The translations under genes were made by a program, and so were the position numbers. Positions 1-64,000 of a DNA stretch of 64,000 bases are shown here, one piece after another (the stretch's first letter is position 1; the number at the start of each line of letters is the position of its first letter). The notes under the pieces were generated by a model. It had not been told where the DNA came from. It saw nothing but the letters and a program-made list of their open reading frames with translations, and ran no database searches. Source of the stretch: Phenylobacterium sp. (GTDB taxonomy: Bacteria > Pseudomonadota > Alphaproteobacteria > Caulobacterales > Caulobacteraceae); the NCBI RefSeq assembly GCF_030697925.1, contig NZ_JAUYOJ010000126.1, positions 1 through 64,000 on the forward strand, in the 5' to 3' direction.

Positions 1-282
1 GGCCGCCGCAAGAACACCATCCGCACGGCCAAGGCCGCTGTCGACAAGGCCGGCCAGTACGCCTATCGCGACCGCAAGGTCCGCAAGCGCAACTTCCGTT
101 CGCTGTGGATCCAGCGGATCAACGCCGCGGCCCGCATCGAGGGCCTGACCTACGCCCGATTTATCCACGGCCTGGATCTGGCCGGGATCGAAATCGACCG
201 CAAGGTCCTCGCGGACATCGCGGGCAACGACCCGATCGGCTTCAAGGCCATCGCCGACAAGGTTCACGCCGCGCTGGCTTGA
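1..282 (+). CDS. rplT: 50S ribosomal protein L20 (C-terminal part)
   Basis: Frame 1 is open from the window edge to a TGA and encodes the C-terminal 93 residues of ribosomal protein L20, an early-assembling large-subunit protein that binds 23S rRNA. Recognisable L20 segments are [20 protein letters not shown] and the following [19 protein letters not shown]. The start lies outside the window. L20 is normally about 118 residues, so roughly 25 are missing. A strong intrinsic terminator follows, and pheS is next, which matches the common bacterial order infC-rpmI-rplT-pheST. Confidence 0.96.
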
Positions 283-318
283 GGTCGTTTGGGAGCTTCT
301 GCTCCGCAAGCATTCAAG

Positions 319-351
319 AGCCCTCCGGCGTGATCCGCCGGAGGGCTTTTT
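319..351 (+). terminator. Rho-independent terminator after rplT
   Basis: A perfect 12-bp stem (agccctccggcg / cgccggagggct) with a 5-nt loop is followed by a run of T. It lies 36 bp after the rplT stop and before pheS, so it ends or attenuates the ribosomal-protein transcript. Confidence 0.9.
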
Positions 352-398
352 GCTGCCCTCTTCCCGCAAACCGACCGTCCCTCTAAAGCAGCCGTGTC

Positions 399-1523
399 AT
401 GACCGATCTCACCCAACTGGAAGCCGAACTTTCGGCCGCCGTCGACGGCGCTTCCGACCTTTCGGCCCTCGAAACCGTGCGCGTCGCCGCGCTCGGCAAG
501 TCCGGCTCGATCTCCGAGCTCCTGAAGTCGCTGGGCTCCATGAACCCCGACGAGCGCCGCGAACGCGGGCCGCTGATCAACGGCCTGCGCGACCGCGTGC
601 AGTCGGCGATCGTCGCCAAGAAGGCGGCCCTGGAAGCCGCCGAGCTGGACGCCAAGCTCGCCGCCGAGCGCGTCGACCTCACCCTGCCCGCCCCGCCGCG
701 GCGCAAGGGCAGCGTCCACCCCACCATGCAGGTGATGGACGAGATGATCGCCGTCTTCGCCGAGATGGGCTTCTCGGTGGCCGAGGGCCCAGACATCGAG
801 ACCGACTTCAACAATTTCACCGCGCTGAACTTCCCGCCCAAGCACCCGGCGCGGGAGATGCACGACACGTTCTTCCTGCCCGAGGACGAGCGCGGCGAGC
901 GCAAGCTGCTGCGCACCCATACGAGCCCCGTCCAGGTGCGCGTCATGCACCGGGTCAACGAGAAGCTGCCCTCCTGGATCGCCAATGGCCCCCCTACAGA
1001 AAATAGGGAGCCGCCGATCCGCGTGATCGTGCCCGGCCGGACCTTCCGCAAGGACAGCGACCAGACCCACACGCCGATGTTCCACCAGATCGAAGGCCTG
1101 GTGATCGACAAGGCCATCCACATGGGTCACCTCAAGTGGACCCTGGAGACCTTCCTCAGCCGGTTCTTCGAGACCCCGGACGTGGTCACCCGCTTCCGCC
1201 CGCACCACTTCCCGTTCACCGAGCCCAGCGCCGAGATGGACGTGCAGTGCGACCGTTCCGGCGGCGAGGTGAAGATCGGCCAGGGCTCCGACTGGCTGGA
1301 GATCCTCGGCTGCGGGATGGTCCACCCCAACGTGCTGCGCAATGTCGGCCTCGATCCCGACGTCTGGCAGGGCTTCGCCTTCGGCTGCGGGGTCGACCGG
1401 CTGGGGGTGCTGAAATACGGCATGCCCGACCTGCGCGACATGTTCGCCAGCGACGTGCGCTGGCTGGAACACTACGGCTTCAGCCCCTACGCCGCGCCGA
1501 ACCCGGCGACGGGGCTATCCTGA
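399..1523 (+). CDS. pheS: Phenylalanyl-tRNA synthetase alpha subunit
   Basis: This is the alpha subunit of the cytoplasmic (alphabeta)2 enzyme that charges tRNA-Phe. It has 374 residues, slightly longer than usual. Residues 1 to about 90 form the N-terminal coiled-coil tRNA-binding region. The class II catalytic core follows, with motif 2 [21 protein letters not shown] and motif 3 [17 protein letters not shown]. pheT follows downstream across a repeat element. An oddity is extra sequence between the [11 protein letters not shown] motif and PPIRVI ([20 protein letters not shown]). Most bacterial PheS proteins that I recall have only a few residues there. The reading frame stays open. Confidence 0.97.
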
Positions 1524-1539
1524 GCCTGCGCCAAGATCA

Positions 1540-1688
1540 GATGCTCCCCCTCTGGGGGAGCTGTCCGCGAAGCGGACTGTGGGGGACTTTGACTCCTTCG
1601 GCGCGCTTCAACCCCCTCCGTCGCGTCGCTGAAGAAACGACGCGCCACCTCCCCCAAACCGCGCTGCGCGCTGGGGGAGGATCTAGGA
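1540..1688 (+). repeat. GC-rich palindromic intergenic repeat, copy A (pheS-pheT)
   Basis: About 150 bp made of two modules. Module 1 is gatgctccccctctggggg to actttgac. Module 2 runs from ggcgcgcttcaaccccctc to gctgggggaggatctag. Both are rich in internal inverted repeats and recur, inverted and in swapped order, after pheT. They look like REP/MITE-type dispersed elements rather than coding sequence. Confidence 0.85.
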
Positions 1689-1698
1689 AGCTGAGACG

Positions 1699-4131
1699 AT
1701 GAAATTCACCCTCTCCTGGCTCAAGGAACACCTCGAGACCAACGCCACCGCCGCCCAGGTGGTGGACGCCATGACCATGGCCGGCCTCGAGGTCGAGCAG
1801 GTGAATGACCCCGCCGCCAAGCTCGCCGCCTTCTCGGTGGCCAAGGTGGTCGAGGCCGCGCCGCACCCCAACGCCGACCGCCTGCGCGTCTGCCAGGTGG
1901 ACACCGTCGACGGCCGCAAGGAGATCGTCTGCGGGGCGCCCAACGCGCGGCCGGGCCTGACCACCATCTACGCCCCCATCGGCGCCTACGTGCCGGGCCT
2001 GGGCGTGACCCTGGCCGAGAAGCCGGTGCGCGGCGTGGTGTCGAACGGCATGCTCTGCTCGGCCTCCGAACTGGAGTCCGCCAGCGAGTCCGACGGCATC
2101 ATGGAGCTGCCCGACAGCCTGGCGGTCGGGACGCCCGCCGCCCAGGCGCTTGGCCTCGAATCGGTCATCGACTTCGAGGTCACCCCCAACCGTCCCGACT
2201 GGCTGGGCGTGGTCGGCATCGCCCGCGACCTGGCCGCCGCGGGCCTGGGCGTGCTGAAGGACGTCGGCGTCGAGCCGGTCCCGGGCAAGTTCCCCTGCCC
2301 GGTCGCCATCCGCCTGGACGGCTCGGACGCCTGCCCGCAATTCGCCGGCCGGCTGATCCGCGGCGTCAAGAACGGGCCGTCCCCGGCCTGGCTGCAGCAG
2401 CGGCTGATCTCCGTCGGCCTGCGGCCCATCAACGCCCTGGTCGACGTCACCAACCTGATCACCTACGACCGCGCGCGGCCGCTGCACGTCTATGACCGCG
2501 CCCTGATGGTCGGCGATGTGATCGAGGCCCGGCTGGGTCGGCGCGGGGGCGGCGGCGAAGTCTCCGCCGATCACGCCACCCCGACCGCCCACAGCGACGA
2601 GCAACTCATCGCGCTGGACGGCAAGACCTACGACATCACGGCCGAGATGAGCGTCATCGCCGACGCCGACGGCAAACGCCCCATCGGCCTTGGCGGGATC
2701 ATGGGCGGGACCTCCACCGGCTGTTCGGAGGCCACCACCGAGGTCTTCCTCGAGGCCGCCTGGTTCGACCCGATCCGTACCGCCCAGACCGGGCGGACGA
2801 CGGGCATCACCTCCGACGCCCAGTACCGCTTCGCCCGCGGTGTCGATCCCGAGAGCCTGGTCGCGGGGATCGAGCTGGCCACCAAGCTGATCCTGGACCT
2901 GTGCGGCGGCGAACCGTCGGACATCGTCGTGGCGGGGCAGGCCCTGCCCCGGCCGGCCCCGATCGCCTTCGACCGCGCCTATGTGCGGCAGCTCTCGGGT
3001 CTGGACCTGCAGCCCCGGCGCATCGACGACATCCTGCGCGACCTCGGCTTCCATCAGGAAGGCGACCTCGTCTTCCCGCCATCCTGGCGGCGCGACGTGG
3101 AGGGCAAGGCCGACCTGGTCGAGGAGGTGGCGCGCATCGAGGGCTATGACGCCCTGCCCGCCCTGCCCCTGCCGGAGATGGCCAAGCCGGCCGGCGGCGT
3201 CCTGACCGTACGCCAGGCCCGCCTGCGCGCGGCGCGCCGGGCCATGGCCGCCAAGGGCTACGCCGAGGCGGTGACCTGGAGCTTCACCAAGCGCGAGACC
3301 GCCGCCCTGTTCGGCGGCGGCGCCGAGGCCCTGGTGATCACCAATCCCATCGCCGCGGATCTCGACTGCATGCGGCCCTCGATCCTGCCCGGCCTGATCG
3401 AGGCCGCGGGCCGCAACGCCCGGCGCGGCTTCGCCGATGTGGCCCTGTTCGAGATCGGCCCGTTCTACGCCGACGACACCCCCGCCGGCCAGGTGACGGC
3501 CATCGCCGCGATCGTCGCCCCGCACCCGCCCCGGCGCTGGGACGGAGTGGCTGTCGACGCCCTGTTCGACCTGAAGGCCGACCTGCTCAGCCTGCTGGAC
3601 GACCTTGGCGCGCCGGTCGCCTCGCTGCAGACCGCCCAGGGCGGTCTGTCGGATTGGTGGCATCCGGGCCGCTCGGCCGCCATGCGCCTGGGTAAGACCA
3701 CGCTCGTCGAGTTCGGCGAGCTCCACCCGCGCATCCTGAAGGCGCTGGACGTCGAGGGCCCGGTCTACGGCTTCGAACTGATCGCCGACGCCATCCCCGA
3801 GCCGAAGCGGAAGGCCACCAAGTCCAAGCCGGCCCTGGAGCTCTCGCCCCTGATGCCGCTGTCGCGCGACTTCGCCTTCGTGGTCGACGCCGCCGCCCCT
3901 GCCGGCGACCTGGTCCGCGCGGTGGCCGGCGCCGACAAGGCGTTGATCTCCAATGCACGGGTCTTCGACGTCTATCAGGGCCCGGGCGTGGCCGAGGGCT
4001 CCAAGTCGGTGGCCGTGGAGATCACCCTCCAGCCCCGCGAAAAGACCCTCACCGACGCCGAGATCGAGGCCCTCTCGGCCAAGGTCGTCGCCGCGGCCGA
4101 GAAGGCGCTCGGGGCGAAGCTGCGGGGGTAG
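1699..4131 (+). CDS. pheT: Phenylalanyl-tRNA synthetase beta subunit
   Basis: This is the 810-residue beta subunit, partner of PheS. Domains visible in order are a tRNA-binding OB fold at about 40-150 ([26 protein letters not shown]), the B3/B4 editing region at about 210-400, a B5 domain at about 420-490 ([20 protein letters not shown]), the catalytic-like core, and a C-terminal anticodon-binding FDX-ACB domain from about 715 ([16 protein letters not shown]). The ATG sits just after the repeat element. A low-complexity stretch ([20 protein letters not shown], about residues 280-300) precedes the conserved [11 protein letters not shown] segment and looks like a lineage-specific insert. Confidence 0.97.
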
Positions 4132-4133
4132 GG

Positions 4134-4290
4134 GTCAAAGTCCCCCTCAGTCGGCTTCGCCGCCAGCTCCCCCAGAGGGGGAGCATCTGGATCGGAGTCT
4201 CCTAGATCCTCCCCCAGCGCGCAGCGCGGTTTGGGGGAGGTGGCGCGTCGCCCTCTTGGGCGACGTGACAGAGGGGGTTGAAGCGCGCCG
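4134..4290 (-). repeat. GC-rich palindromic intergenic repeat, copy B (after pheT)
   Basis: The reverse complement matches copy A closely over both modules: gctccccctctgggggagct and cacctcccccaaaccgcgctgcgcgctgggggagg (quoted in part). Here module 2 precedes module 1, the reverse of copy A. It lies between pheT and the VOC gene and its hairpins may also act as a terminator. Confidence 0.85.
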
Positions 4291-4338
4291 ATCTCGCCAT
4301 TTGACTTCCGCTGACGTCACCATGGCCTCCTGGCGCCC

Positions 4339-4791
4339 ATGGAAATCAACGGCGTCGCGCACACCTTCATCACCGCGGGCGACTTCGAGGCGTCCGTGGC
4401 ATTCTATCGCAAACTGCTGCCCTTCCTGGGCCTGCGAGAAGTCGCCGACAGCGTCGACACCTATTACTGCGTCGGCGGCCGCACGGGGTTCGGCGTCCGG
4501 CGCCCCGATCCCGAGCACGCCGGGGCGCGGTTCGCACAGTACCGGGTGGGCCTGCACCACCACTGCTGGCGGGCGCGGGAACGCCAGGACGTCGACGAAC
4601 TCCACGTCTTCCTGGTCTCGATCGGGGCCAAGATCGTCCACCCGCCGCAGGACGAACCCTGGGCGCCGGGCTATTACGCGGTGCTGTTCGAGGATCCCGA
4701 CGGCGTGCGCCTCGAGCTCAACCACGTGCCCGGCCGCGGCCTGTTCGACACCGCCAGCCAGCGGGTCGGGGCGAGCCTGGACGAGCGCTAG
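4339..4791 (+). CDS. VOC-superfamily (glyoxalase/bleomycin-resistance/dioxygenase fold) protein
   Basis: A 150-residue single-unit vicinal-oxygen-chelate protein. The N-terminal beta-alpha-beta module starts HTFITAGDFEASVAFYRKLLPFLGL. The C-terminal module ends with YYAVLFEDPDGVRLELNHVPGRG, the usual DPDGxxxEL signature. Likely metal ligands are the His near the N terminus, the His in VGLHHHCW and the Glu in RLELNH. VOC proteins include lyases, dioxygenases and binding proteins, so substrate cannot be assigned. The gene converges on the EipA-like gene with only 5 bp between the two stops. Confidence 0.85.
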   Translation: MEINGVAHTFITAGDFEASVAFYRKLLPFLGLREVADSVDTYYCVGGRTGFGVRRPDPEHAGARFAQYRVGLHHHCWRARERQDVDELHVFLVSIGAKIVHPPQDEPWAPGYYAVLFEDPDGVRLELNHVPGRGLFDTASQRVGASLDER

Positions 4792-4796
4792 CGGCC

Positions 4797-5429
4797 CTAG
4801 AAGGGCAGCATCCGCCGGGTGCGGGAAAAGCCGAGATAGCCGACATTGGCGCCCAGCCGCAGGCCGACGCCGGCGCGGATCGGGGCCACGGTCACGTCGT
4901 CGGAGCGCAGGTAGTTCACCCCCAGGCCCGCGATCAGATAGGCCGCGCCCTCGACGCCCGGGAAGCGCTGGAAGATAACTTCCGGATACTGGAGATTGTA
5001 GCAGAGGGCGAAGACGCGGCTGGCGTTGCCGCCCAGGTCCCAGCCGACCGACGGGCCCTGCCAGAACACCTCGATGGGCTCGCGGTTCTTCATGTAGAGC
5101 AGGCCGCGGCCGTAGCGGGCCCCGATCGTGATGGCCCCGGCCGCTTCCTCGCCGGCGATATAGGCGGTGGGCCGGCCATTGTCCTCGAAGGCGCGTTCGA
5201 TGGCGCCGCCCGCGGCTTCGGCGGCCACGCCCAGGAAGTCGGAGGCGGTGTTGATCAGCTCCTCGCGCGAATAGGTCTCGGCCGGGCCCTGGGCCGGATA
5301 GCTGGGGCTGGCGGAAGCGCTGGGGCTCGGCGCCGGCGGGCTTCCGGCGGGGTCGCGCGGCTGGGCGGCGGCGCAGCCGGCGCTCGCGAGCGTGGCGATG
5401 CTGGAAGCGATGAGCGTGCGGCGATCCAT
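4797..5429 (-). CDS. EipA/DUF1134-family envelope protein
   Basis: A 210-residue exported protein. The N terminus (MDRRTLIASSIATLASAGCAAAQ) is a signal peptide with a possible lipobox (ASAGC), followed by a Pro/Ser-rich linker. The rest matches DUF1134: a domain with FLGVAAEAAGGAIERAFEDN and the glycine-rich SYLF-like stretch GQPSVGWDLGGNASRVFALC-type sequence. In Brucella this family (EipA) is periplasmic and supports cell-envelope integrity; the same role is inferred here. The gene is a single transcription unit, convergent with the VOC gene. Confidence 0.85.
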   Translation of the reverse strand: MDRRTLIASSIATLASAGCAAAQPRDPAGSPPAPSPSASASPSYPAQGPAETYSREELINTASDFLGVAAEAAGGAIERAFEDNGRPTAYIAGEEAAGAITIGARYGRGLLYMKNREPIEVFWQGPSVGWDLGGNASRVFALCYNLQYPEVIFQRFPGVEGAAYLIAGLGVNYLRSDDVTVAPIRAGVGLRLGANVGYLGFSRTRRMLPF

Positions 5430-5530
5430 GGCGTTCGTATCCTTTAGAGCTTGGGCAGCCTCCCATCCCCAGGCGGCATGAATGCGGCGACCAGGCTTAA
5501 CGGTGGATTAACCATGGCGGCGCGGTGGGC

Positions 5531-5664
5531 TTCTTCCTCCCACGTTTTAGGGGGGAGGGGCACCGCGACGCGGTGGAGGGGGCGGCCTCAGCTCGGCGTC
5601 CGGTCTCGCCCCCTCCCCCACCCTTCGGGCGGTCCCCCTCCCCCGCTCCGCAGGGGAGGAAGAA
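5531..5664. repeat. Intergenic repeat with 11-bp perfect terminal inverted repeats
   Basis: The element is bounded by ttcttcctccc and gggaggaagaa. Inside it are smaller GC-rich palindromes (caccgcgacgcggtg, gccccctcccccacc). It fills most of the gap between the divergent EipA-like gene and lepA. It is of a different sequence type from copies A and B. Confidence 0.75.
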
Positions 5665-5712
5665 AGGCGCCGGTCTCGCCAGTCGCGCGGAATGTGCTAA
5701 AGCCCGCCCACA

Positions 5713-7518
5713 ATGACGACGCCCCTCTCCCACATCCGCAACTTCTCCATCGTGGCCCATATCGACCACGGCAAGTCGACTCTGTCCGATCGCCTGATCC
5801 AGGAGACCGGCGGCCTCACCAAGCGTGAGATGACCGAGCAGGTCCTGGACAACATGGAGATCGAGCGCGAGCGCGGGATCACCATCAAAGCCCAGACCGT
5901 CCGCCTGGAGTACAAGGCGAAGGATGGGGAGACCTATGTCCTCAACCTGATGGACACCCCCGGCCACGTGGACTTCGCCTACGAGGTCAGCCGTTCGCTG
6001 GCGGCGTGCGAGGGCTCGATCCTGGTGGTGGACGCCAGCCAGGGGGTCGAAGCCCAGACCCTGGCCAACGTCTACCAGGCCATCGACAACGATCATGAGA
6101 TCGTCCCGGTCCTCAACAAGATCGACCTGCCGGCCGCCGAGCCCGAGCGCAACCGCCCGCAGCGCGAGGAGCGGATCGGCATCGACGCCTCGGAGGCGAT
6201 CCTCTGCTCGGCCAAGACCGGCGAGGGCATCGCCGACGTGCTGGAGGCCGTGGTCACCCGCCTGCCGCCGCCCAAGGGCGACCGCGACGCGCCGCTGAAG
6301 GCCCTGCTGGTCGACGCCTGGTACGACGCCTATCTCGGCGTCGTCGTCCTGGTGCGTGTTCTGGACGGGGTGCTGAAGTCCGGCATGAAGGTGCGCATGA
6401 TGAACGCCGGCGTCACCCATCAGGTGGACCGCATCGGCGTCTTCAAGCCCAAGCAGACCGAGGTGGCCGAGCTCGGCCCCGGCGAGATCGGCTACATCAC
6501 CGCCCAGATCAAGCAGGTGGCCGACGCCGCGGTCGGCGACACCATCACCGACGAGAAGCGCCAGACGGCGACCGCCCTGCCGGGCTTCCGCGTGGCCCAG
6601 TCGGTGGTGTTCTGCGGCCTGTTCCCGGTGGACGCCGCCGACTTCGAGGACCTGCGCGCCGCCATCGGCCGCCTGCGCCTCAACGACGCCTCCTTCACCT
6701 ACGAGATGGAGACCAGCGCCGCGCTCGGCTTCGGCTTCCGCTGCGGGTTCCTGGGGTTGCTCCACCTGGAGATCATCCAGGAGCGCCTCAGCCGCGAGTT
6801 CGACCTCGACCTGATCGCGACCGCCCCCAGCGTGGTCTACAAGATCGGCCTGACGGACGGCTCGGAGATGGAGCTGCACAACCCGGCCGACCTGCCCGAC
6901 CCGGTGAAGATCGCCACCATCGCCGAGCCTTGGATCAAGGCGACGATCCTGACGCCGGACGAATATCTCGGCTCGGTGATCAAGCTCTGCCAGGACCGCC
7001 GCGGCGAGCAGCGCGAGCTCTCCTATGTCGGGACCCGCGCCCTGGTGGTCTACGACCTGCCGCTGAACGAGGTGGTGTTCGACTTCTACGACCGGCTGAA
7101 GAGCGTCTCCAAGGGCTACGCCTCCTTCGACTACGCCATCGAGGGCTATCGCACCGGCGACCTGGTGAAGATGTCGATCCTGGTCAACGCCGAGCCCGTC
7201 GACGCGCTGTCCATGCTGGTCCACCGCGACCGCGCCGAGGCCAGGGGCCGGGGCATGGTCGAGAAGATGAAGGACCTGATCAGTCCGCACATGTTCCAGA
7301 TCCCGATCCAGGCGGCCATCGGCGGCCGGATCATCGCCCGCGAGACGGTCCGCGCCCTGCGCAAGGACGTGACGGCCAAGTGCTACGGCGGCGACGCCAG
7401 CCGCAAGCGCAAGCTGCTGGACAAGCAGAAGGCCGGCAAGAAGCGCATGCGCCAGTTCGGTAAGGTCGAGATCCCGCAGGAAGCCTTCATCGCCGCGCTG
7501 AAGATGGACGCGGACTAG
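5713..7518 (+). CDS. lepA: Elongation factor 4 (back-translocating GTPase LepA)
   Basis: A 601-residue translational GTPase that acts on the ribosome. GTPase motifs are visible: P-loop [12 protein letters not shown] (about residue 16), switch [10 protein letters not shown] and G4 NKIDLP. Domains II, III and V follow, and the family-specific C-terminal domain is clear ([20 protein letters not shown], then [14 protein letters not shown]). The length is standard. The proposed ATG ([18 protein letters not shown]) has only a weak ribosome-binding site, but the conserved N terminus begins immediately. Confidence 0.98.
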
Positions 7519-7740
7519 CCGATCCGGCTGCGACAAGGCGCCGGACGTGCTCGAGCGCCTTCGCGCCGTGCCGGCCGCCAAGCTGGTCACCGGGGCACGG
7601 GGCGCGGCTGGGCGGGTTGGACGATCATCCTCGACAGCTACGTGCTGCCCAAACTGTCGCGGGAGTTGCCCGCGACTGGCTGGTCAAAACAGGCAGCCTG
7701 GCGCGGAAACAGCCGTAGCGGCCGACGGCGAAGAAGGAAC
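7519..7740 (+). other. Intergenic segment between lepA and its terminator
   Basis: There are 222 bp without a convincing gene. One frame ends VARDWLVKTGSLARKQP and stop, and another reads LERLRAVPAAKLVTGARG, but no single frame joins them. This could be a decayed gene end. I do not recognise a family. Confidence 0.4.
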
Positions 7741-7771
7741 GCGCCCGGGGTTCGTCCCCGGGCGCTTTTTT
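7741..7771 (+). terminator. Rho-independent terminator between lepA and the TonB receptor
   Basis: A perfect 10-bp stem gcgcccgggg/ccccgggcgc with loop ttcgt is followed by six T. It is oriented for plus-strand transcripts and may also serve the convergent receptor gene, which ends two bases later. Confidence 0.92.
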
Positions 7772-7772
7772 G

Positions 7773-10130
7773 TCAGTACTTCCAGCGCAGCGTGGCCATC
7801 AGGGTCCGCGGCGGCGCCAGCACGCCGGTGGAGGTTCCTGTCACGGACGTGTCCGCTCCGCCGCTGGTGAAGAAGTATTCGTCGGTCAGGTTCTTGCCGG
7901 CGACCACGATCTCCCAGTGCTGGTCCGGGAAGGCGTAGGTCAGGCCGGCGTTCAGCGCCGTCACCGGCTTCTGGCTTCCGGCCGACGTATTGCCCAGCGA
8001 GAAGTAGATCAGGTCCGTGTAGGCCGCATCGACCCGCGCGGTGAGCTCGCTACCGTTCTCGAACTCGTGGCGCCAGGAGAGGCCGAGCGAGGCTTTCCAC
8101 GGCGGGGAGTAGGGCAGGATGCGGCCGGAGGTGATCGGCGCGCCGCCCTCGTTGGCCCGCGGGTCGACCCGGATGACCTTGGCGGCCAGGCGCGAGACCG
8201 AGGCCTCGAGCCGCAGGCTTCGGGTCAGCAGCGCGGTGGCCTCCAGCTCGAAGCCCTCGATGCGGGCGTCGCCAGCGTTGATCACCGTGCCGAAGCCGGG
8301 ATCGCCGGGGCTGGGATTGGCCAGGGTGGCGAACGACTGGAAGTCCTCGAACGAAGTGGTGAAGGCCGCGAAGTTGGCCCGCACCCGCCGGTCGAACAGG
8401 TCCGCCTTCACCCCCAGCTCGTAGCTGGCCGCGCTCTCCGGGCCATAGGTCGGGAAGCTCGCGAACCGGCCGATGATCCGCGGCGGGAAGCCGCCGCTGC
8501 GGAAGCCTTCGGAGTACGAGGCGTAGACCATCACCCCTGGCGCGACGTCGGCGCTGACCGAGACCAGCGGCGTCACCTTCTCCACCGTCAGCTCGCCCTT
8601 CAGCCCGCCGGGCACCTGCGGCAGCAGGACGATCGAGGCCTCCTTCTTCTCCCGCGTCCAGCGCAGGCCGCCGGTGACGTGCAGCCAGTCGGCGACGTCA
8701 TAGGTCGCCTGGCCGAAGGCGGCGACGTTGTAGGTCTGGGTGTCGCCGTGGTTGTCGGTCAGCACCGGATAGAAGCTCGGCCCCAGGATCAGGGTGATGA
8801 ACGGCGACAGCACGTCCACGTGGCCGAAGGTCTCCTCGTACATGTAATAGCCGCCGACGATCCAATTCAGCTTGTCCGACAGCGCGCTCCCCGACAGCTG
8901 CAGCTCCTCGCTGTACTGGTCGGAATCCTGGCGGTCGGCCGTCGATTGGAAGAACAGCTGGCCGAACATGCCCCCGTCGAAGGTGTAGTCGCTGCGCAGG
9001 TTGCGGTAGGCGCTGATCGACTGCAGGTGGCCGATCGGCAAGTCCCAGCCGATGGTCAGGTTGACGCCGGCGACGTCGAACTTGTTGGTGGGCTCGATGA
9101 CGTTCAGCTGCTTGTCGAAGAAGCGGGCGTTGGAGACGTAGGGGTCGCGCGGGACCTGCACCGGGCCGAAGCATTGCGGGTTGGTCGCCTGGCCGACCGG
9201 GCTCAGGCACGAGGCCGGATTGCCGCTGTAGAAGCGGTTGAAGGCGAAGCCGGTGGCCGCATTGGGAAAGGTCTGGCGCAGCACCTGCGGCGCGCCGGTG
9301 TTGCGCGTCGACGAATAGTCGACGGCGAGGTCGACGGTCAGGTCCTCGGTTGGCGTCCAGCGCGCCTGGCCGCGCACCGCCCAGACGTTCTCGTCGCCGT
9401 ACTCGCGGCCCGGATAGTTGGCCAGCTTGATGTAGCCGTTCTGCCGGTTGGCGTAGGCCGCCAACCGGAAGGCCAGGGTCTCGCCGACCGGCAGGTTGAC
9501 CGAAGCCTTGGCGCCCCAGCGTGCATAGTCGCCGACCGTCGCCTCGGCCTGGGCGGCGAAGTCGCGCCCCGGCTTCTTGCTGACGAGGCTGATCGCCCCC
9601 CCGATGGTGTTCTTGCCAAACAGCGTCCCCTGCGGGCCGCGCAGCACCTCGATCCGCTCCAGGTCGACCAGGTTCAGGATGCTGCCGACATTGCGGGCGA
9701 CATAGACCCCGTCGACATAGATCCCCACCGCCGGGTCAGCGGTCAGCACGGTGTCGGCTTGGCCGAGGCCGCGCAGATAGACCGCCGGGGTCTGCGAGCT
9801 ACCGTTGACCCCCGAGGTCTGGATGATCAGGTTCGGCGTCGCATTGGTCAGGTCGCGCACGTCGGTCATGTTGCGGGCCTGGATCAGTTCGGCCGTGTAG
9901 GCGGTCACCGCCACCGGCGTTTCCTGCAAGCTCTCCTCGAACTTGCGGGCGGTGACCACGACTTCCTCGATGCTCAGCCCTTCCTGCGCCGAGGCGGGGC
10001 TCGCTGCGCCCAGACCGACGACCAGCCCCAGCGCCGAGGCGCCCGCCAAGAGTCGCCCGCCTCTGAACACGATAGCGTTGTCAGTTTTTGGCGCATGCGT
10101 ATCGAACTGCGCACCTTCGGCTCGCCTCAT
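7773..10130 (-). CDS. TonB-dependent outer-membrane receptor
   Basis: A 785-residue receptor for active, TonB/ExbBD-driven uptake across the outer membrane. The signal peptide ends about PASAQEG. The TonB box follows (IEEVVVTARK), then the plug domain with VYLRGLGQ, VGIYVDGVYVARN and RIEVLRGPQGTLFGKNTIGG. The rest is a 22-strand-type barrel ending in the aromatic TLRWKY typical of BamA substrates. The ligand is unknown; it resembles the large Caulobacterales/sphingomonad group that imports plant and xenobiotic compounds. The ATG at 10130 has a ggaagg-type ribosome-binding site, but the signal peptide could start later. It stands alone. Confidence 0.92.
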   Translation of the reverse strand: MRRAEGAQFDTHAPKTDNAIVFRGGRLLAGASALGLVVGLGAASPASAQEGLSIEEVVVTARKFEESLQETPVAVTAYTAELIQARNMTDVRDLTNATPNLIIQTSGVNGSSQTPAVYLRGLGQADTVLTADPAVGIYVDGVYVARNVGSILNLVDLERIEVLRGPQGTLFGKNTIGGAISLVSKKPGRDFAAQAEATVGDYARWGAKASVNLPVGETLAFRLAAYANRQNGYIKLANYPGREYGDENVWAVRGQARWTPTEDLTVDLAVDYSSTRNTGAPQVLRQTFPNAATGFAFNRFYSGNPASCLSPVGQATNPQCFGPVQVPRDPYVSNARFFDKQLNVIEPTNKFDVAGVNLTIGWDLPIGHLQSISAYRNLRSDYTFDGGMFGQLFFQSTADRQDSDQYSEELQLSGSALSDKLNWIVGGYYMYEETFGHVDVLSPFITLILGPSFYPVLTDNHGDTQTYNVAAFGQATYDVADWLHVTGGLRWTREKKEASIVLLPQVPGGLKGELTVEKVTPLVSVSADVAPGVMVYASYSEGFRSGGFPPRIIGRFASFPTYGPESAASYELGVKADLFDRRVRANFAAFTTSFEDFQSFATLANPSPGDPGFGTVINAGDARIEGFELEATALLTRSLRLEASVSRLAAKVIRVDPRANEGGAPITSGRILPYSPPWKASLGLSWRHEFENGSELTARVDAAYTDLIYFSLGNTSAGSQKPVTALNAGLTYAFPDQHWEIVVAGKNLTDEYFFTSGGADTSVTGTSTGVLAPPRTLMATLRWKY

Positions 10131-10386
10131 CGACCTTCCCCACTAGTTGAATGCCCATACGAGATCGGGGCTTTCCCGCTCGTTATTTCATACCTCAATA
10201 TTTTGTACCTAAAATAAATAAGGTGCAACTCTTAGGTTCGGGAAGATCGGGATGCGAGGCGACGCCTTGCCCGGCCGATGACGGTTGTCAGAGGCCGTAC
10301 GGCTTGGCTCCCTGCCTTCCCTGGAAGCAGCGGCGCAATCCGGTCCCACTGAACCAGGCTCAACTCGTAACGCTTCACCGACGTCA
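10131..10386. other. Receptor promoter region and unassigned intergenic DNA
   Basis: The first 100 bp upstream of the receptor are clearly AT-rich (ttatttcatacctcaatatt, aaaataaataagg) and probably hold its promoter. The remainder to 10386 has short ORFs only, none with recognisable content. Confidence 0.4.
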
Positions 10387-10449
10387 ATAGGGCTCCGTCC
10401 AACCAACGGAGCCCTATGAATCAGGCGTCTCAGACCCTGAGACTCCTGA
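10387..10449. repeat. Two tandem stem-loops
   Basis: The first is a perfect 12-bp stem (atagggctccgt/acggagccctat) with loop ccaacca. Four bases on, tcaggcgtctcag and ctgagactcctga form a 13-bp stem with one mismatch. Neither has a T tract, so they are not typical terminators. They sit beside a larger palindromic repeat. Confidence 0.75.
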
Positions 10450-10481
10450 ATATCGATCTCACCTAGGGCGTCGTACCAAGG

Positions 10482-10621
10482 CGTGTCATCCCGGAAGCCG
10501 CGCAGCGGCTATCCGGGACCCATAAATACCTGATGATTCATGGCCTTCCGCGGCTCTGGCCACATCCGGCGGTCTCGGCGTCTATGGGTCCCGGTCTTGC
10601 TTCGCAAACCGGGATGACACG
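10482..10621. repeat. 140-bp palindromic intergenic repeat
   Basis: The ends are perfect 13-bp inverted repeats, cgtgtcatcccgg and ccgggatgacacg. Internal inverted segments gggacccata / tatgggtccc extend the symmetry. The layout is that of a dispersed REP/BIME-like element; no ORF is present. Confidence 0.8.
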
Positions 10622-10724
10622 GGTGGTGGAGTTCGACATCACAAAATTGCCCCCGCCCCCGACACCGCCTAGAAATCGCCCTGAAGCTTGGCCATGACGG
10701 CGAGGTCTTTCAGGGAGCAAACAC

Positions 10725-10862
10725 ATGCGCAAGACGATCATCCTGGCCGTGGCGGCCGCGGCCCTGCTGACCGCCGGCTGCAACACCGTCGCCGGCATCG
10801 GCCGTGACGCTCAGGCGGCGGGCAAGGCGGTCACCAGCGCCGCCGACGACATGAAGAAGTAG
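10725..10862 (+). CDS. Entericidin-family small lipoprotein
   Basis: A 45-residue ORF missed by the ORF track. It encodes MRKTIILAVAAAALLTAGCNTV, a lipoprotein signal with lipobox LTAGC, followed by AGIGRDAQAAGKAVTSAADDMKK. This is the classic entericidin A/B layout: a tiny outer-membrane-directed lipoprotein with a short amphipathic helix. In enterics these form a toxin-like/antidote pair; in alphaproteobacteria usually only one copy is found and its role is unclear. A ribosome-binding site (cagggagcaa) lies upstream. The gene converges on the next small ORF. Confidence 0.85.
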   Translation: MRKTIILAVAAAALLTAGCNTVAGIGRDAQAAGKAVTSAADDMKK

Positions 10863-10866
10863 GCGC

Positions 10867-11025
10867 TCAGGCGTCCTCTTCGCGGGACGCGGCCTCGGCG
10901 ATCTTCGCCGCATCCTCGGCCGGGACAGCGGGCGTCTCGCGCGCGCCGTCCTCCGCCGCCGTGGTGGGGCCGGTGTGGCCGTGGACAGGCTTCTTGGTCG
11001 GCGGGTCGCGGTCTTCGGGGGTCAT
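10867..11025 (-). CDS. Small acidic hypothetical protein
   Basis: I place the start at the ATG giving MTPEDRDPPTKKPVHG because an excellent ribosome-binding site (aggagct) lies just upstream. The longer 81-residue version has no such site. The 52-residue product is hydrophilic, rich in Ala/Glu/Asp, and ends IAEAASREEDA. It has no signal peptide or membrane segment and looks intrinsically disordered. I do not recognise a family. Confidence 0.55.
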   Translation of the reverse strand: MTPEDRDPPTKKPVHGHTGPTTAAEDGARETPAVPAEDAAKIAEAASREEDA

Positions 11026-11280
11026 GGCGAAGCTCCTCTGCGCACCATCAAGAGATGTGGCCTCAGGTCCGTTCCGCAAGCCCGCGGCCAGATGCGCCGG
11101 TGTGCGCCACAACCTGAAATAAGCCCATGATAAGATAGGACGTTTCGCCGCGCCTCAGATCAATCCCTGACGGGAACGAGCGTTGGGCCGAACCCGTTCT
11201 CACCTGCGACAGCCACGACGCTTCCCACGTGGGATTATGGGGCGCATACGGCCAAGCATCATTTTTTCGAGCGACGTAAC

Positions 11281-11667
11281 ATGTTCGTCCAGTCGATGTT
11301 CCGGGGTCTGAAAGGCCGCTGTCCCCATTGCGGCGACGGCAAGCTCTTTTGGAGCTATCTCAAGGTGGAGCCGCGCTGCCACGCCTGCGGCCACGACCTG
11401 GCGCGTTATCCCGCCGACGACGGTCCGGCCTATTTCACCATCCTGATCGTCGGCCACCTGATCGTCGCGCCGCTGCTGTTCTTCTCGATCATCTGGGAAG
11501 CACCGACCATGTACGTGCTGCCGGCGACCCTGATCCCGCTGGCCATCGTGACCCTCGCCCTGCTGCCGAGGGTCAAGGGCGCCTTCATCGGCCTGCTCTA
11601 CGCCATCGCCCACAAGGAGGGTGAGGCCGCCCTGCACATCGCCGACGTCCCCGACCCGCGCCGTTAA
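11281..11667 (+). CDS. DUF983-family membrane protein
   Basis: A 128-residue inner-membrane protein. The N terminus carries a zinc-ribbon-like pair of CxxC motifs (GRCPHCGDGKLF and PRCHACGHDL), followed by the family signature YPADDGPAYFTI. Two hydrophobic helices follow (about residues 52-70 and 78-96). DUF983 genes often neighbour cytochrome oxidase assembly genes in alphaproteobacteria, but no such genes are near here. Function is unknown; metal binding is inferred from the cysteines. Confidence 0.85.
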   Translation: MFVQSMFRGLKGRCPHCGDGKLFWSYLKVEPRCHACGHDLARYPADDGPAYFTILIVGHLIVAPLLFFSIIWEAPTMYVLPATLIPLAIVTLALLPRVKGAFIGLLYAIAHKEGEAALHIADVPDPRR

Positions 11668-11742
11668 GGTTTGGAACCTTCGCCTTGGAGGGCCGTTCGT
11701 CCCGCCTGACGTCCGTCGGGGTTGCTAGGGAGACGAACGACC

Positions 11743-11901
11743 ATGTCGCTAGGCTTAATTCTACTCATCGTCCTCATCCTGCTCCTGGTCGGCGCCCTAC
11801 CGACCTGGGGCCATTCGCGCTCGTGGGGGTACTTCCCTTCCGGGGGTCTTGGCCTGGTCCTGGTGATCGTGCTGATCCTGGTCCTGATGGGACGCATCTA
11901 G
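11743..11901 (+). CDS. DUF3309-family small membrane protein
   Basis: A 52-residue ORF, MSLGLILLIVLILLLVGALPTWGHSRSWGYFPSGGLGLVLVIVLILVLMGRI (quoted in pieces: two hydrophobic helices around PTWGHSRSWGYFPSGG). The central motif is diagnostic for DUF3309, found widely in proteobacteria. It should lie in the inner membrane. A ribosome-binding site (gggagacga) precedes the ATG. The function of the family is unknown. Confidence 0.85.
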   Translation: MSLGLILLIVLILLLVGALPTWGHSRSWGYFPSGGLGLVLVIVLILVLMGRI

Positions 11902-11963
11902 ACTTTCGCGCTGGCCGCGAGGCGCCCTAACGTCTCCCCCGGACAGACTTTGGGGGAGAGCGC

Positions 11964-13292
11964 ATGAGCGAGACAGGGGTCGACACCCAGGCGCCGAGGG
12001 ACATCCTGACGCCCGGCCTCACCCCGCTCGCTCGCGCCAAGGCGATCCTGGGCGGGTCGGCGGGCAATCTGGTCGAGTGGTACGACTGGTTCGCCTACTC
12101 GTCCTTCGCCCTCTATTTCGCGCCCCACTTCTTCCCCAAGGGCGATCAGACCGCCCAACTGCTGCAGGCCGCCGCCATCTTCGCCGTGGGCTTCCTGGCC
12201 CGCCCGGTGGGCGCCTGGCTGATGGGCCTCTACGCCGACCGGGCGGGGCGGAAGGCGGCCCTGACCCTCGCCGTGGCCATGATGTGCGCCGGCTCCCTGA
12301 TGATCGCGATCGCGCCCGACCATGCGATGATCGGCGCCGGGGCCCCGGTGATCCTGCTGCTCGCCCGCCTGCTGCAGGGCCTGTCGGTGGGCGGCGAATA
12401 CGGCGCCAGCGCCACCTACATGTCGGAGATGGCCGGCCGCGCCCGGCGCGGCTTCTGGTCGTCCTTCCAGTACGTGACCCTGATCATGGGCCAGCTGGTG
12501 GCGCTCGGCGTGCTGATCCTGCTGCAGCAGTTCATGGACAAGGCCGACCTGGAGGCCTGGGGCTGGCGCATCCCGTTCGTCATCGGCGCCCTGCTGGCCG
12601 TGGTGGTGTTCTGGATCCGCTTGGGCCTAGACGAGAGCGCCTCGTTCCTGGCCGCCAAGGCCGAGGGCGCGCCCCGCTCGACCACCATGCTGTTGTTCCT
12701 GAACTACCCGCGCGAGAGCGCCATGATCTTCTGCCTGACCGCCGGCGGCTCGCTCGCCTTCTATGCCTACACGACCTACATGCAGAAATTCCTGGTCAAT
12801 ACGGCGGGCTTCGCCAAGGACACCGCCACGGCGATCACCGCGGCGGCGCTCTTCCTCTACATGTGCGCCCAGCCCCTGTTCGGCTTCCTCTCCGACAAGG
12901 TGGGCCGCAACCGCACCATCGCCTTCGCCTTCGCCGGCGGCATGATCGTCACCTATCCGGTGATGTCGGCCATAGCCCGCGCGGAGGCGCCGCTGGCGGC
13001 CTTCGGCCTGATGACCTTCCTGCTGGTGATCCTGTCCGGCTACACCTCGGTCAGCGCCGTGGTGAAGGCCGAGCTCTTCCCCGCCCATGTCCGCGCCCTG
13101 GGCGTGGCCCTGCCCTACGCCATGGGCAACGCCATCTTCGGCGGCACCGCGGAGTACGCCGCCCTCTGGTTCAAGAAGGAGGGCATGGAGAGCGGCTATT
13201 ACATCTATGTCTCGGCGATCATGACGCTGGCCTTCCTGGTGGCGCTGCGGCTGCGCAACACCAACCGCGAGAGCCTGATCAACGAGGACTGA
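11964..13292 (+). CDS. MFS transporter, metabolite:H+ symporter (MHS) type
   Basis: A 442-residue inner-membrane permease with twelve predicted helices. The MHS signature is clear near the N terminus (GSAGNLVEWYDWFAYSSFALYF), as is the loop 2-3 motif GLYADRAGRKAAL, and LLQGLSVGGEYGASATYMSE in helix 4. Relatives such as KgtP and ShiA move 2-oxoglutarate, shikimate, citrate or proline/betaine with protons; the substrate here cannot be assigned. The next gene starts 4 bp after the stop, so they are probably co-transcribed. Confidence 0.9.
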   Translation: MSETGVDTQAPRDILTPGLTPLARAKAILGGSAGNLVEWYDWFAYSSFALYFAPHFFPKGDQTAQLLQAAAIFAVGFLARPVGAWLMGLYADRAGRKAALTLAVAMMCAGSLMIAIAPDHAMIGAGAPVILLLARLLQGLSVGGEYGASATYMSEMAGRARRGFWSSFQYVTLIMGQLVALGVLILLQQFMDKADLEAWGWRIPFVIGALLAVVVFWIRLGLDESASFLAAKAEGAPRSTTMLLFLNYPRESAMIFCLTAGGSLAFYAYTTYMQKFLVNTAGFAKDTATAITAAALFLYMCAQPLFGFLSDKVGRNRTIAFAFAGGMIVTYPVMSAIARAEAPLAAFGLMTFLLVILSGYTSVSAVVKAELFPAHVRALGVALPYAMGNAIFGGTAEYAALWFKKEGMESGYYIYVSAIMTLAFLVALRLRNTNRESLINED

Positions 13293-13296
13293 GCCG

Positions 13297-14004
13297 ATGA
13301 AGTTCCTGGACGCCCTCACCCCGCTCGACATCGTCGCCGTCGCGGTCTTCGCGGTCGCCTGGTTGGCCTATGAGCCGCTGCTGAAGGCCGTCGCGCGCGG
13401 CAAGGGGCTAATCAACACCGACATGACCGTCATCCGCCTGGCCTGGATGCGCAACATGGCCGGGCGCGAGAACAAGTTCATGGACGGTCAGATCCTCGGC
13501 CACACCCTGAACTCGGCGTCCTTCTTCGCCTCGTCGAACCTGATCCTGATCGCCGCGGCGGCCGGCGCCCTGTTCGGCGGCGAGCGGACCTTCGAGAGTG
13601 CGTCGAGCCTGATGGTGCTGAAAACCTCCTCGCGCCTGCTCTTCGAGGCCCAGGTGGCGCTGGTGGTCCTGACCCTGGCCCGGGGGCTGCTCGACTTCAT
13701 CTGGTCGATCCGCCAGATGAACTACTGCCTGGCGGTGATCGGCGCGGCGCCGGAGACTGAGGATCGCCCCTCGACCGAACCGTATGGCGAGGCTGCGGCC
13801 CGGCTGCTGAACCCGGCGCTGTCGTCATTCAATCGCGGCGTGCGCGGCTACTATTTCGCACTGGCGGCCGCCGGCTGGCTGTTCGGCCCGCAGGTCTTCC
13901 TGCTGCTGACCTTCCTGGCCGTGGCCCTGCTGGTGACCCGCCAGCGCCGCTCACCCGCCGCCCGCGCCATCGCCGAGGTGCGGCGCCTGCTCGACAAGCC
14001 TTAG
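13297..14004 (+). CDS. DUF599-family membrane protein
   Basis: A 235-residue inner-membrane protein with about four hydrophobic segments (residues 12-30, 75-92, 107-125, 185-215). The family features are the N-terminal WLAYEPLL and MRNMAGRENKFMDGQILGHT. It follows the MFS gene by 4 bp and its stop overlaps the stop of the convergent MmcQ gene (TTAG). The biochemical role of DUF599 is unknown. Confidence 0.85.
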   Translation: MKFLDALTPLDIVAVAVFAVAWLAYEPLLKAVARGKGLINTDMTVIRLAWMRNMAGRENKFMDGQILGHTLNSASFFASSNLILIAAAAGALFGGERTFESASSLMVLKTSSRLLFEAQVALVVLTLARGLLDFIWSIRQMNYCLAVIGAAPETEDRPSTEPYGEAAARLLNPALSSFNRGVRGYYFALAAAGWLFGPQVFLLLTFLAVALLVTRQRRSPAARAIAEVRRLLDKP

Positions 14005-14339
14005 AGGCCGAGTTCAGTCCGCTGGGCGCGGGTCAGCCTGGCCGCGACCAGGGCGTGGGCCGTCTTCAGCCAGTCGGTCACCTCGCCGTCGTCGAGACTC
14101 TCGATCTCGTCGAACGCCACCCATTTGGCCCGCGCCAGATAGGGGGCGGGCCGCGCCTGACCCGTCTCGACGAGCACTTCATAGGCCAGGTCGGTGACCT
14201 TGAGCGAGATCGCCCCGCCCAGGCCCGCTATGGCGAAGATCCGCTCACCGATCTTGAAGACCCGCGCGCCGCCCCACTGCACGACCTTGGTCGCCGCCGG
14301 CAGGGCGAGGGCCGCGGCCTCGAACTGCGAGGGCGTCAC
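14001..14339 (-). CDS. MmcQ/YjbR-family protein, distal copy
   Basis: This is the last gene of a tandem array. It starts at a GTG overlapping the stop of the previous copy (GTGA) and encodes 112 residues. The fold is that of the MmcQ/YjbR (CyaY-like, double wing) family, small proteins proposed to bind DNA. Diagnostic parts are LPAATKVVQWGGARVFKIGERIFAI, SLKVTDLAYEVL and the C-terminal DWLKTAHALVAARLTRAQRTELGL. It is about half identical by eye to its upstream neighbour. The 202-residue ORF in the track is a frame extension through the neighbour and is not the real start. Confidence 0.85.
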   Translation of the reverse strand: MTPSQFEAAALALPAATKVVQWGGARVFKIGERIFAIAGLGGAISLKVTDLAYEVLVETGQARPAPYLARAKWVAFDEIESLDDGEVTDWLKTAHALVAARLTRAQRTELGL

Positions 14340-14671
14340 GCCAGGCCCAGCTCGGCGCGCGCCTTCTTGGTCAGCTTGGAGGCGATCAGGCCGTGGGCGG
14401 TGGTCAGCCAGGAGGAGAGGTCGGCGTCGGAGACCGAAGCGGTGTCGACGGCGACCCACTGACCCTTGGCGCAATAGGGCGCCTGGCGGCCGATCCCGGT
14501 CTCGGTGAGGGCCACGAAGGCGATCTCGGTCACTTTGAACGACACCGAGACGTCGCCGGAAATGGCGAAGACCTTGCCGCCGACTTTGAAGACGTCGGAC
14601 CCGCCCCACTGGATCACCTTGGTCACCGCGGGCAGGCCCATGGCGAAAGCCTCGAGCTCGGCGCGGGTCAC
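14336..14671 (-). CDS. MmcQ/YjbR-family protein, proximal copy
   Basis: A 111-residue paralogue of the next gene, again starting at a GTG that overlaps the preceding stop. Shared landmarks are [51 protein letters not shown] and [25 protein letters not shown]. The repeated GTGA junctions imply translational coupling with msrA. The two copies differ enough to be old duplicates. Confidence 0.85.
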
Positions 14672-14739
14672 GCGGGCAGGCCCAGCTCGACCCGGGACTC
14701 GCAGGTCAGCCCGGCGGCGCCGAAAGCCTCCGGCGTCAC
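14668..14739 (-). pseudogene. Internally deleted third MmcQ/YjbR copy
   Basis: Between msrA and the proximal MmcQ copy is a 23-codon frame, [23 protein letters not shown]. Its first residues match the family start (VTPxxFxAAxL) and its last match the family end (RxELGL). Everything between, about 90 codons, is missing. Both ends keep the same GTGA overlaps as the intact copies. Confidence 0.65.
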
Positions 14740-15389
14740 GCCTGGACGCCGACGCCGATCGGGCAGGTCACGCCGGTGCCGCCCACGCCGCAATAGCCGG
14801 CCGGGTTCTTGGCCAGGTACTGCTGGTGGTAGTCCTCGGCGAAAAAGAATTCCGGGGCCTCGGCGATCTCGGTGGTGATCGGGCCATAGCCCTTGTCGGC
14901 CAGCGCCTGCTGGTAGGTTGCGAGCGAGGCCGCCGCGGCCGAGGCCTGGGCGTCGTTATACGGATAGATGCCGGACCGGTACTGGGTCCCGATGTCGTTG
15001 CCCTGGCGCATGCCCTGGGTCGGATCGTGGCCTTCCCAGAACACCTTCAGCAGGTCCTCGTAGGTCACGACGCGCGGGTCATAGACCACCAGAACCGCCT
15101 CGGTATGGCCGGTGCGGCCCGAGCAGACCTCTTCATAGGTCGGGTTGGGCGTGACGCCGTTCACATAGCCCACGGCGGTCACATATACGCCGGGGACCTG
15201 CCAGAACTTGCGCTCCACCCCCCAGAAACAGCCCATGGCGAACTGCGCCAGCTCAAATCCGTCGGGATAAGGACCCTTCAGCGGGCGGCCGTTGATGAAG
15301 TGGGTCTCCGCGGTGGGCAGCGGGCTCTGGCGGCCCGGCAGGGCGGTCGCCGTGGTGGGCAGGTCGAGGGGCTTCTTGCCGAAGAACAT
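14736..15389 (-). CDS. msrA: Peptide methionine-S-sulfoxide reductase MsrA
   Basis: A 217-residue repair enzyme that reduces the S epimer of methionine sulfoxide in proteins. The catalytic cysteine is Cys54 in [13 protein letters not shown]. Other MsrA landmarks are [47 protein letters not shown] and AEDYHQQYL. Two C-terminal cysteines ([12 protein letters not shown]) can act as recycling cysteines. No signal peptide is evident. It heads an operon with the MmcQ/YjbR array and is divergent from the TPR gene. Confidence 0.96.
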
Positions 15390-15520
15390 GATAATGGCGC
15401 CTGTTCGCGATCGGGTATCCCAACATAGGAGCAGTCGGTGGCGATTGCACTCGTCGGCGTCGGCTGACGACGGCCGGATTTCGTGGCAAGCTTGGCGAAA
15501 GTCCCTAGGGAGGACGCGAC

Positions 15521-16441
15521 ATGACGCGGTTTCGTAAGATCCTGTCAGCCGGCGCGGCGTTCAGCCTAGCGCTCGGCGGCGCGGCGTTCGCCGCGGGCGG
15601 CGGCGGTGGCGGAGGCGGCGGCATGGACATGCCCTCGGCCTCGGGCCCGACCTACGATCCGGCCGTTGAATACGCCAAGGGCGTCTCGGCCCTGAACGGC
15701 CAGAACTACAAGGACGCCGAAAAGGCCTTCAAGCGGGTGGTCGAGGCCGCACCCACCAGCGCAGAGGCCTGGCGCCTGCTGGGTGTCGCCAACCTGGCGC
15801 AGAACGATTTCAAGGGCGCCAAACGGGCTTACGAAAAGGCCGTGAAGCACGGGCCCGACGACATCGCCGCACGCCAGGGCCTGGGGCTTTCGCTGGCGGG
15901 GCTGAAGGACGCCAAGGTCCAGGAGCAACTCGACTGGCTGAAGGCCAAGTCCGACGCCTGCGCCGGGACCTGTGGCGACGCCGCGGCGCTGAAGGCGGCG
16001 CTCACCGCCGTGGAGAGCGCGAAGGCCGCCGCACCCAACGCCGCCTTGCAGAGGCCCCTGCTGTTCGCCCAGGCCGGCGACCGCGCCTATCTGCAGGCGG
16101 TCGGGCTGATCAACGAGAAGCGCTACGACGAGGCCTTGGCCTCGCTGGACCGGGCCCGCGAGGCCTTCGGCCCGCACCCCGACGTGCTCACCTACCAGGG
16201 CTATGCCTGGCGCAAGAAGGGGGCCCTCGACCGGGCCGAGACCTACTACCGCCAGGCCCTGGCCATCGCGCCTCAGCATCGTGGCGCGACCGAGTACTAT
16301 GGCGAGCTGAAGGTCGAACGCGGCGATGTGGACGGCGCCAAGGTCATGCTGGCCCGGCTCGACCGGTCCTGCGCCTATGGCTGCGCCGAGGCCGAGGAGC
16401 TGCGCCGTTGGATCGACGCCGGCGGCGAACCCACCCAGTAG
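15521..16441 (+). CDS. Secreted tetratricopeptide-repeat protein
   Basis: A 306-residue periplasmic protein. The signal peptide ends about AAFAAG and is followed by a run of nine glycines. TPR units occupy about residues 45-125 ([30 protein letters not shown] and similar) and again at about 190-270 ([26 protein letters not shown]). Paired cysteines (CAGTC; CAYGC) could form disulfides. TPRs mediate protein contacts; no partner can be named. The following cytochrome gene overlaps its 3' end, so the two are probably co-expressed. Confidence 0.85.
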
Positions 16442-17337
16442 TCGGGCTGGCCGCCGCCCTGCTTGCGGCGGGCGCCGCCCCAGCGGCGGACGTTCCGCTG
16501 GCGGCGATGCGCTGGCTGGCGCTGGGCGCCGATCCCGTAGCCCTGCTCACCCGAGAGCCGACCGAATGCCTGGCCCTGCCCACCGATCCCGCCCTGGCGC
16601 GATCGGTGGAGGTCGGCCGCGCCGCCTTTCGCACGCCGCTGCTGCTGGGCGGCCAGGCGGCGCGGGCCGGGATCAGTTGTGAGAGCTGCCACCGCGCCGG
16701 CCGCGCCAATCCCGACTTCCGCTTCCCCGGGATCTCCGGCGCGCCGGGCACCGCCGACGTCACGTCCTCGCTGTTCTCGTCGCACCGCGGCAACGGGGTG
16801 GACGATCCCAAGCCTATTCCGGATCTCTCGGGACCGCGCGCGGCGCTGAAGGTGGCGCCGGGGGATGTCGCTCCCTTCGTCCGCGGCCTGATCGTCGAGG
16901 AGTTCGACGGCCCCGAGCCCTCGCCCGCCGTACTCCAGGGCCTGGCCGACTATGTCCGCGTGCTCGGCCCGCAGGCCTGCCCCGCCGCCGCGACCCGCCC
17001 CGTCGCCGTCCAGGACCTGATGGCCGACGTCCGCCGGGCTGTCGCCGCCGCCCAAGCCGCCGAGGACGCGAAGACCGCCGTCTTCCTGGTCACCGCCGCC
17101 CGCGCGCGGCTGTTCCTGCTCGACGAGCGCTATGCCCGCCTCACTGCCGAACGCGCGGCCCTGCGCCGCGCCGATCGCGACCTGGCCGACATCGCCCAGG
17201 CCCTGCGCGAGGCCCGCCCGGACGCCCGTGCGCGACTGGCCCGGTGGCAGGCGCGGACCCCGGTCCTGGAGGCCCGCCTGCGCCGCGCCGAGCGCCGTTC
17301 GCTGTTGGATTCCAAAACCCTGGCCGCCGCGCTGTAA
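16408..17337 (+). CDS. c-type cytochrome, cytochrome-c-peroxidase-like, single haem motif
   Basis: A 309-residue exported protein starting at a TTG inside the TPR gene (34-bp overlap). The signal peptide is [18 protein letters not shown]. One haem-binding motif, CESCH, lies at residues 91-95 in a context (GRAAFRTPLLLGGQAARAGISCESCHRAG) reminiscent of di-haem cytochrome c peroxidases, but the second haem motif is not visible. The C-terminal third is Ala/Arg-rich and likely helical. It probably carries electrons in the periplasm; a peroxidase role is doubtful. Confidence 0.75.
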   Translation: MDRRRRRTHPVVGLAAALLAAGAAPAADVPLAAMRWLALGADPVALLTREPTECLALPTDPALARSVEVGRAAFRTPLLLGGQAARAGISCESCHRAGRANPDFRFPGISGAPGTADVTSSLFSSHRGNGVDDPKPIPDLSGPRAALKVAPGDVAPFVRGLIVEEFDGPEPSPAVLQGLADYVRVLGPQACPAAATRPVAVQDLMADVRRAVAAAQAAEDAKTAVFLVTAARARLFLLDERYARLTAERAALRRADRDLADIAQALREARPDARARLARWQARTPVLEARLRRAERRSLLDSKTLAAAL

Positions 17338-17409
17338 CGCCGCTTGCCCGCGTGGCCGTCATGAGTATATTGCGCGCCTTCCGCTGGGGGCCAAGGCCAC
17401 CCTCGGTGA

Positions 17410-17499
17410 GGTGAGGTGGCGGAGTGGTCGATCGCGCACGCTTGGAAAGCGTGTTTACGGGAAACCGTAACGAGGGTTCGAATCCCTCTCTCACCGCCA
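17410..17499 (+). tRNA. tRNA-Ser (anticodon GGA)
   Basis: A 90-nt type II tRNA with long variable arm. The acceptor is ggtgagg/tctcacc with discriminator G and encoded CCA. The anticodon arm reads cgcttggaaagcg with anticodon GGA, the variable arm is ttacgggaaaccgtaa, and the T arm is gagggttcgaatccctc. tRNA-Ser genes are common integration sites, and a recombinase lies next to it. Confidence 0.97.
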
Positions 17500-17863
17500 C
17501 CGACATGGCAATCGCCGCTCTCGCCAGACGGGCGGCGCTAACCGTCGAAAAATGGCCGGCTATTTCCCGCCCATCTGTAAAGGCGACAGGCTCAAAGCGC
17601 GACTTTGCGTCCAAGTCGCCGAAAACTCCCGTTGCGTCTCCGAACCGAATAGCTGCACTCCGGTTTGCCAAATTCCCGGTTTATCCGGGATTAGCTGGGA
17701 ATTTGTTCGCGCGGGAACACGCCGCCCGGAGCGGCCCACGCCGATAACCGGCATGTCGTCAACAGCTTGCAAGCCGCGTGGTAGCTGGCGCGTCAGTCGA
17801 CGCCGCTCAGCAACTGGGAATTCGAAGCCGCTTATCAGGGAAAAGCCGGGAACGCGTTCCGAT
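17500..17863. other. Intergenic DNA between tRNA-Ser and recombinase, possible attachment region
   Basis: There are 364 bp with no convincing gene. A nested palindrome lies at 17670-17704: aaattccc and gggaattt flank cccggtttatccggg. It is a candidate recombination site for the adjacent serine recombinase. I found no second copy of the tRNA 3' end in the window. Confidence 0.4.
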
Positions 17864-19518
17864 CTAAAACCCGAGCCTCTCGCGCTGATCCGCCCAGGCG
17901 AGGGGCACACCCTGCTGCATCAGCTGTTGACCGGTCAGGCCTGCCGGCTGGCGGCCCTCAAGCATCGATCGCTGGATGTCCGGCGCGAGGAACGCCAGCC
18001 CCGCCATCTTGCGCAGGTAGGACTCCGGCAAGCTGCGAGCCCTGCGCCACTGCTCAGCCGACATCGACGGCGCCGCATCACTCGCCGCTAAGGCGGCGTG
18101 CGCCTGGGCCAAAGCCTTCAGAAGCTGCCGGTCGGGCGCAGCTCGCGCGGTCGCGGCCTGGCCGTCCGGCCGCACCATCCACGTGCGTCCCCCGCGAAAC
18201 ACCGGCCGCACCGGGACCATAAGCTGCAAAGTGTGTGCGTTGCGTGTGTCGGATGCGAGCTGATCACCGGCCACCACACGCGACTGCAGCTGGCTCATCG
18301 CCGCCTTGCCGCCGCTCTGCAGGAGAACCGTGCGGTCGAGACTAAGGCGCAGGCCATGAGCTTCGACATCGATGCGCCTAAGGATCGGCAGCAAGTCAGG
18401 CCAGTCAGCGTCGGGATTGGCGCTCAGGCCACGCAGACGTTCCAGCACCAGGGCTTCAAATGCCCCAGCCGACAGGCGGCCGATGACCTCGGGGCCCGAT
18501 TTGATCGCCCGCTGCAGCGGGACCGAGACATAATAAGCATGACGCTTGCCGCTCTTGCTGTAGGCGAAGGTCGGCCCCATCCGCTGGCCCTCGGCGTCGA
18601 AGATGCGGCCCTGCAGCGGAAGCGTGGCCGCCGCGGTCGGACGAGCCCGGCGCACGCGAGCGTTGGCTGTGAGCTGAGTTTGCACGGCTTCGAAGAGGTC
18701 GCGCTCGACGATGGCCTGATGCGCGCCAGCGTAGCGCTCCTCCCCGTGCACGATCTGACCGACATAGACGCGGCTTCGCAGCAGATGGAACAACGACCCG
18801 GTGTTGAACGCAACGCCGCCCATATGCCGGCCGCTGCGGGTGGTCCAGATCTTGGACCGCTGCCCGTCGCGGGCGAGTTCATCCCGAACCGCATTGACCG
18901 ATTTTAGGCGCAGGTAGCGGCGGAAGATGTCGCGGACCTGCTCGGCTTCGGCCGAATTGACCACCAGCGCCCGCGAGGTCTGATCCTTGGGGATGTCGTA
19001 GCCTAAGGGCGGCACGCCGCCCATCCACATGCCCTTCCTCTTGGAAGCGGCGATCTTGTCGCGGATCCGCTCGCCGGTGACCTCTCGCTCGAACTGAGCG
19101 AACGATAGCAGCACGTTGAGGGTGAGACGCCCCATGCTGGTGGTGGTGTTGAAGGCCTGGGTGACCGAAACGAACGACACACCCTTGCGATCGAAGACGT
19201 CGATGATCCGGGCGAAGTCGGTCAGCGAGCGGGTGAGCCGATCGACTTTGTAGACGACCACGCAATCGATCAGGCCGCGCTCTATGTCGGCCAACAGCCG
19301 CTGCAGCGCCGGACGCTCCATGGTGCCGCCGGAGATACCGCCGTCATCGTATGCCGCCGGCCTGCACGTCCAGCCTTCGCCCGCTTGCGACTTGATGTAG
19401 GCCTCGCAGGCTTCTCGCTGGGCATGCAGACTGTTGAAGGCCTGCTCCAGCCCCTCTTCGCTGCTCTTGCGGGTGTAGACGGCGCATCGTACCCCCGGCG
19501 TTGTGGCGAGCCTCGCCA

Positions 19519-19519
<1 letters not shown>
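17864..19519 (-). CDS. Large serine recombinase (site-specific integrase/resolvase family)
   Basis: A 551-residue recombinase. The resolvase catalytic domain is N-terminal: VRCAVYTRKSSEEGLEQAFNSLHAQ with the nucleophilic serine at about 19, and VYKVDRLTRSLTDFARIIDVFDRKGVSFVSVTQAFNTTTSMGRLTLN. The PF07508 Recombinase domain follows at about 165-290 (GGVPPLGYDI, LRSRVYVGQIVHGEERYAG). The C-terminal part is DNA-binding. Such proteins drive directional integration/excision of phages and islands. Its start overlaps the stop of a DUF2924-like fragment (ATGA), the usual gene pair in alphaproteobacteria. It is the only recombinase seen here. Confidence 0.93.
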
Positions 19520-19815
<296 letters not shown>

Positions 19816-19962
19816 TTGCGGGCGGCAATTTGAGGCGGAAGCGCTGTCACGCGAGGAGGCTCAACGTCTCCGAGAAAATCGGCAAGCCACGTCACCCGTC
19901 CACTGCCCCGACTGCCATCGCACTGACATTCGCGAGGGATGGGAATAGCAGCAACTCCTGCC

Positions 19963-20667
19963 CTACTTGCCGGGCCTTCGCGGGGCCTTGGCTCGGGTCT
20001 TGGATCGTGGCCTCGCGGTCAGCGCCTTCTTTGGCGCCGGCTTTTTCGCAACCCGCGGCTTCACACGAACAGGCGCCGGCTTCTTCGGCTTGGCGGGTGC
20101 TGCACTGGCCTTTACCCGCGGCCTTGCGACGTGCTTTGCGGAAGCCGCGCCGACAGCTGGCGCGGCGTTCTTGACGCCCGCCCTCGCGTTGCGGACTGCC
20201 TGAACAACGTCGCGGAGGCCCTCCACGATGTTTTCGTAGGCATCCCCGCGGGGTACCCATTGGGCGACCGGCTTGGCGTCTCTTGGAAGCAGCTTGTAGT
20301 GAGCCATCCGAGTGTGCCGCCATTGGCACTGCTTGATCAGCGCAACGACCACATGGACCTTTCCACGCTTAGCCTTGCGAAGCGCTTGGCCGTACTCCCT
20401 CTCGAAGCAGTAGGTTGAGTGGAGATAGTCGGGACTCGCCAACGCGACAAAAACGTCCGCCGTTCGTAGGGCGCGCCGAATGTCGGGATCGATTTCGGCG
20501 CCGGCGATCATGTCGCCATCAAACCAAAATCGAACGCCTTCCCTCTTGAGCTGAGCGCAATGAATGTCGAATTGCTCCCGCGCCTTGGCGTCCTTGTGAC
20601 AATAGGAAACGAATACAAGGACTTCGTCAGTGGCAATGGTTTTTGGCACGTTTGCCTCGCCGATCAT
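19963..20667 (-). CDS. TIR-domain protein with histone H1-like basic tail
   Basis: A 234-residue protein. Residues 15-140 are a TIR domain: VLVFVSYCHKDAKAREQFD, FWFDGDMIAGAEID, ADVFVALASPDYLHSTYCFE. Glu91 sits where TIR NADases have their catalytic glutamate, so enzymatic activity is plausible. Residues about 150-234 are a low-complexity Lys/Ala/Pro/Arg tail (VKASAAPAKPKKPAPVRVKP) like histone H1 or HC1/HC2. It lies in a recombinase-linked island. A GTG at codon 7 is an alternative start. TIR proteins in such islands often serve antiphage defence; that role is inferred. Confidence 0.85.
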   Translation of the reverse strand: MIGEANVPKTIATDEVLVFVSYCHKDAKAREQFDIHCAQLKREGVRFWFDGDMIAGAEIDPDIRRALRTADVFVALASPDYLHSTYCFEREYGQALRKAKRGKVHVVVALIKQCQWRHTRMAHYKLLPRDAKPVAQWVPRGDAYENIVEGLRDVVQAVRNARAGVKNAAPAVGAASAKHVARPRVKASAAPAKPKKPAPVRVKPRVAKKPAPKKALTARPRSKTRAKAPRRPGK

Positions 20668-20867
20668 CCTTACTGTCAGCTGGGTCGCCCTTGGGCGCCC
20701 GGACGCAGGTCGTCAAAAATCGACGAGTGTGAGATCCTCGAAGGAGCACGTTGAGTCGCGATGTCAGTCAACCTTAAGCGACATTGACGCGGAGTAGGTC
20801 ACGGGCGTTGGAATTGCGCCGCGTGTAAGAGCGGGAGGGGTCGAAGACATGCTCCGACCCCGACCAG

Positions 20868-21074
20868 TCAGCACGCTATGGCGATATCGCCATCGTTGCA
20901 GAAGATGACCGCCTGATCGCCGGAGATCACCATATGAAAGCCGCGACGCTGAACCTCGGCCTTCAACGCGAACACCGAGGCGAAGCGCTCGACCCACGCG
21001 AGGCTGCGGCGGACGATGCCGCCATTGCGGGCTTGTTGAGAATTGAAGATATCTTCTATAAAACTGTTAGACAT
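20868..21074 (-). CDS. Small conserved-looking protein of unknown function
   Basis: A 68-residue ORF, MSNSFIEDIFNSQQARNGGI then VRRSLAWVERFASVFALKAEVQRRGFHMVISGDQAVIFCNDGDIAIAC. A clear aggaat ribosome-binding site and an AT-rich upstream region support expression. The alternating helix and strand pattern looks folded. I have the impression of similar short ORFs in other Caulobacterales and rhizobia, but cannot name a family. Confidence 0.65.
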   Translation of the reverse strand: MSNSFIEDIFNSQQARNGGIVRRSLAWVERFASVFALKAEVQRRGFHMVISGDQAVIFCNDGDIAIAC

Positions 21075-21308
21075 TGATTGTTATTCCTGTTCATGTTTAC
21101 ATAATTACCTCGACGGTTGACGCGAGCGTTTCACGTGAAGTTAGGTCGGAGACAATCTCCAACCTCAATCTATACTATCACTTTACTTCACCACAGTCAA
21201 GCTTTTTCGCGTAAAGGCTGCCGCTGAGTCGCTGGCGATGCTGGCCCGGCCCGAAACACCCGGGGCGACGCGAGGCCATCCCTTGGCGACGGCGAGACGA
21301 GGAAGACG

Positions 21309-22307
21309 ATGGCGTTCAGCACGCAGGCGGGGTTCATCAATCCCAACGACCAAAGGGTTCTCGGCCCCACCGGCCTCCCCGGCACCGACCACGGCCAACA
21401 GATCTATGTGCTGCAATGCCAGCGCTGCGCCCAGGTGTACGGGGCGAACGGCAGCGACATCGCCATCCGCCGCTGCCCGTCCTGTGACGGCGGCAGACCC
21501 GGTTTCGAGATCACCGCTGCGAGCGTGATCGCCGCCCCCAGGGCCGCCGAAACCAAGCGATCGCGGAATCCCAACTGGACCCGCGACGAGTTGATCCTCG
21601 CCCTCGACCTCTACTTCGACAACCCGATGGCCGACGAGCACAGCGCCGTGGTCGGCGAGCTGTCGGTGTTGCTCAATCGGCTTTGGCCGGCGACGGAGCT
21701 GGATCGCAAGACCCTGCGCAACCCGGCCGGCGTTTCGATGAAACTCGGCAACTTCCAAGGCCTCGACCCGGAATACCTGGCGAGTGGCCGCAAGGGTCTG
21801 CCGCACGGCGGCCGGCTCGAGAAGCAGATTTGGACGGAGTTCGAAGCCGATCGACCGCACTTAAAGGCTGTCGCCGGCGCCATTCGGCGGGTGCTGGAGC
21901 GAGCGCCCGAGATCGCCGCCCTGGCCGACTCAAGCGCCGACGCCGAAGCCGCCGAGGGCGCCGTGCTGACGCGGCTGCACCACTATCGGGAACGCGACCG
22001 CGATCTGCCGAACAAGCGCAAGGCGCAAGCGCTCGCGCAGCACGGCCGGCTGACCTGCGAGGCCTGCGATTTTGATTTCGCCGCCGCCTATGGCGAACGG
22101 GGCGTGGGCTTTATCGAGGTGCATCACACTAAGCCCTTGGAGACGCTGCAGCCCGGCGCGCGCACCAAGCTGAGCGAGCTCGCCGTGCTCTGCGCCAACT
22201 GCCATCGCATGGTTCACGCCAAGCGGCCGTGGCTGACGATGGAGGAGCTCAAGGCGCTGGTGGCGGCCCGGACCGCGGCGCCCGAACCTAGCTCTGATTT
22301 CGCATAA
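21309..22307 (+). CDS. HNH endonuclease, McrA-like
   Basis: A 332-residue putative nuclease. The N terminus has a zinc-ribbon motif (LQCQRCAQVYG and RRCPSCDGG). A central helical domain begins NPNWTRDELILALDLYF and continues VVGELSVLLNRL, a layout seen in McrA/ScoMcrA-type modification-dependent endonucleases. The C-terminal HNH core is CEACDFDFAAAYGERGVGFIEVHHTKPL followed by LAVLCANCHRMVH, with metal-binding cysteines and histidines intact. A gaggaag ribosome-binding site supports the ATG. With the TIR gene and recombinase beside it, a defence (type IV restriction-like) role is inferred. Confidence 0.85.
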   Translation: MAFSTQAGFINPNDQRVLGPTGLPGTDHGQQIYVLQCQRCAQVYGANGSDIAIRRCPSCDGGRPGFEITAASVIAAPRAAETKRSRNPNWTRDELILALDLYFDNPMADEHSAVVGELSVLLNRLWPATELDRKTLRNPAGVSMKLGNFQGLDPEYLASGRKGLPHGGRLEKQIWTEFEADRPHLKAVAGAIRRVLERAPEIAALADSSADAEAAEGAVLTRLHHYRERDRDLPNKRKAQALAQHGRLTCEACDFDFAAAYGERGVGFIEVHHTKPLETLQPGARTKLSELAVLCANCHRMVHAKRPWLTMEELKALVAARTAAPEPSSDFA

Positions 22308-22322
22308 CGCTAGATGGCTGAT

Positions 22323-22471
22323 GCGGTGATGTCAGGTTAGCGCCACAATTGCATTTCGGCTCCGACGCCGACGCGCAGAATTTTCAGCACCCACACAGCG
22401 ACCCCGGCAGGCCGCGAGTGGCCTAATAATCGTTTGCGTGGCCAATTGTGCGGCTAACCTGACAGCACCGC
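22323..22471. mobile_element. 149-bp MITE-like element with 29-bp terminal inverted repeats
   Basis: The left end is gcggtgatgtcaggttagcg then ccacaattg. The right end is its inverse, matching 26 of 29 positions. No transposase is present between them. A 13-bp copy of the right tip recurs at 50438-50450. No clear target duplication is seen. Confidence 0.75.
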
Positions 22472-22707
22472 GGCCGGCTTCGCCTTCCACGGTTTCTGCC
22501 AGTCCCGGCGCACTCCCACGTGCGTGTGCCGGGATTGCACAGCAACTGAGCTGGCCGGCGACCCCGACGGCTCAATACCAGCCAATTGGCCTTTCACGTG
22601 CCGCAGATCGTCTCGACCGGAGCGCGTCAGCGCACTCTTCGCTGCCTCGTGTTCAGGGCGACCGGCGCAAGGCGGTGTTGGGATTGGCGCGCTGATACGT
22701 TGCCGCT
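22472..22707. other. Intergenic DNA with a hairpin, no recognised gene
   Basis: An imperfect 11-bp stem (tcccggcgcac/gtgtgccggga, 22503-22534) is the only structure I see. It has no T tract. Short ORFs on both strands here are not recognisable. Confidence 0.4.
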
Positions 22708-23478
22708 CTAGAAGTTGACGCGGCGGGTCAACGCGCCGTCGACCACCAGATTGACGCCCGTGGTGAAGGCCGAACGGGGACTCGCCAGAAAGACCGTCGC
22801 CGCTGCGATCTCCTCCGCGGTCGCCATGCGGCCGGTCGGATTGCGCTTCAGGGTCTGCTCGAACAGCGCCGGATGGTCCGATCTGACCTGGGCCCACACA
22901 CCCCCTTCGAAGAACACCGTACCGGGCGACACGACGTTGCATCTCACCCCCTTGGCGGCGCCTTCCCGGGCGATCCCCTTGGCGAAATGCACGAGCGCCG
23001 CCTTCAGAGCGCCGTAGGCGCTCGGCGCCTCGGTCTCCGCCGCCGCTGTGGATCCGATCAGGAGGAATGCCGCGTCGCCGCAGGCCCCGGCGGCGGTTTC
23101 CAGATGCGGCCGCGCCGCCTCGAAGGTGCGCACCGCGCCAAGCGTATCGACCTCGAAGAGGCTCCGCCACGCGGCCTCGCCATTGCCCTGGACCATGGCG
23201 CTCGCGTTGCAGACGACGACATCGACGCCGCCCAGCGCCGCGGCGGCGGCCTCGACGAAGGCCTTCAAGGCGGCCCCATCGGCGATATCCACCGCCCGAC
23301 CCCACGCCCGGACGCCCTTGGCCAGCAGCGCGGTGACCGCCTCGGCCACCTGTTCCGGGTTCCGCGCGCAGATCGCCACGTCGGCGCCCTCATCCGCGAA
23401 GGCCTCCGCGATGGCGCGACCGATGCCGCGGGAGGCGCCGGTAACGATCACCGCCTTGCCCTTCAACTGCAGATCCAC
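22708..23478 (-). CDS. Short-chain dehydrogenase/reductase (SDR)
   Basis: A 256-residue classical SDR. The cofactor motif is VTGASRGIGRAIAEAF (TGxxxGIG, residues about 12-20). The NAG-like motif reads VVCNASAM rather than NNAG. The active-site Ser is in LIGSTAAAE and the catalytic Tyr/Lys are in SAYGALKAAL. The segment CNVVSPGTVFFEGGVW near 180 is the PG motif region. The enzyme oxidises or reduces an unknown alcohol/ketone with NAD(P). It lies 158 bp after the YeiH-like gene on the same strand and could be the last gene of that operon. Confidence 0.9.
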   Translation of the reverse strand: MDLQLKGKAVIVTGASRGIGRAIAEAFADEGADVAICARNPEQVAEAVTALLAKGVRAWGRAVDIADGAALKAFVEAAAAALGGVDVVVCNASAMVQGNGEAAWRSLFEVDTLGAVRTFEAARPHLETAAGACGDAAFLLIGSTAAAETEAPSAYGALKAALVHFAKGIAREGAAKGVRCNVVSPGTVFFEGGVWAQVRSDHPALFEQTLKRNPTGRMATAEEIAAATVFLASPRSAFTTGVNLVVDGALTRRVNF

Positions 23479-23636
23479 TGGCCGACTCCTTCCGTGCGAG
23501 TTCTGGCAGCTCCGGTCACCCTCGACTGCAGATATGCCTCCGGACAGGGGGCGAACGATTGCGCGTTGGTGAGGCGGCCGTGGAGGCCGACGGGATGGTC
23601 GCTCATAGGACGATCAAGGCCCCGGGACGCATTGCG

Positions 23637-24719
23637 CTAGGTCAGCCATTCGACGCCCACCAACACCAGGCCGGCGATCCACACGGTTTCCAGAACGATG
23701 GCGGCGACAGGACGCCAGCCAGCCTGGAGGACCGCCTTGAAGGACGTCTTAATCCCCAGCGCGGAGATCGCCACCACCAGGCACCAGCGCGACGCCTCGC
23801 CGGCGAGATCGCTCGCTGCCTTCGGCAGGACGCCAAGACTGTTGAGCGCCACCAGCAGCGCGAACCCAATGAGGAACCCCGGCAAGGGCGCCGCGGTCGG
23901 GCCACCGACGCGACGACGCGCCATGACGGCGGCGATCGCAAAGACGACCGGGAGCAGCAGCGCCACGCGCAGAAGCTTCACATAGGTCGCCGTGTCGCCC
24001 GTGACCTGGGAGACCATATATCCGGCGCCCACGACCTGGGCGACGTCATGGATGGTGCCGCCGAGGAAGAGCCCGGCGCGAACCTCGCCGAGCCCCAGTG
24101 CGCTGACCAGGACCGGGTAGACGATCATGGCCACCGTCGACAGCGTGGTCACCACGACGACCACGAGGATGACGTCGCGCTCGCTCTCCTTGGTTTTTGG
24201 CAGAATCGAAGCAATGGCGAGCGCCGCCGACGCCCCGCAGATGCCGACCGACCCCCCGGACAGAAGACCGAAGGACGGGCCCAGGCGAAGGAGCCTGCCC
24301 AGCACGAGACCCAGGCCCAGCGTCGTCGTCACACCAACCACCACCATCACGATGGGGGTCCAGCCGAGGCTCATGATCTGTTCGATGGTGATCCGCGCGC
24401 CGAGCAGGGCCACCCCCGTGCGGAGCACCGTCCTGGAGGCAAACTCCACGCCTCGGATGCAGCGGCCCTCCTCGTGCAGGAAGTGGAACGCCATCCCGAA
24501 GGTCAGGGCGAACAGCATCACCGGCGCGCCGTAGTGCTGCGACAGCCAAACCGCGGCGATGGCGATGACGCTCGCGACGAGGAGGCCCGGGTAAGCCGCC
24601 AGGAACAGGGCGACGACCCGGTTCCCCGGAGGTCGGGTGGGAGGCAGTCCCTCCATACTGTCCCAAGTCGTGGCCAGATGCGCGGCCTCGGCATCGGTCT
24701 TGAGCCAGCTTGGGTCCAT
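23637..24719 (-). CDS. YeiH-family (UPF0324) membrane transporter, putative sulfate exporter family
   Basis: I take the ATG giving MDPSWLKTDAEAAHL, 4 bp after the upstream stop; the product is then 360 residues. About ten hydrophobic helices are visible. Family landmarks are EFASRTVLRTGVALLGARIT, SVGICGASAALAIA and GLFLGGTIHDVAQVVGAGY. The family is commonly labelled putative sulfate exporter, although direct evidence is thin. Being the next gene after a BisC-like S-oxide reductase, sulfite/sulfate or small-organosulfur export is a reasonable inference. Confidence 0.85.
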   Translation of the reverse strand: MDPSWLKTDAEAAHLATTWDSMEGLPPTRPPGNRVVALFLAAYPGLLVASVIAIAAVWLSQHYGAPVMLFALTFGMAFHFLHEEGRCIRGVEFASRTVLRTGVALLGARITIEQIMSLGWTPIVMVVVGVTTTLGLGLVLGRLLRLGPSFGLLSGGSVGICGASAALAIASILPKTKESERDVILVVVVVTTLSTVAMIVYPVLVSALGLGEVRAGLFLGGTIHDVAQVVGAGYMVSQVTGDTATYVKLLRVALLLPVVFAIAAVMARRRVGGPTAAPLPGFLIGFALLVALNSLGVLPKAASDLAGEASRWCLVVAISALGIKTSFKAVLQAGWRPVAAIVLETVWIAGLVLVGVEWLT

Positions 24720-24723
24720 GCGG

Positions 24724-27027
24724 TCAGTCCTGGATCTCGATCTGGGGCGACTCATAGGCTGCAATTGGCGGCGCAACGCCGTCGAAGCGGCGCACATCCG
24801 CCAGGCAGGTCTGCGCGGAGCATCCCTGCGCGAATGAGGATGTGCCGCGATCCAAGGTCAGGCTGTTCGGGTTGGCGTTGCGGTCCAAGCCGTCGGGCGC
24901 CGGGTCGTACCATCCGCCCGTGGCGAGGCGGATGACCCCCGTCATGATGTCATCGCTGACGATCGCGCCGGCCAGGCAGCGCCCGCGATCGTTGAACACT
25001 TCCACCAGGTCGCCGTCGGCGATCCCACGCGCCGCCGCGTCCGCCGGATTGAGGTAGATCGGCTCCCGCCCCGCCACCTTGCCGGCGCGGCTGTAGGGGC
25101 TGTGATCGAGTTGGCTGTGGAGCCGCCGCCTAGGCTGGTCCGACAGCAGGTGCAGGGGGTAGGCCTTTGCCTTCTCGTGCCCGAGCCACTCGAAAGGCTC
25201 TAGCCAGACCGGGTGACCCGGACAATCCGGCAGGCCGAAGCCGGCGATCGTTTCGGAATAAATCTCGATCTTGCCTGAGGGAGTCCGCAAGCGGTTGCCA
25301 TCGGGGTCGGTGCGGAACGCCTCGTGCATGACGATGGGTCGGTCGTGACCGGCGAGGTCTACAACCCCTTGCGCCCAGAAGGCGTCGAAGTCGGGCAGGT
25401 CGATCCCGACCGCCCGAGCCCGCGGAAGGTTCTCAGCGTAGATGCGCCGCAGCCAGCCTGGCGCGTCCAGGCCCTCCGTGAAGCTGTCCGCTACGCCAAG
25501 CCTCGCAGCCAGGTCGGCGAATATCCGATAGTCGTCGCGCGCCTCCCCGAAGGGCTCGACCGCCTTGCGCATAGCCAGGATGTAGCCCTCGCGGCCCGCG
25601 AAGCCGATATCGTCGCGTTCCAACGAGGTTGTCGCCGGCAGAACGATGTCGGCGAAGCGCGCCGTCGGCGTCCAGTACTGCTCGTGGACCACAATCGTCT
25701 CGGGCCGCGACCAGGCGTCGGTCAGCCGGTTCAGATCCTGGTGGTGGTGGAATGGATTGCCGCCAGCCCAGTACACGAGCCGGATCTCGGGGTAGCGATA
25801 CACCCCGCCCTGGTAGGTGAAACTCTCGCCTGGCTTCAGCAGCATGTCCGCGATCCGCGCGACAGGGATGAAGTCGGGGATGGGGTTCTGACCTTGCGGG
25901 AACACCGGGCCGGGCATGTGGACATGTGAGCTGCCCATGGTGTTGGCGGCGCCGTAGCCCAGCCCGTAGCCGCCGCCAGGCAGGCCCACCTGGCCCACCA
26001 TGCTGGACAGGGCGACCAGCATCCAGAACGGCTGTTCGCCGTGTGCCGCGCGCTGCAGGGCCCAGGCGGCGTTGATCATCGTCCGCGCGGACAGCATCTC
26101 CCGCGCCAGGCACCCGATGCGGTCGGCCGGAACGCCGGTGATCTCCGCGGCCCACTCGGGGGTCTTCGGGACGCCATCGGTATCGCCGAGCAGATACGGC
26201 AGGAAGCGATCGAAGCCCGCGGTGCAGCGGTCGATGAAACCGCGATCGAACCGGTTGTCCTGCTGGATCGCGTAAGCGAGCCCGAGCATCAGGGCCGTGT
26301 CGGTGTTCGGGCGGATGGGAATCCATTCCACCTCGCCACCGGTGACCAGGTTGTCCCGCACGGGGCTGATGTTAACGAAGCGAACGCCCGCCCTGGCCAT
26401 GCGCTGAAGGCCCTCCGCCAGCCGATGCCGTCCGGGGCCGCCAGGCGACACCTGGCCGTTCTTCACCGGAACGCCGCCGAAGCCCACGAAGAGCTCGGTA
26501 TGCTCGGCCAGGACGCTCCAGGAGGTATGCGAGGCGTTGGACTCGTCCATCGAGGCGGCGATGTACGGCATCAGGGCCCGCCCGGCGCCGAGGCTATAGG
26601 TGTCCACGTGCCGGACGTACCCGCCCCACTGGTTGAGGAAGCGATGCACCTGGCTCTGCGCATGGTGAAACCGCCCGGCGCTGGACCACCCATAGGAACC
26701 GCCAAAGACCGCGGTGTTCCCGAACGCCGCCCGCACACGCCGCAGTTCCGCCGCGACAAGATCCAGAGCGACGTCCCAGTCGACTTCGACGAAGGCTTCG
26801 CAACCGCGGGTCCGCGGCGCGGCGCCTGGGCCCTGCTCAAGCCAGCTGCGCCGCACGGCCGGACGGGTGACCCGCAGGCGCTGGACCTCGGGCTCGAGTT
26901 GATCCAGGCCGATCGGCGACGGGTCGGGGTCGAGGCTCCAGGGATGCAGGGTCGGTCGCTGGCCGCGAGCCCCCGCCTCAACTTCGTAGAGGCCCCAGTG
27001 CGCGGCCGAATAGGTGCGCGCGCTCAT
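24724..27027 (-). CDS. Molybdopterin-dependent oxidoreductase, BisC/TorA-like (S- or N-oxide reductase)
   Basis: The true start is the ATG overlapping the esterase stop (ATGA), giving 767 residues that begin MSARTYSAAHWGLYEVEA. This is the DMSO-reductase family without an N-terminal FeS cluster. The molybdenum-ligating serine is probably in GGSYGWSSAGRFHHAQSQ (about residue 120). Other landmarks are GGNPFHHHQDLNRL, TSLERDDIGFAG and the C-terminal RATGGWYDP-type loop with SFAQGCSAQTC. No Tat signal is visible, so it is likely cytoplasmic like BisC. It should reduce an S- or N-oxide, or run in reverse; the substrate is unknown. Confidence 0.88.
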   Translation of the reverse strand: MSARTYSAAHWGLYEVEAGARGQRPTLHPWSLDPDPSPIGLDQLEPEVQRLRVTRPAVRRSWLEQGPGAAPRTRGCEAFVEVDWDVALDLVAAELRRVRAAFGNTAVFGGSYGWSSAGRFHHAQSQVHRFLNQWGGYVRHVDTYSLGAGRALMPYIAASMDESNASHTSWSVLAEHTELFVGFGGVPVKNGQVSPGGPGRHRLAEGLQRMARAGVRFVNISPVRDNLVTGGEVEWIPIRPNTDTALMLGLAYAIQQDNRFDRGFIDRCTAGFDRFLPYLLGDTDGVPKTPEWAAEITGVPADRIGCLAREMLSARTMINAAWALQRAAHGEQPFWMLVALSSMVGQVGLPGGGYGLGYGAANTMGSSHVHMPGPVFPQGQNPIPDFIPVARIADMLLKPGESFTYQGGVYRYPEIRLVYWAGGNPFHHHQDLNRLTDAWSRPETIVVHEQYWTPTARFADIVLPATTSLERDDIGFAGREGYILAMRKAVEPFGEARDDYRIFADLAARLGVADSFTEGLDAPGWLRRIYAENLPRARAVGIDLPDFDAFWAQGVVDLAGHDRPIVMHEAFRTDPDGNRLRTPSGKIEIYSETIAGFGLPDCPGHPVWLEPFEWLGHEKAKAYPLHLLSDQPRRRLHSQLDHSPYSRAGKVAGREPIYLNPADAAARGIADGDLVEVFNDRGRCLAGAIVSDDIMTGVIRLATGGWYDPAPDGLDRNANPNSLTLDRGTSSFAQGCSAQTCLADVRRFDGVAPPIAAYESPQIEIQD

Positions 27028-28619
27028 TGCGGCGCGGGCGGCGCTGTTGTCGGCTCGGCCACGGTGCGCACCATGTCGCCCCGGTGGTTGTCGACCACAC
27101 GCATCGCGTTGTCGAAGACCAGGGTCGCGCGACGCTGGCCATCGTAGGCGGGCCACGCCGGGATGAGTGCGTTGTTGGGATCTCCGGTCTTGGCGAAAGC
27201 CACGAGCGAGGCGACCATGCGGTCGACCATCAGGCGGCCCTCCGCATGGCCGGAGCCGCAGGCCGGGCTGCGATAGAGGCCGAAGGACGCGTCGAGGTCT
27301 TCCGCGTGGAAGGCGCCGTAGCGACGGTCATAGGCGTCGCTGACCCAGTCCCACTCGTAGAGGTAGACCGGCGCCGCGCCGAGCGCCGCCTTGCGGTGAG
27401 CCTGCAGCAGGGTGACGCCGCGCGTCAGGTCGGTGTAGGCCTTGCCCTGGATCAGGAACGCCGGCTCATCGGGACTCTCCTGGCGATAGGCGGCGAGGAT
27501 GGCCTCCGCGCGATCCCCCCAGGTCTGGCGGAACACCGCCACGACCCCGGCGTCGTCCACATCGAAGTTCTCGAAGAAGTTCGATCGGTCGTGCAGCGTG
27601 GTGCCCACGATCATCGGGATGGCGCCCGACACGGCCGGAGCCGAAGACGCGAACGGCGCCTCGGGCAGCACCTGCCCGTCGACGACGGGCCGGAAATCGC
27701 CCACCGCTGCCTGCGCCTCGAGGATCTCCTGCCAGCTCCGCTTCCGGATATCGACGGCACGGTCGTTGCCGAGCCCCAGGCGCAGCAGCAGCCGCTCGGC
27801 CTGGCCGGCGCCTTCGTCCCGGGTCCAGGCGCCGACCGGCGGCGGCGACTGGGCGACGGCGCGGTGGAACAGCTTCACCGCCGCAGGAGCCCCCATCAAT
27901 GTGCTGACCTTGGATCCTCCGCCGGACTGGCCGAAGATCGTGACCCGGTCCGGGTCGCCGCCAAACCGGCCGATGTTGTCGCGCACCCATTCGAGGGCGG
28001 CGACCATATCGAGGACGCCGCAAACACCGCCGCTGGCGAACTCGGGCCCACCGACCTCCGCCAACGCAAGGTATCCCAGGGCGCCCAGGCGGTGGTTTAC
28101 GGTCACGACCACGACATTCCCGGCCCGGGCAAGCTGCGCCCCGTCGTACATCGGCGCGTTGCCGGAACCGGTCGTCCAGCCGCCGCCATGGAACGCGACC
28201 AGCACCGCCCGGCCGGCTCCGTCGCTCACGCCCGGCGTCCAGATGTTGAGGTTCAGGCAGTCTTCGCCCATCCCGCCGGGACCGACATGGGCGTCCCAGT
28301 TGATCAGCATGGAGTACTCGTAGGCCAGGTCCATCGGGACCTGCGGGGAGACCTGGCCGTAGCCGAAGCAGTCACGAACCCCGCTCCAGGCCGCCCGCTT
28401 CTGCGGCGGCATGTAACGGTTGGATCCTGCCGTGGAGGCGCCGTACGGAACGCCCTTGAACTGCTTGATGTCGCCGTTGGCGATGCCCTGGACGCGCCCG
28501 GCGGTGGTCTCCACGGTCCAGAAAAGCTGGCCGCCCGCCCGCCCCATTCTTGCGGCGGCACCCGCCGCTTCAGGCAACCGGAACGGGTCCTTGGGCGACC
28601 GCTCGGATTCATCCGCCAT
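27024..28619 (-). CDS. Type-B carboxylesterase
   Basis: A 531-residue alpha/beta-hydrolase of the carboxylesterase type B family. Landmarks are GVPYGASTAGSNRYMPPQ, GEDCLNLNIWTPG, the oxyanion loop FHGGGWTTGSG, and the nucleophile elbow VTIFGQSGGGSKV. The catalytic His is probably in GAFHAEDLDASFG. No signal peptide is evident, so it may be cytoplasmic. It lies 39 bp after the TonB receptor and overlaps the BisC-like gene, so the three look like one operon: uptake, ester cleavage, then oxide reduction. Confidence 0.9.
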   Translation of the reverse strand: MADESERSPKDPFRLPEAAGAAARMGRAGGQLFWTVETTAGRVQGIANGDIKQFKGVPYGASTAGSNRYMPPQKRAAWSGVRDCFGYGQVSPQVPMDLAYEYSMLINWDAHVGPGGMGEDCLNLNIWTPGVSDGAGRAVLVAFHGGGWTTGSGNAPMYDGAQLARAGNVVVVTVNHRLGALGYLALAEVGGPEFASGGVCGVLDMVAALEWVRDNIGRFGGDPDRVTIFGQSGGGSKVSTLMGAPAAVKLFHRAVAQSPPPVGAWTRDEGAGQAERLLLRLGLGNDRAVDIRKRSWQEILEAQAAVGDFRPVVDGQVLPEAPFASSAPAVSGAIPMIVGTTLHDRSNFFENFDVDDAGVVAVFRQTWGDRAEAILAAYRQESPDEPAFLIQGKAYTDLTRGVTLLQAHRKAALGAAPVYLYEWDWVSDAYDRRYGAFHAEDLDASFGLYRSPACGSGHAEGRLMVDRMVASLVAFAKTGDPNNALIPAWPAYDGQRRATLVFDNAMRVVDNHRGDMVRTVAEPTTAPPAPQ

Positions 28620-28658
28620 GCTCGACTCCCGATGGCCGCGGGTCGCAGCCGGCCCGCT

Positions 28659-30824
28659 TCAGAAGTTCGCCCGCAGCTCGACCCCGACTTGTCGCGGCGC
28701 GCCCCAGGTCGTGAAGCGAGACCCATTGGCCTGGGATCCCTGCAGCGTGGTGATATATTCCTTGTCGGTCACGTTGCTGCCGTAGACGCGCACCCGGTAC
28801 TTGTCGTCCGGACTGTCCCAGATCATCGCCAGATTGAGGATCGTGTAACCGGACTGTTCGTTCAACGGCCCGCCGAACTCGCGGAAGTGAATCCTGGTCC
28901 GTTGCGCCATGTCCGCCCGGAACGTCAGACGTCCGAACGCAAGGTCACCGGTGCGATAGGAAACGCCCGCGTTCACGGACTCCGTCGGGGCGTCGTTCAG
29001 GCGGTTGCCTGATAGATCCTGCAGGCCGAGCGCCGGCGCCAACGGGTCGACGTTGAGGAAGTCGGTATACTCGGCGTCGAGCAGCGACAGGCTGGCGTTG
29101 AACGTCCAATGGGAATTGGGTTGCCAGAGCCCTTCCACCTCGAGGCCCTTCACGCGAGCCGCCGCGGCGTTGGTGATCTGCTGCGCGAGACCGACCTGCT
29201 GGGCCAGCTGCAGATCGGTGTAGTCGTAGTAGAAAGCCGATGCGTTCAAGGTCACCGTATTGTCGAAGAACCGGTTCTTGATGCCGACCTCGTAGGCGGT
29301 GATCTTCTCGGGATTGTATCCGAGATTGCATTGATTGCGGTTGAAGCCGCCGACCTTGAACCCCTTCGAATATGTCGCATAGACGTTGCTGTTCGTGGCC
29401 AGGTCGTACTGGGCCCCGACCCGCGGCGTGGTCGAGTTGAATTCGATCGTTCGGGTGCGGTTCGCGCAGGTGATCAATTGCGGCGCGCCCACTCCAAACA
29501 CCAGGAAGTTGTTCTGGGTGATCGTCATCTTGTCCTTGGAAACCCGGATGCCGCCGATCAGCCGCAGCCGATCGCTGACGTTCCAGGTGGCGTCCGCGAA
29601 GGCCGCGATGGCGGAGTTTTCCAGCGGCCGGACCTCGAACTGCTGCTGGCTGTTCGGCGGCAGCGGCGGCAGTCCCAGCGGGAAGTCGAAGTGGATGTAC
29701 ACCTCCTGCTCGAAGTCCATGTAGAAGGCGCCGACCACCGCATCCACCGGCCCCAGGCTGCCGCCGACGTTGAACTCCTGGGTGAACGCCGTCGTGAGGT
29801 AGTTTCGATACGGGAGGAACAGGGCCTTGCTGGTTCCATCGTCGTCGCCGAAGTGGTCGTAGCTGTGCCTTTGCCAACCCGTGATCGACTTTAGATTGAA
29901 GTCGCCGATATCCCAGCTGAGCGTCGCGGCCCCGAATGTGAAGTTGATGTCGGTGTTGGTGGGCGTATTGACCGCCGTCCGCCGAGGCTCCTGCGGGGCC
30001 AAGCCCCCGGCGAACGACGGCGGCGTGGGGATTCCGCGCAGGGTGAAGGAATCCCATGGCCCCGACGATTCCAGGACTGCCGCTGTCAGACTCAGCGTGA
30101 GGTTTTCCGTGAGATCCGCATCGACGCGAAGGCGACCGGAAGCGACCTGCCCCTTGATGACGTCCTGACCGTTCGGGAGGACGTTCTTCACGAACCCCTT
30201 GTCCCGGTCCATGTAGTCGAACACGGCCCGGGCGCGGACCCGCTCGTTGACCGGCACGTTGACTACCGCCTGCAAACGGCTCTCGTCATAGGTCGCATAG
30301 CCGGCCTGGACGTAACCCTCGAACTCATCGGTCGGGGCCTTGGTGATGAAATTGACCACGCCCGCATTGGCGTTACGGCCATAGAGCGTGCCCTGCGGCC
30401 CGCGAAGCACCTCGACCCGCTCGAGGTCGATCTGGGCGAGGTCGCCCATGGCGGCGATGGGCTGGTAGACGCCGTCGACGTGAATGGCGACGCCGGGGGG
30501 GCCTGCGGCCACGACCAGGTTCAGCCCGATGCCCCGGATGCTGATGTTGGTGTTTCCTACCAGCTTGCCGACCTGCATGCTCGGGACCATGAACCGCAGG
30601 TCGGACACCTGGTTTACGCCCCGTTCCTGAAGCGTCTGCGCGTTGAGAGCCGTGATCGAGGCGGGCACCGACTGCACGCTCTCCGAGCGCTTCTGCGCAG
30701 TGACGATGACTTCACTGATGTCTACCGGCGCGGACGACCCCGCTTCGGCGAAGGCTGGGACAGCGGCCAGCGGCGCTGTCAACGCGACCGTGGCAAGCAG
30801 CAGGCGGCGAATTGTGGTGCCCAT
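28659..30824 (-). CDS. TonB-dependent outer-membrane receptor, first gene of the S-oxide unit
   Basis: The start is set at MGTTIRRLLLATVALTAPLA, a proper signal peptide; the longer ORF adds 26 residues that run into the operator. The mature protein has the TonB box ISEVIVTAQKR, plug motifs ISIRGIGLNL, VAIHVDGVYQP and RVEVLRGPQGTLYGRNANAG, and a barrel ending GVELRANF. The length is 721 residues. The ligand is unknown but, from the operon, should be an ester and possibly a sulfur or nitrogen compound. The upstream region carries the tandem TTGATAC operator. Confidence 0.92.
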   Translation of the reverse strand: MGTTIRRLLLATVALTAPLAAVPAFAEAGSSAPVDISEVIVTAQKRSESVQSVPASITALNAQTLQERGVNQVSDLRFMVPSMQVGKLVGNTNISIRGIGLNLVVAAGPPGVAIHVDGVYQPIAAMGDLAQIDLERVEVLRGPQGTLYGRNANAGVVNFITKAPTDEFEGYVQAGYATYDESRLQAVVNVPVNERVRARAVFDYMDRDKGFVKNVLPNGQDVIKGQVASGRLRVDADLTENLTLSLTAAVLESSGPWDSFTLRGIPTPPSFAGGLAPQEPRRTAVNTPTNTDINFTFGAATLSWDIGDFNLKSITGWQRHSYDHFGDDDGTSKALFLPYRNYLTTAFTQEFNVGGSLGPVDAVVGAFYMDFEQEVYIHFDFPLGLPPLPPNSQQQFEVRPLENSAIAAFADATWNVSDRLRLIGGIRVSKDKMTITQNNFLVFGVGAPQLITCANRTRTIEFNSTTPRVGAQYDLATNSNVYATYSKGFKVGGFNRNQCNLGYNPEKITAYEVGIKNRFFDNTVTLNASAFYYDYTDLQLAQQVGLAQQITNAAAARVKGLEVEGLWQPNSHWTFNASLSLLDAEYTDFLNVDPLAPALGLQDLSGNRLNDAPTESVNAGVSYRTGDLAFGRLTFRADMAQRTRIHFREFGGPLNEQSGYTILNLAMIWDSPDDKYRVRVYGSNVTDKEYITTLQGSQANGSRFTTWGAPRQVGVELRANF

Positions 30825-30840
30825 TTCTCGTTTCCCCGTA

Positions 30841-30877
30841 GTATCATTATTTGATACGCGTTGTTGTATCTTGATAC
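30841..30877. promoter_or_regulatory. Tandem TTGATAC operator, site a (TonB receptor)
   Basis: The sequence gtatcattatttgatac is followed, after gcgttgtt, by gtatcttgatac. The two ttgatac units start exactly 20 bp apart. The site ends 17 bp upstream of the receptor start codon, suitable for repression. Confidence 0.8.
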
Positions 30878-31049
30878 GACTACATTCCTCCCGTGGGGTC
30901 AAGCGCGCCCAGGTTGCGCCGTGTATTTGGGTACGGTTCGCGCGACTTACGGGGGTTCCGCACTAGGGCGCGACCGTTTCAGCCTGGAGCATCCGCACGG
31001 GGAAAAAAGGCCGACTTAAGCCCACCGCGCCTCCCGACCAGCCGCATCT

Positions 31050-31280
31050 TCAATCATGATCCGGTGACCTCGGCTCCCTAGGCTGAGAGCCGTTGAGCTC
31101 CAGACGCGCCGCCCGCTCGCGGAACGCCGCCTGGTCGCGCTCAGCTTCCATGACGTCAGCTCGCTCGCGCAGGGCCCGGGCCGTGGCCAGCAAAGACTCC
31201 TTGTCTGTACTCAGCGAGATCCAATGCGCAGCCTGGTCCGTCAGATCAGCCAGGCACCTGTAATATTCAGGACTCCGCAT
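31050..31280 (-). CDS. Small hypothetical protein
   Basis: A 76-residue hydrophilic ORF beginning MRSPEYYRCLADLTDQAAHW and containing LLATARALRERADVMEAERD. It is predicted mostly helical and lacks a signal peptide. Short proteins starting MRSPEYYR are frequent in alphaproteobacteria in my recollection, but no function is known to me. It is isolated between the TonB unit and the TauD pair. Confidence 0.5.
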   Translation of the reverse strand: MRSPEYYRCLADLTDQAAHWISLSTDKESLLATARALRERADVMEAERDQAAFRERAARLELNGSQPREPRSPDHD

Positions 31281-31378
31281 TACTGCGTCTCCTATACTAA
31301 CTATATTGTTGGAGATGCTTGGCTCTTTTCCCGCAGTAGGTACTGCGGCATCGGAAATCCCGATTCATCCAGGACCGG

Positions 31379-32293
31379 TCACGATCTAGCGGGGCGTTCA
31401 AGGCCGAGCATCGGCTCACCCACGATCTGCGTGCGATGCATCAGCCGCCGTTGGCGATTGTCGAAGGCGTCGCGGCGGTGCAGGACGCAACGGTTGTCCC
31501 ACATCACCAGGTCACCCACGCGCCAGTGCTGCTTCCAGACGAACCTATCCTGCGTGGCGTGCGCCCAGAGCCGATCGAGCAGCGCCTCGCTGTCCGAGAG
31601 AGTCAGGCCGACGACATAGGCCCCAGCCCGTCTCCCCAGGAAAAGGCAGGGCCTGCCGGTGACGGGATGCACGCTCACCAAGGGGTGGCGCGCGCCTGGC
31701 GTGGCGCGAGGGTCGTCTACCGGCGCATATCCGCTCCGCAGCCGACCCGACGAGTCCCGACTGGCGTCGTGCACGCAGCTCAGCGTCGATATCTGCGCCT
31801 TGACCTCGGTGGGCAGGTCCTCGAAGGCGGCGTACATGTTGGCGAACCAGGTCGAGCCGCCCTCAGGGGGACACTCGATCGCGTAGAGCAGGCTCGCCCG
31901 AGGCGGCGCGGGATTGTAGGTCATGTCGGCGTGCCAGGCCGCCTCGCCATAGCCCAGCGAGCCTAGCTTCCGCCCTTCGACGACGATGTTCGAGATCGAG
32001 ATCACCCAGCGGGCATAAGGCAGCTCGCCGGGGCTTGGCCGATACTGCGGGTGCACGTCGAGTTCGCCGAACATCTGGCTGAACCGCACCAGATCGGCAT
32101 CGCTGAGGCGCTGAGCGGAGAGCCGCAGCACCAGATGCTCTGTCCACGCCTGGCCGATAGCGTCGACCGCCTCGGGGTCGAGTGGCAAGGACAGGTCGAC
32201 CCCGTGGACGTCCGCCGCGAGGGCGGCGCCTGTAGGCTGAATCCAGACCTCGGAAGCTGGCGACCCGCCGTCCATCGTGGCTGTAGGTTTCAT
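31379..32293 (-). CDS. TauD/TfdA-family 2-oxoglutarate dioxygenase, second gene
   Basis: A 304-residue Fe(II)/2-oxoglutarate-dependent dioxygenase. The facial triad is His121-x-Asp123 in AAWHADMTYNP and the distal His in WDNRCVLHRRDAFD. An Arg that binds 2-oxoglutarate is likely in RRLMHRTQ. Members hydroxylate carbon next to a sulfonate, ether or amine and so release sulfite, phenol or similar. The substrate is unassigned. Its start lies 3 bp after the stop of the other dioxygenase. Confidence 0.9.
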   Translation of the reverse strand: MKPTATMDGGSPASEVWIQPTGAALAADVHGVDLSLPLDPEAVDAIGQAWTEHLVLRLSAQRLSDADLVRFSQMFGELDVHPQYRPSPGELPYARWVISISNIVVEGRKLGSLGYGEAAWHADMTYNPAPPRASLLYAIECPPEGGSTWFANMYAAFEDLPTEVKAQISTLSCVHDASRDSSGRLRSGYAPVDDPRATPGARHPLVSVHPVTGRPCLFLGRRAGAYVVGLTLSDSEALLDRLWAHATQDRFVWKQHWRVGDLVMWDNRCVLHRRDAFDNRQRRLMHRTQIVGEPMLGLERPARS

Positions 32294-32296
32294 GGC

Positions 32297-33343
32297 CTAG
32301 CTCCCAGGGAGGTTCGTGCGGGCCTTGGCCGGCCTGCCGAAGGCCTCGCGATGGATCGCCTTCGCTGAGCAGACCGGAAGCGCCCGCCCATTGTGGAGAT
32401 TGAGCCAAAGCCTGAGCAGCAGGCGCTTTCGGCTCGGTTCGGGGAAGTCGACGAACTGAGTCCGCTTGTGCAGCACCATGTAGTTGTCGACCAGCAGGAG
32501 GTCCCCCGGCCGCATGGCGAACCGAAGCGACAGGCCCGGACTCTCGGCGATCCGCTCCACCGTCTCGAGGGCTTCCAGCTCTTCGGCAGGGATCGGCTCG
32601 CCCGTCACCTCGGGCAGGGAACGGATGGATTGCGGGTTGATGCCGCCCGTCAGGCGACCATCGGCGTGGATGTAGGCCGCGTCCCGGACCGGGCCGACCC
32701 GGCCTTTCTCCTCGCCGCCGGGGGCCGTCTCGGTGAGGCGAACGTAGTAGTTGAAGCCGCGATAGAGCGTCTCCAGGACATGGGGGGCTTCATCCAGGAG
32801 GCGGTTGTAGATCGTCATCGTGCTGACGATCTCGCTCTCCCCGCCCTCTGCGGCTGCCCGCACGCACAACAGGGACACCACGTCGGCGACGTCGGAGTGA
32901 AACCGCATCTCCGCGTTGCTCGTGTATCCCCGGGCGTGCGGGTCCTCACCGTAGCGCCCGCCCCGGTCGGTCACCTCGGCGATCAGGTCGCCCTTGGCGT
33001 TCTGCGCGACCATCTCGCCGAAATGCGCGCCGATGACCCAGTACCAGCGGCGGAGCTCGGCCTCGGATCCGCGCGTGTCCAGGCCCCTCATCAGGATGAA
33101 GCCGCGCCCGTTCTCGAGCTCGTCGGCCATACGCGCGATTCGTGCGCCAAAGGTCGGCAGGGGAAGCTCGCCGGGGCCATAGCAGGGCCACTGCGCCGGG
33201 TCCGACGGCAGCCTGTCCGCAGCCCGTCGCAGTTCATCGAACTCCGCCGCATCGACGGTGTCGATCCAACCGCTGGTCTGCTGGAGTTCGGCGCCGTCCC
33301 AGGCCATGCGCGGATCGACGGGTGTCGTCTTGATGTCGGACAT
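32297..33343 (-). CDS. TauD/TfdA-family dioxygenase, first gene
   Basis: A 348-residue dioxygenase of the same fold but a different subgroup. The metal ligands are His149-x-Asp151 in MRFHSDVADVVSLLC and a distal His in LVDNYMVLHKRTQFVD, with Arg in RKRLLLRLWLNLHN. The NLHNGRALP ending is typical of the larger TauD proteins. It begins 58 bp after the operator copy at 33401-33429 and is followed within 3 bp by the second dioxygenase. A two-enzyme oxidation or two substrates are both possible. Confidence 0.9.
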   Translation of the reverse strand: MSDIKTTPVDPRMAWDGAELQQTSGWIDTVDAAEFDELRRAADRLPSDPAQWPCYGPGELPLPTFGARIARMADELENGRGFILMRGLDTRGSEAELRRWYWVIGAHFGEMVAQNAKGDLIAEVTDRGGRYGEDPHARGYTSNAEMRFHSDVADVVSLLCVRAAAEGGESEIVSTMTIYNRLLDEAPHVLETLYRGFNYYVRLTETAPGGEEKGRVGPVRDAAYIHADGRLTGGINPQSIRSLPEVTGEPIPAEELEALETVERIAESPGLSLRFAMRPGDLLLVDNYMVLHKRTQFVDFPEPSRKRLLLRLWLNLHNGRALPVCSAKAIHREAFGRPAKARTNLPGS

Positions 33344-33400
33344 GGGTCCAATCCCGGACGTCAGCAGGCTTGCTCCCGCTGGGGCAAGTCAAGTTCTATA

Positions 33401-33429
33401 TGTTGAACTTCTATCGCACATGTTGATAC
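33401..33429. promoter_or_regulatory. Tandem operator, site e (TauD pair)
   Basis: Reads tgttgaac, then after 12 bases tgttgatac. The ttga cores are 20 bp apart, as in the other sites, but the first half is degenerate. It lies upstream of the TauD pair on the minus strand. Confidence 0.65.
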
Positions 33430-33487
33430 GATGGGCAGGACACGTCAAGCCCGCCGGTTGGCGGGTCGCACGCCGGGGTCGCCGAAA

Positions 33488-34228
33488 TCAGCGAAGGGCC
33501 GCAGAAATCCGCTGGGCTGCGGTCTTGACGAGTTCCGCGAGTTCCGCGCAGCGCCCGTCCTTGTCGATGCGGAACTGCGGGCCGGAGATGCCGACCGCCG
33601 CGGCGGGCGTCCCGTTCGGGTACCGGATCACGGAGCCCAGCCCCCAGACGCCCTCGCGGATCTCGCCGCGATTAATCGCGTAGTCGAGCTCGCGAGCGCG
33701 GGCGAGTTCGGCCTTCAGGCGCTCCGGGTCGGTGATCGTGTTGTCGGTGTACTTAGTGAGGTTCACGAGAACCCGGTCCAGCTCCGGCCTGGGAAGCTGC
33801 GACAGCAGCGCCTTGCCGGTGGCGCCGGCCGCCGCCGGCGCGCGCCCGCCGAGCCGGCTGTAGGCTGCTACCGGCTCAAGGCTGTCGATCTTGTCGATGA
33901 ACACCACCTCGGTTCCGTCCCGAACCGCCAGGTGGACCGTTTCGCGGCACTGAGCGGACAGCCAGTGCAGCGTTTCGTTGGCGCGGCCTCGCAGGTCGAA
34001 CCGCTCGACCACGAGCGCGCCGAGCTCCCAGAGCAGCAGGCTGGGCGTGAAATCCTTGGTGCTGGGGTCCTGTCGGATGTACCCCGCGCTCTCGAGGGTC
34101 TTCAGCGCGCGATAGGCATTGCTCTTCGTAAGATCGAGTTCCGCAGCGACCTCGATGATCCGGACGTTTCGGTTGGCGCGGACCACATAGTCCAGCACCT
34201 GCAACCCTTTCAGCAGCGTCTTGTCCAT
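33488..34228 (-). CDS. IclR-family transcriptional regulator
   Basis: A 246-residue regulator. The N-terminal winged helix-turn-helix is LLKGLQVLDYVV, RIIEVAAELDLTKSNAYRALKTLE. The C-terminal effector domain contains GGRAPAAAGATGKALLSQLP, INRGEIREGVWGLGSVIRYPNG and AAAVGISGP, standard for IclR. IclR proteins usually respond to a pathway intermediate. It sits in the middle of the genes that carry the 20-bp tandem operators and has one in its own upstream region, so it is the best candidate for the regulon's regulator. Confidence 0.93.
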   Translation of the reverse strand: MDKTLLKGLQVLDYVVRANRNVRIIEVAAELDLTKSNAYRALKTLESAGYIRQDPSTKDFTPSLLLWELGALVVERFDLRGRANETLHWLSAQCRETVHLAVRDGTEVVFIDKIDSLEPVAAYSRLGGRAPAAAGATGKALLSQLPRPELDRVLVNLTKYTDNTITDPERLKAELARARELDYAINRGEIREGVWGLGSVIRYPNGTPAAAVGISGPQFRIDKDGRCAELAELVKTAAQRISAALR

Positions 34229-34356
34229 GGATCCCCGCGAGCCCTCCGGGCGAAGCCTCTATCGCTGCCCCGCAGCGTCTTTAGCGCCCGCCTCGCCGCT
34301 TCGTCACGGAGAACCGCGACCGCCGCTTGACCTGCAAGCGTTCCGGTCCGACACTG

Positions 34357-34390
34357 GTATCACAGTATAACTCACAGTATCATTATACGC
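34357..34390. promoter_or_regulatory. Tandem operator, site d (iclR / thiol dioxygenase)
   Basis: Reads gtatcacagtataac tcaca gtatcattatacgc. On the minus strand this gives two tgatac units 20 bp apart. It lies between the divergent IclR and thiol dioxygenase genes, 18 bp before the dioxygenase start. Confidence 0.7.
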
Positions 34391-34408
34391 AACTGGCGAG
34401 GATCGCAG

Positions 34409-35017
34409 ATGGTCGAAGCTGAGCCCACCGAGTTGACGGGCCGCAGACGGCTCAAGGTGTTCCTGGCCGGACTCGCCGCGCAGGTGGCGCAAGCCGGCGA
34501 CGATGAGGCTGCGGTCCTCCGGGGCGCAGCGCCTTGTCTGCAGGCGCTCGTGTCGCACGACGACTGGCTGGATGACGAGTTCGGCGAGCCGGACCCGGAG
34601 CACGGGCGCCAGTACCTCCTTTACTGCGATCCCCTGCGTCGCTTCTCGGTCGTGAGCGTCGTCTGGGGTCCGGGTCATGACACCCCGATCCATGACCACA
34701 CCACCTGGGGTCTCGTCGGGGTGCTTCGCGGCGCCGAACTCGAGGAAACGTTCGCGCTGGAAGAGGGTCGGCCCGTGAAGCGCGGGGAGTCGCGCCTGGA
34801 GCCAGGCGATGTGGTGACGCTGTCGCCCAGGCACGGTGACATCCATCGGGTCCGCAACGCCTTCGACGACCGGGTGTCCATCAGCATCCACGTCTACGGC
34901 GGCGATATCGGAGCCATTCAGCGCCACATGTACTCCGAGGACGGGGAGGTGCGGACCTTCGCCACCGGGTACGCAAATCGCTTCCTGCCGAATGTCTGGG
35001 GCGCAGCTGCGGCATGA
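34409..35017 (+). CDS. Thiol dioxygenase of the cysteine dioxygenase family
   Basis: A 202-residue cupin enzyme. The three iron-binding histidines are His95 and His97 in TPIHDHTTWG and His146 in HGDIHRVRN, matching the 3-His site of cysteine dioxygenase (CDO). Bacterial homologues oxidise L-cysteine, 3-mercaptopropionate or other thiols to sulfinates with O2. The key residues do not let me choose among them. It is followed by the rhodanese-like gene, with another operator copy in between. Confidence 0.9.
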   Translation: MVEAEPTELTGRRRLKVFLAGLAAQVAQAGDDEAAVLRGAAPCLQALVSHDDWLDDEFGEPDPEHGRQYLLYCDPLRRFSVVSVVWGPGHDTPIHDHTTWGLVGVLRGAELEETFALEEGRPVKRGESRLEPGDVVTLSPRHGDIHRVRNAFDDRVSISIHVYGGDIGAIQRHMYSEDGEVRTFATGYANRFLPNVWGAAAA

Positions 35018-35024
35018 ACCGGAC

Positions 35025-35061
35025 GTTTCATTATTTGATACATCATGTCGCATCTTGATAC
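35025..35061. promoter_or_regulatory. Tandem TTGATAC operator, site b (rhodanese unit)
   Basis: Reads gtttcattatttgatac atcatgtcgcatc ttgatac. The ttgatac units are exactly 20 bp apart. It lies after the thiol dioxygenase stop and 112 bp before the rhodanese gene. Confidence 0.8.
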
Positions 35062-35173
35062 TTCCCGCTGATCTGCCTACAAGCGGCGCGGGCATGACGG
35101 AAGCTGGCACAGAACGGCCGAGCGTCTGCCGCGCCATCCGACGGCGCCATCGCGAACCGAACAGCAGGCCTGA

Positions 35174-36802
35174 ATGAACGACGCGTCCGAACCTTCGCAT
35201 CACCAGTCATCCCGCGGCCCGGCGTCGTCGGAGTACGCTACCATCTCCGCACGCGAGGTACGGCGGCTCATGGTCACCCGCCACGAGGTCGCCTTGCTCG
35301 ACGTCCGCGAGGAAGGCGCCTACGCCCAGGCGCATCCGCTGCTCGCCGCGTCGCTTCCGGTGAGCCAGCTGGAGCTGCAGATTCTGGATCGCGTGCCGCG
35401 CTGCTCCACAACGATCGTCGTCTATGACGACGACGGGCGGCTCTCCCTGCGGGCGCAGGAAATCCTTCGCCGCCTGGGCTACTCGGACGTGCGCACCCTC
35501 TGCGGCGGGCTCGAAGGCTGGCGCCAGACGGGGTACCAGCTGTTCCAGGACGTCAACAGCGCGAGCAAGGCGTTCGGCGAGCTGGTGGAGGCCCGCCGGG
35601 ACACGCCCTCCATCCCGCCCCAAGAGCTACGCCGCCTGCTGGACTCCGGCGACAACGTCGTCGTGCTCGACAGCCGTCGGTTCGACGAGTTCCAGACCAT
35701 GACCATCCCGAGCGCGGTCAGCACGCCGGGCGCCGAGCTGGTCCTGCGCGCCACCAGCCTTGCGCCCGACCCGGCCACACGGATCATCGTCAACTGCGCC
35801 GGCCGCACCCGCAGCATTATCGGCGCGCAGTCGCTGCTCAACGCCGGTCTCCACGGCCGCGTCGCGGCGCTTCGCGACGGCGCCATCGGCTGGAGCCTCG
35901 CGGGCCTGGATCTGGAGCACGGCGCCGCGCGCCGCTCCGATTCGACTCCCCTGCAAGAGACGGACGCCATGCGCAGACGCGCGCGCGAGGTCGCCTATCG
36001 CGCCGGCGTCCGCCACATCGACGTCGAGACTCTCGATTTCCTCCGCGGCGACCCCATACGCACCACCTATTGCTTTGATGTGCGGCAGCCCGCTGAGTTC
36101 GAGACGCGACATGCCTCGGGTTTCCGGAATGCGCCGGGGGGACAGCTGGTCCAGGAAACCGACGTCAGCGCGCCCGTGCGCGGCGCCCGGATCGTGCTGC
36201 ACGACCCCCTGGGGGCACGGGCCGACATGACGGCCTCCTGGCTCGCCCAGATGGGGTGGGACACCTATGTCCTCGACGACCTGGCTCCGTGCGAGGCGAC
36301 GGGACCGGACCGTCCGCAACTCCCGCCCCTGCCACAGCACGGGCTCATCGCCGCCGACGCGCTCGCCGAGAAGCTCTCGGCGCAAACCGTGCAGGTGCTC
36401 GACCTCGGCCCTAGTCCTGAGCGCGCGCGCGCCCACATCCCCGGCAGTTGGTTCGTCATCCGGTCCATGATGGCCGAGGCGCTACAGGCCCTGGGACCGC
36501 CCAAGCCCCTCGTGCTCTGCTCCCCCGACGGTGTGCTGGCCGCTTTCGCGGCGCCCGAGGTCGAGGCGCTGACCGGGGCGGCGCCAATGGTGCTGCAGGG
36601 TGGTCTCGCCGCCTGGCGCGCCCGCGGCCTGCCGGTCGAGGCGGGACTTGGCGACCTGCTCAGCCCCACGACCGACGTCTACAAGCGGCCTTACGAGGGC
36701 GTAGGCAACGGCCACGCCGCGATGCGGGCCTACATCGACTGGGAACACGGTCTCGTGGAGCAACTCGCGCGTGACGCCTCCCACGGCTTTGTCGTGATCT
36801 GA
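35174..36802 (+). CDS. Four-domain rhodanese-like sulfurtransferase
   Basis: A 542-residue protein made of four rhodanese modules, at about 22-125, 145-255, 280-375 and 395-495. Module 2 has a full active-site loop, VNCAGRTRS, with Cys208. Module 4 has a Cys in LVLCSPDG. Modules 1 and 3 have Asp instead (VVYDDDGR, VLHDPLGA) and are probably inactive. No signal peptide is visible. Rhodaneses carry sulfane sulfur; a role in handling sulfur released from the substrate is inferred. The gene lies after the thiol dioxygenase and starts a unit with a hydroxyacid dehydrogenase and aldolase. Confidence 0.88.
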   Translation: MNDASEPSHHQSSRGPASSEYATISAREVRRLMVTRHEVALLDVREEGAYAQAHPLLAASLPVSQLELQILDRVPRCSTTIVVYDDDGRLSLRAQEILRRLGYSDVRTLCGGLEGWRQTGYQLFQDVNSASKAFGELVEARRDTPSIPPQELRRLLDSGDNVVVLDSRRFDEFQTMTIPSAVSTPGAELVLRATSLAPDPATRIIVNCAGRTRSIIGAQSLLNAGLHGRVAALRDGAIGWSLAGLDLEHGAARRSDSTPLQETDAMRRRAREVAYRAGVRHIDVETLDFLRGDPIRTTYCFDVRQPAEFETRHASGFRNAPGGQLVQETDVSAPVRGARIVLHDPLGARADMTASWLAQMGWDTYVLDDLAPCEATGPDRPQLPPLPQHGLIAADALAEKLSAQTVQVLDLGPSPERARAHIPGSWFVIRSMMAEALQALGPPKPLVLCSPDGVLAAFAAPEVEALTGAAPMVLQGGLAAWRARGLPVEAGLGDLLSPTTDVYKRPYEGVGNGHAAMRAYIDWEHGLVEQLARDASHGFVVI

Positions 36803-36821
36803 TGCTGTCGGGGCCCACAGC

Positions 36822-37769
36822 GTGACCTCGATCCGTGTCGCGAGCCAGTTGAACGGAGCGCTCAACCAGGCCTTCGCCGATCTCCCGGGCGTGGAAATCC
36901 TGCCCGTCCCACAGCACCCGCCCCTGCGCCTGCCGGACGGTGTGGAAGTGCTCATCGCCTCGCCCACAGGCGCGGCGGGCGCAGGCCTGCCAGCCGCGCC
37001 GCCGCCGGGCTGGCCTTTCGACGCCCGGTGGGTGCAACTCGTCTCGGTGGGGATCGACGCCTATCCGGCCTGGCTGTTCCGGGGGCCGGTCGTGACGGCG
37101 GCTCGCGGCGCGTCAGCCGTGGCGCTGGCGGAGTTCGCGATCGCCACGATCTTCGCCGCCGCGAAGCGATTGCCCGACATCTGGATACGGGCCGCCGCAG
37201 ACTGGGCGCCCTCGCCCCTCGGCATGGTGCAGGGGCAAACCCTCGGCCTAGTGGGCTTTGGCGCCTTGGGGGAGGCGCTGGCCCCCCGGGCCCAGGCGCT
37301 CGGCATGAAGGTGTTGGCGACCCGGCGCTCCGCCGCCCCGATCGGCACCCCCGGGGTGGAGCGCCTCGACGACCTGGGCCAGATCTTCGAACAGTCGGAC
37401 CACGTGGTCCTTGCGGCCCCGGCCACGCCGCAGACGTTCCGGTTGGTTGACCGCGAGGTTCTGCGGCGCGCGAAACCCGGCCTGCACCTCGTGAATCTGG
37501 CCCGCGGAAGCCTGATCGACGACGAGGCGTTGCTGGAGGCGCTGGACGAAGGTCGCGTGGCGCTCGCAAGCCTCGATGTCGCCCTGCCCGAGCCCCTCCC
37601 CGCCGATCACCGCTTCTACCTGCATCCGCGGGTGCGCCTGTCGCCGCACACCTCGGTGCACACGCCCGACACGCTCTCCAATCTCCTCGCCCACTTCGCC
37701 GAGAACCTGGATCGCTTCCGCGCGAACGCCCCCTTGATCGGGGTGGTCGATCCCGCGCGCGGCTATTGA
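36822..37769 (+). CDS. D-isomer-specific 2-hydroxyacid dehydrogenase
   Basis: A 315-residue NAD(P)-dependent enzyme starting at GTG. The Rossmann motif is TLGLVGFGALGEALAPRAQAL. The catalytic Arg lies in LHLVNLARGSLIDDEALLEAL, a Glu in VALPEPLPADHRFYLHP and the His in VRLSPHTSVHTPDT. It reduces a 2-oxoacid or oxidises a D-2-hydroxyacid. It overlaps or abuts the aldolase gene and follows the rhodanese gene by 19 bp, so the three form an operon. Confidence 0.9.
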   Translation: MTSIRVASQLNGALNQAFADLPGVEILPVPQHPPLRLPDGVEVLIASPTGAAGAGLPAAPPPGWPFDARWVQLVSVGIDAYPAWLFRGPVVTAARGASAVALAEFAIATIFAAAKRLPDIWIRAAADWAPSPLGMVQGQTLGLVGFGALGEALAPRAQALGMKVLATRRSAAPIGTPGVERLDDLGQIFEQSDHVVLAAPATPQTFRLVDREVLRRAKPGLHLVNLARGSLIDDEALLEALDEGRVALASLDVALPEPLPADHRFYLHPRVRLSPHTSVHTPDTLSNLLAHFAENLDRFRANAPLIGVVDPARGY

Positions 37770-37783
37770 AGAGGACGCCGCCG

Positions 37784-38629
37784 TTGACCCCAGCCCTTCC
37801 GCCCCACGCCGCCGCTCGGGGCGGTCACCCCGCGAGACTCCCTTCGGCGCTGCCGGAGCACTTCGACCTCTCCGCGGCAATTCCCGTGCAGCCCACGGTC
37901 GAGGCCGAACGGCTCTACCGCAAGCAACGCCTGGCCGCCGGCTATCGCCTGTTCGCCCGAGCCGGGTTCGACCTCGGCGGAGCCGGTCACATCACCGTTC
38001 GCGATCCGGAAATGACCGACCACTTCTGGCTGAACCCCGCGGGGATGCATTTCAGCCGGATCAGGGTCTCGGATCTCATGCTCGTGAGCCACGAGGGCCG
38101 CATCGTGCAGCCGCCCGCCAATGGGCCGCCGCGGCTGAACCGGGCCGCCTTCGCGATCCATTCGGAGCTGCACAGGGCCCGGCCCGACGTGGTCGCCGCC
38201 GCCCATTCGCATTCGCTGTATGGCAAGGCCTGGTCGGCGCTCGGGCGGCTGCTCGACCCCCTCACCCAGGACGCCGCCGCCTTCTACGAAGATCACGCCC
38301 TGTTCTGCGACTACGCCGGCGTCGTGCTCGATGCGAGCGAGGGCCAGAAGCTCGCCCGGACGCTGGGGCCGATGAAGGCGGTAATCCTGCAAAACCACGG
38401 CATCCTCACGGTCGGCCAGACGGTGGAGGCCGCCGTCTGGCGCTACATCGCGCTCGAGAACGCCTGTCAGGCCCAGCTGTTGGCTGAGGCCGCCGGGCAG
38501 ACCCGCCCGATGCCCCCCGAGGTGGCCCGGCTCACCGCGAGCCAGGTGGGAACCGAGCTCGGCGCGCTCTACTCGTTCCAGCCCTATTGGGATGTCGTAA
38601 GCGAGGAGGAGCCGGACCTCTTTGATTGA
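37784..38629 (+). CDS. Class II aldolase/adducin-family protein
   Basis: I prefer the TTG at 37784 because gagga lies 8 bp upstream; the ORF track starts at an earlier TTG without such a site. The 281-residue product has the class II aldolase fold. The metal-binding histidines are in AAAHSHSLYGKAW and ILQNHGILTVG, and GAGHITVRDPE is the substrate loop. Members are fuculose-type aldolases, dehydratases or decarboxylases, usually zinc-dependent. Following a hydroxyacid dehydrogenase, it likely cleaves the carbon skeleton. Confidence 0.88.
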   Translation: MTPALPPHAAARGGHPARLPSALPEHFDLSAAIPVQPTVEAERLYRKQRLAAGYRLFARAGFDLGGAGHITVRDPEMTDHFWLNPAGMHFSRIRVSDLMLVSHEGRIVQPPANGPPRLNRAAFAIHSELHRARPDVVAAAHSHSLYGKAWSALGRLLDPLTQDAAAFYEDHALFCDYAGVVLDASEGQKLARTLGPMKAVILQNHGILTVGQTVEAAVWRYIALENACQAQLLAEAAGQTRPMPPEVARLTASQVGTELGALYSFQPYWDVVSEEEPDLFD

Positions 38630-38653
38630 CGAGCGGCTGTCGAGACCGGCCGG

Positions 38654-40045
38654 TTAGCCCGTCGGGCTCCGCCAGGCTTCAGCCAGCTGGACGGCCTGGC
38701 GCATGCTGCGAAACCCGAGGGCCAGCAGGATCGCCGAGGCCGGTCCCAGGACGGCGAACATCAGGGTGAGCGAGGATCCCAGCTTCGCCTCATCCCGGAA
38801 CACGAAATCGGTGAGCCCGCCCACCAGGGTCGGGCCGAGGCCCAGCCCGAGGCCATTGCTGACCAGGAGGAACATGGCGCCGATCTGGCCGCGCATCTCG
38901 TTGGGCGTGACGATCTGCAAGGCTGCGGCCGCCGTCGCCCCGAGGGGAATGGCCGCTGCGATCGGAACGGCAAGCCAGAGGAAGATCACCGGATCGCGCA
39001 CCTGGAAGGCGGCGAGGCCGGTCACGGTGATCAGCACGGCCACGGCCGCGTAGACCCGCAGGTGGGCGTCCGCCCGACCAGCGCCGAAAAGCCGGTCGAC
39101 CAGCCAGCCGGACGCCAGGACCCCCACGCTGCCGCCAAGGCCGAGGATCAGCGCCAGAGGCAGGGTGACCTGGCCGATCGTCCATCCGAAGCTCCGGATC
39201 ATGTAGACCGGCAGCCAACTGGTGAAGCCCCAGCCGACGATCGCTAGCAGGCCGAAGCCGATGAAGTGGCAGGCGAAGAACCCCCGCCTCTCGGCGATAA
39301 AGCGAAACGTGGCCGAGAGCGGCGGGTGGGTGGCGTGCAGCCTGTCCCGGCGCTTCGGCTCCCGGAGCAGGAAGATCAACAGGCCGAGCACGAGCCCCGG
39401 CAGTCCGGTGACGATGAAGACATATTGCCACGACGCGACTTCGCCGAGGAACGGCAGAGAATGGACGTGTCCCGCTTCGGCGAAACTCACGATCGCGCCG
39501 CCCAGTCCTACGGCCAGGCCATTGCCCAGGGTGGAGCCCACCAGAAGCACCGAGAGCGCGAAGGCCAGCCGAGAGGGCTGGAAGAGATCGGCCAGCATCG
39601 AATAGGCGGCCGGCGCGAGCGCCGCCTCGCCCGCCCCGACGCCGAGGCGGGCGACGAGCAGCTGGCCGAACGTCTGCGCCAGTCCGCAGCTCGCCGCGCA
39701 GATCCCCCAGATCGTCACCCCGCACCACACGATGGGCCGTCGCGGGAAGCGATCCACCAACCAGCCGATCGGCACCGACGCGACGCTGTAGAACAGCGCG
39801 AACACGAGGCCCTGGAGGAGGCCGATCTGGAAGTCGGAAATACCAAGGTCGCGCTTGATCGGACCGACCATCAGGCTCAGCACCTGCCGATCGAGCAGCG
39901 ATAGGGCATAGAGGACAACCAGGATGGGCAGCGCCCGCCAAGCGCCCGGCTGATTTCCCGCGGCCAAATCCCTGCTCCCCGCCCGCCGGTCTCGGCCCGT
40001 GCGGTCCGGCGTTTGAGTGGGCGCAGGGAGGTCGGCCGAGCGCAA
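38654..40045 (-). CDS. MFS transporter (spinster/ACS-like)
   Basis: A 463-residue inner-membrane permease with twelve helices. Landmarks are LPILVVLYALSLLDRQVLSLM, VPIGWLVDRFPRRPIVW, and LLVARLGVGAGEAALAPAAYSMLADLF, typical of the spinster-like MFS group abundant in sphingomonads and Caulobacterales. It probably imports an organic anion that has entered through a TonB receptor. It is the last gene after CaiB and the GrdB-like gene on the minus strand, about 75 bp downstream of the CaiB stop. Confidence 0.9.
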   Translation of the reverse strand: MRSADLPAPTQTPDRTGRDRRAGSRDLAAGNQPGAWRALPILVVLYALSLLDRQVLSLMVGPIKRDLGISDFQIGLLQGLVFALFYSVASVPIGWLVDRFPRRPIVWCGVTIWGICAASCGLAQTFGQLLVARLGVGAGEAALAPAAYSMLADLFQPSRLAFALSVLLVGSTLGNGLAVGLGGAIVSFAEAGHVHSLPFLGEVASWQYVFIVTGLPGLVLGLLIFLLREPKRRDRLHATHPPLSATFRFIAERRGFFACHFIGFGLLAIVGWGFTSWLPVYMIRSFGWTIGQVTLPLALILGLGGSVGVLASGWLVDRLFGAGRADAHLRVYAAVAVLITVTGLAAFQVRDPVIFLWLAVPIAAAIPLGATAAAALQIVTPNEMRGQIGAMFLLVSNGLGLGLGPTLVGGLTDFVFRDEAKLGSSLTLMFAVLGPASAILLALGFRSMRQAVQLAEAWRSPTG

Positions 40046-40119
40046 GCGCGCTCGGCCGACAGGTCGCGTAGCGACTAGGGGAGGAACATCGCCACGCGGT
40101 GTCGGGTCGGAGCCTTGAA

Positions 40120-41316
40120 TTAGATCACCTCCCGCGCACGCAGATCGCCGATCGCCGCCGCGTCGTAGCCGAGGCGGGTCAGCAACTCGGCCGCATGCTC
40201 GCCGGGCGAGGCGATGCGCGCGCCAATGGCGCCCTGTCCGTGCGCCAAGCGGAAGCCTGGGCCCACCAGCTCGACGGGGCCGTGCGGGGTCTCGAACGTC
40301 TGCAGGGTTCCGCGATGGGCCACCTGGGGGTGCGCCATGATCTCCTCCAGGGTGTAGACCGTGGCGCAGGGGACGCCGGCTTCGGTGAGCCGCTGCTCCC
40401 AGGCGGCGGGCCCCGCGTCGGCCATGGCGGCTTCTATGACCTCGCGCAACGCAGCCGCGTGCTCAAGGCGCGTGGACCAGTCGGCGAAGCGCGGATCGGC
40501 AAGCACATCGGCGCGCCCGAGCACGTTCATCAGGCTCACGAACTGCTTTTCCGTCAGGACCGCGAGCACGATGTAGCCGTCGCCGCAGCGGAACCGGTCG
40601 GCGGTGGGCAGGCGGCTGACCGAGCGGTTCCCGAACTGCCGGTGCAGCACACCGGTGATGGTGTATTCCGCGATCAAGCCGGCGAACATGTTCATCAACG
40701 AGTCCAGCATCGCCACGTCGATGTACTGGCCCGTCCCGGTCTGGGTCCGCTGATAGAGCGCCGCGGAAATGGCGAAAGCGCTGGTCAGGCCGGCGGTCAC
40801 GTCCGCGGCAGCGAACCCGGCCCGCATAGGCCCAGACTCGGGATCGCCAGTGAGCGACATCAGCCCCGACATCGCCTGGATCTTACCATCGAAGCTCGGC
40901 GTGCCGCTTTCCGGGCCGGTGGCCCCGAACCCGGAGATGGCGCAGTAGATTAGGTTCGGATTGATGCGAGACAGCTGCTCATAGCCGATACCCAGCCGGT
41001 TCATAACGCCCGGACGGAAATTCTCCACCACCACGTCGGCGTCGCGCACCAGGCGGTTCACGATCTCGATGGCCTCGGGCTTCGCCAGGTCGAGCGTGAG
41101 GCTGCGCTTTCCGGCGTTTACGGCGATCCAGGAGGGGCTCATGCGCCGCTCGGACCACTCACTTCGAACAGCCGAGCCACGCGCGGCCTCGCCGCCCCGA
41201 GGCTCCACCTTGAGGACATCGGCCCCCTGCATCGCGAGCTGGAACGTGCAGAATGGCCCAGAAAGGAAGTGGGTGAAGTCGAGGACGCGGACATTGGCGA
41301 AGGGCGGCGCGCTCAC
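40120..41316 (-). CDS. CaiB/BaiF-family (class III) CoA-transferase
   Basis: The real start is a GTG that overlaps the upstream stop (GTGA), giving 398 residues beginning VSAPPFANVRVLDFTHFLSG. Landmarks are GADVLKVEPRGGEAAR, NAGKRSLTLDL, VVENFRPGVMNRLGIGYE and the catalytic Asp in GFAAADVTAG. These enzymes move CoA between carboxylic acids. In this context the substrate could be a sulfur-containing acid made by the thiol dioxygenase, as in 3-sulfinopropionate metabolism, but that is speculation. Confidence 0.92.
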   Translation of the reverse strand: MSAPPFANVRVLDFTHFLSGPFCTFQLAMQGADVLKVEPRGGEAARGSAVRSEWSERRMSPSWIAVNAGKRSLTLDLAKPEAIEIVNRLVRDADVVVENFRPGVMNRLGIGYEQLSRINPNLIYCAISGFGATGPESGTPSFDGKIQAMSGLMSLTGDPESGPMRAGFAAADVTAGLTSAFAISAALYQRTQTGTGQYIDVAMLDSLMNMFAGLIAEYTITGVLHRQFGNRSVSRLPTADRFRCGDGYIVLAVLTEKQFVSLMNVLGRADVLADPRFADWSTRLEHAAALREVIEAAMADAGPAAWEQRLTEAGVPCATVYTLEEIMAHPQVAHRGTLQTFETPHGPVELVGPGFRLAHGQGAIGARIASPGEHAAELLTRLGYDAAAIGDLRAREVI

Positions 41317-42263
41317 AGCTGGCTCCCCGCCGCCAGAGACTGGTCGCGGACCGCCTGGGCCACCTGCTTGACCTGGTCGTTCTCCGCGCGGCGCTTGGCG
41401 ATCTCCTCGGCGGAAAGCGCCGCCACGTTCATGAATCCGACGCGCCAGGTCGCCGGACCCGGCCAGCGCAAAGGGTTCTGGATGGTTGTGCGCGGCGCTG
41501 GCGCGGTTTCGAGCGTCCGAAGCGCCAGTTCCAGGGTGGCGTCCTGCGAGGCGAGGTCGTTTGGCCGCGCCGCCGCATTGCCCAACGGAAAGTCGCTGAA
41601 CAGGAAGCGCGGGACACCGCAATGCTCGACGATGTCCTTGGCCGCGCCCATGACCACCGTCGGGATGCCGTCGGCTTCCAGGGCCCGGGCCATCAGGCTC
41701 ATGGTCTGATGGCAGACGGGACAGTTCGGCACGAGGATCGCCGCCTCAGCGCCGTCCTGGCGGCAGCGCCGCAGAACCTCCGGCGCGTCAACTTCGATCG
41801 TATGGCGCTGGCTGCGGTTCGTCGGCACGCCATGGAAGCGGGCCGTGAGCCCGCCCACGCGGCCGGCAGCGACGGCGCGTCGTAGCGCCGGCAGCGGGAA
41901 CCAGCAGCTGGAATCGTCGCTCAGGTGCGCCCGATCCACGCCCACGTGGGACACCCGCAGGTCATGGTCGCACGCGGTTTCGCCGGAATAGACTTCGTAG
42001 AACTTGGCGGCGGCGTTGTAGGGGGCCTTGGCGCTCTGGTCGCCCCTGTCTTCGCGGAAGGGGGCCGCGGTGGTGAGCAGCGCGATCCTGGCCTCGGCCA
42101 AGGGTTTTTCGAGCGGCGTGAAAGGCACGTCTGCGTAGTGGGCGTACCGATAGGGATTGCCGTATCCCAGGGTCTCGTACCAGGCGTGCGTCCGGTCGAT
42201 GTAGCGTATGGGCTGATCGTCGTCGGGGCTGAAACCCAGGTGGTCGTCCGCCGGCGAGGTCAT
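41313..42263 (-). CDS. GrdB-like protein (glycine/sarcosine/betaine reductase selenoprotein B family) with CxxC
   Basis: A 316-residue protein. The pattern HLSDDSSCWFPLPALRRAVAAGRVGGL then ARFHG, and AAILVPNCPVCHQTMSLMARALEADGIPTVVMG, matches the GrdB family. In anaerobic reductases the first position of this motif is selenocysteine (UxxC); here it is Cys181-x-x-Cys184. A further PLGNAAARP segment fits. These enzymes cleave C-N bonds reductively; aerobic Cys versions have no settled role. It overlaps the CoA-transferase by 4 bp and is divergent from a flavoenzyme. Confidence 0.8.
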   Translation of the reverse strand: MTSPADDHLGFSPDDDQPIRYIDRTHAWYETLGYGNPYRYAHYADVPFTPLEKPLAEARIALLTTAAPFREDRGDQSAKAPYNAAAKFYEVYSGETACDHDLRVSHVGVDRAHLSDDSSCWFPLPALRRAVAAGRVGGLTARFHGVPTNRSQRHTIEVDAPEVLRRCRQDGAEAAILVPNCPVCHQTMSLMARALEADGIPTVVMGAAKDIVEHCGVPRFLFSDFPLGNAAARPNDLASQDATLELALRTLETAPAPRTTIQNPLRWPGPATWRVGFMNVAALSAEEIAKRRAENDQVKQVAQAVRDQSLAAGSQL

Positions 42264-42504
42264 GAAGGCGCTCCCACAGCCGATATGGCGGCTGACGCGG
42301 GTGGCGCCGACGCCGGATCAGTGCCGCCGCGCCGCGCGCGGGGCGGTGGGCGAAAGGTCAGCTGCGGGCCGTGTGGCGGCTGCGGCCGCGAAAACACGGG
42401 GCACGCGGGGGGCGACAAGGCCGCGCCGACCGCTTCAAGCCAGGCGGGCGTCCCCCAGGACTCGGATAGCATCAGGAATCTCCCGCTGAACGTCTCGATT
42501 GTGG

Positions 42505-42541
42505 GTATCATTATTTGATACTAGCAATCGTATATTGACAC
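42505..42541. promoter_or_regulatory. Tandem operator, site c (GrdB-like / flavoenzyme divergent promoter)
   Basis: Reads gtatcattatttgatac tagcaatcgtata ttgacac. The units start 20 bp apart. The first 17 bases are identical to site a. It lies between divergent units, closer to the flavoenzyme. Confidence 0.8.
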
Positions 42542-42596
42542 AACCAATATCTCAGTCCGTGGTGTGAGGCAACACAGATCAACGCCGCGGGAGCCA

Positions 42597-43820
42597 ATGC
42601 CAGCCTCACCTGCCGATTGCCGACAAACGGAGGTCTGTGACCGCCCGCGCCAGATCGAGGCTGCGATTGCTCCGCTCTTCGAGCCCTTCACGGTCAATGG
42701 TCTGACCCTGCCCAACCGCATCGCCATGGCGCCGATGGGCCGGCACTTTTCGCGGGATGGCCGACCCAGCGACGACTACGTGGCCTACTATGCGCGCCGC
42801 GCCGCCGGCGGTGTCGGACTCGTAACCAGTGAGGCCACGCCCGTTCCGCATCCGGCGGCGGCGCACGCTCCCACCTACAGCGCCTACCATGGCGAAGGCC
42901 CGCTCTCGGTCTGGGGCCGTGTGCCGGCGGCGGTGCAGGGCGCGGGCGGCAAGTACATGCAGCAGCTGTTCCATGTCGGCGGCCTGCGCCGAGCCGGGGA
43001 CCTGCCCCACCCGGACGCCCCGGCCGTCAGCCCATCCGGGCTCTACCAACCCGCCACGGGGACAGGCGAGCCTCCGCAGCTGAACGGCCGGCCGGCCACC
43101 GAGTCCGAGTTGGCAGACGTTGTCACCGCGTTCGGTCAGGCCGCCGCCGACGCGCAGCGCCTGGGATGCGACGGCGTGAACCTGCATGCCGCCCACGGAT
43201 ATCTGCTCGACCAGTTCCTCTGGCCGACCCTTAACCGGCGCGAGGATGGTCATGGGCGGGCGCATCCAACACGCCTCGCCGAAGAGGTCGTACGCGAGGT
43301 TCGCCGCCGGGTCGGGCCGGCGTTCCCCATCTTCCTGCGCATCTCACAGTGGAAGCAGCAGGACTATGCCGCCCGTCTCTGGGAGGAGCCCAAGGCGCTC
43401 GAAGCCTTCCTTCGCCCCCTGATCGACGCAGGCGTCGATCTGTTCGACTGTTCGACCCGCCGGTTCTGGACGCCCGAGTTCCAGGGCAGCGACCTCAATC
43501 TCGCCGGTTGGGTGAAGAAACTGTCCGGCGTCCCCACCATGACCGTCGGCTCGGTCGGCCTGGACCGCGACTTGTTCGAGGCCGGCGTCCGACGACCGGA
43601 GGCGGATGACGGGCCTTCGCCAAACACGGGCGGCCTGGGCGACTTCGCCGGGCCCGCGAGCCTTGATAGGGTGGTCGCGATGCTTGAGCGCAGCGATTTC
43701 GACCTCGTCGCCGTCGGCCGGGCGCTCATCAGCAACCCTAACTGGGCCAACGACATCCGGGCCGGCGCGACCGATCGCATCCGCGCCTTCGAGAAAGTTC
43801 ATTTGGCCAGCCTGGAGTAG
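42597..43820 (+). CDS. OYE-type NADH:flavin oxidoreductase, first copy
   Basis: I choose the ATG at 42597, which follows a gggag site, over the GTG 11 codons earlier; the product is 407 residues. This is an FMN-binding TIM barrel. Landmarks are LPNRIAMAPMGRHF, GGVGLVTSEAT, the HAAHGYLLDQFLWPTLNRR loop with the two substrate-binding histidine-type positions, and VGRALISNPNWANDIRAG. Members reduce activated alkenes or cleave C-N/C-S bonds. A paralogue lies at 49238, and a decayed C-terminal copy of this gene lies after the next gene. Confidence 0.9.
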   Translation: MPASPADCRQTEVCDRPRQIEAAIAPLFEPFTVNGLTLPNRIAMAPMGRHFSRDGRPSDDYVAYYARRAAGGVGLVTSEATPVPHPAAAHAPTYSAYHGEGPLSVWGRVPAAVQGAGGKYMQQLFHVGGLRRAGDLPHPDAPAVSPSGLYQPATGTGEPPQLNGRPATESELADVVTAFGQAAADAQRLGCDGVNLHAAHGYLLDQFLWPTLNRREDGHGRAHPTRLAEEVVREVRRRVGPAFPIFLRISQWKQQDYAARLWEEPKALEAFLRPLIDAGVDLFDCSTRRFWTPEFQGSDLNLAGWVKKLSGVPTMTVGSVGLDRDLFEAGVRRPEADDGPSPNTGGLGDFAGPASLDRVVAMLERSDFDLVAVGRALISNPNWANDIRAGATDRIRAFEKVHLASLE

Positions 43821-43933
43821 TTGCGGTGGTCACCACCAATAGGCTTCCGCTTCGAAGCCGCCGCGGGCGCCGCCGAGCCCGTACTGGCCGCGCCGCAGGC
43901 TCGGCCGTCCTGACGCCGGATCCCGGAGGAACC

Positions 43934-44827
43934 ATGCGCTTCATCAGCTATCGATCGTCCGGCGCTGAAGGCCTGGCTGTGGCTGCGGCCGACGGGTACC
44001 GGGGGCTCTCCACCGCCGCGCTGGGCGCGGATCTCAAGGCGCTGATGGCGCGCGGCCCGGACGCGCTTCTCAGGGCGGCGGCGCAGCTCGCGGGCGGGGA
44101 GGTCATCGACCTCGGTCAGGTGACCCTACTCCCCCCGATCCCCTCGCCGGACAAGATCATCTGCATCGGGCTCAATTATGCGGACCACTCGAAGGAGAGC
44201 GGCTTCGAGCCGCCCGCCTATCCAACGGTCTTCGCCCGCTACGCCACGAGCCTCGTGGCGCATGGGGCGCCGATCATCCGGCCGGGCTGCTCAGAACAGC
44301 TCGACTACGAGGGCGAACTGGCGGTGATCATCGGCCGGGGCGGCCGCCACATCCGCGAAGAGGACGCGCTGGACCACGTCGGCGGCTACTCCGTTTTCAA
44401 CGACGGCTCGATTCGCGACTACCAGTTCAAGTCGCCACAGTGGACGGTCGGCAAGACCTTCGATGCGACCGGCGGATTCGGGCCGGAACTGGTCAGCCCC
44501 GATGAACTGCCGCCCGGCTGCAAGGGCCTGCGGTTGGAAACCCGTCTCAACGGTGAGGTCGTGCAGAGCGCTTCGACCGATGACCTCATCTTCGATGTGG
44601 CCCGGCTCATCGCCATTCTCTCGGAGGCGATTACGCTGGCCCCCGGCGATGTCATTGTCAGCGGCACGCCGGCGGGCGTCGGCCTCGCCCGCAAGCCACC
44701 GCTCTGGATGAAGCCGGGGGACGTCTGCGAAGTCGCCGTGGAGCGCGTCGGCCGGCTTATCAATCCAATCGGAGAGGAAACGGCCTCCGCCGCATGGCCC
44801 GCGGCGCATGAGGCGCAAGGGAGATGA
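43934..44827 (+). CDS. Fumarylacetoacetate hydrolase-family protein
   Basis: The ATG at 43934 follows ggagga and is preferred; the product is 297 residues. Family landmarks are IICIGLNYADHSKESG, LDYEGELAVIIGRGG (metal-binding Glu residues), SPQWTVGKTFDATGGFGP and IVSGTPAGVGLARKPP. Members hydrolyse C-C bonds in 1,3-diketones or decarboxylate 2-oxo acids such as ring-cleavage products. It follows the flavoenzyme by 113 bp. The substrate is unknown. Confidence 0.92.
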   Translation: MRFISYRSSGAEGLAVAAADGYRGLSTAALGADLKALMARGPDALLRAAAQLAGGEVIDLGQVTLLPPIPSPDKIICIGLNYADHSKESGFEPPAYPTVFARYATSLVAHGAPIIRPGCSEQLDYEGELAVIIGRGGRHIREEDALDHVGGYSVFNDGSIRDYQFKSPQWTVGKTFDATGGFGPELVSPDELPPGCKGLRLETRLNGEVVQSASTDDLIFDVARLIAILSEAITLAPGDVIVSGTPAGVGLARKPPLWMKPGDVCEVAVERVGRLINPIGEETASAAWPAAHEAQGR

Positions 44828-44832
44828 ACCAT

Positions 44833-44922
44833 GGCGACCCCAACTGGGCCAACGGCAGCCGAACCGGCGCGACCGATCGCATCCGCGCCCTCGAAAAGGT
44901 TCACCTGGCCGACCTGGAATAG
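44833..44922 (+). pseudogene. Remnant 3' end of a second OYE flavoenzyme gene
   Basis: The frame reads GDPNWANGSRTGATDRIRAL then EKVHLADLE and stop. This matches the end of the intact upstream gene (NPNWANDIRAGATDRIRAF EKVHLASLE) at 22 or so of 29 positions, and the DNA after the stop (cggtggtc) also matches. The rest of the gene is missing. Confidence 0.85.
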
Positions 44923-45001
44923 TCGCGGTGGTCGCCGCTGACAGGTGCGCGCAATGGCGCAGAGCAGAAGAGACAAGGGCCGCAAAGGCCAGGGGAGAAA
45001 G

Positions 45002-46072
45002 ATGATGTGGCTTGAACCTGCGCGCGCGGGTCGCGCGCTTTCGGAGGGGGCCACGAACGCGCCCCCGCCGGGACTGTTGTCGACGGCCTATGCCCAAACC
45101 TATCTCGGCGCGCCCCTGACTCGCCGGCTGATGCGAGAGGCCGGCCTTTGGCCGGATGGCACCCTGGCGCCCCCCACGATCAGCAAGGTGGCGTTCTGGC
45201 ATCTTTGTGTCGCCGCGATGGAGCTGACGGGCGATGAGTCCAATGGGTGCGCGGCCAGGCCCGTGGCGCGATGGACCTGGGCCACCGTGTTCTCGGCCGT
45301 CAATCAGATGGACACCCTGGGCGAGGGCCTGCGAAAGCTGGCGGAGCTGAGCGCCATCATTCCCGCGGAGATCGAGATTTCCTTGACCCACAGCGCGGCG
45401 GGCGCGCACCTCAATTTCCGATCGACGGGAACTGGAGGCGATGCCGCCCGTCGTGAGTGCTACGTCGAGAGCATCGCGCTTGCGTTTCACTGTGTGTTGC
45501 TGTGGGTCACGGGCGAGCCCCTCCGGCCCGTGCAGGTTCGGCTGTCCGAGCGCCTTGCCGACGCGCACGGAAGCCTCCTCTCCGGCTTGAGCCGGCGGCG
45601 GACGCGCCAGAAGGATGGCGTGACCGTGGTCTATCCGCGCGCCGACCTCGAGAAGCCGCTTGGGGTTCGAAAGTATCGGGCTTGGTGCAGCCACGAGACG
45701 AGCACCTTCCTGCAGTTCGTGGCGCTTCTGGACTATGAAGTCCACGACCGTGAGTGTCCGACCGTCGAGCAGGTCCAGCAGTTGATCGCCGGCCAGCCGA
45801 TCTCGCAGTCGGATGCGGCGCGCAGTCTTGGCCTGAGCACCGCGACGCTTCGCCGACGCCTCGCGGACGCCGGGACGAGTTTTCGAGACATCTCGAAGGC
45901 CGCCAAACTTCGGCAGCTGCTTCGGCTGCTGGCCTCGGACGACAATCTCGACGACGTGGCGGCCGAACTCGGTCTCTCCGATCGCAGAAGTCTCTGGCGC
46001 GCCTGCCACGCCTGGCTGGGTGTCTCGCCCAGCATCTACCGCGCCAACCGCCGAACGGAGATCGCCGCCTAG
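45002..46072 (+). CDS. AraC-family transcriptional regulator
   Basis: The start is placed at the ATG after ggggagaaag; the product is 356 residues. The N-terminal part is an arabinose-binding-like/OruR-type sensor domain (LLSTAYAQTYLGAPLTRRLM and following). The C-terminal HTH has SDAARSLGLSTATLRRRLADAG and the second helix pair VAAELGLSDRRSLWRACHAWLGVSPSIYR. It may regulate the flanking flavoenzyme/FAH unit or the TonB unit that follows at 46188. Its effector is unknown. Confidence 0.92.
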   Translation: MMWLEPARAGRALSEGATNAPPPGLLSTAYAQTYLGAPLTRRLMREAGLWPDGTLAPPTISKVAFWHLCVAAMELTGDESNGCAARPVARWTWATVFSAVNQMDTLGEGLRKLAELSAIIPAEIEISLTHSAAGAHLNFRSTGTGGDAARRECYVESIALAFHCVLLWVTGEPLRPVQVRLSERLADAHGSLLSGLSRRRTRQKDGVTVVYPRADLEKPLGVRKYRAWCSHETSTFLQFVALLDYEVHDRECPTVEQVQQLIAGQPISQSDAARSLGLSTATLRRRLADAGTSFRDISKAAKLRQLLRLLASDDNLDDVAAELGLSDRRSLWRACHAWLGVSPSIYRANRRTEIAA

Positions 46073-46187
46073 GGCGCCCCACGGCCCTCCGGTGAGCGAA
46101 ATCGTGACCCTCCGATTGCGCAGTCGCGTCATCCCCACGGGCGAGACTCTCCGTCACCCTGCGCGAAAATAAGGCGGGGAAACGAAG

Positions 46188-48347
46188 ATGCATAAGACGT
46201 TCTGGTTCATGGGCCTGTCGGCCATGGCGCTTTCCGTGGCGGGCGGCGCGAGCGCCCAGGCCATTCAGACGGTCCCGGCCGCCGTCCCGAAAGCGCCGAC
46301 CGGCGCTCAGCTCGAGGAGGTGATCGTCACCGCCTCCAGGCGGAACGAGAGCATTCGCGAAACGCCAACGGCCGTGTCGGCCTTCGGCGGCGCGGCGCTG
46401 GCCAAGGCGCAGGTCGCCGACCTGTCCGACCTCGCGCCGATGACGCCCAACGTCCAGATCAGTTCGTTGAACACGACCTCGAACGTCACCATTCGCGGGA
46501 TCGGGAACAGCCAGGTCACCGCCGGATCGGATCCGGGCGTCGCCCTTCATTTCGACGGGGTCTATCTCGCCCAGTCGGGACTGGTCACGAGCACCTTCCT
46601 CGACATCAACCGGGTCGAGGTCCTGCGCGGACCGCAAGGCACCCTGTTCGGCCGCAACGCGACCGGTGGGGCGATCAATGTCCTGCCGAACCTTCCGACC
46701 GCGGACCTCAGCTACGGCGCCAACGCCACGCTCGGCGCCGACCCTGCCCTGGTCCGGACGTCGGCCTTCGTGAGCGGTCCGCTCGACAGCGCCGACGCCT
46801 GGCGCGGACGCCTGTCCCTGCAGCAGAACTACAACCAGGGCTTCGACAAGAACCTTGCACCGAACGGACCTCGGCGTCTCGGCGACCAGAACACCTATTC
46901 AGGCCGCGCCCAACTGCAGTGGCTCCCGAACGAGACCTTCACGGCCCGCCTGGAAGTGGAGTCGCAGAACGCCAACGACAACGGCAGCGCCTTCTACCTC
47001 TTCGGCACGCCTGACCCGGCGCAACCCTTGCCGGCGCAACTGCTGGGCGCGCCGACCGGCGACCCGGACAAGAACACCGCCTACGCCAACGTCGGCGCCC
47101 GCAAGCTCAGCTCGCGGTTCGTCCTGGTGACGACGGATTGGCAGGTCGCCGGCGGCGACCTCAAGACCTCGTATTCCTACAATCGGACGCGGCAGTTCAC
47201 CAACCTGGAGGACGACGGCACCCCGGTCGCCTTCGCCAGCGCCATCTTCCACCAGCACGCCCACCAGCACTATGCCGAGGCGCTCTACGCCTCCGACGCC
47301 AGCAAGGCCCTCACCTTCGTCGTGGGCGCCAACTACTTCCAGGAACAGGTCTTCCAGGACATCGCCGTCGCCATCAGTTTCCTCCCGGTGCCGGTGAACC
47401 TGCGCGGCGACGTGGAGACAAAATCCTACGCCGCCTTCGGCCACGCCCAGTACGCCTTCTCGCCCGCCGGCAAGGTGTTCGCCGGCGTCCGGTACTCGCA
47501 CGACGCCAAGTCGATCGATGATTTCAACAACTTCGTGGGAACTCTCTCCCAGTCCAAGTCCTGGGCGAAGGTCACCTACGAGGCGGGCCTGACCTATGAT
47601 CTCTCCCGCGCGATCACCGGCTATGTGAAATACGCCACCGGCTATAAGAGCGGCGGCTTCTCGTCCGGGTCGCTGGCGCCGGCGTTCAATCCGGAAACAG
47701 ACAAGAACATGGAGGTCGGGCTCAAAGGGTCCTACTTCGACGGCAAGCTCCAGGCGAACCTCGCCGCCTTCCACACCAAGTACGACAACCTCCAGGTCAA
47801 CCAGATCATCGGCGTATCCTCCGCGGTGACCAACGCGGCCAAGGCCACGATCGATGGCGGGGAGATCGAGCTGGTGGCCAGGATCTCCTCTCGCCTCCGC
47901 ATCGAGGCCAACGGCGCCTACCTGGACGGCAAGTTCGACAAGTTCCTGACGCAGGATTCGTCGCGGCCCGCCCTTGGGGTCATCGACCTCGCCGGCAATC
48001 GCCTCCCCGACGCGCCCCGCTTCACCGGCAGCGCGGGCCTCTACTACGACCTGCCGATCTCCAGTGGGATGCTCACGTTCAGCGGTCGATACGACTGGAA
48101 GGCGCGCCGCTACTTCAGCGAGTTCAACCTGCCCATCAACAGCCAGGCGGCGGCCGGCCGCCTGGATCTAGCGGTCAACTACGCCAGCCAGGACGAGCGG
48201 TTCACGGCCAGCCTCTTCGCCCGAAACGTGACCGACAAGCGGGTCCGCTCCCAGGAATATGTGATCTCCGCGATCCTGGGCTCCTTGGCCATCGGCCAGT
48301 TCGCGCCGGGCCGGCAGATCGGCGCGTCGCTCGGCTATCGGTTCTAG
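46188..48347 (+). CDS. TonB-dependent outer-membrane receptor, third copy
   Basis: A 719-residue receptor. The signal peptide is MHKTFWFMGLSAMALSVAGGASAQ. The TonB box is LEEVIVTASRRNES, and plug motifs include VTIRGIGNSQVTAGSDPG, VALHFDGVYLAQSG and RVEVLRGPQGTLFGRNATGG. The barrel ends IGASLGYRF. It leads a unit with an alpha/beta-hydrolase and a second flavoenzyme. I see no tandem TTGATAC motif upstream, so it is controlled separately, perhaps by the AraC protein just before it. Confidence 0.93.
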   Translation: MHKTFWFMGLSAMALSVAGGASAQAIQTVPAAVPKAPTGAQLEEVIVTASRRNESIRETPTAVSAFGGAALAKAQVADLSDLAPMTPNVQISSLNTTSNVTIRGIGNSQVTAGSDPGVALHFDGVYLAQSGLVTSTFLDINRVEVLRGPQGTLFGRNATGGAINVLPNLPTADLSYGANATLGADPALVRTSAFVSGPLDSADAWRGRLSLQQNYNQGFDKNLAPNGPRRLGDQNTYSGRAQLQWLPNETFTARLEVESQNANDNGSAFYLFGTPDPAQPLPAQLLGAPTGDPDKNTAYANVGARKLSSRFVLVTTDWQVAGGDLKTSYSYNRTRQFTNLEDDGTPVAFASAIFHQHAHQHYAEALYASDASKALTFVVGANYFQEQVFQDIAVAISFLPVPVNLRGDVETKSYAAFGHAQYAFSPAGKVFAGVRYSHDAKSIDDFNNFVGTLSQSKSWAKVTYEAGLTYDLSRAITGYVKYATGYKSGGFSSGSLAPAFNPETDKNMEVGLKGSYFDGKLQANLAAFHTKYDNLQVNQIIGVSSAVTNAAKATIDGGEIELVARISSRLRIEANGAYLDGKFDKFLTQDSSRPALGVIDLAGNRLPDAPRFTGSAGLYYDLPISSGMLTFSGRYDWKARRYFSEFNLPINSQAAAGRLDLAVNYASQDERFTASLFARNVTDKRVRSQEYVISAILGSLAIGQFAPGRQIGASLGYRF

Positions 48348-48378
48348 CCCTCCGCACCCCCAGGAAGGAACGACAGCG

Positions 48379-49200
48379 ATGGGCCTTGATCCAAAGCATG
48401 TGGACGTGAACGGCGTGCGACTGGCCTACGTCGAGCACCGCACCGCGACCAGTTCGGCACCGCTCGTGTTCGTGCACGGCTATGCGTTGCGAAGCAGCGG
48501 CGACCTATACGAGAAGCTCTTCGCCCAACTGTCTCGCGAGTTCGTCGTCTATGCGATCGATCTGCGAGGTCACGGCGGTTCGAATGGCCCGGAGAGTGGG
48601 CCGTGGTCGCTCGCGGCGAACGCCGACGACGTGGCGAGCCTTGTCGAACAGTTGGGGCTGCAGGGCGCCGTGTACGCCGGGCATTCGATCGGCGGCTACA
48701 TCGGCATGCTCACAGAGATCCGCCATCCCGGGACCTTCTCGATTCTGTGCCTACTGGCGACGGGCCCCGCCAGCGGCGGGCGGAGCAATCCGGAGGGGAT
48801 CGCGGACACCTTCATCCAGCATGGCAGCGATCAGGCGGTGATGCGCGACACGCTGGGGCCGATGTACCTTCGTCGTGATCCGCGCGGCGCCAGTTCGGCC
48901 GCCGCCGCCTGCAGCGTCATCGCCCCCAGCGTGCATGAGGCCTTCTTCCCCGAATATCAGTCGGCGTCGCTCGAAGACCGCATTGCCGAGATCGGCTCCG
49001 CCGTCCTGCTGGTGAACGGCGCGCGGGACACGGTCGTCCCGCCGGAAGAACAGCACCTGACGGCGCGCGGGCTTCGCCGCTCCAAGGAAGTGATCTTCTC
49101 CGATGAGGGTCACATGCTGCCGCTCGAGGCTGCGGACCTCTGCGCGCGCGAGATCATGAACTTCGTCCGCTTCGATGCGCACAAGTTCCTCGCCACCTGA
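48379..49200 (+). CDS. Alpha/beta-hydrolase
   Basis: A 273-residue hydrolase. Landmarks are the oxyanion segment VFVHGYALRSSGD, IDLRGHGGSNGPESG, the nucleophile elbow YAGHSIGGYIGM, the Asp in VNGARDTVVPPEEQ and the His in DEGHMLPLEAAD. The complete triad suggests an active esterase, lactonase or C-C hydrolase. A ggaagga ribosome-binding site precedes the ATG. It lies 31 bp after the receptor gene. Confidence 0.9.
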   Translation: MGLDPKHVDVNGVRLAYVEHRTATSSAPLVFVHGYALRSSGDLYEKLFAQLSREFVVYAIDLRGHGGSNGPESGPWSLAANADDVASLVEQLGLQGAVYAGHSIGGYIGMLTEIRHPGTFSILCLLATGPASGGRSNPEGIADTFIQHGSDQAVMRDTLGPMYLRRDPRGASSAAAACSVIAPSVHEAFFPEYQSASLEDRIAEIGSAVLLVNGARDTVVPPEEQHLTARGLRRSKEVIFSDEGHMLPLEAADLCAREIMNFVRFDAHKFLAT

Positions 49201-49237
49201 TCGGCTTGAACCGCAGCTTGGGACGACGGAGTCGGAC

Positions 49238-50347
49238 ATGGACATCTTGGAGGCGCTTGGAGCGCCCTTTCAGCACAAGTCGCTGAACCTAGCGAACCGC
49301 TTCGTCATGGCGCCGATGACGCGTCAGTTCGCGCCGGATGGAGCGCCGACGACGGACATGGCCGACTACTACCGTCGGCGCGCCGAAGGCGGCGTGGGTC
49401 TGATCATTTCCGAGGGCGTTGGGCTGGACCGGTTGAGCTCGCGGAACATGTCCAGAATCCCGAAGTTTCATGGACGCGAGCCCCTGGCCGGTTGGGCTCG
49501 GATTCTTGAGGGGGTTCACCAGGCGAAGGGGGCAATGGCCCCCCAGCTATGGCATGTGGGCGGCGTACCCGACTTCTACGAGCCCTCGACCGAGACGGAC
49601 GGCTTGGAGTCCCCCTCGGGGTTGATCGGCCCGAACCTCCCGGGCGGCCGACCCATGACGCAGGAGGATATCGCCGACGTTGTGGCGTCCTTCGGGCGGG
49701 CGGCCGCGGACGCCAAGCGGCTGGGTTTCGACGCCATCGAGGTCCATGCCGCACACGGCTACCTGATCGACCAGTTCTTCTGGTCTGAAACCAATCGGCG
49801 GTCCGATCGCTTCGGCGGCCCCACGGTGCAGGACCGCGCGCGCTTCGGCGCCGATGTCGTGCGCGAACTTCGCAAGGCGGTCGGATCCGAGTTGGCGCTC
49901 ATCCTGCGGGTCTCCCAATGGAAGACCAACTTCTACGAAACGAAGATCGCGCGCGATCCTGGCGAACTGGAATTGTGGCTCGGCCCGTTGGCGTCGGCAG
50001 GCGTGGACATATTCCACTGTTCCCAACGACGATTTTGGGAGCCTGAGTTCCCCGGCTCGGACCTCAATCTAGCGGGATGGGTCAAGAAGGCGATCGGGAC
50101 ACCGACAATCACCGTGGGTTCGATCGGTTTGAGCCGGGATGTGATGTCGGACTTCGGTGGCGGCGAGTCGCTTGTCAATCTCGGCTCTTTGCAGGAATTG
50201 GCTCGAAGGTTCGAACGCGGTGACTTTGATCTCGCCGCGATTGGACGTCCGCTTCTGGCCGACCCCGACTGGCTGCTGAAGATCCGAGCGGGTCGCTTCG
50301 AGGCGCTGTCGTCGTACGCCATGGACGCCTCCAAGTTGCTCTACTGA
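49238..50347 (+). CDS. OYE-type NADH:flavin oxidoreductase, second copy
   Basis: The ATG at 49238 gives 369 residues beginning MDILEALGAPFQHKSLNLAN. Landmarks are RFVMAPMTRQFAPDG, GGVGLIISEGVGLDR, VHAAHGYLIDQFFWSETNRR and AIGRPLLADPDWLLKIRAG. It is clearly similar to the flavoenzyme at 42597, including the shared RFWEPEFPGSDLNLAGWVKK segment. It likely acts on a related substrate and closes the TonB/hydrolase unit. Confidence 0.9.
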   Translation: MDILEALGAPFQHKSLNLANRFVMAPMTRQFAPDGAPTTDMADYYRRRAEGGVGLIISEGVGLDRLSSRNMSRIPKFHGREPLAGWARILEGVHQAKGAMAPQLWHVGGVPDFYEPSTETDGLESPSGLIGPNLPGGRPMTQEDIADVVASFGRAAADAKRLGFDAIEVHAAHGYLIDQFFWSETNRRSDRFGGPTVQDRARFGADVVRELRKAVGSELALILRVSQWKTNFYETKIARDPGELELWLGPLASAGVDIFHCSQRRFWEPEFPGSDLNLAGWVKKAIGTPTITVGSIGLSRDVMSDFGGGESLVNLGSLQELARRFERGDFDLAAIGRPLLADPDWLLKIRAGRFEALSSYAMDASKLLY

Positions 50348-50437
50348 GCGCAAGCTCATCAGCACTGAGGCTGCCGTGCGTCGGGGTCGCCTCCATCCTG
50401 GCCACATGGCCATGAGTGGAGACGAATAAGCGTTAGA

Positions 50438-50450
50438 CTGACAGCACCGC
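50438..50450. repeat. Solo inverted-repeat tip, same as the MITE-like element end
   Basis: ctgacagcaccgc is identical to the right tip of the element at 22323-22471 and the inverse (one mismatch) of its left tip. It lies after the last gene of the catabolic island. Confidence 0.5.
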
Positions 50451-50490
50451 CAACACCCCGACCGGCTTGTCCGCCGCTTCAGGGATCTCG

Positions 50491-51819
50491 TCACATAGAG
50501 GGCTTCGGCGGGTCGGGTAGGCTTGTTCCGGTGGGGTCCGCTTCGGCGCACGGCTCTCCGCGCGAAACCGCCACCGCCACCACGAGGTCGCCCGTTACGT
50601 TCAGCGCCGTGCGGCACATGTCCAGCAGGCGATCCACGCCCAGGATCAGGCCTATCCCCTCCGGCGGCACGCCGACCATTCCGAGGATCATCGCCACAAC
50701 GGGCAGCGAACCTGCCGGCACGCCGGCCGTACCGACCCCGCCCAGGATGCAGACCGCCATCACGGTGACCTGCTGCCCAAGCGTCAGTTCCACCCCGAAG
50801 AACTGGGCCAGGAAGAGCACGGTCACCCCTTCGAACAGGGCGGTGCCGTTCTGGTTCGCCGTAGCGCCGATGGTCAGGACGAAGCGCGAGATGTGGCGCG
50901 GCAGGCGCAGCCGTGTCTCAGCGACGCGAAGGGCGGTCGGTAGCGTTGCGTTGCTCGACGCCGTCGAGAAAGCCACCAGGATCGCCTCGTGCGAACCCCG
51001 GAAGAACGCCAGGGGCGACATTCGCCCGAACGCCCAGACGACCAAGGGATAGACGCCGAACATCTGCAGGCCCAGCGCCAGGACGACGACCGCCACATAG
51101 GCGCCCAACCGCTCCAGTAGCTCCCAGCCGAAGAGCGCCGCCATATTGAACATCAGGCACGCGATGGCGATGGGCGCCAGCCGGATGACGAGGTTGATCA
51201 AGGTCATCACCACCTCGAAGAGCCCTTGGATCGAAGCTCTCAGGGTGGCCGCCGCGGGGCTGCGGTCCTGCACGAGCACCAGCCCGATGCCGAACGCCAG
51301 CGCGAAGAACATGACCGAAAGGATCTCATTCTCCGCGGCGGCAGCGACCACGTTGCTTGGAATGATGCTGACAATGGCGGCCGATCCTTCCAGCGAACTC
51401 GGCGCGCGTTCGAGAATGGCGGTCGCGGATCCGGCCGCCCCGGTAAGCAGCCTCCCCGCCAGGGCTGGATCGACGCCCTCCCCGGGCCTCAGGAGGTTGA
51501 CCGCGGCGAGGCCGATGCACACCGCGACGGCCGAGAGCGCCAAGGTGAAGGCCAAGGTGCGCCAGCCCGTCCGGCCTAGTGAGCCCAGGTCGCCCATCTC
51601 AGACACGCCCATGACCAGGGCTGCGAACAGCAGAGGAATCACCAGCATGAACAGCAGGCGCAGGAAGACCTGGCTTAGCGGTTGAGTGACGTAGGTGGTA
51701 AGGGCGGCGACCCACGCGGCGTCGGGGGCGGCGGTGGCGTTTACGACGAGCCCAGCGCCAAGGCCGATCAGGAACCCGATCAGCATCTGAAGCTGCAATG
51801 AAGGCCAGCGCATGCTCAT
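50491..51819 (-). CDS. Dicarboxylate/amino acid:cation symporter (DAACS/GltP family)
   Basis: A 442-residue inner-membrane symporter. The family features are the serine/threonine-rich hairpin region with TIGATANQNGTALFEGVTVLFLAQ and the substrate-binding C terminus GVDRLLDMCRTALNVTGDLVVAV. About eight helices and two re-entrant loops are expected. It imports C4-dicarboxylates or acidic amino acids with H+ or Na+. It stands alone and lies outside the operator-bearing set. Confidence 0.93.
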   Translation of the reverse strand: MSMRWPSLQLQMLIGFLIGLGAGLVVNATAAPDAAWVAALTTYVTQPLSQVFLRLLFMLVIPLLFAALVMGVSEMGDLGSLGRTGWRTLAFTLALSAVAVCIGLAAVNLLRPGEGVDPALAGRLLTGAAGSATAILERAPSSLEGSAAIVSIIPSNVVAAAAENEILSVMFFALAFGIGLVLVQDRSPAAATLRASIQGLFEVVMTLINLVIRLAPIAIACLMFNMAALFGWELLERLGAYVAVVVLALGLQMFGVYPLVVWAFGRMSPLAFFRGSHEAILVAFSTASSNATLPTALRVAETRLRLPRHISRFVLTIGATANQNGTALFEGVTVLFLAQFFGVELTLGQQVTVMAVCILGGVGTAGVPAGSLPVVAMILGMVGVPPEGIGLILGVDRLLDMCRTALNVTGDLVVAVAVSRGEPCAEADPTGTSLPDPPKPSM

Positions 51820-51966
51820 CGCGGTCTCTCAACCCAGTGGTTGGCTCCCCAAACTAGCAGGGCTGGCCCGGCGGGGAACGGAAGGTGTCGCACGGCGTTG
51901 ATTTTTCATTGCTGCACGGCGCCGCGGCGTCCCTGACCCGCGACGCATGGGCGGCCAGGAGGCGTG

Positions 51967-52353
51967 ATGTCCAGCGCCAGGCACACACAAGAACCGACGC
52001 GCGGCGAGCAACCTGTGCATCCCGTGATCTCGGCGCACAGGGTGGAGGGTACGCCGATCTTCACCCGGGACGGCGTACTGATCGGCAACATCAACGACCT
52101 GATGATCGAGAAGGTCAGCGGCCAGATTACCTGCGCGACAATGTCCTGCGGCGCCGTTTTGGGCGTGGGCGGCGGACGCTTCCCCATTCCCTGGTCGATG
52201 TTGAGCTATGACACCCACTTCAAGGGCTATGTGGTCGACGAGCGGAAGCTGCGCGATGTGCGGTCGCTCGAAGGCGATCACGGGCAGGAGAGCGACCTAC
52301 CGTGGCGCGACGACGTCTACGGATACTGGGCCGCCCTGCGTTATTGGCAATGA
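51967..52353 (+). CDS. PRC-barrel domain protein
   Basis: A 128-residue soluble protein from the ATG at 51967, preceded by aggagg. The PRC-barrel core covers about 20-95: ISAHRVEGTPIFTRDGVLIGNINDLMIEK, GGGRFPIPWSMLSYDTHFKGYVVD. PRC barrels bind RNA or protein partners and occur in RimM and photosynthetic H subunits. Small versions like this are common stress-linked proteins in alphaproteobacteria. No more specific role is evident. Confidence 0.88.
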   Translation: MSSARHTQEPTRGEQPVHPVISAHRVEGTPIFTRDGVLIGNINDLMIEKVSGQITCATMSCGAVLGVGGGRFPIPWSMLSYDTHFKGYVVDERKLRDVRSLEGDHGQESDLPWRDDVYGYWAALRYWQ

Positions 52354-52388
52354 TCTCGCATGGCCGCGCCTGTTGACCAGGCCCAGCC

Positions 52389-53426
52389 TCACAGCTCCAG
52401 GCGATAGATCCGCGCGGCGGTGCCGGAGAACAGGGCGGTCTTCTCGTCGGCCGAACAGCCCTTGGTCAGCACCTTGAAGGCGTTCCAGAGCACGTCGTAG
52501 TCGCAGCTGCCGATGTCGACGGGGAAGTTGCTCTCGAACATGCAGCGCTCGGCGCCGAAGGCCTCGATGCAGGTCTCGATATAGGGCTTCCATTCCGCCG
52601 CCAGGGCCTCCGACGAGGCGGGCGGGTCGGACATGAAGGAGGCGAATCCCGGGAACACCATGGCCAGTCCGCCCAGCTTCACCGCCACATTGGGCAGGGC
52701 CGCGAGTTTCAGGATGTTCTCCCGCCAGATGGGGAAGCGTTCCTCCCGCCGGCCGGCGTAACTGGCGATGCCGAGCGGGGTGCCCACATGGTCGAGAACG
52801 ATCTGGGTCCCTGGGAAGGCCTTGGCGAGTTCAAGCAGATCCGGAAGCTGCGGCTCCAGCATCCAGGCGTCGAACGAGAGGCCGAGCGGGCCGAGCTGGG
52901 CGAACCCCTCGCGGAACGTCGGCGACAGGTAGAGCCCGCCGCCCTGCCGGGCGAGCGGTCCCAGCACGTCCTTGTCCGGGTCGGACGAGGCGCTCTGGCG
53001 AATGCCGCGGAACCGGCCGCCGCCGGCCGCGATGTGGGCTTCCAGCACCTCGGCGACCGCCCCGCCGAGATTGCAGTCGGCATGGCCGACGACGCCGGCG
53101 CAGGCCAGGACCTCGCCATAGAGGCCGCTCGCCGACATGGCCGCCACCCCGTTCACGAATTCGGTCTCGCCCACCGGGCGCATCGCCGCCGGCCCTCGGC
53201 TCCGGTACATGGAGCCGCACTCCATGTAGACGGTCGCGACCACGTTGTGGCCGGATCTCATGTCTGCCAGCAGCTCGTCCAGCAGGTAGCGCGGGACCCT
53301 GCGGATCACATGTTCGAAGCCGTGCTTGGGCGGCGGCAGGGCGGCGACCAGGGCCGCAGGCCGGTCCCACAGGTGATGATGCGGATCGACGATCGGCAGG
53401 TCGGGCTCGAGGATAGGTTCGTTCAC
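52389..53426 (-). CDS. Amidohydrolase 2-family TIM-barrel hydrolase
   Basis: A 345-residue enzyme of the PF04909 family. The N-terminal metal-site motif is LPIVDPHHHLWD. Further motifs are GRFRGIRQSASSD, TQIVLDHVGTPLG and MFESNFPVDIGSCDYDVLWNAF. Relatives are 2-pyrone-4,6-dicarboxylate lactonases and decarboxylases. Its start overlaps the stop of the serine hydrolase, so it ends the six-gene minus-strand operon. Confidence 0.9.
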   Translation of the reverse strand: MNEPILEPDLPIVDPHHHLWDRPAALVAALPPPKHGFEHVIRRVPRYLLDELLADMRSGHNVVATVYMECGSMYRSRGPAAMRPVGETEFVNGVAAMSASGLYGEVLACAGVVGHADCNLGGAVAEVLEAHIAAGGGRFRGIRQSASSDPDKDVLGPLARQGGGLYLSPTFREGFAQLGPLGLSFDAWMLEPQLPDLLELAKAFPGTQIVLDHVGTPLGIASYAGRREERFPIWRENILKLAALPNVAVKLGGLAMVFPGFASFMSDPPASSEALAAEWKPYIETCIEAFGAERCMFESNFPVDIGSCDYDVLWNAFKVLTKGCSADEKTALFSGTAARIYRLEL

Positions 53427-54658
53427 GCGGCGGCCTCCTGCAGGATGGCGTCGGCCATCAGGGTCTGGGTCGTCGCCTGCAACGCCGGCGCGGTCTCGCT
53501 CAGCAGCTGGACCATGCCGACGAAGATGAGGTCGTGCGCCGGATCGACCCAGAACCAGGTCCCGGCCGCCCCGTCCCAGTGATAGGTCCCAAGGCCCACC
53601 GGTATGCCGGCCGCCTCGGGATCGGTGAACACCACCCCGTTGAAGCCGTAGCCGAAGCCAGGCCGGATCTGCTGCTTTCCGACGCCCCAGCCCTGGGCCA
53701 GCATCTGGTCCGAGAGTTGGTTGGTCATCATCAGCTTCAGGCCCTCCCCGCTGACAATGCGCTCACCGGCGAACTCGCCGCCGTTCAGCAGCATCTGGGC
53801 GAAGCGGGCATAGTCGCCCACCGTGGAGATCAGCCCGCCACCGCCCGAGGCCAGGGCCGGCGGCGCCGCGTGGTCGGGCAGCAGCGGATTGGCGGCCAGC
53901 GGGACCAGGCCCCGGCTCACGCTAGAGCGATAGAGCGTGGCCAGCCGCGGCTTCTTGTCCGGCGGGGTGTGGAAGGCGGTGTCGATCATGCCGAGCGGTT
54001 CGAAGATTCTCTCCCGCATGAAGTCGGGCAGGCTCTGGCCGCTCAGCCGCTCGATGATCGCGCCTTGGACGTCCATGGCGAGGCTGTAAATCCATTTCGT
54101 CCCGGGCTGGTAGGCCAGCGGCAGCCCGCCCAGTTTGGCCGCCATCTCCGCCAGGTCGGCGGAGCGCCAGATGTCGGCGGCTTCGTACAGGGTCTCCAGG
54201 CCGTCCATCGGCACGCGGCCGTAGATCAGGCCCGCCGTATGGGTCAGCAGTTCGCGTAGGGTCGGGGCGTGGTCGGGTTCATGCAGGGTGACTGCTCCCG
54301 CCGCGTCCATCCCGCCGAACACCTTCACATCAGCGAACTCGGGCAGGTGCTTGGCGATGGGGTCGTCCGGCGACCACAGGCCCTGGTCGTGCAGGATCAT
54401 CATGGCCACGGCCGTCACCGGCTTGGTCATGGAGAAGATGCGGAACATGGTGTCGGCCGCCATGGGTTGGCCGGTAGCCAGGTCCTTCCTCCCGATCGTG
54501 CTGACGCGCGCGACCTTGCCATGGCGGGCGGTCAGGGTGACGAGGCCGGCCAGCACCCCCTTGTCGACCAGGCCCTGCAGATAGGCGTCGATGGCCGCCA
54601 GGCCGGCGGGGGCTAGGCCGACCTGCGCCGGGGTGGCCGGGGACAGGTCACGCGTCAT
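53423..54658 (-). CDS. Serine hydrolase (class C beta-lactamase/EstB-like)
   Basis: A 411-residue enzyme of the PF00144 fold. The catalytic SxxK is in MFRIFSMTKPVTAVAM. The YxxN-type position lies in KWIYSLAMDVQG, and the HxGxxG-like segment is TYHWDGAAGTWFWVDP. No signal peptide is evident, so it is more likely an esterase acting inside the cell than a secreted beta-lactamase. It overlaps both neighbours by a few bases. Confidence 0.9.
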   Translation of the reverse strand: MTRDLSPATPAQVGLAPAGLAAIDAYLQGLVDKGVLAGLVTLTARHGKVARVSTIGRKDLATGQPMAADTMFRIFSMTKPVTAVAMMILHDQGLWSPDDPIAKHLPEFADVKVFGGMDAAGAVTLHEPDHAPTLRELLTHTAGLIYGRVPMDGLETLYEAADIWRSADLAEMAAKLGGLPLAYQPGTKWIYSLAMDVQGAIIERLSGQSLPDFMRERIFEPLGMIDTAFHTPPDKKPRLATLYRSSVSRGLVPLAANPLLPDHAAPPALASGGGGLISTVGDYARFAQMLLNGGEFAGERIVSGEGLKLMMTNQLSDQMLAQGWGVGKQQIRPGFGYGFNGVVFTDPEAAGIPVGLGTYHWDGAAGTWFWVDPAHDLIFVGMVQLLSETAPALQATTQTLMADAILQEAAA

Positions 54659-55268
54659 GGGTCTGCGCCTTGCGGGCCAGCACCGCGGCGGCGACGAGCG
54701 GCAAGCGGTCGTTTCCGAAATACATATCGTCCTTCCCGACGAAGATGGTCGGCGAGCCGAAGCCGCCGCGGGCCATGACCTCCTCGGTGTTCAGGCGAAG
54801 CTGCTCCTTGATCTGCGGTGTGGCGATCCCCGCCAGCAAGACCTGGGGATCGACGCCCGCCGCCTGGCAGATCTCCGCCAGCACCGCGTCCTGCGAGATG
54901 TCGAGATTGTCGCCCCAATAGGCCTCGAACACCTTGGTGGCGAAGGCGACCAGCTTGCCTTGAGGCGCCAGCCAGATGCAGCCGCGCATGGCCTTGACGC
55001 TGTTCACCGGGAAGACCTTGGGCGGGAAGGTGATGGCGAGCCCCGAGTGACGCGCCCAGTCCCTCAGGTCCTTGCCCATGTAGCGGGCCTTGGCCGGCAC
55101 CGGCGTGGCGCGCTGTTCGTATACGGAGGGATTGACCGTGTTGAAGATGCCGCCCACCAGGATCGGCCGCCAGGTCACCTCCACCTCCAGCTCCTTGGCC
55201 AAGGACTGCAGGTTGTGGAAGGCCAGATAGGTCCAGGGGCTGGAGCAGTCGAAGAAGCACTCGATCAT
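54648..55268 (-). CDS. 2-hydroxychromene-2-carboxylate isomerase-like (kappa-class GST/DsbA fold)
   Basis: A 206-residue thioredoxin-fold protein. The N-terminal FFDCSSPWTYLAFHNLQSLA has the serine typical of HCCA isomerases and kappa GSTs, where DsbA would have CxxC. The C-terminal segment GFGSPTIFVGKDDMYFGNDRLPLV is also typical. The reference enzyme isomerises a naphthalene breakdown intermediate using glutathione. It follows a GST gene, consistent with glutathione-dependent aromatic or alkene metabolism. Confidence 0.9.
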   Translation of the reverse strand: MIECFFDCSSPWTYLAFHNLQSLAKELEVEVTWRPILVGGIFNTVNPSVYEQRATPVPAKARYMGKDLRDWARHSGLAITFPPKVFPVNSVKAMRGCIWLAPQGKLVAFATKVFEAYWGDNLDISQDAVLAEICQAAGVDPQVLLAGIATPQIKEQLRLNTEEVMARGGFGSPTIFVGKDDMYFGNDRLPLVAAAVLARKAQTHDA

Positions 55269-55966
55269 GTGGCGGCCTTCTCGCTGGCGATCCCGAACAG
55301 GTTCTTCCTGGTCTCGGCGTCCATCTCACCGGGTCGCGCCATCTTGCCCACCGCCGTGCCGGCGATCACGCCCGGCCGCGCCCGCACCGTGGCGAACCAC
55401 CGCTTCATGTTCGGATAGTCGTCCAGGGTGAAGCCCTGCGCCTTGTGGGTGATGATCCAGGGGAAGCAGGCCATGTCGGCGATGGTGTACTCATCGCCCG
55501 CCACATAGGCCCCGGTCCGTCCGAGCTGGCCGTCCAGCACCCCATAGAGCCTGGCCGCCTCACGCTCGTAGCGGTCGATGGCGTAGGGGATCTTCTCCGG
55601 CGCATAGAGCTTGAAGTGGCCGTTCTGGCCCAGCATGGGCCCCAGACCACCCATCTGCCACATCAGCCACGCGATCGCCGCGCTGCGGCCGCGCAGATCG
55701 ACGGGCAGGAACCGCCCGGTCTTCTCGGCCAGATAGATCAGGATCGCCCCGGTCTCGAAGACGCTGACCGGCGGGCCGCCCCCCGGCGGATCCCGGTCGA
55801 TGATCGCCGGGATGCGGTTGTTGGGGCTGATGGCCAGGAAGTCCGGCGCGAACTGCTCCCCGCGCCCCAGATTCACCGGATGGACTTCGTACGGCAGGCC
55901 GCACTCCTCCAGCATGATGGAGATCTTCCAGCCGTTCGGCGTGGCGGCGTAATAGAGATCGATCAA
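55265..55966 (-). CDS. Glutathione S-transferase (YghU/Nu-class-like)
   Basis: The start is a TTG with a good gggagga site; the 233-residue product begins with IDLYYAATPNGWKISIMLEE. The G site is in NKIPAI-type NRIPAIIDRDPPGG and VFETGAILIYLAEKTG. The C-terminal helical domain has WLMWQMGGLGPMLGQNGHF, like bacterial Nu-class disulfide-bond reductases. The 306-residue version in the track is over-extended. It overlaps the isomerase gene by 4 bp. Confidence 0.9.
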   Translation of the reverse strand: MIDLYYAATPNGWKISIMLEECGLPYEVHPVNLGRGEQFAPDFLAISPNNRIPAIIDRDPPGGGPPVSVFETGAILIYLAEKTGRFLPVDLRGRSAAIAWLMWQMGGLGPMLGQNGHFKLYAPEKIPYAIDRYEREAARLYGVLDGQLGRTGAYVAGDEYTIADMACFPWIITHKAQGFTLDDYPNMKRWFATVRARPGVIAGTAVGKMARPGEMDAETRKNLFGIASEKAAT

Positions 55967-56006
55967 GCGTGTCCTCCCGGGCCTCTGGTCGGGCCTTGAG
56001 GACAGA

Positions 56007-58088
56007 CTACTTGGCTCTCCCCGCCGCGCCAGCCTCTGCGCGCAATCCGGCGGCCGAGCGTGACGCCCAATCGGCGACATAGGCGCGGATGGCGCGGCTG
56101 TCGTCCGGGGTGAGCACGTCGGCGAAGCTGGCCATGCCACCTTCCCTGTAGGCGCCGCCCAGCACGATGTCGTCGAAGGCCTCATAGGTCTCCGGCGACA
56201 TGCGCCGCAGGTCCGGCAGCACGCTGCGCTCCCCGAACAGGCCGTGGCAGCCGCCGCAATAGCGCTGGTAGCGGGCCTTGCCCGTGGCGACCAGGGCCGC
56301 CGGCTGCGCGCCCACGCCGGCCAGGAAGGGCTGGTCCTCGACGACCGGCGCCACGGGCGCCTCGCCGCCGTCCAGCTTGAGCACGATCAGGCGTCCGGCA
56401 TTGTCGCGGGGCGGCGGCGCGTCAGCGGCGTCCGGCGCGGTCCTCACCCCGTGCCAGCCGGCCGCGATGGCGATGTACTGGACGCCGTCGACCGCGTAGC
56501 TCACCGGCGGCGCGACCATGCCCGTCCCGACGAAGATCCGCCGCAGCCGTTTGCCGCTGGCCGCGTCGCGAAACTCGATCCAGCCGTCCTGGGTCCCCTG
56601 CACGACGAGATCGCCGGCGGTGGTCAGGACGCCGCCGCTCATCAGGGTCGGCTGCGGCGCGGTCCAGCGGGGCTTGCGGGCCACGGGGTCCCAGCCGATC
56701 AGCACGCCGGTGGTCGCCTTGCGCACGTCGTCCTTGGTCAGGGCGGCGAGATCGGCGCCCTCGTAGAACCAGGTCAAGCTCTTGGCGCCCCAGACCCAGC
56801 CCAGGTCGCGGGCCGGGATATAGACCAGGCCGGTCTTGGGATTGAACGCCATCGGCTGCCAGTTGTGGGCGCCATAGGCGCTGGGGAAGACCAGCCGCGC
56901 CCCCTTGGAATAATCCCCGGCCGGGGTCACGGCCGGACGGCCGGTCTTCAGGTCCACATGGCTCGCCCAATTGACCCGGGCGTACTTGTCAGCCGCTAGC
57001 AGTTCGCCCGTCTTGCGGTCCAGGACATAGAAGAAGCCGTTCTTCGGCGCCTGCATCAGCACCTGGCGCTTGCGTCCACCGATAGTGAGGTCGGTGAGCA
57101 CCATGTTCTGGGTGGCGGTGAAGTCCCAGTTGTCGCCCGGCGTCGTCTGATAATGCCAGGCCAGCCGCCCGGTGTCGGGGTTCACCGCCAGGATGCTGGA
57201 GACATAGAGCTGGTCGCCGCCGCCCGGATTGCGGACCTTCTGATTGTAGGGGCCGGCGTTGCCCACCCCGACATAGAGTAGGTTGAGGTCGGGGTCGTAG
57301 GAGAAGGAATCCCACACCGTGCCGCCGCCGCCGATCGACCAGTCGCGGTTCGGGTCCCAGGTCTTGGCGGCGACCGCGAGCTCAGGATGCTCGAACGGCT
57401 TCTTCGGGTCGCCGGGAACCGTGAAGAAGCGCCAGGCGAGCTTGCCGGTCTCGGCGTCATAGGCCGAGAAGAAGCCCCGCGCGCCGTAGTCGCCGCCGCC
57501 GTTGCCGATCACCACCTTGCCCTTCACCACCCGCGGCGCGCCGGTGATGGTGTAGGGCTTGACGCCGCCGGTGGTGTCGGCCGACCAGACGGGCTCGCCG
57601 GTCTTGGCGTCGAGCGCGATCAGCCGGCCGTCGAAGGCGCCGACATAGACCTTGCCCTTCCAGAAGGCGACGCCGCGGTTCACAGCCTTGCAGCAGCCGT
57701 CGCGCAGCAGCTCCTTGCGGACCTCAGGGTCATAGGCCCAGAGCCGCCTGCCGGTGGCCGCATCGAAGGCGAACACCCGACTCCAAGTGGAGGTGACATA
57801 GAGTATCCCGTCGACCACCAGCGGGCTGGCCTCGACCCCGAAGCCGCGGCTTTCCAGGCTCTGCTCCCAGGCCAGGCCCAGGCGATCGACATTGGTCGTG
57901 GTGACCTGGTCGAGAGGCGAGTAGCGGTCTTCGGAATAGGTGCGCCCGTTGGTCAGCCAGTCGTCCGCATTGTCGGCGGCCGCTGCGAGCCGGACGGCGT
58001 CCACGTCCCGGGCGCCAGGTTGCGAGCAACCGACCAGGATCAGGGCCGCGAGGCCAGCGATCGCCCAGATCCTCCCCAAGGCCGCCAT
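56007..58088 (-). CDS. PQQ-dependent quinohemoprotein alcohol dehydrogenase
   Basis: A 693-residue exported enzyme. The N terminus (WAIAGLAALILVGCSQPGA) has a lipobox, so it may be a lipoprotein. An eight-bladed propeller follows, with vicinal cysteines in LLRDGCCKAVNRG, typical of PQQ alcohol dehydrogenases, and the WAYDPEVRKE and GGVLTTAGDLVVQGTQDG blades. A C-terminal cytochrome domain has haem motif CGGCH in RYCGGCHGLFG. It oxidises an alcohol in the periplasm and needs PQQ, whose synthesis genes are not in the window. Confidence 0.95.
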   Translation of the reverse strand: MAALGRIWAIAGLAALILVGCSQPGARDVDAVRLAAAADNADDWLTNGRTYSEDRYSPLDQVTTTNVDRLGLAWEQSLESRGFGVEASPLVVDGILYVTSTWSRVFAFDAATGRRLWAYDPEVRKELLRDGCCKAVNRGVAFWKGKVYVGAFDGRLIALDAKTGEPVWSADTTGGVKPYTITGAPRVVKGKVVIGNGGGDYGARGFFSAYDAETGKLAWRFFTVPGDPKKPFEHPELAVAAKTWDPNRDWSIGGGGTVWDSFSYDPDLNLLYVGVGNAGPYNQKVRNPGGGDQLYVSSILAVNPDTGRLAWHYQTTPGDNWDFTATQNMVLTDLTIGGRKRQVLMQAPKNGFFYVLDRKTGELLAADKYARVNWASHVDLKTGRPAVTPAGDYSKGARLVFPSAYGAHNWQPMAFNPKTGLVYIPARDLGWVWGAKSLTWFYEGADLAALTKDDVRKATTGVLIGWDPVARKPRWTAPQPTLMSGGVLTTAGDLVVQGTQDGWIEFRDAASGKRLRRIFVGTGMVAPPVSYAVDGVQYIAIAAGWHGVRTAPDAADAPPPRDNAGRLIVLKLDGGEAPVAPVVEDQPFLAGVGAQPAALVATGKARYQRYCGGCHGLFGERSVLPDLRRMSPETYEAFDDIVLGGAYREGGMASFADVLTPDDSRAIRAYVADWASRSAAGLRAEAGAAGRAK

Positions 58089-58093
58089 GGCGG

Positions 58094-59389
58094 TCAGGCG
58101 ACCTCGGCGGCCACCAGCTCCTCGAGTTCGGGATACATCTCCTGGGCCCGCTCCGTCGCCGAGAGCAGGTTGTAGGCCGGGAACAGGTCGTTGGTCGGGC
58201 GGTAGTTGCGCAGCACCTGCTTGGCCACGGTGACCTTGTGGACCTCGGTCGGGCCGTCTGCGAGACCCATGATGAACGAGACCGCGATCTGGTTCATGAA
58301 CGGCATCTCGGTGGAGATCCCCAGCGAGCCGTGGATCTGCAGGGCGCGCGAGGCGATGTCGTGCAGCACCTTGGGCATGGCCACCTTCACCGCGGCGATA
58401 TCCTTGCGGACCTTGCGATAGTCCTGGTGCTTGTCGATCAGCCAGGCGGTGCGCAGCACCAGCAGGCGGAACTGCTCCAGCTCGATCCAGCTGTCGGCGA
58501 TCTTCTCCTGCACCATCTGTTTCTCGGAGAGGCGCGATCCGGCGGTGGTCCGCGACAGGGCGCGCTCACACATCATGTCCAGCGCCTTGCGAGCCTCGCC
58601 GATGGTGCGCATGGCGTGATGGATCCGCCCGCCGCCGAGCCGGGTCTGGGCCACCCCGAAGCCGTCGCCGCGGTCGCCCAGCAGGTGGTCCAGCGGCACC
58701 CGCACGTCGGTATAGCGAACATAGGCGTGGGCCGGTTCACGCTCGCCCTGGAAGCCCACATTGCGCAGGATCTCGATCCCCGGGGTCTCGGACGGCACGA
58801 TGAACATGGACATGCGTGCATGCGGCGGCGCGTCGGGGTCGGTCACCGCCAGGACGATCAGGAAGTCGGCCCAGCGGGCGTTGGACGAGAACCACTTCTC
58901 GCCGTTGATCACCCAGTGGTCGCCGTCGAGCGTGGCGCGGGTGGTGAAGACCAGCGGATCGGCCCCGCCCTGCGGCTCGGTCATCGAGAAGCAGGAGACG
59001 ATCTCGTTGTTCAGCAGCGGCTGCAGGTAGCGCGCCTTCTGCGCCGCCGTGCCGAAGTGGGCGAGGATCTCGGCGTTGCCGGTGTCGGGCGCCTGGCAGC
59101 CGAACACCACGGGAGCGAAGTCGCTGCGCCCCAGGATTTCGTTCAGCAGGGCGAGCTTGACCTGGCCATAGCCCGGCCCGCCGAGCTCGGGACCCAGATG
59201 GCAGGCCCACAGGCCCTGGGCCTTCACCTTGGCCTGGAGGGGGCGGACGAGCCGGATATTGTTGGGGTTCTTGACGTCGTAGACCGCGCCCAGGAGGTGG
59301 TCGAGCGGCTCGACCTCCTCACGGACGAAGGCGTCGGCCCAGTCCAGCTTCGCCTGAAAGTCCGCGTCGGTCTCGAAGTCCCAAGCCAT
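58094..59389 (-). CDS. Acyl-CoA dehydrogenase
   Basis: A 431-residue FAD enzyme. Landmarks are GCQAPDTGNAEILAHFG, SCFSMTEPQGGADPL, the helical RLGGGRIHHAMRTIGEARKAL segment and HGSLGISTEMPFMNQ. The C terminus has VAKQVLRNYRPTNDLFP. The family is that of the ACAD10/11-like or fadE-type dehydrogenases. It is the first gene of the six-gene operon and is divergent from the aldo/keto reductase. Confidence 0.94.
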   Translation of the reverse strand: MAWDFETDADFQAKLDWADAFVREEVEPLDHLLGAVYDVKNPNNIRLVRPLQAKVKAQGLWACHLGPELGGPGYGQVKLALLNEILGRSDFAPVVFGCQAPDTGNAEILAHFGTAAQKARYLQPLLNNEIVSCFSMTEPQGGADPLVFTTRATLDGDHWVINGEKWFSSNARWADFLIVLAVTDPDAPPHARMSMFIVPSETPGIEILRNVGFQGEREPAHAYVRYTDVRVPLDHLLGDRGDGFGVAQTRLGGGRIHHAMRTIGEARKALDMMCERALSRTTAGSRLSEKQMVQEKIADSWIELEQFRLLVLRTAWLIDKHQDYRKVRKDIAAVKVAMPKVLHDIASRALQIHGSLGISTEMPFMNQIAVSFIMGLADGPTEVHKVTVAKQVLRNYRPTNDLFPAYNLLSATERAQEMYPELEELVAAEVA

Positions 59390-59543
59390 GTCGTTCCGTC
59401 CCTTGCTGAGCGCGCGGCGATCGCACGCGGCCGCTTGAACGCGGCCATTTGTACATTATGATCATTACGATGAATTATCCGAGGCCTGTCAATACGTCAG
59501 GCGCCGGGCCGGCGTCATGACCGGCAAATTGAGGGGAAACCGC
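59390..59543. promoter_or_regulatory. Divergent promoter region with an AT-rich candidate operator
   Basis: Between the acyl-CoA dehydrogenase and aldo/keto reductase starts, the stretch gtacattatgatcattacga at about 59452 stands out as AT-rich in a GC-rich region and contains the palindrome atgatcat. It may bind a regulator controlling both units. No regulator gene is next to it. Confidence 0.4.
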
Positions 59544-60512
59544 ATGCGCTATCGCCGATTGGGCTCCAGCGATCTCATGGTGTCGGAAATCTCACTGGGA
59601 ACCTGGCTCAGCTTCGGCGAGGGCGAGGCCCGGGCGCGGCACATCGCCTGCCTGCACCGGGCGCTGGAGCTCGGGGTCAATTTGATCGACACCGCCAATG
59701 TCTATGGCTTCGGCGAGTCCGAGCGCCTGGTGGGCGAGGCGCTCGCCGGGCGGTCGCGGGACTCCTACCTCCTGGCCACCAAGCTCTGGGGCCCGATGGC
59801 CGACGGCGACCGGGGGCTGTCGCGGGCGCAGGTGTTCAAACAGATCGACGGCTCGCTCACGCGGCTGCGCACCGACCATGTCGATCTCTACCAGTGCCAC
59901 CGCTACGACGATGAGACGCCCCTGGAGGAGACCATGGAGGCGCTCAGCGAGATCGTCCGCCAGGGCAAGGTCCGCTATCTCGGCTTCAGCGAATGGCCCG
60001 CCGACAGGATCGCGGAGGCCCAGGCCATGGTCGGGACCGAGCGATTCGTCTCCAGCCAGCCGCAATACTCCCTGCTTTGGCGCCAGCCGGAGGCGGAGGT
60101 CTTCCCGCTCTGCCAGGCCCAGGGAATCGGCCAGCTGATCTGGTCGCCCCTGGCCCAGGGCGTGCTGACCGGCAAGTACGCCCCCGACGCCGGGCCACCC
60201 GGCGGCCTGCGCGGCGCCAGCGTCGAGATGAGCAAGTACACCCGCCACTGGTTCAATCCGGAGGTGCTGCGCGCGGTCCAGCATCTCCAGTTCCTGGCGG
60301 CTGAGGCCGAATTGACGCTTGGCCAGTTCGCCATCGCCTGGACGCTCTCCAACGACCAGGTGAGCTCGGCCATCATCGGTGCCTCGCGGCCCGACCAGGT
60401 CGATGAGAACGTCGCGGCCTCGGAGCGGAGCGTGGACCCTGCCCTGTTCGCCGAGGCCGAGCAGATCCTGGGCGTCGCCCTGGCCGCCGCCGCGGCCAAG
60501 GCGACGGCCTGA
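59544..60512 (+). CDS. Aldo/keto reductase
   Basis: The ATG at 59544 follows aggggaaa and gives 322 residues; the track start is 9 codons earlier. Landmarks are MRYRRLGSSDLMVSEISLGT, the Asp/Tyr in LIDTANVYGFGESE, Lys in LLATKLWGPMAD and His in VDLYQCHRYDDETP, completing the AKR tetrad. The C terminus (SSAIIGASRPDQVDENV) is the NADP-binding loop. It resembles the KCNAB/AKR6-like group. It reduces an aldehyde or ketone. Confidence 0.93.
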   Translation: MRYRRLGSSDLMVSEISLGTWLSFGEGEARARHIACLHRALELGVNLIDTANVYGFGESERLVGEALAGRSRDSYLLATKLWGPMADGDRGLSRAQVFKQIDGSLTRLRTDHVDLYQCHRYDDETPLEETMEALSEIVRQGKVRYLGFSEWPADRIAEAQAMVGTERFVSSQPQYSLLWRQPEAEVFPLCQAQGIGQLIWSPLAQGVLTGKYAPDAGPPGGLRGASVEMSKYTRHWFNPEVLRAVQHLQFLAAEAELTLGQFAIAWTLSNDQVSSAIIGASRPDQVDENVAASERSVDPALFAEAEQILGVALAAAAAKATA

Positions 60513-60516
60513 CGGC

Positions 60517-61026
60517 ATGACCCTCGAGGACCTCGTCAGCCGGGCGGAGATCGCCGAGGTGGCGGCCCGCTATTGCCGCGCCTTCGACCGCTGCGACGAG
60601 GCCCTGCTGGCCAGCTGCTTCCACCCCGACGCCACCCACGAGCACGGCGCGTTCAAGGGCCTGTCGCGCGACTTCTGCGCCCTGGGCCTGGCGGCGGTGC
60701 GCCAGTTGGTCCTCACCCACCACCAGCTTGGCCAGGTCTCCATTGAGCTCGACGGCGAGCGGGCCTGGGTGGAGAGCTATTTCACCTCCTATCACCGGTT
60801 CGGCGCCGACCCGCCGCCGGGCGGCGCGCCGCGCGAGGACCGCATCATGGGCGGGCGCTATGTCGACCGCTTCGAGCGCCGCGACGGCGCCTGGCGCATC
60901 GCGCACCGCCAGGGGGTGAACGAATGGCTGCGCTACGAGCCGGCCAGCGACCGAGGCTTCTTCGACCAGCCGGCGAGCGAACGCGGGCGGCGCGACCGGC
61001 GCGACCCGGTCTACCGGCGGGACTGA
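60517..61026 (+). CDS. SnoaL-like (NTF2-fold) protein
   Basis: A 169-residue protein starting 4 bp after the reductase stop. The family pattern is SRAEIAEVAARYCRAFDRCDEALLASCFHPDATHEHGAF and MGGRYVDRFERRDGAWRIAHRQGVNEW. SnoaL-like domains are small dehydratases, isomerases or ligand-binding proteins often found in aromatic and polyketide pathways. The conserved Asp/His positions near 30-45 are present. It is co-transcribed with the reductase. The substrate is unknown. Confidence 0.9.
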   Translation: MTLEDLVSRAEIAEVAARYCRAFDRCDEALLASCFHPDATHEHGAFKGLSRDFCALGLAAVRQLVLTHHQLGQVSIELDGERAWVESYFTSYHRFGADPPPGGAPREDRIMGGRYVDRFERRDGAWRIAHRQGVNEWLRYEPASDRGFFDQPASERGRRDRRDPVYRRD

Positions 61027-61027
61027 G

Positions 61028-62422
61028 CTAGGCCCGGTAGATCACCTCGCCGCCGACCACCGTGGCGGCGACCCACGACGCGTCCGGGTCCGCCAGGGCG
61101 GCCTCCAGGGGACCCCGCAGCAGGCAGAGGTCGGCCGCCGCGCCCACCTCCACCCGGCGGACTGGGCCGCCGGGATCGGCGAAGTCGCCCAGGAACAGAT
61201 CCAGCGCCGCGCGCGGGGAGAGGCGTTCGTCGGCCCCCAGAAGCCGGCCGCTCCGGGTGGTCCGGTTGATCGCCGCGGCCATGGCCGTCCAGGGGTCGGC
61301 GGCGGCATAGGGGGCGTCGCTGCTCCCGGCCACCTTGATGCCGGCGCGCATCAGGCTGGCGCAGGGATAGAGGGCGGCGAGATCGGCCGCGTCCACCTCG
61401 GCCAGGTAGCGGTCGCCGCGCTCGGCCACGAAGCCTGGCTGGGTGACGACGGTGAGGCCCAGCCCGGCGATCTCCCGCGCCGCGTCTGGATAGATGATCC
61501 CGCCGTGCTCGATGCGGTCGCCGGGCTCGACGCCGGCCTGCCCGAAGGCGGCCAGCGTGAAGGCCAGTTCCCCAGCCGCGACGCAGTGGACTGCCACCTT
61601 CCGCCCCCAGGCGCGCGCCTGGGCGATGATCGCGCAGACCGCGTCCAGGTCCGGCAGGCGGTCGTCGTCGAGCAGCACCTTCACCGGTCCGACCTGGAAG
61701 CCGCCGTCGGCCGGAGCTTCCAGGAACCCGCCGCCCATCAGCATCAGTCGCTGACGCCATTCCCCCGCCGCGACGGCCTGGGCGAAGACGCCGGCCTGGG
61801 CCTGGTCATTGGTGACGCTGGCGTCGGTGACGCCGGTGACCCCACGCCGCGCGAGGTCGGCGCTGGCCCCGGCCAGGGACGGGGGGTTCCCGGCGAGCCG
61901 CCCGCGCAGCCAGTCGTCGCCGCGCCAGATGCGCCCCGTGGGCGCGCCGTGATCGTCGCGCTCGACGCACTGTGGAGTCTCTCCATCGGCGACACGATCC
62001 AGCGCCACGGAGTTCAGGATCCAGAGGCCGCCGGTGCGATGCTGGATGCGCACGGGACGGTCGGCGACCATGGCGTCCAGGGCGCGACGGTCCAGCGGCT
62101 CGCCGCCGGCCTCGTGATAGCCGACGCCCCGCAGCCACTCGCCCGGCGACAGTTCGCCCGCCTTGGTCCGCAGGGCCCGGCTGATCCCTTCGGCGGAGGT
62201 CTGACCATCCAGCTCTACGGAGGCGCCCTGGGCCGCCAGGCCGAACAGGTGGATGTGGTGGTCGATCAGGCCGGGCAGCACGGCCCCGCACCGGCCATCG
62301 AGGTCGGGCTCCCGGCCGGAGAGTCCCGTTCCGATCTCGACGATCCGCCCTCCCGCCACGCGAACATCGACACCCGGCCGGCCTTCGACCTCGACCTCGC
62401 GGATCAGCAGGTCGCGGCTCAT
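61028..62422 (-). CDS. Amidohydrolase family protein (YtcJ-like)
   Basis: The start is the ATG overlapping the CoA-transferase stop (ATGA), so the product has 464 residues; the 894-residue track ORF is a long upstream extension. Metal-site landmarks are VLPGLIDHHIHLFGLA, RKVAVHCVAAGELAF, RIEHGGIIYPDAARE and KVAGSSDAPYAAADPW. It hydrolyses an amide or related bond, or works as a dehydratase; the substrate is unknown. It converges on the SnoaL-like gene. Confidence 0.88.
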   Translation of the reverse strand: MSRDLLIREVEVEGRPGVDVRVAGGRIVEIGTGLSGREPDLDGRCGAVLPGLIDHHIHLFGLAAQGASVELDGQTSAEGISRALRTKAGELSPGEWLRGVGYHEAGGEPLDRRALDAMVADRPVRIQHRTGGLWILNSVALDRVADGETPQCVERDDHGAPTGRIWRGDDWLRGRLAGNPPSLAGASADLARRGVTGVTDASVTNDQAQAGVFAQAVAAGEWRQRLMLMGGGFLEAPADGGFQVGPVKVLLDDDRLPDLDAVCAIIAQARAWGRKVAVHCVAAGELAFTLAAFGQAGVEPGDRIEHGGIIYPDAAREIAGLGLTVVTQPGFVAERGDRYLAEVDAADLAALYPCASLMRAGIKVAGSSDAPYAAADPWTAMAAAINRTTRSGRLLGADERLSPRAALDLFLGDFADPGGPVRRVEVGAAADLCLLRGPLEAALADPDASWVAATVVGGEVIYRA

Positions 62423-63666
62423 GCGAACTCGGCCAAGATCGCGGCCGTGTGGGCGCCCATGACCGAGGCCGACCGGCGCTCGGGTCGCGCCTGGGGCGCA
62501 GCGAGCGGCGTATCGTTCCAGCGCCACCTTCCCTCGCCTCCCACGACCTCGCCCAGCTCGGCCTCGGCGATCGGATCGGCGGCGGCCACGAAGGCGGCGG
62601 CCTCGCGCAGGGCCACATCGACCAGCATGCCGCCGCCTGTGGCCAGGGCCTGGAGCGCGCCGGTCGCGGCCATCACCCCGGCGATCGGATCGGCCAGGGC
62701 GTCGCCCACGAACATCGGCCGGCCCGAACCGTCCCAGGCGACCAGGCCAGCGGCGGCCGCCGCGTCGTCTCCGAACCCCACCCGGTTTTTCCAGGGCCCC
62801 GTGCGGCCATAGGCGGTGAGGCTGACCCAGACGAGGGCGGGACTGGCCGCGAAGGCCGCTTCCAAGTCGACGCCGAGCTGTTCCAAGGCGCGGGGGCGGC
62901 TGCTCTCGATGACCAGGTCGGCGCGAGCGATCAGCCGGGCGAGCTGGCCCCGGCCCTCTGGCGTCGCGAAGTCGAGCACGACGGATTCGTGGCCGGCGTG
63001 GAGGCGGTCGAAGAAGGCGCGCGGGCCACGGCGCGCGGCGTCGGGACGCCCGGCGCTCTCCACCTTCACCACCCGCGCCCCGACCAGGCCCAGCAGCTGG
63101 CCGCAAAGCGGCCCCGCCCACAGGGAGGACAGGTCGATGACCAGCGGCTGACGCACGGCTTCCCCGCGCCCCGGCGCCAGGCGGACGACCCGTGAGCCCT
63201 CCCCGCGCGCGCGTTGCTGGGCGTCGTCCCGCCCGCCGACAACGGCGGCGGGAACGCCGAGTTCCTGGCCGGCGTCGGCCAGGTCGGCCGCCGCCCGCCG
63301 CCGCGCCGCACGCTGTAGCGCCGCCCAGGGCTCCTCGCCCAGGCCGCAGCCGATCCAGGCGGGGACCGCCTGCAGGTCGTCGATGCGGGCCAGGTTCGCC
63401 ACCAGCCAGCCGTCGGCGGTCTCGATCAGGCGCGCGGTTCCATTGGCGGACGTCCGACCTCGTCGCGTCAGGCCCAGCTCCGCGGCCCGCTCCCCGAACA
63501 GCCTCATGTCGACCTCGGCGCCAGCGGTCCGCGCCGCGGAGAGCAGGGCCTCGATCCGTCCGGCATGGTCGCGGCGCGGCAGCGCGGGCGTGGCGTCTCC
63601 AGTCAGCAGGGCCAGGCCCGAGCGGGCCCACCGCGCGGAGGCGGGCGCCAGGTGCGCCACGCTCAT
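62419..63666 (-). CDS. CaiB/BaiF-family CoA-transferase with an N-terminal extra domain
   Basis: A 415-residue protein. The usual N-terminal motif of the family, LVIDLSSLWAGPLCGQLLGLVGARVVKVES, occurs only at about residue 175. Residues 1-165 form another domain (DGWLVANLARIDDLQAVPAW, RRAAADLADAGQELGVPAAV) that resembles the C-terminal half of CaiB proteins. Later landmarks are SVVLDFATPEGRGQLARL, LVWVSLTAYGRTGPWKNRVGFGDDAAAAAG and the Asp in MFVGDALADP. The order looks circularly permuted. It overlaps the amidohydrolase and the enoyl-CoA hydratase genes by 4 bp each. Confidence 0.85.
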   Translation of the reverse strand: MSVAHLAPASARWARSGLALLTGDATPALPRRDHAGRIEALLSAARTAGAEVDMRLFGERAAELGLTRRGRTSANGTARLIETADGWLVANLARIDDLQAVPAWIGCGLGEEPWAALQRAARRRAAADLADAGQELGVPAAVVGGRDDAQQRARGEGSRVVRLAPGRGEAVRQPLVIDLSSLWAGPLCGQLLGLVGARVVKVESAGRPDAARRGPRAFFDRLHAGHESVVLDFATPEGRGQLARLIARADLVIESSRPRALEQLGVDLEAAFAASPALVWVSLTAYGRTGPWKNRVGFGDDAAAAAGLVAWDGSGRPMFVGDALADPIAGVMAATGALQALATGGGMLVDVALREAAAFVAAADPIAEAELGEVVGGEGRWRWNDTPLAAPQARPERRSASVMGAHTAAILAEFA

Positions 63667-64000
63667 CGGACCGGCTCCAGATGATCGACCAGTCCCCAGG
63701 CTTGGGCCTCACGGGCGTCGATGTCGAAGCCGCTCAGGCCCATGAAACAGGTCCGGTGGCGACCGATCCGGCGCGGCAGGCTCGCCGTGCCCCCAGCCCC
63801 GGGGATCAGGCCCATCCCCACCTCAGGGAGCCGGAACAGGGCCCCGGGATCGGCCACCAGGCGGGCGGCCGCCGCGGCGATCTCGATCCCACCGCCGATG
63901 GCGGCGCCCTGAACGAACACCGTCAGTCTCTCGCCCAGCTCGTCGGCCAGCCGCACCGGCGAGCGCTGGGTGCGGATGATGTGGGCCAGGGCCAGGTCGG
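63663..64000 (-). CDS. Enoyl-CoA hydratase/isomerase (N terminus outside the window)
   Basis: The frame stays open to the window edge (DLALAHIIRTQRSPVRLADE). Crotonase landmarks are VFVQGAAIGGGIEIAAAAARLVADP with the oxyanion-hole glycines, and FRLPEVGMGLIPGAGGTASLPRRIG with the likely catalytic Glu. It adds water across, or shifts, an enoyl-CoA double bond. It precedes the CoA-transferase with a 4-bp overlap, so the CoA step and hydration are coupled. Confidence 0.92.
   Translation of the reverse strand, partial: DLALAHIIRTQRSPVRLADELGERLTVFVQGAAIGGGIEIAAAAARLVADPGALFRLPEVGMGLIPGAGGTASLPRRIGRHRTCFMGLSGFDIDAREAQAWGLVDHLEPVR

Follow-up and report, generated by a model that had tools for sequence, protein, structure and literature searches.

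Enzymes with TIR domains play a central part in immunity from bacteria to plants and animals, and how the bacterial ones are switched on is being established one system at a time. Oligomerisation activates TIR NADases (PMC13174449). In SpbK and Swarozyc, the TIRs cluster on phage portals (PMC12847820, PMC13174449). The SpbK authors state that clustering switches TIR NADases on, and they name phage nucleic acids as one of the suitable platforms (PMC12847820). In the open-licence literature, searched mostly at the level of titles and abstracts, no description was found of a TIR/zinc-ribbon pair or of a TIR with an H1-like tail.

The window analysed here is a stretch of 64,000 nucleotides from Phenylobacterium sp. 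An earlier note on it had singled out an ORF encoding a TIR domain fused to a histone H1-like tail, and had missed a conserved partner gene next to it, which encodes a zinc ribbon of 54 residues. The two genes are best explained as a mobile NADase defence module of Alphaproteobacteria made of a TIR protein and a zinc ribbon, and I give this explanation as a whole a probability of about 0.5. The features of the locus are listed below.

17410..17499 (+): tRNA-Ser(GGA), at the left boundary of the variable region
17864..19519 (-): large serine recombinase, Resolvase plus Recombinase (PF00239 6.4e-38, PF07508 8.2e-14)
19784-19948 (+): zinc ribbon of 54 residues with four cysteines, FmdB/Zn_ribbon_8-like (tblastn, alignment, upstream sequence)
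19963..20667 (-): gene of the TIR-tail protein, 234 residues (ORF listing, PF13676, PADLOC ThsB PDLC00420, fold search); start at the ATG at 20667, alternatively at a GTG at residue 7
20194..20622 (-): TIR domain, residues 16-158 (profile, sequence, model, fold matches)
20395-20397 (-): codon of Glu91 of the TIR domain
19966..20190 (-): polybasic tail, residues 160-234 (composition, low-confidence model)
21309-22307: HNH nuclease, also in the variable region; its PADLOC matches are of type II/IV restriction-like kinds

The ORF at 19963-20667 on the minus strand, which encodes 234 residues, indeed contains a TIR domain. It matches PF13676 (TIR_2) at E=2.7e-15 (57.4 bits against a curated cut-off of 28) and also PF01582, and phmmer matched it to the solved TIR domains of L6, RUN1, and Cat1. 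The PADLOC profile ThsB PDLC00420 matches at E=1.7e-32 in the TIR part only, where window residues 18-182 align with model positions 4-166 of 319. In an AlphaFold model built with 11 distant TIRs, residues 16-162 adopt the TIR fold. A fold search of the PDB with this model returned 27 chains at E<=1e-3, all of them TIR-domain entries, and AbTir reached a TM score of 0.74 by target length. Glu91, which had been proposed as the likely catalytic residue, coincides in HMMER alignments with the catalytic glutamate of both L6 and Cat1, and it is invariant in one TIR alignment and nearly invariant in another. The gapless alignment with RUN1 puts Glu91 one residue off; the assignment is supported by the relative in genome G430, which has one residue fewer there (CQLEY). 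Judging from the TIR fold and Glu91, the protein is likely a catalytic NADase that cleaves NAD+. A scan of genome contigs with the window TIR protein alone found only distant TIRs. Two further TIR genes were observed in the same genome, one with a Pro/Ala-rich linker and an apparent transmembrane stretch (L001, contig G000:C132), and one of the type with a C-terminal domain and without a zinc ribbon (L003/L017, G000:C28). A STALD search of this genome gave no match, and control genomes likewise gave none.

The Lys/Ala/Pro/Arg-rich sequence after the TIR domain was also borne out. Residues 160-234 have a net charge of +24 without a single Asp or Glu, and the 75 residues include 24 Lys or Arg (32% K+R), 27% Ala, and 16% Pro. 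The pLDDT is about 46-69 over most of this length, as in a disordered region. The tail thus has the features of linker-histone tails: rich in Lys, Ala, and Pro, free of acidic residues, and disordered in appearance. Is the tail an artefact of reading GC-rich DNA in a wrong frame? When the best 75-residue stretch of each ORF was compared, the TIR-tail ORF was the richest in lysine (13) among the 192 window ORFs of at least 100 residues. In the other most charged stretches, arginine abounds and lysine is scarce or absent, which is what wrong-frame reading of GC-rich DNA gives. The lysine content and the homologues rule out this origin.

A TIR domain followed by a basic tail is a recurrent architecture, kept in all four closest relatives found. 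In the following, tail identities refer to aligned positions relative to the window tail. The tail of G1098 has 84 residues and a net charge of +26 (31% identity in the tail versus 64% in the TIR domain), and that of Methylorubrum extorquens CM4 has 75 residues and a net charge of +17 (26% versus 73%). The tail of a Polymorphobacter plasmid has 60 residues and a net charge of +13 (17% versus 40%), while that of G430 has a net charge of +8 over the aligned part of a longer tail (28% versus 43%). Acidic residues are nearly absent from all five tails, that of the window included. Since the tail identity is 17-31% against 40-73% in the TIR domain, it is the composition that has been kept, not the sequence. 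The N-terminus is basic too in the relatives from the Polymorphobacter plasmid and G430. The earlier note had counted a lack of the tail in most homologues against its reading. In the near clade, the tail is universal; in the wider TIR family, a C-terminal domain of about 150 residues stands where the window branch has the tail.

The zinc ribbon was located by tblastn with the CM4 zinc-ribbon protein (53 residues), to which it is 55% identical. A Shine-Dalgarno-like AAGGTGG lies just 5′ of the gene, which is convergent (tail-to-tail) with the TIR gene, with 14 bp between them. In an alignment of 16 members, the four cysteines are invariant and the RTDIRxGW end is mostly conserved. Zn_ribbon_8 is the best Pfam match of the window zinc ribbon (1.8e-5, 25.1 bits versus a curated cut-off of 34.4), and TIGR02605 matches a relative at 8e-5, below its curated cut-off of 31.3 bits. 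The structure model is of moderate confidence (pLDDT 80), and a fold search with it gave no significant match. At L043-L046 and in related rhodobacteral plasmids, the zinc-ribbon gene is absent from the gene tables and overlaps the TIR stop by 8 bp. The zinc ribbon is a candidate new family of TIR partners, mostly unannotated.

Is the zinc ribbon always accompanied by a TIR gene? I searched with zinc-ribbon queries alone, so that a TIR was not presupposed. The search gave 28 loci, of which nine are plasmid records and 19 are genome loci, and a TIR gene adjoins the zinc ribbon in all 28 (intact in 25; broken in NGR234, G715, and G769). In eight of the nine plasmid records, the zinc-ribbon match falls on or beside an intact TIR gene; five of these loci were read directly and three taken from annotation. 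In the ninth, NGR234, the zinc ribbon is joined by the 8-bp overlap to the surviving end of the TIR C-terminal domain. An intact adjacent TIR gene was found in 17 of the 19 distinct genome loci. Of the 19, 16 had not seeded the zinc-ribbon alignment when they were found. By sample, there were two complete members in 385 genomes of the class (one partial match inside a longer ORF was excluded from the count), eight loci in 249 genomes of one family, 10 loci in nine of 200 genomes of the order, and, in 399 genomes of the phylum, the window zinc ribbon and two copies in G1098. The first pass of the genome search scores only the best candidates of each genome, and misses are possible, independently of the neighbours. 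Since a genome of about 4 Mb has a handful of TIR genes, I estimate the chance of TIR adjacency at well under 1% per locus. Furthermore, the TIR and zinc-ribbon distances correlate over 19 loci (Mantel r=0.55, p=0.0001, with the zinc ribbon of G1098 copy b paired with its neighbouring second TIR). The linkage of the zinc ribbon to TIR genes, beside which alone it was found, is practically certain. Most TIRs of the wider family have no zinc ribbon.

As for the two broken genome loci, the TIR gene of G769 is split by an insertion sequence with the downstream zinc ribbon intact (L066:3248-7165), while G715 has an intact zinc ribbon and a TIR C-terminal remnant separated by an insertion sequence (L065).

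In 12 of the 20 tabulated loci (ARRANGEMENTS), the TIR gene is followed on the same strand by the zinc ribbon with an overlap of 8 bp, which reads ATGNNTRA or a variant with a GTG or TTG start. This constant overlap hints that the two proteins are made in balanced amounts, as subunits of a complex would be. In CM4, the zinc ribbon precedes the TIR gene on the same strand, 2 bp apart by annotation. The pairs are convergent in the window (14 bp), G624 (0 bp), G602 (4-bp overlap), and G1098 copy b (2 bp). Divergent pairs were seen in G115, G1175, and G1178, which also have the most diverged zinc ribbons. Copy b of G1098, in which the zinc ribbon is convergent with a TIR-tail gene, comes closest to the window module as a whole. 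Because the orientation varies, the linkage is not mere operon inertia. The zinc ribbon of G602 overlaps a TIR of PF10137 (Cap12/PycTIR type, PDC-S35 in PADLOC), the only partner from a different TIR family.

A tandem arrangement was seen in G1098 (L079:5433-7896), where a gene for a TIR with a C-terminal domain is followed by a protein of about 160 residues, a zinc ribbon, and the convergent basic-tail TIR; at a distance of 44 kb, there is another TIR/zinc-ribbon pair (L080). Proteins of one family of about 150-160 residues (LSPSEFxxG...AKPLSLxLP...) were found directly after genes for TIRs with a C-terminal domain, whether or not a zinc ribbon is present (L044:6248-6703, L055:1809-2291, L047:31504-31989, and L079:6415-6900). 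Other loci have different proteins of about 170 residues in the same slot, and two tested proteins from this slot had no match in Pfam. It is possible that the protein of about 150-160 residues is a third, variable component.

The earlier note placed the gene in an island bounded by recombinases and containing an HNH nuclease. The left edge stood up, with the serine recombinase, the tRNA-Ser, and the end of homology at 17502, although the tRNA-Ser edge is drawn solely from the end of homology to one relative of the genus, G024. A right edge and att repeats were searched for and none was found. The large serine recombinase is not a conserved partner of the pair; it is probably the mobility gene of the island and lies outside the module. 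The HNH nuclease was dismissed as a partner, as none lies beside the pair in the two closest relatives that have it, CM4 (L030) and G1098 (L071/L079). Just past the HNH gene, there is a 29-nt inverted repeat (22323-22351 and 22443-22471, 90%, 91 nt between the arms), possibly an island edge or a small mobile element. The module is carried on plasmids and islands, and its neighbourhoods are mobile, with proven defence genes in few of them. About 1 kb from the pair of G223 is a protein whose start resembles DUF4062 (the Swarozyc type of TIR-like NADase; L068:3904-4908), a likeness judged by eye, without an NCBIfam match. No relatives of the window TIR or the zinc ribbon were found in the phage collection. 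IMG/VR gave no match for the window TIR and two weak partial matches for the zinc ribbon, in stretches with no TIR match.

How might the module work? The TIR would be an enzyme that consumes NAD+, inactive as a monomer and active once several TIRs cluster. The zinc ribbon would bind the TIR domain and set its threshold, either as a sensor or adaptor or by holding it back. Zinc-ribbon partners are TIRs with a C-terminal domain, TIRs with a basic tail, and once a TIR of unrelated architecture. The TIR fold is all that these partners share, so the simplest binding site for the zinc ribbon, if it binds its partner at all, would be the TIR domain. In the branch of the window, the usual C-terminal domain would have given way to the polybasic tail, which would bring TIRs together on a polyanion; nucleic acid of the phage or the host is the most likely one. 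The clustered TIRs would then deplete NAD+, and the infected cell would stop. A role of the module in phage defence is likely, and nearly as likely is direct regulation of the TIR by the zinc ribbon. A basic tail that looks disordered and is free of acidic residues could plausibly collect TIRs on a polyanion, and I lean somewhat towards the view that the tail binds nucleic acid. The zinc ribbon is absent from two basic-tail relatives, those of the Polymorphobacter plasmid and G430. Thus, the tail and the zinc ribbon are separable, and, as these two relatives live without it, there is a slight lean to the zinc ribbon as a sensor or adaptor. Against the explanation as a whole count these two relatives, the many TIRs of the wider family that have no zinc ribbon, the scarcity of proven defence genes around the module, and the moderate confidence of the zinc-ribbon model with its lack of a significant fold match. 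More speculatively, the zinc ribbon may be a general TIR regulator which acts via the TIR fold and is exchangeable among TIR families and C-terminal architectures, while the sensor of this branch may have been reduced to a histone-like tail with nucleic acid as the platform for TIR clustering.

Alternatively, the pair may be a toxin-antitoxin system. In this case, the NADase activity of the TIR would be intrinsic and toxic, and the zinc ribbon would hold it in check as an antitoxin or inhibitor until a phage attacks or the element is lost and the TIR is set free; the tail would be secondary. The small partner dedicated to TIRs, the fixed stoichiometry given by the 8-bp translational overlap, and the carriage on plasmids all agree with this. 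Yet the two TIR-tail relatives without the zinc ribbon indicate that it is not always needed for survival, and I regard a toxin-antitoxin system as rather unlikely. The zinc ribbons that outlive broken TIR genes in G715 and G769 fit a toxin-antitoxin system and the defence module alike. A Thoeris-like scheme, in which a ThsB-type TIR sensor would signal by a cyclic ADP-ribose to an effector whose gene lies elsewhere, takes its support from PADLOC, which files the wider TIR family as ThsB. No ThsA-type gene (SIR2-SLOG, TM-macro) was evident around the module in the window, at the CM4 locus, or in G1098, and I regard such signalling as very unlikely.

The tail may also be something other than a nucleic-acid anchor: it may bind membranes or ribosomes, or be a weakly constrained, flexible basic linker. 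Its barely conserved sequence (17-31% identity) and varying length, as well as the basic N-terminus of two relatives, would suit such a role. However, the nearly acid-free Lys/Ala/Pro make-up of all five tails resembles linker-histone-like tails, and in tails drifting without constraint one would expect acidic residues to have appeared, so this role is unlikely. The pairing in G602 may be either an exchange of partners or a leftover. If the original TIR was lost and the present neighbour is a coincidence, the zinc ribbon would serve the PF13676 family only. TIRs of the PF10137/PDC-S35 type are common without the zinc ribbon: they occur in 1121 plasmid records but in none of the nine zinc-ribbon plasmid records, and four other rhodobacteral loci of this type lack it. 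Nevertheless, the genes overlap tail-to-tail by 4 bp, and the nearest zinc-ribbon relative, in G624, is equally convergent with a PF13676 TIR. Coincidence is possible but somewhat doubtful.

The TIR/zinc-ribbon pair is probably an undescribed TIR-based anti-phage system. A tiny partner that is found only with TIRs, and that is missing from the annotation of its rhodobacteral plasmids, would give a new handle on TIR control. The prediction is an interaction between the zinc ribbon and the TIR domain that shifts the NADase activity either upwards or downwards. The tail, in turn, lets one ask if nucleic acid alone serves as a clustering platform.

Among known loci, plasmid pCMU01 of M. extorquens CM4 has a TIR protein with a basic tail (WP_012606067) that is 73% identical to the window protein in the TIR domain, and the adjoining gene encodes a zinc ribbon (WP_012606068) that is 55% identical to that of the window. 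The CM4 pair differs in that both genes are on the same strand with the zinc ribbon first. ThsB of Thoeris (PDLC00420) resembles the window protein in the TIR half, while the C-terminal half of the window protein is a basic tail instead. The ThsB profile matches proteins with the C-terminal domain over its full length (7e-147 for that of NGR234; 5e-68 for the zinc-ribbon-linked type). Unlike Thoeris, the window module has no adjacent ThsA and has the zinc ribbon as an extra partner. The PF10137 TIRs of CBASS (Cap12), Pycsar (PycTIR), and PDC-S35 are touched by one zinc ribbon, that of G602, which overlaps such a gene; the PDC-S35-type relatives examined lack it. No nucleotide cyclase was recognised in the genes read around the G602 TIR. 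Likewise, no cyclase or Argonaute partner was seen among the ORFs read at 12000-30000 of the window and at the loci of its closest relatives, part of which were searched with profiles. The window zinc ribbon shares the CxxC...CPxC layout with FmdB-type ribbons (Zn_ribbon_8, TIGR02605) and differs from them in its longer middle, its distinct RTDIRxGW end, and its linkage to TIRs. With the single-protein NADases SpbK and Swarozyc (DUF4062), the module is expected to have in common the clustering of TIRs by a phage component and the loss of NAD+. SpbK and Swarozyc sense portals via an auxiliary domain, whereas the module of the window has a disordered polybasic tail and a separate zinc ribbon.
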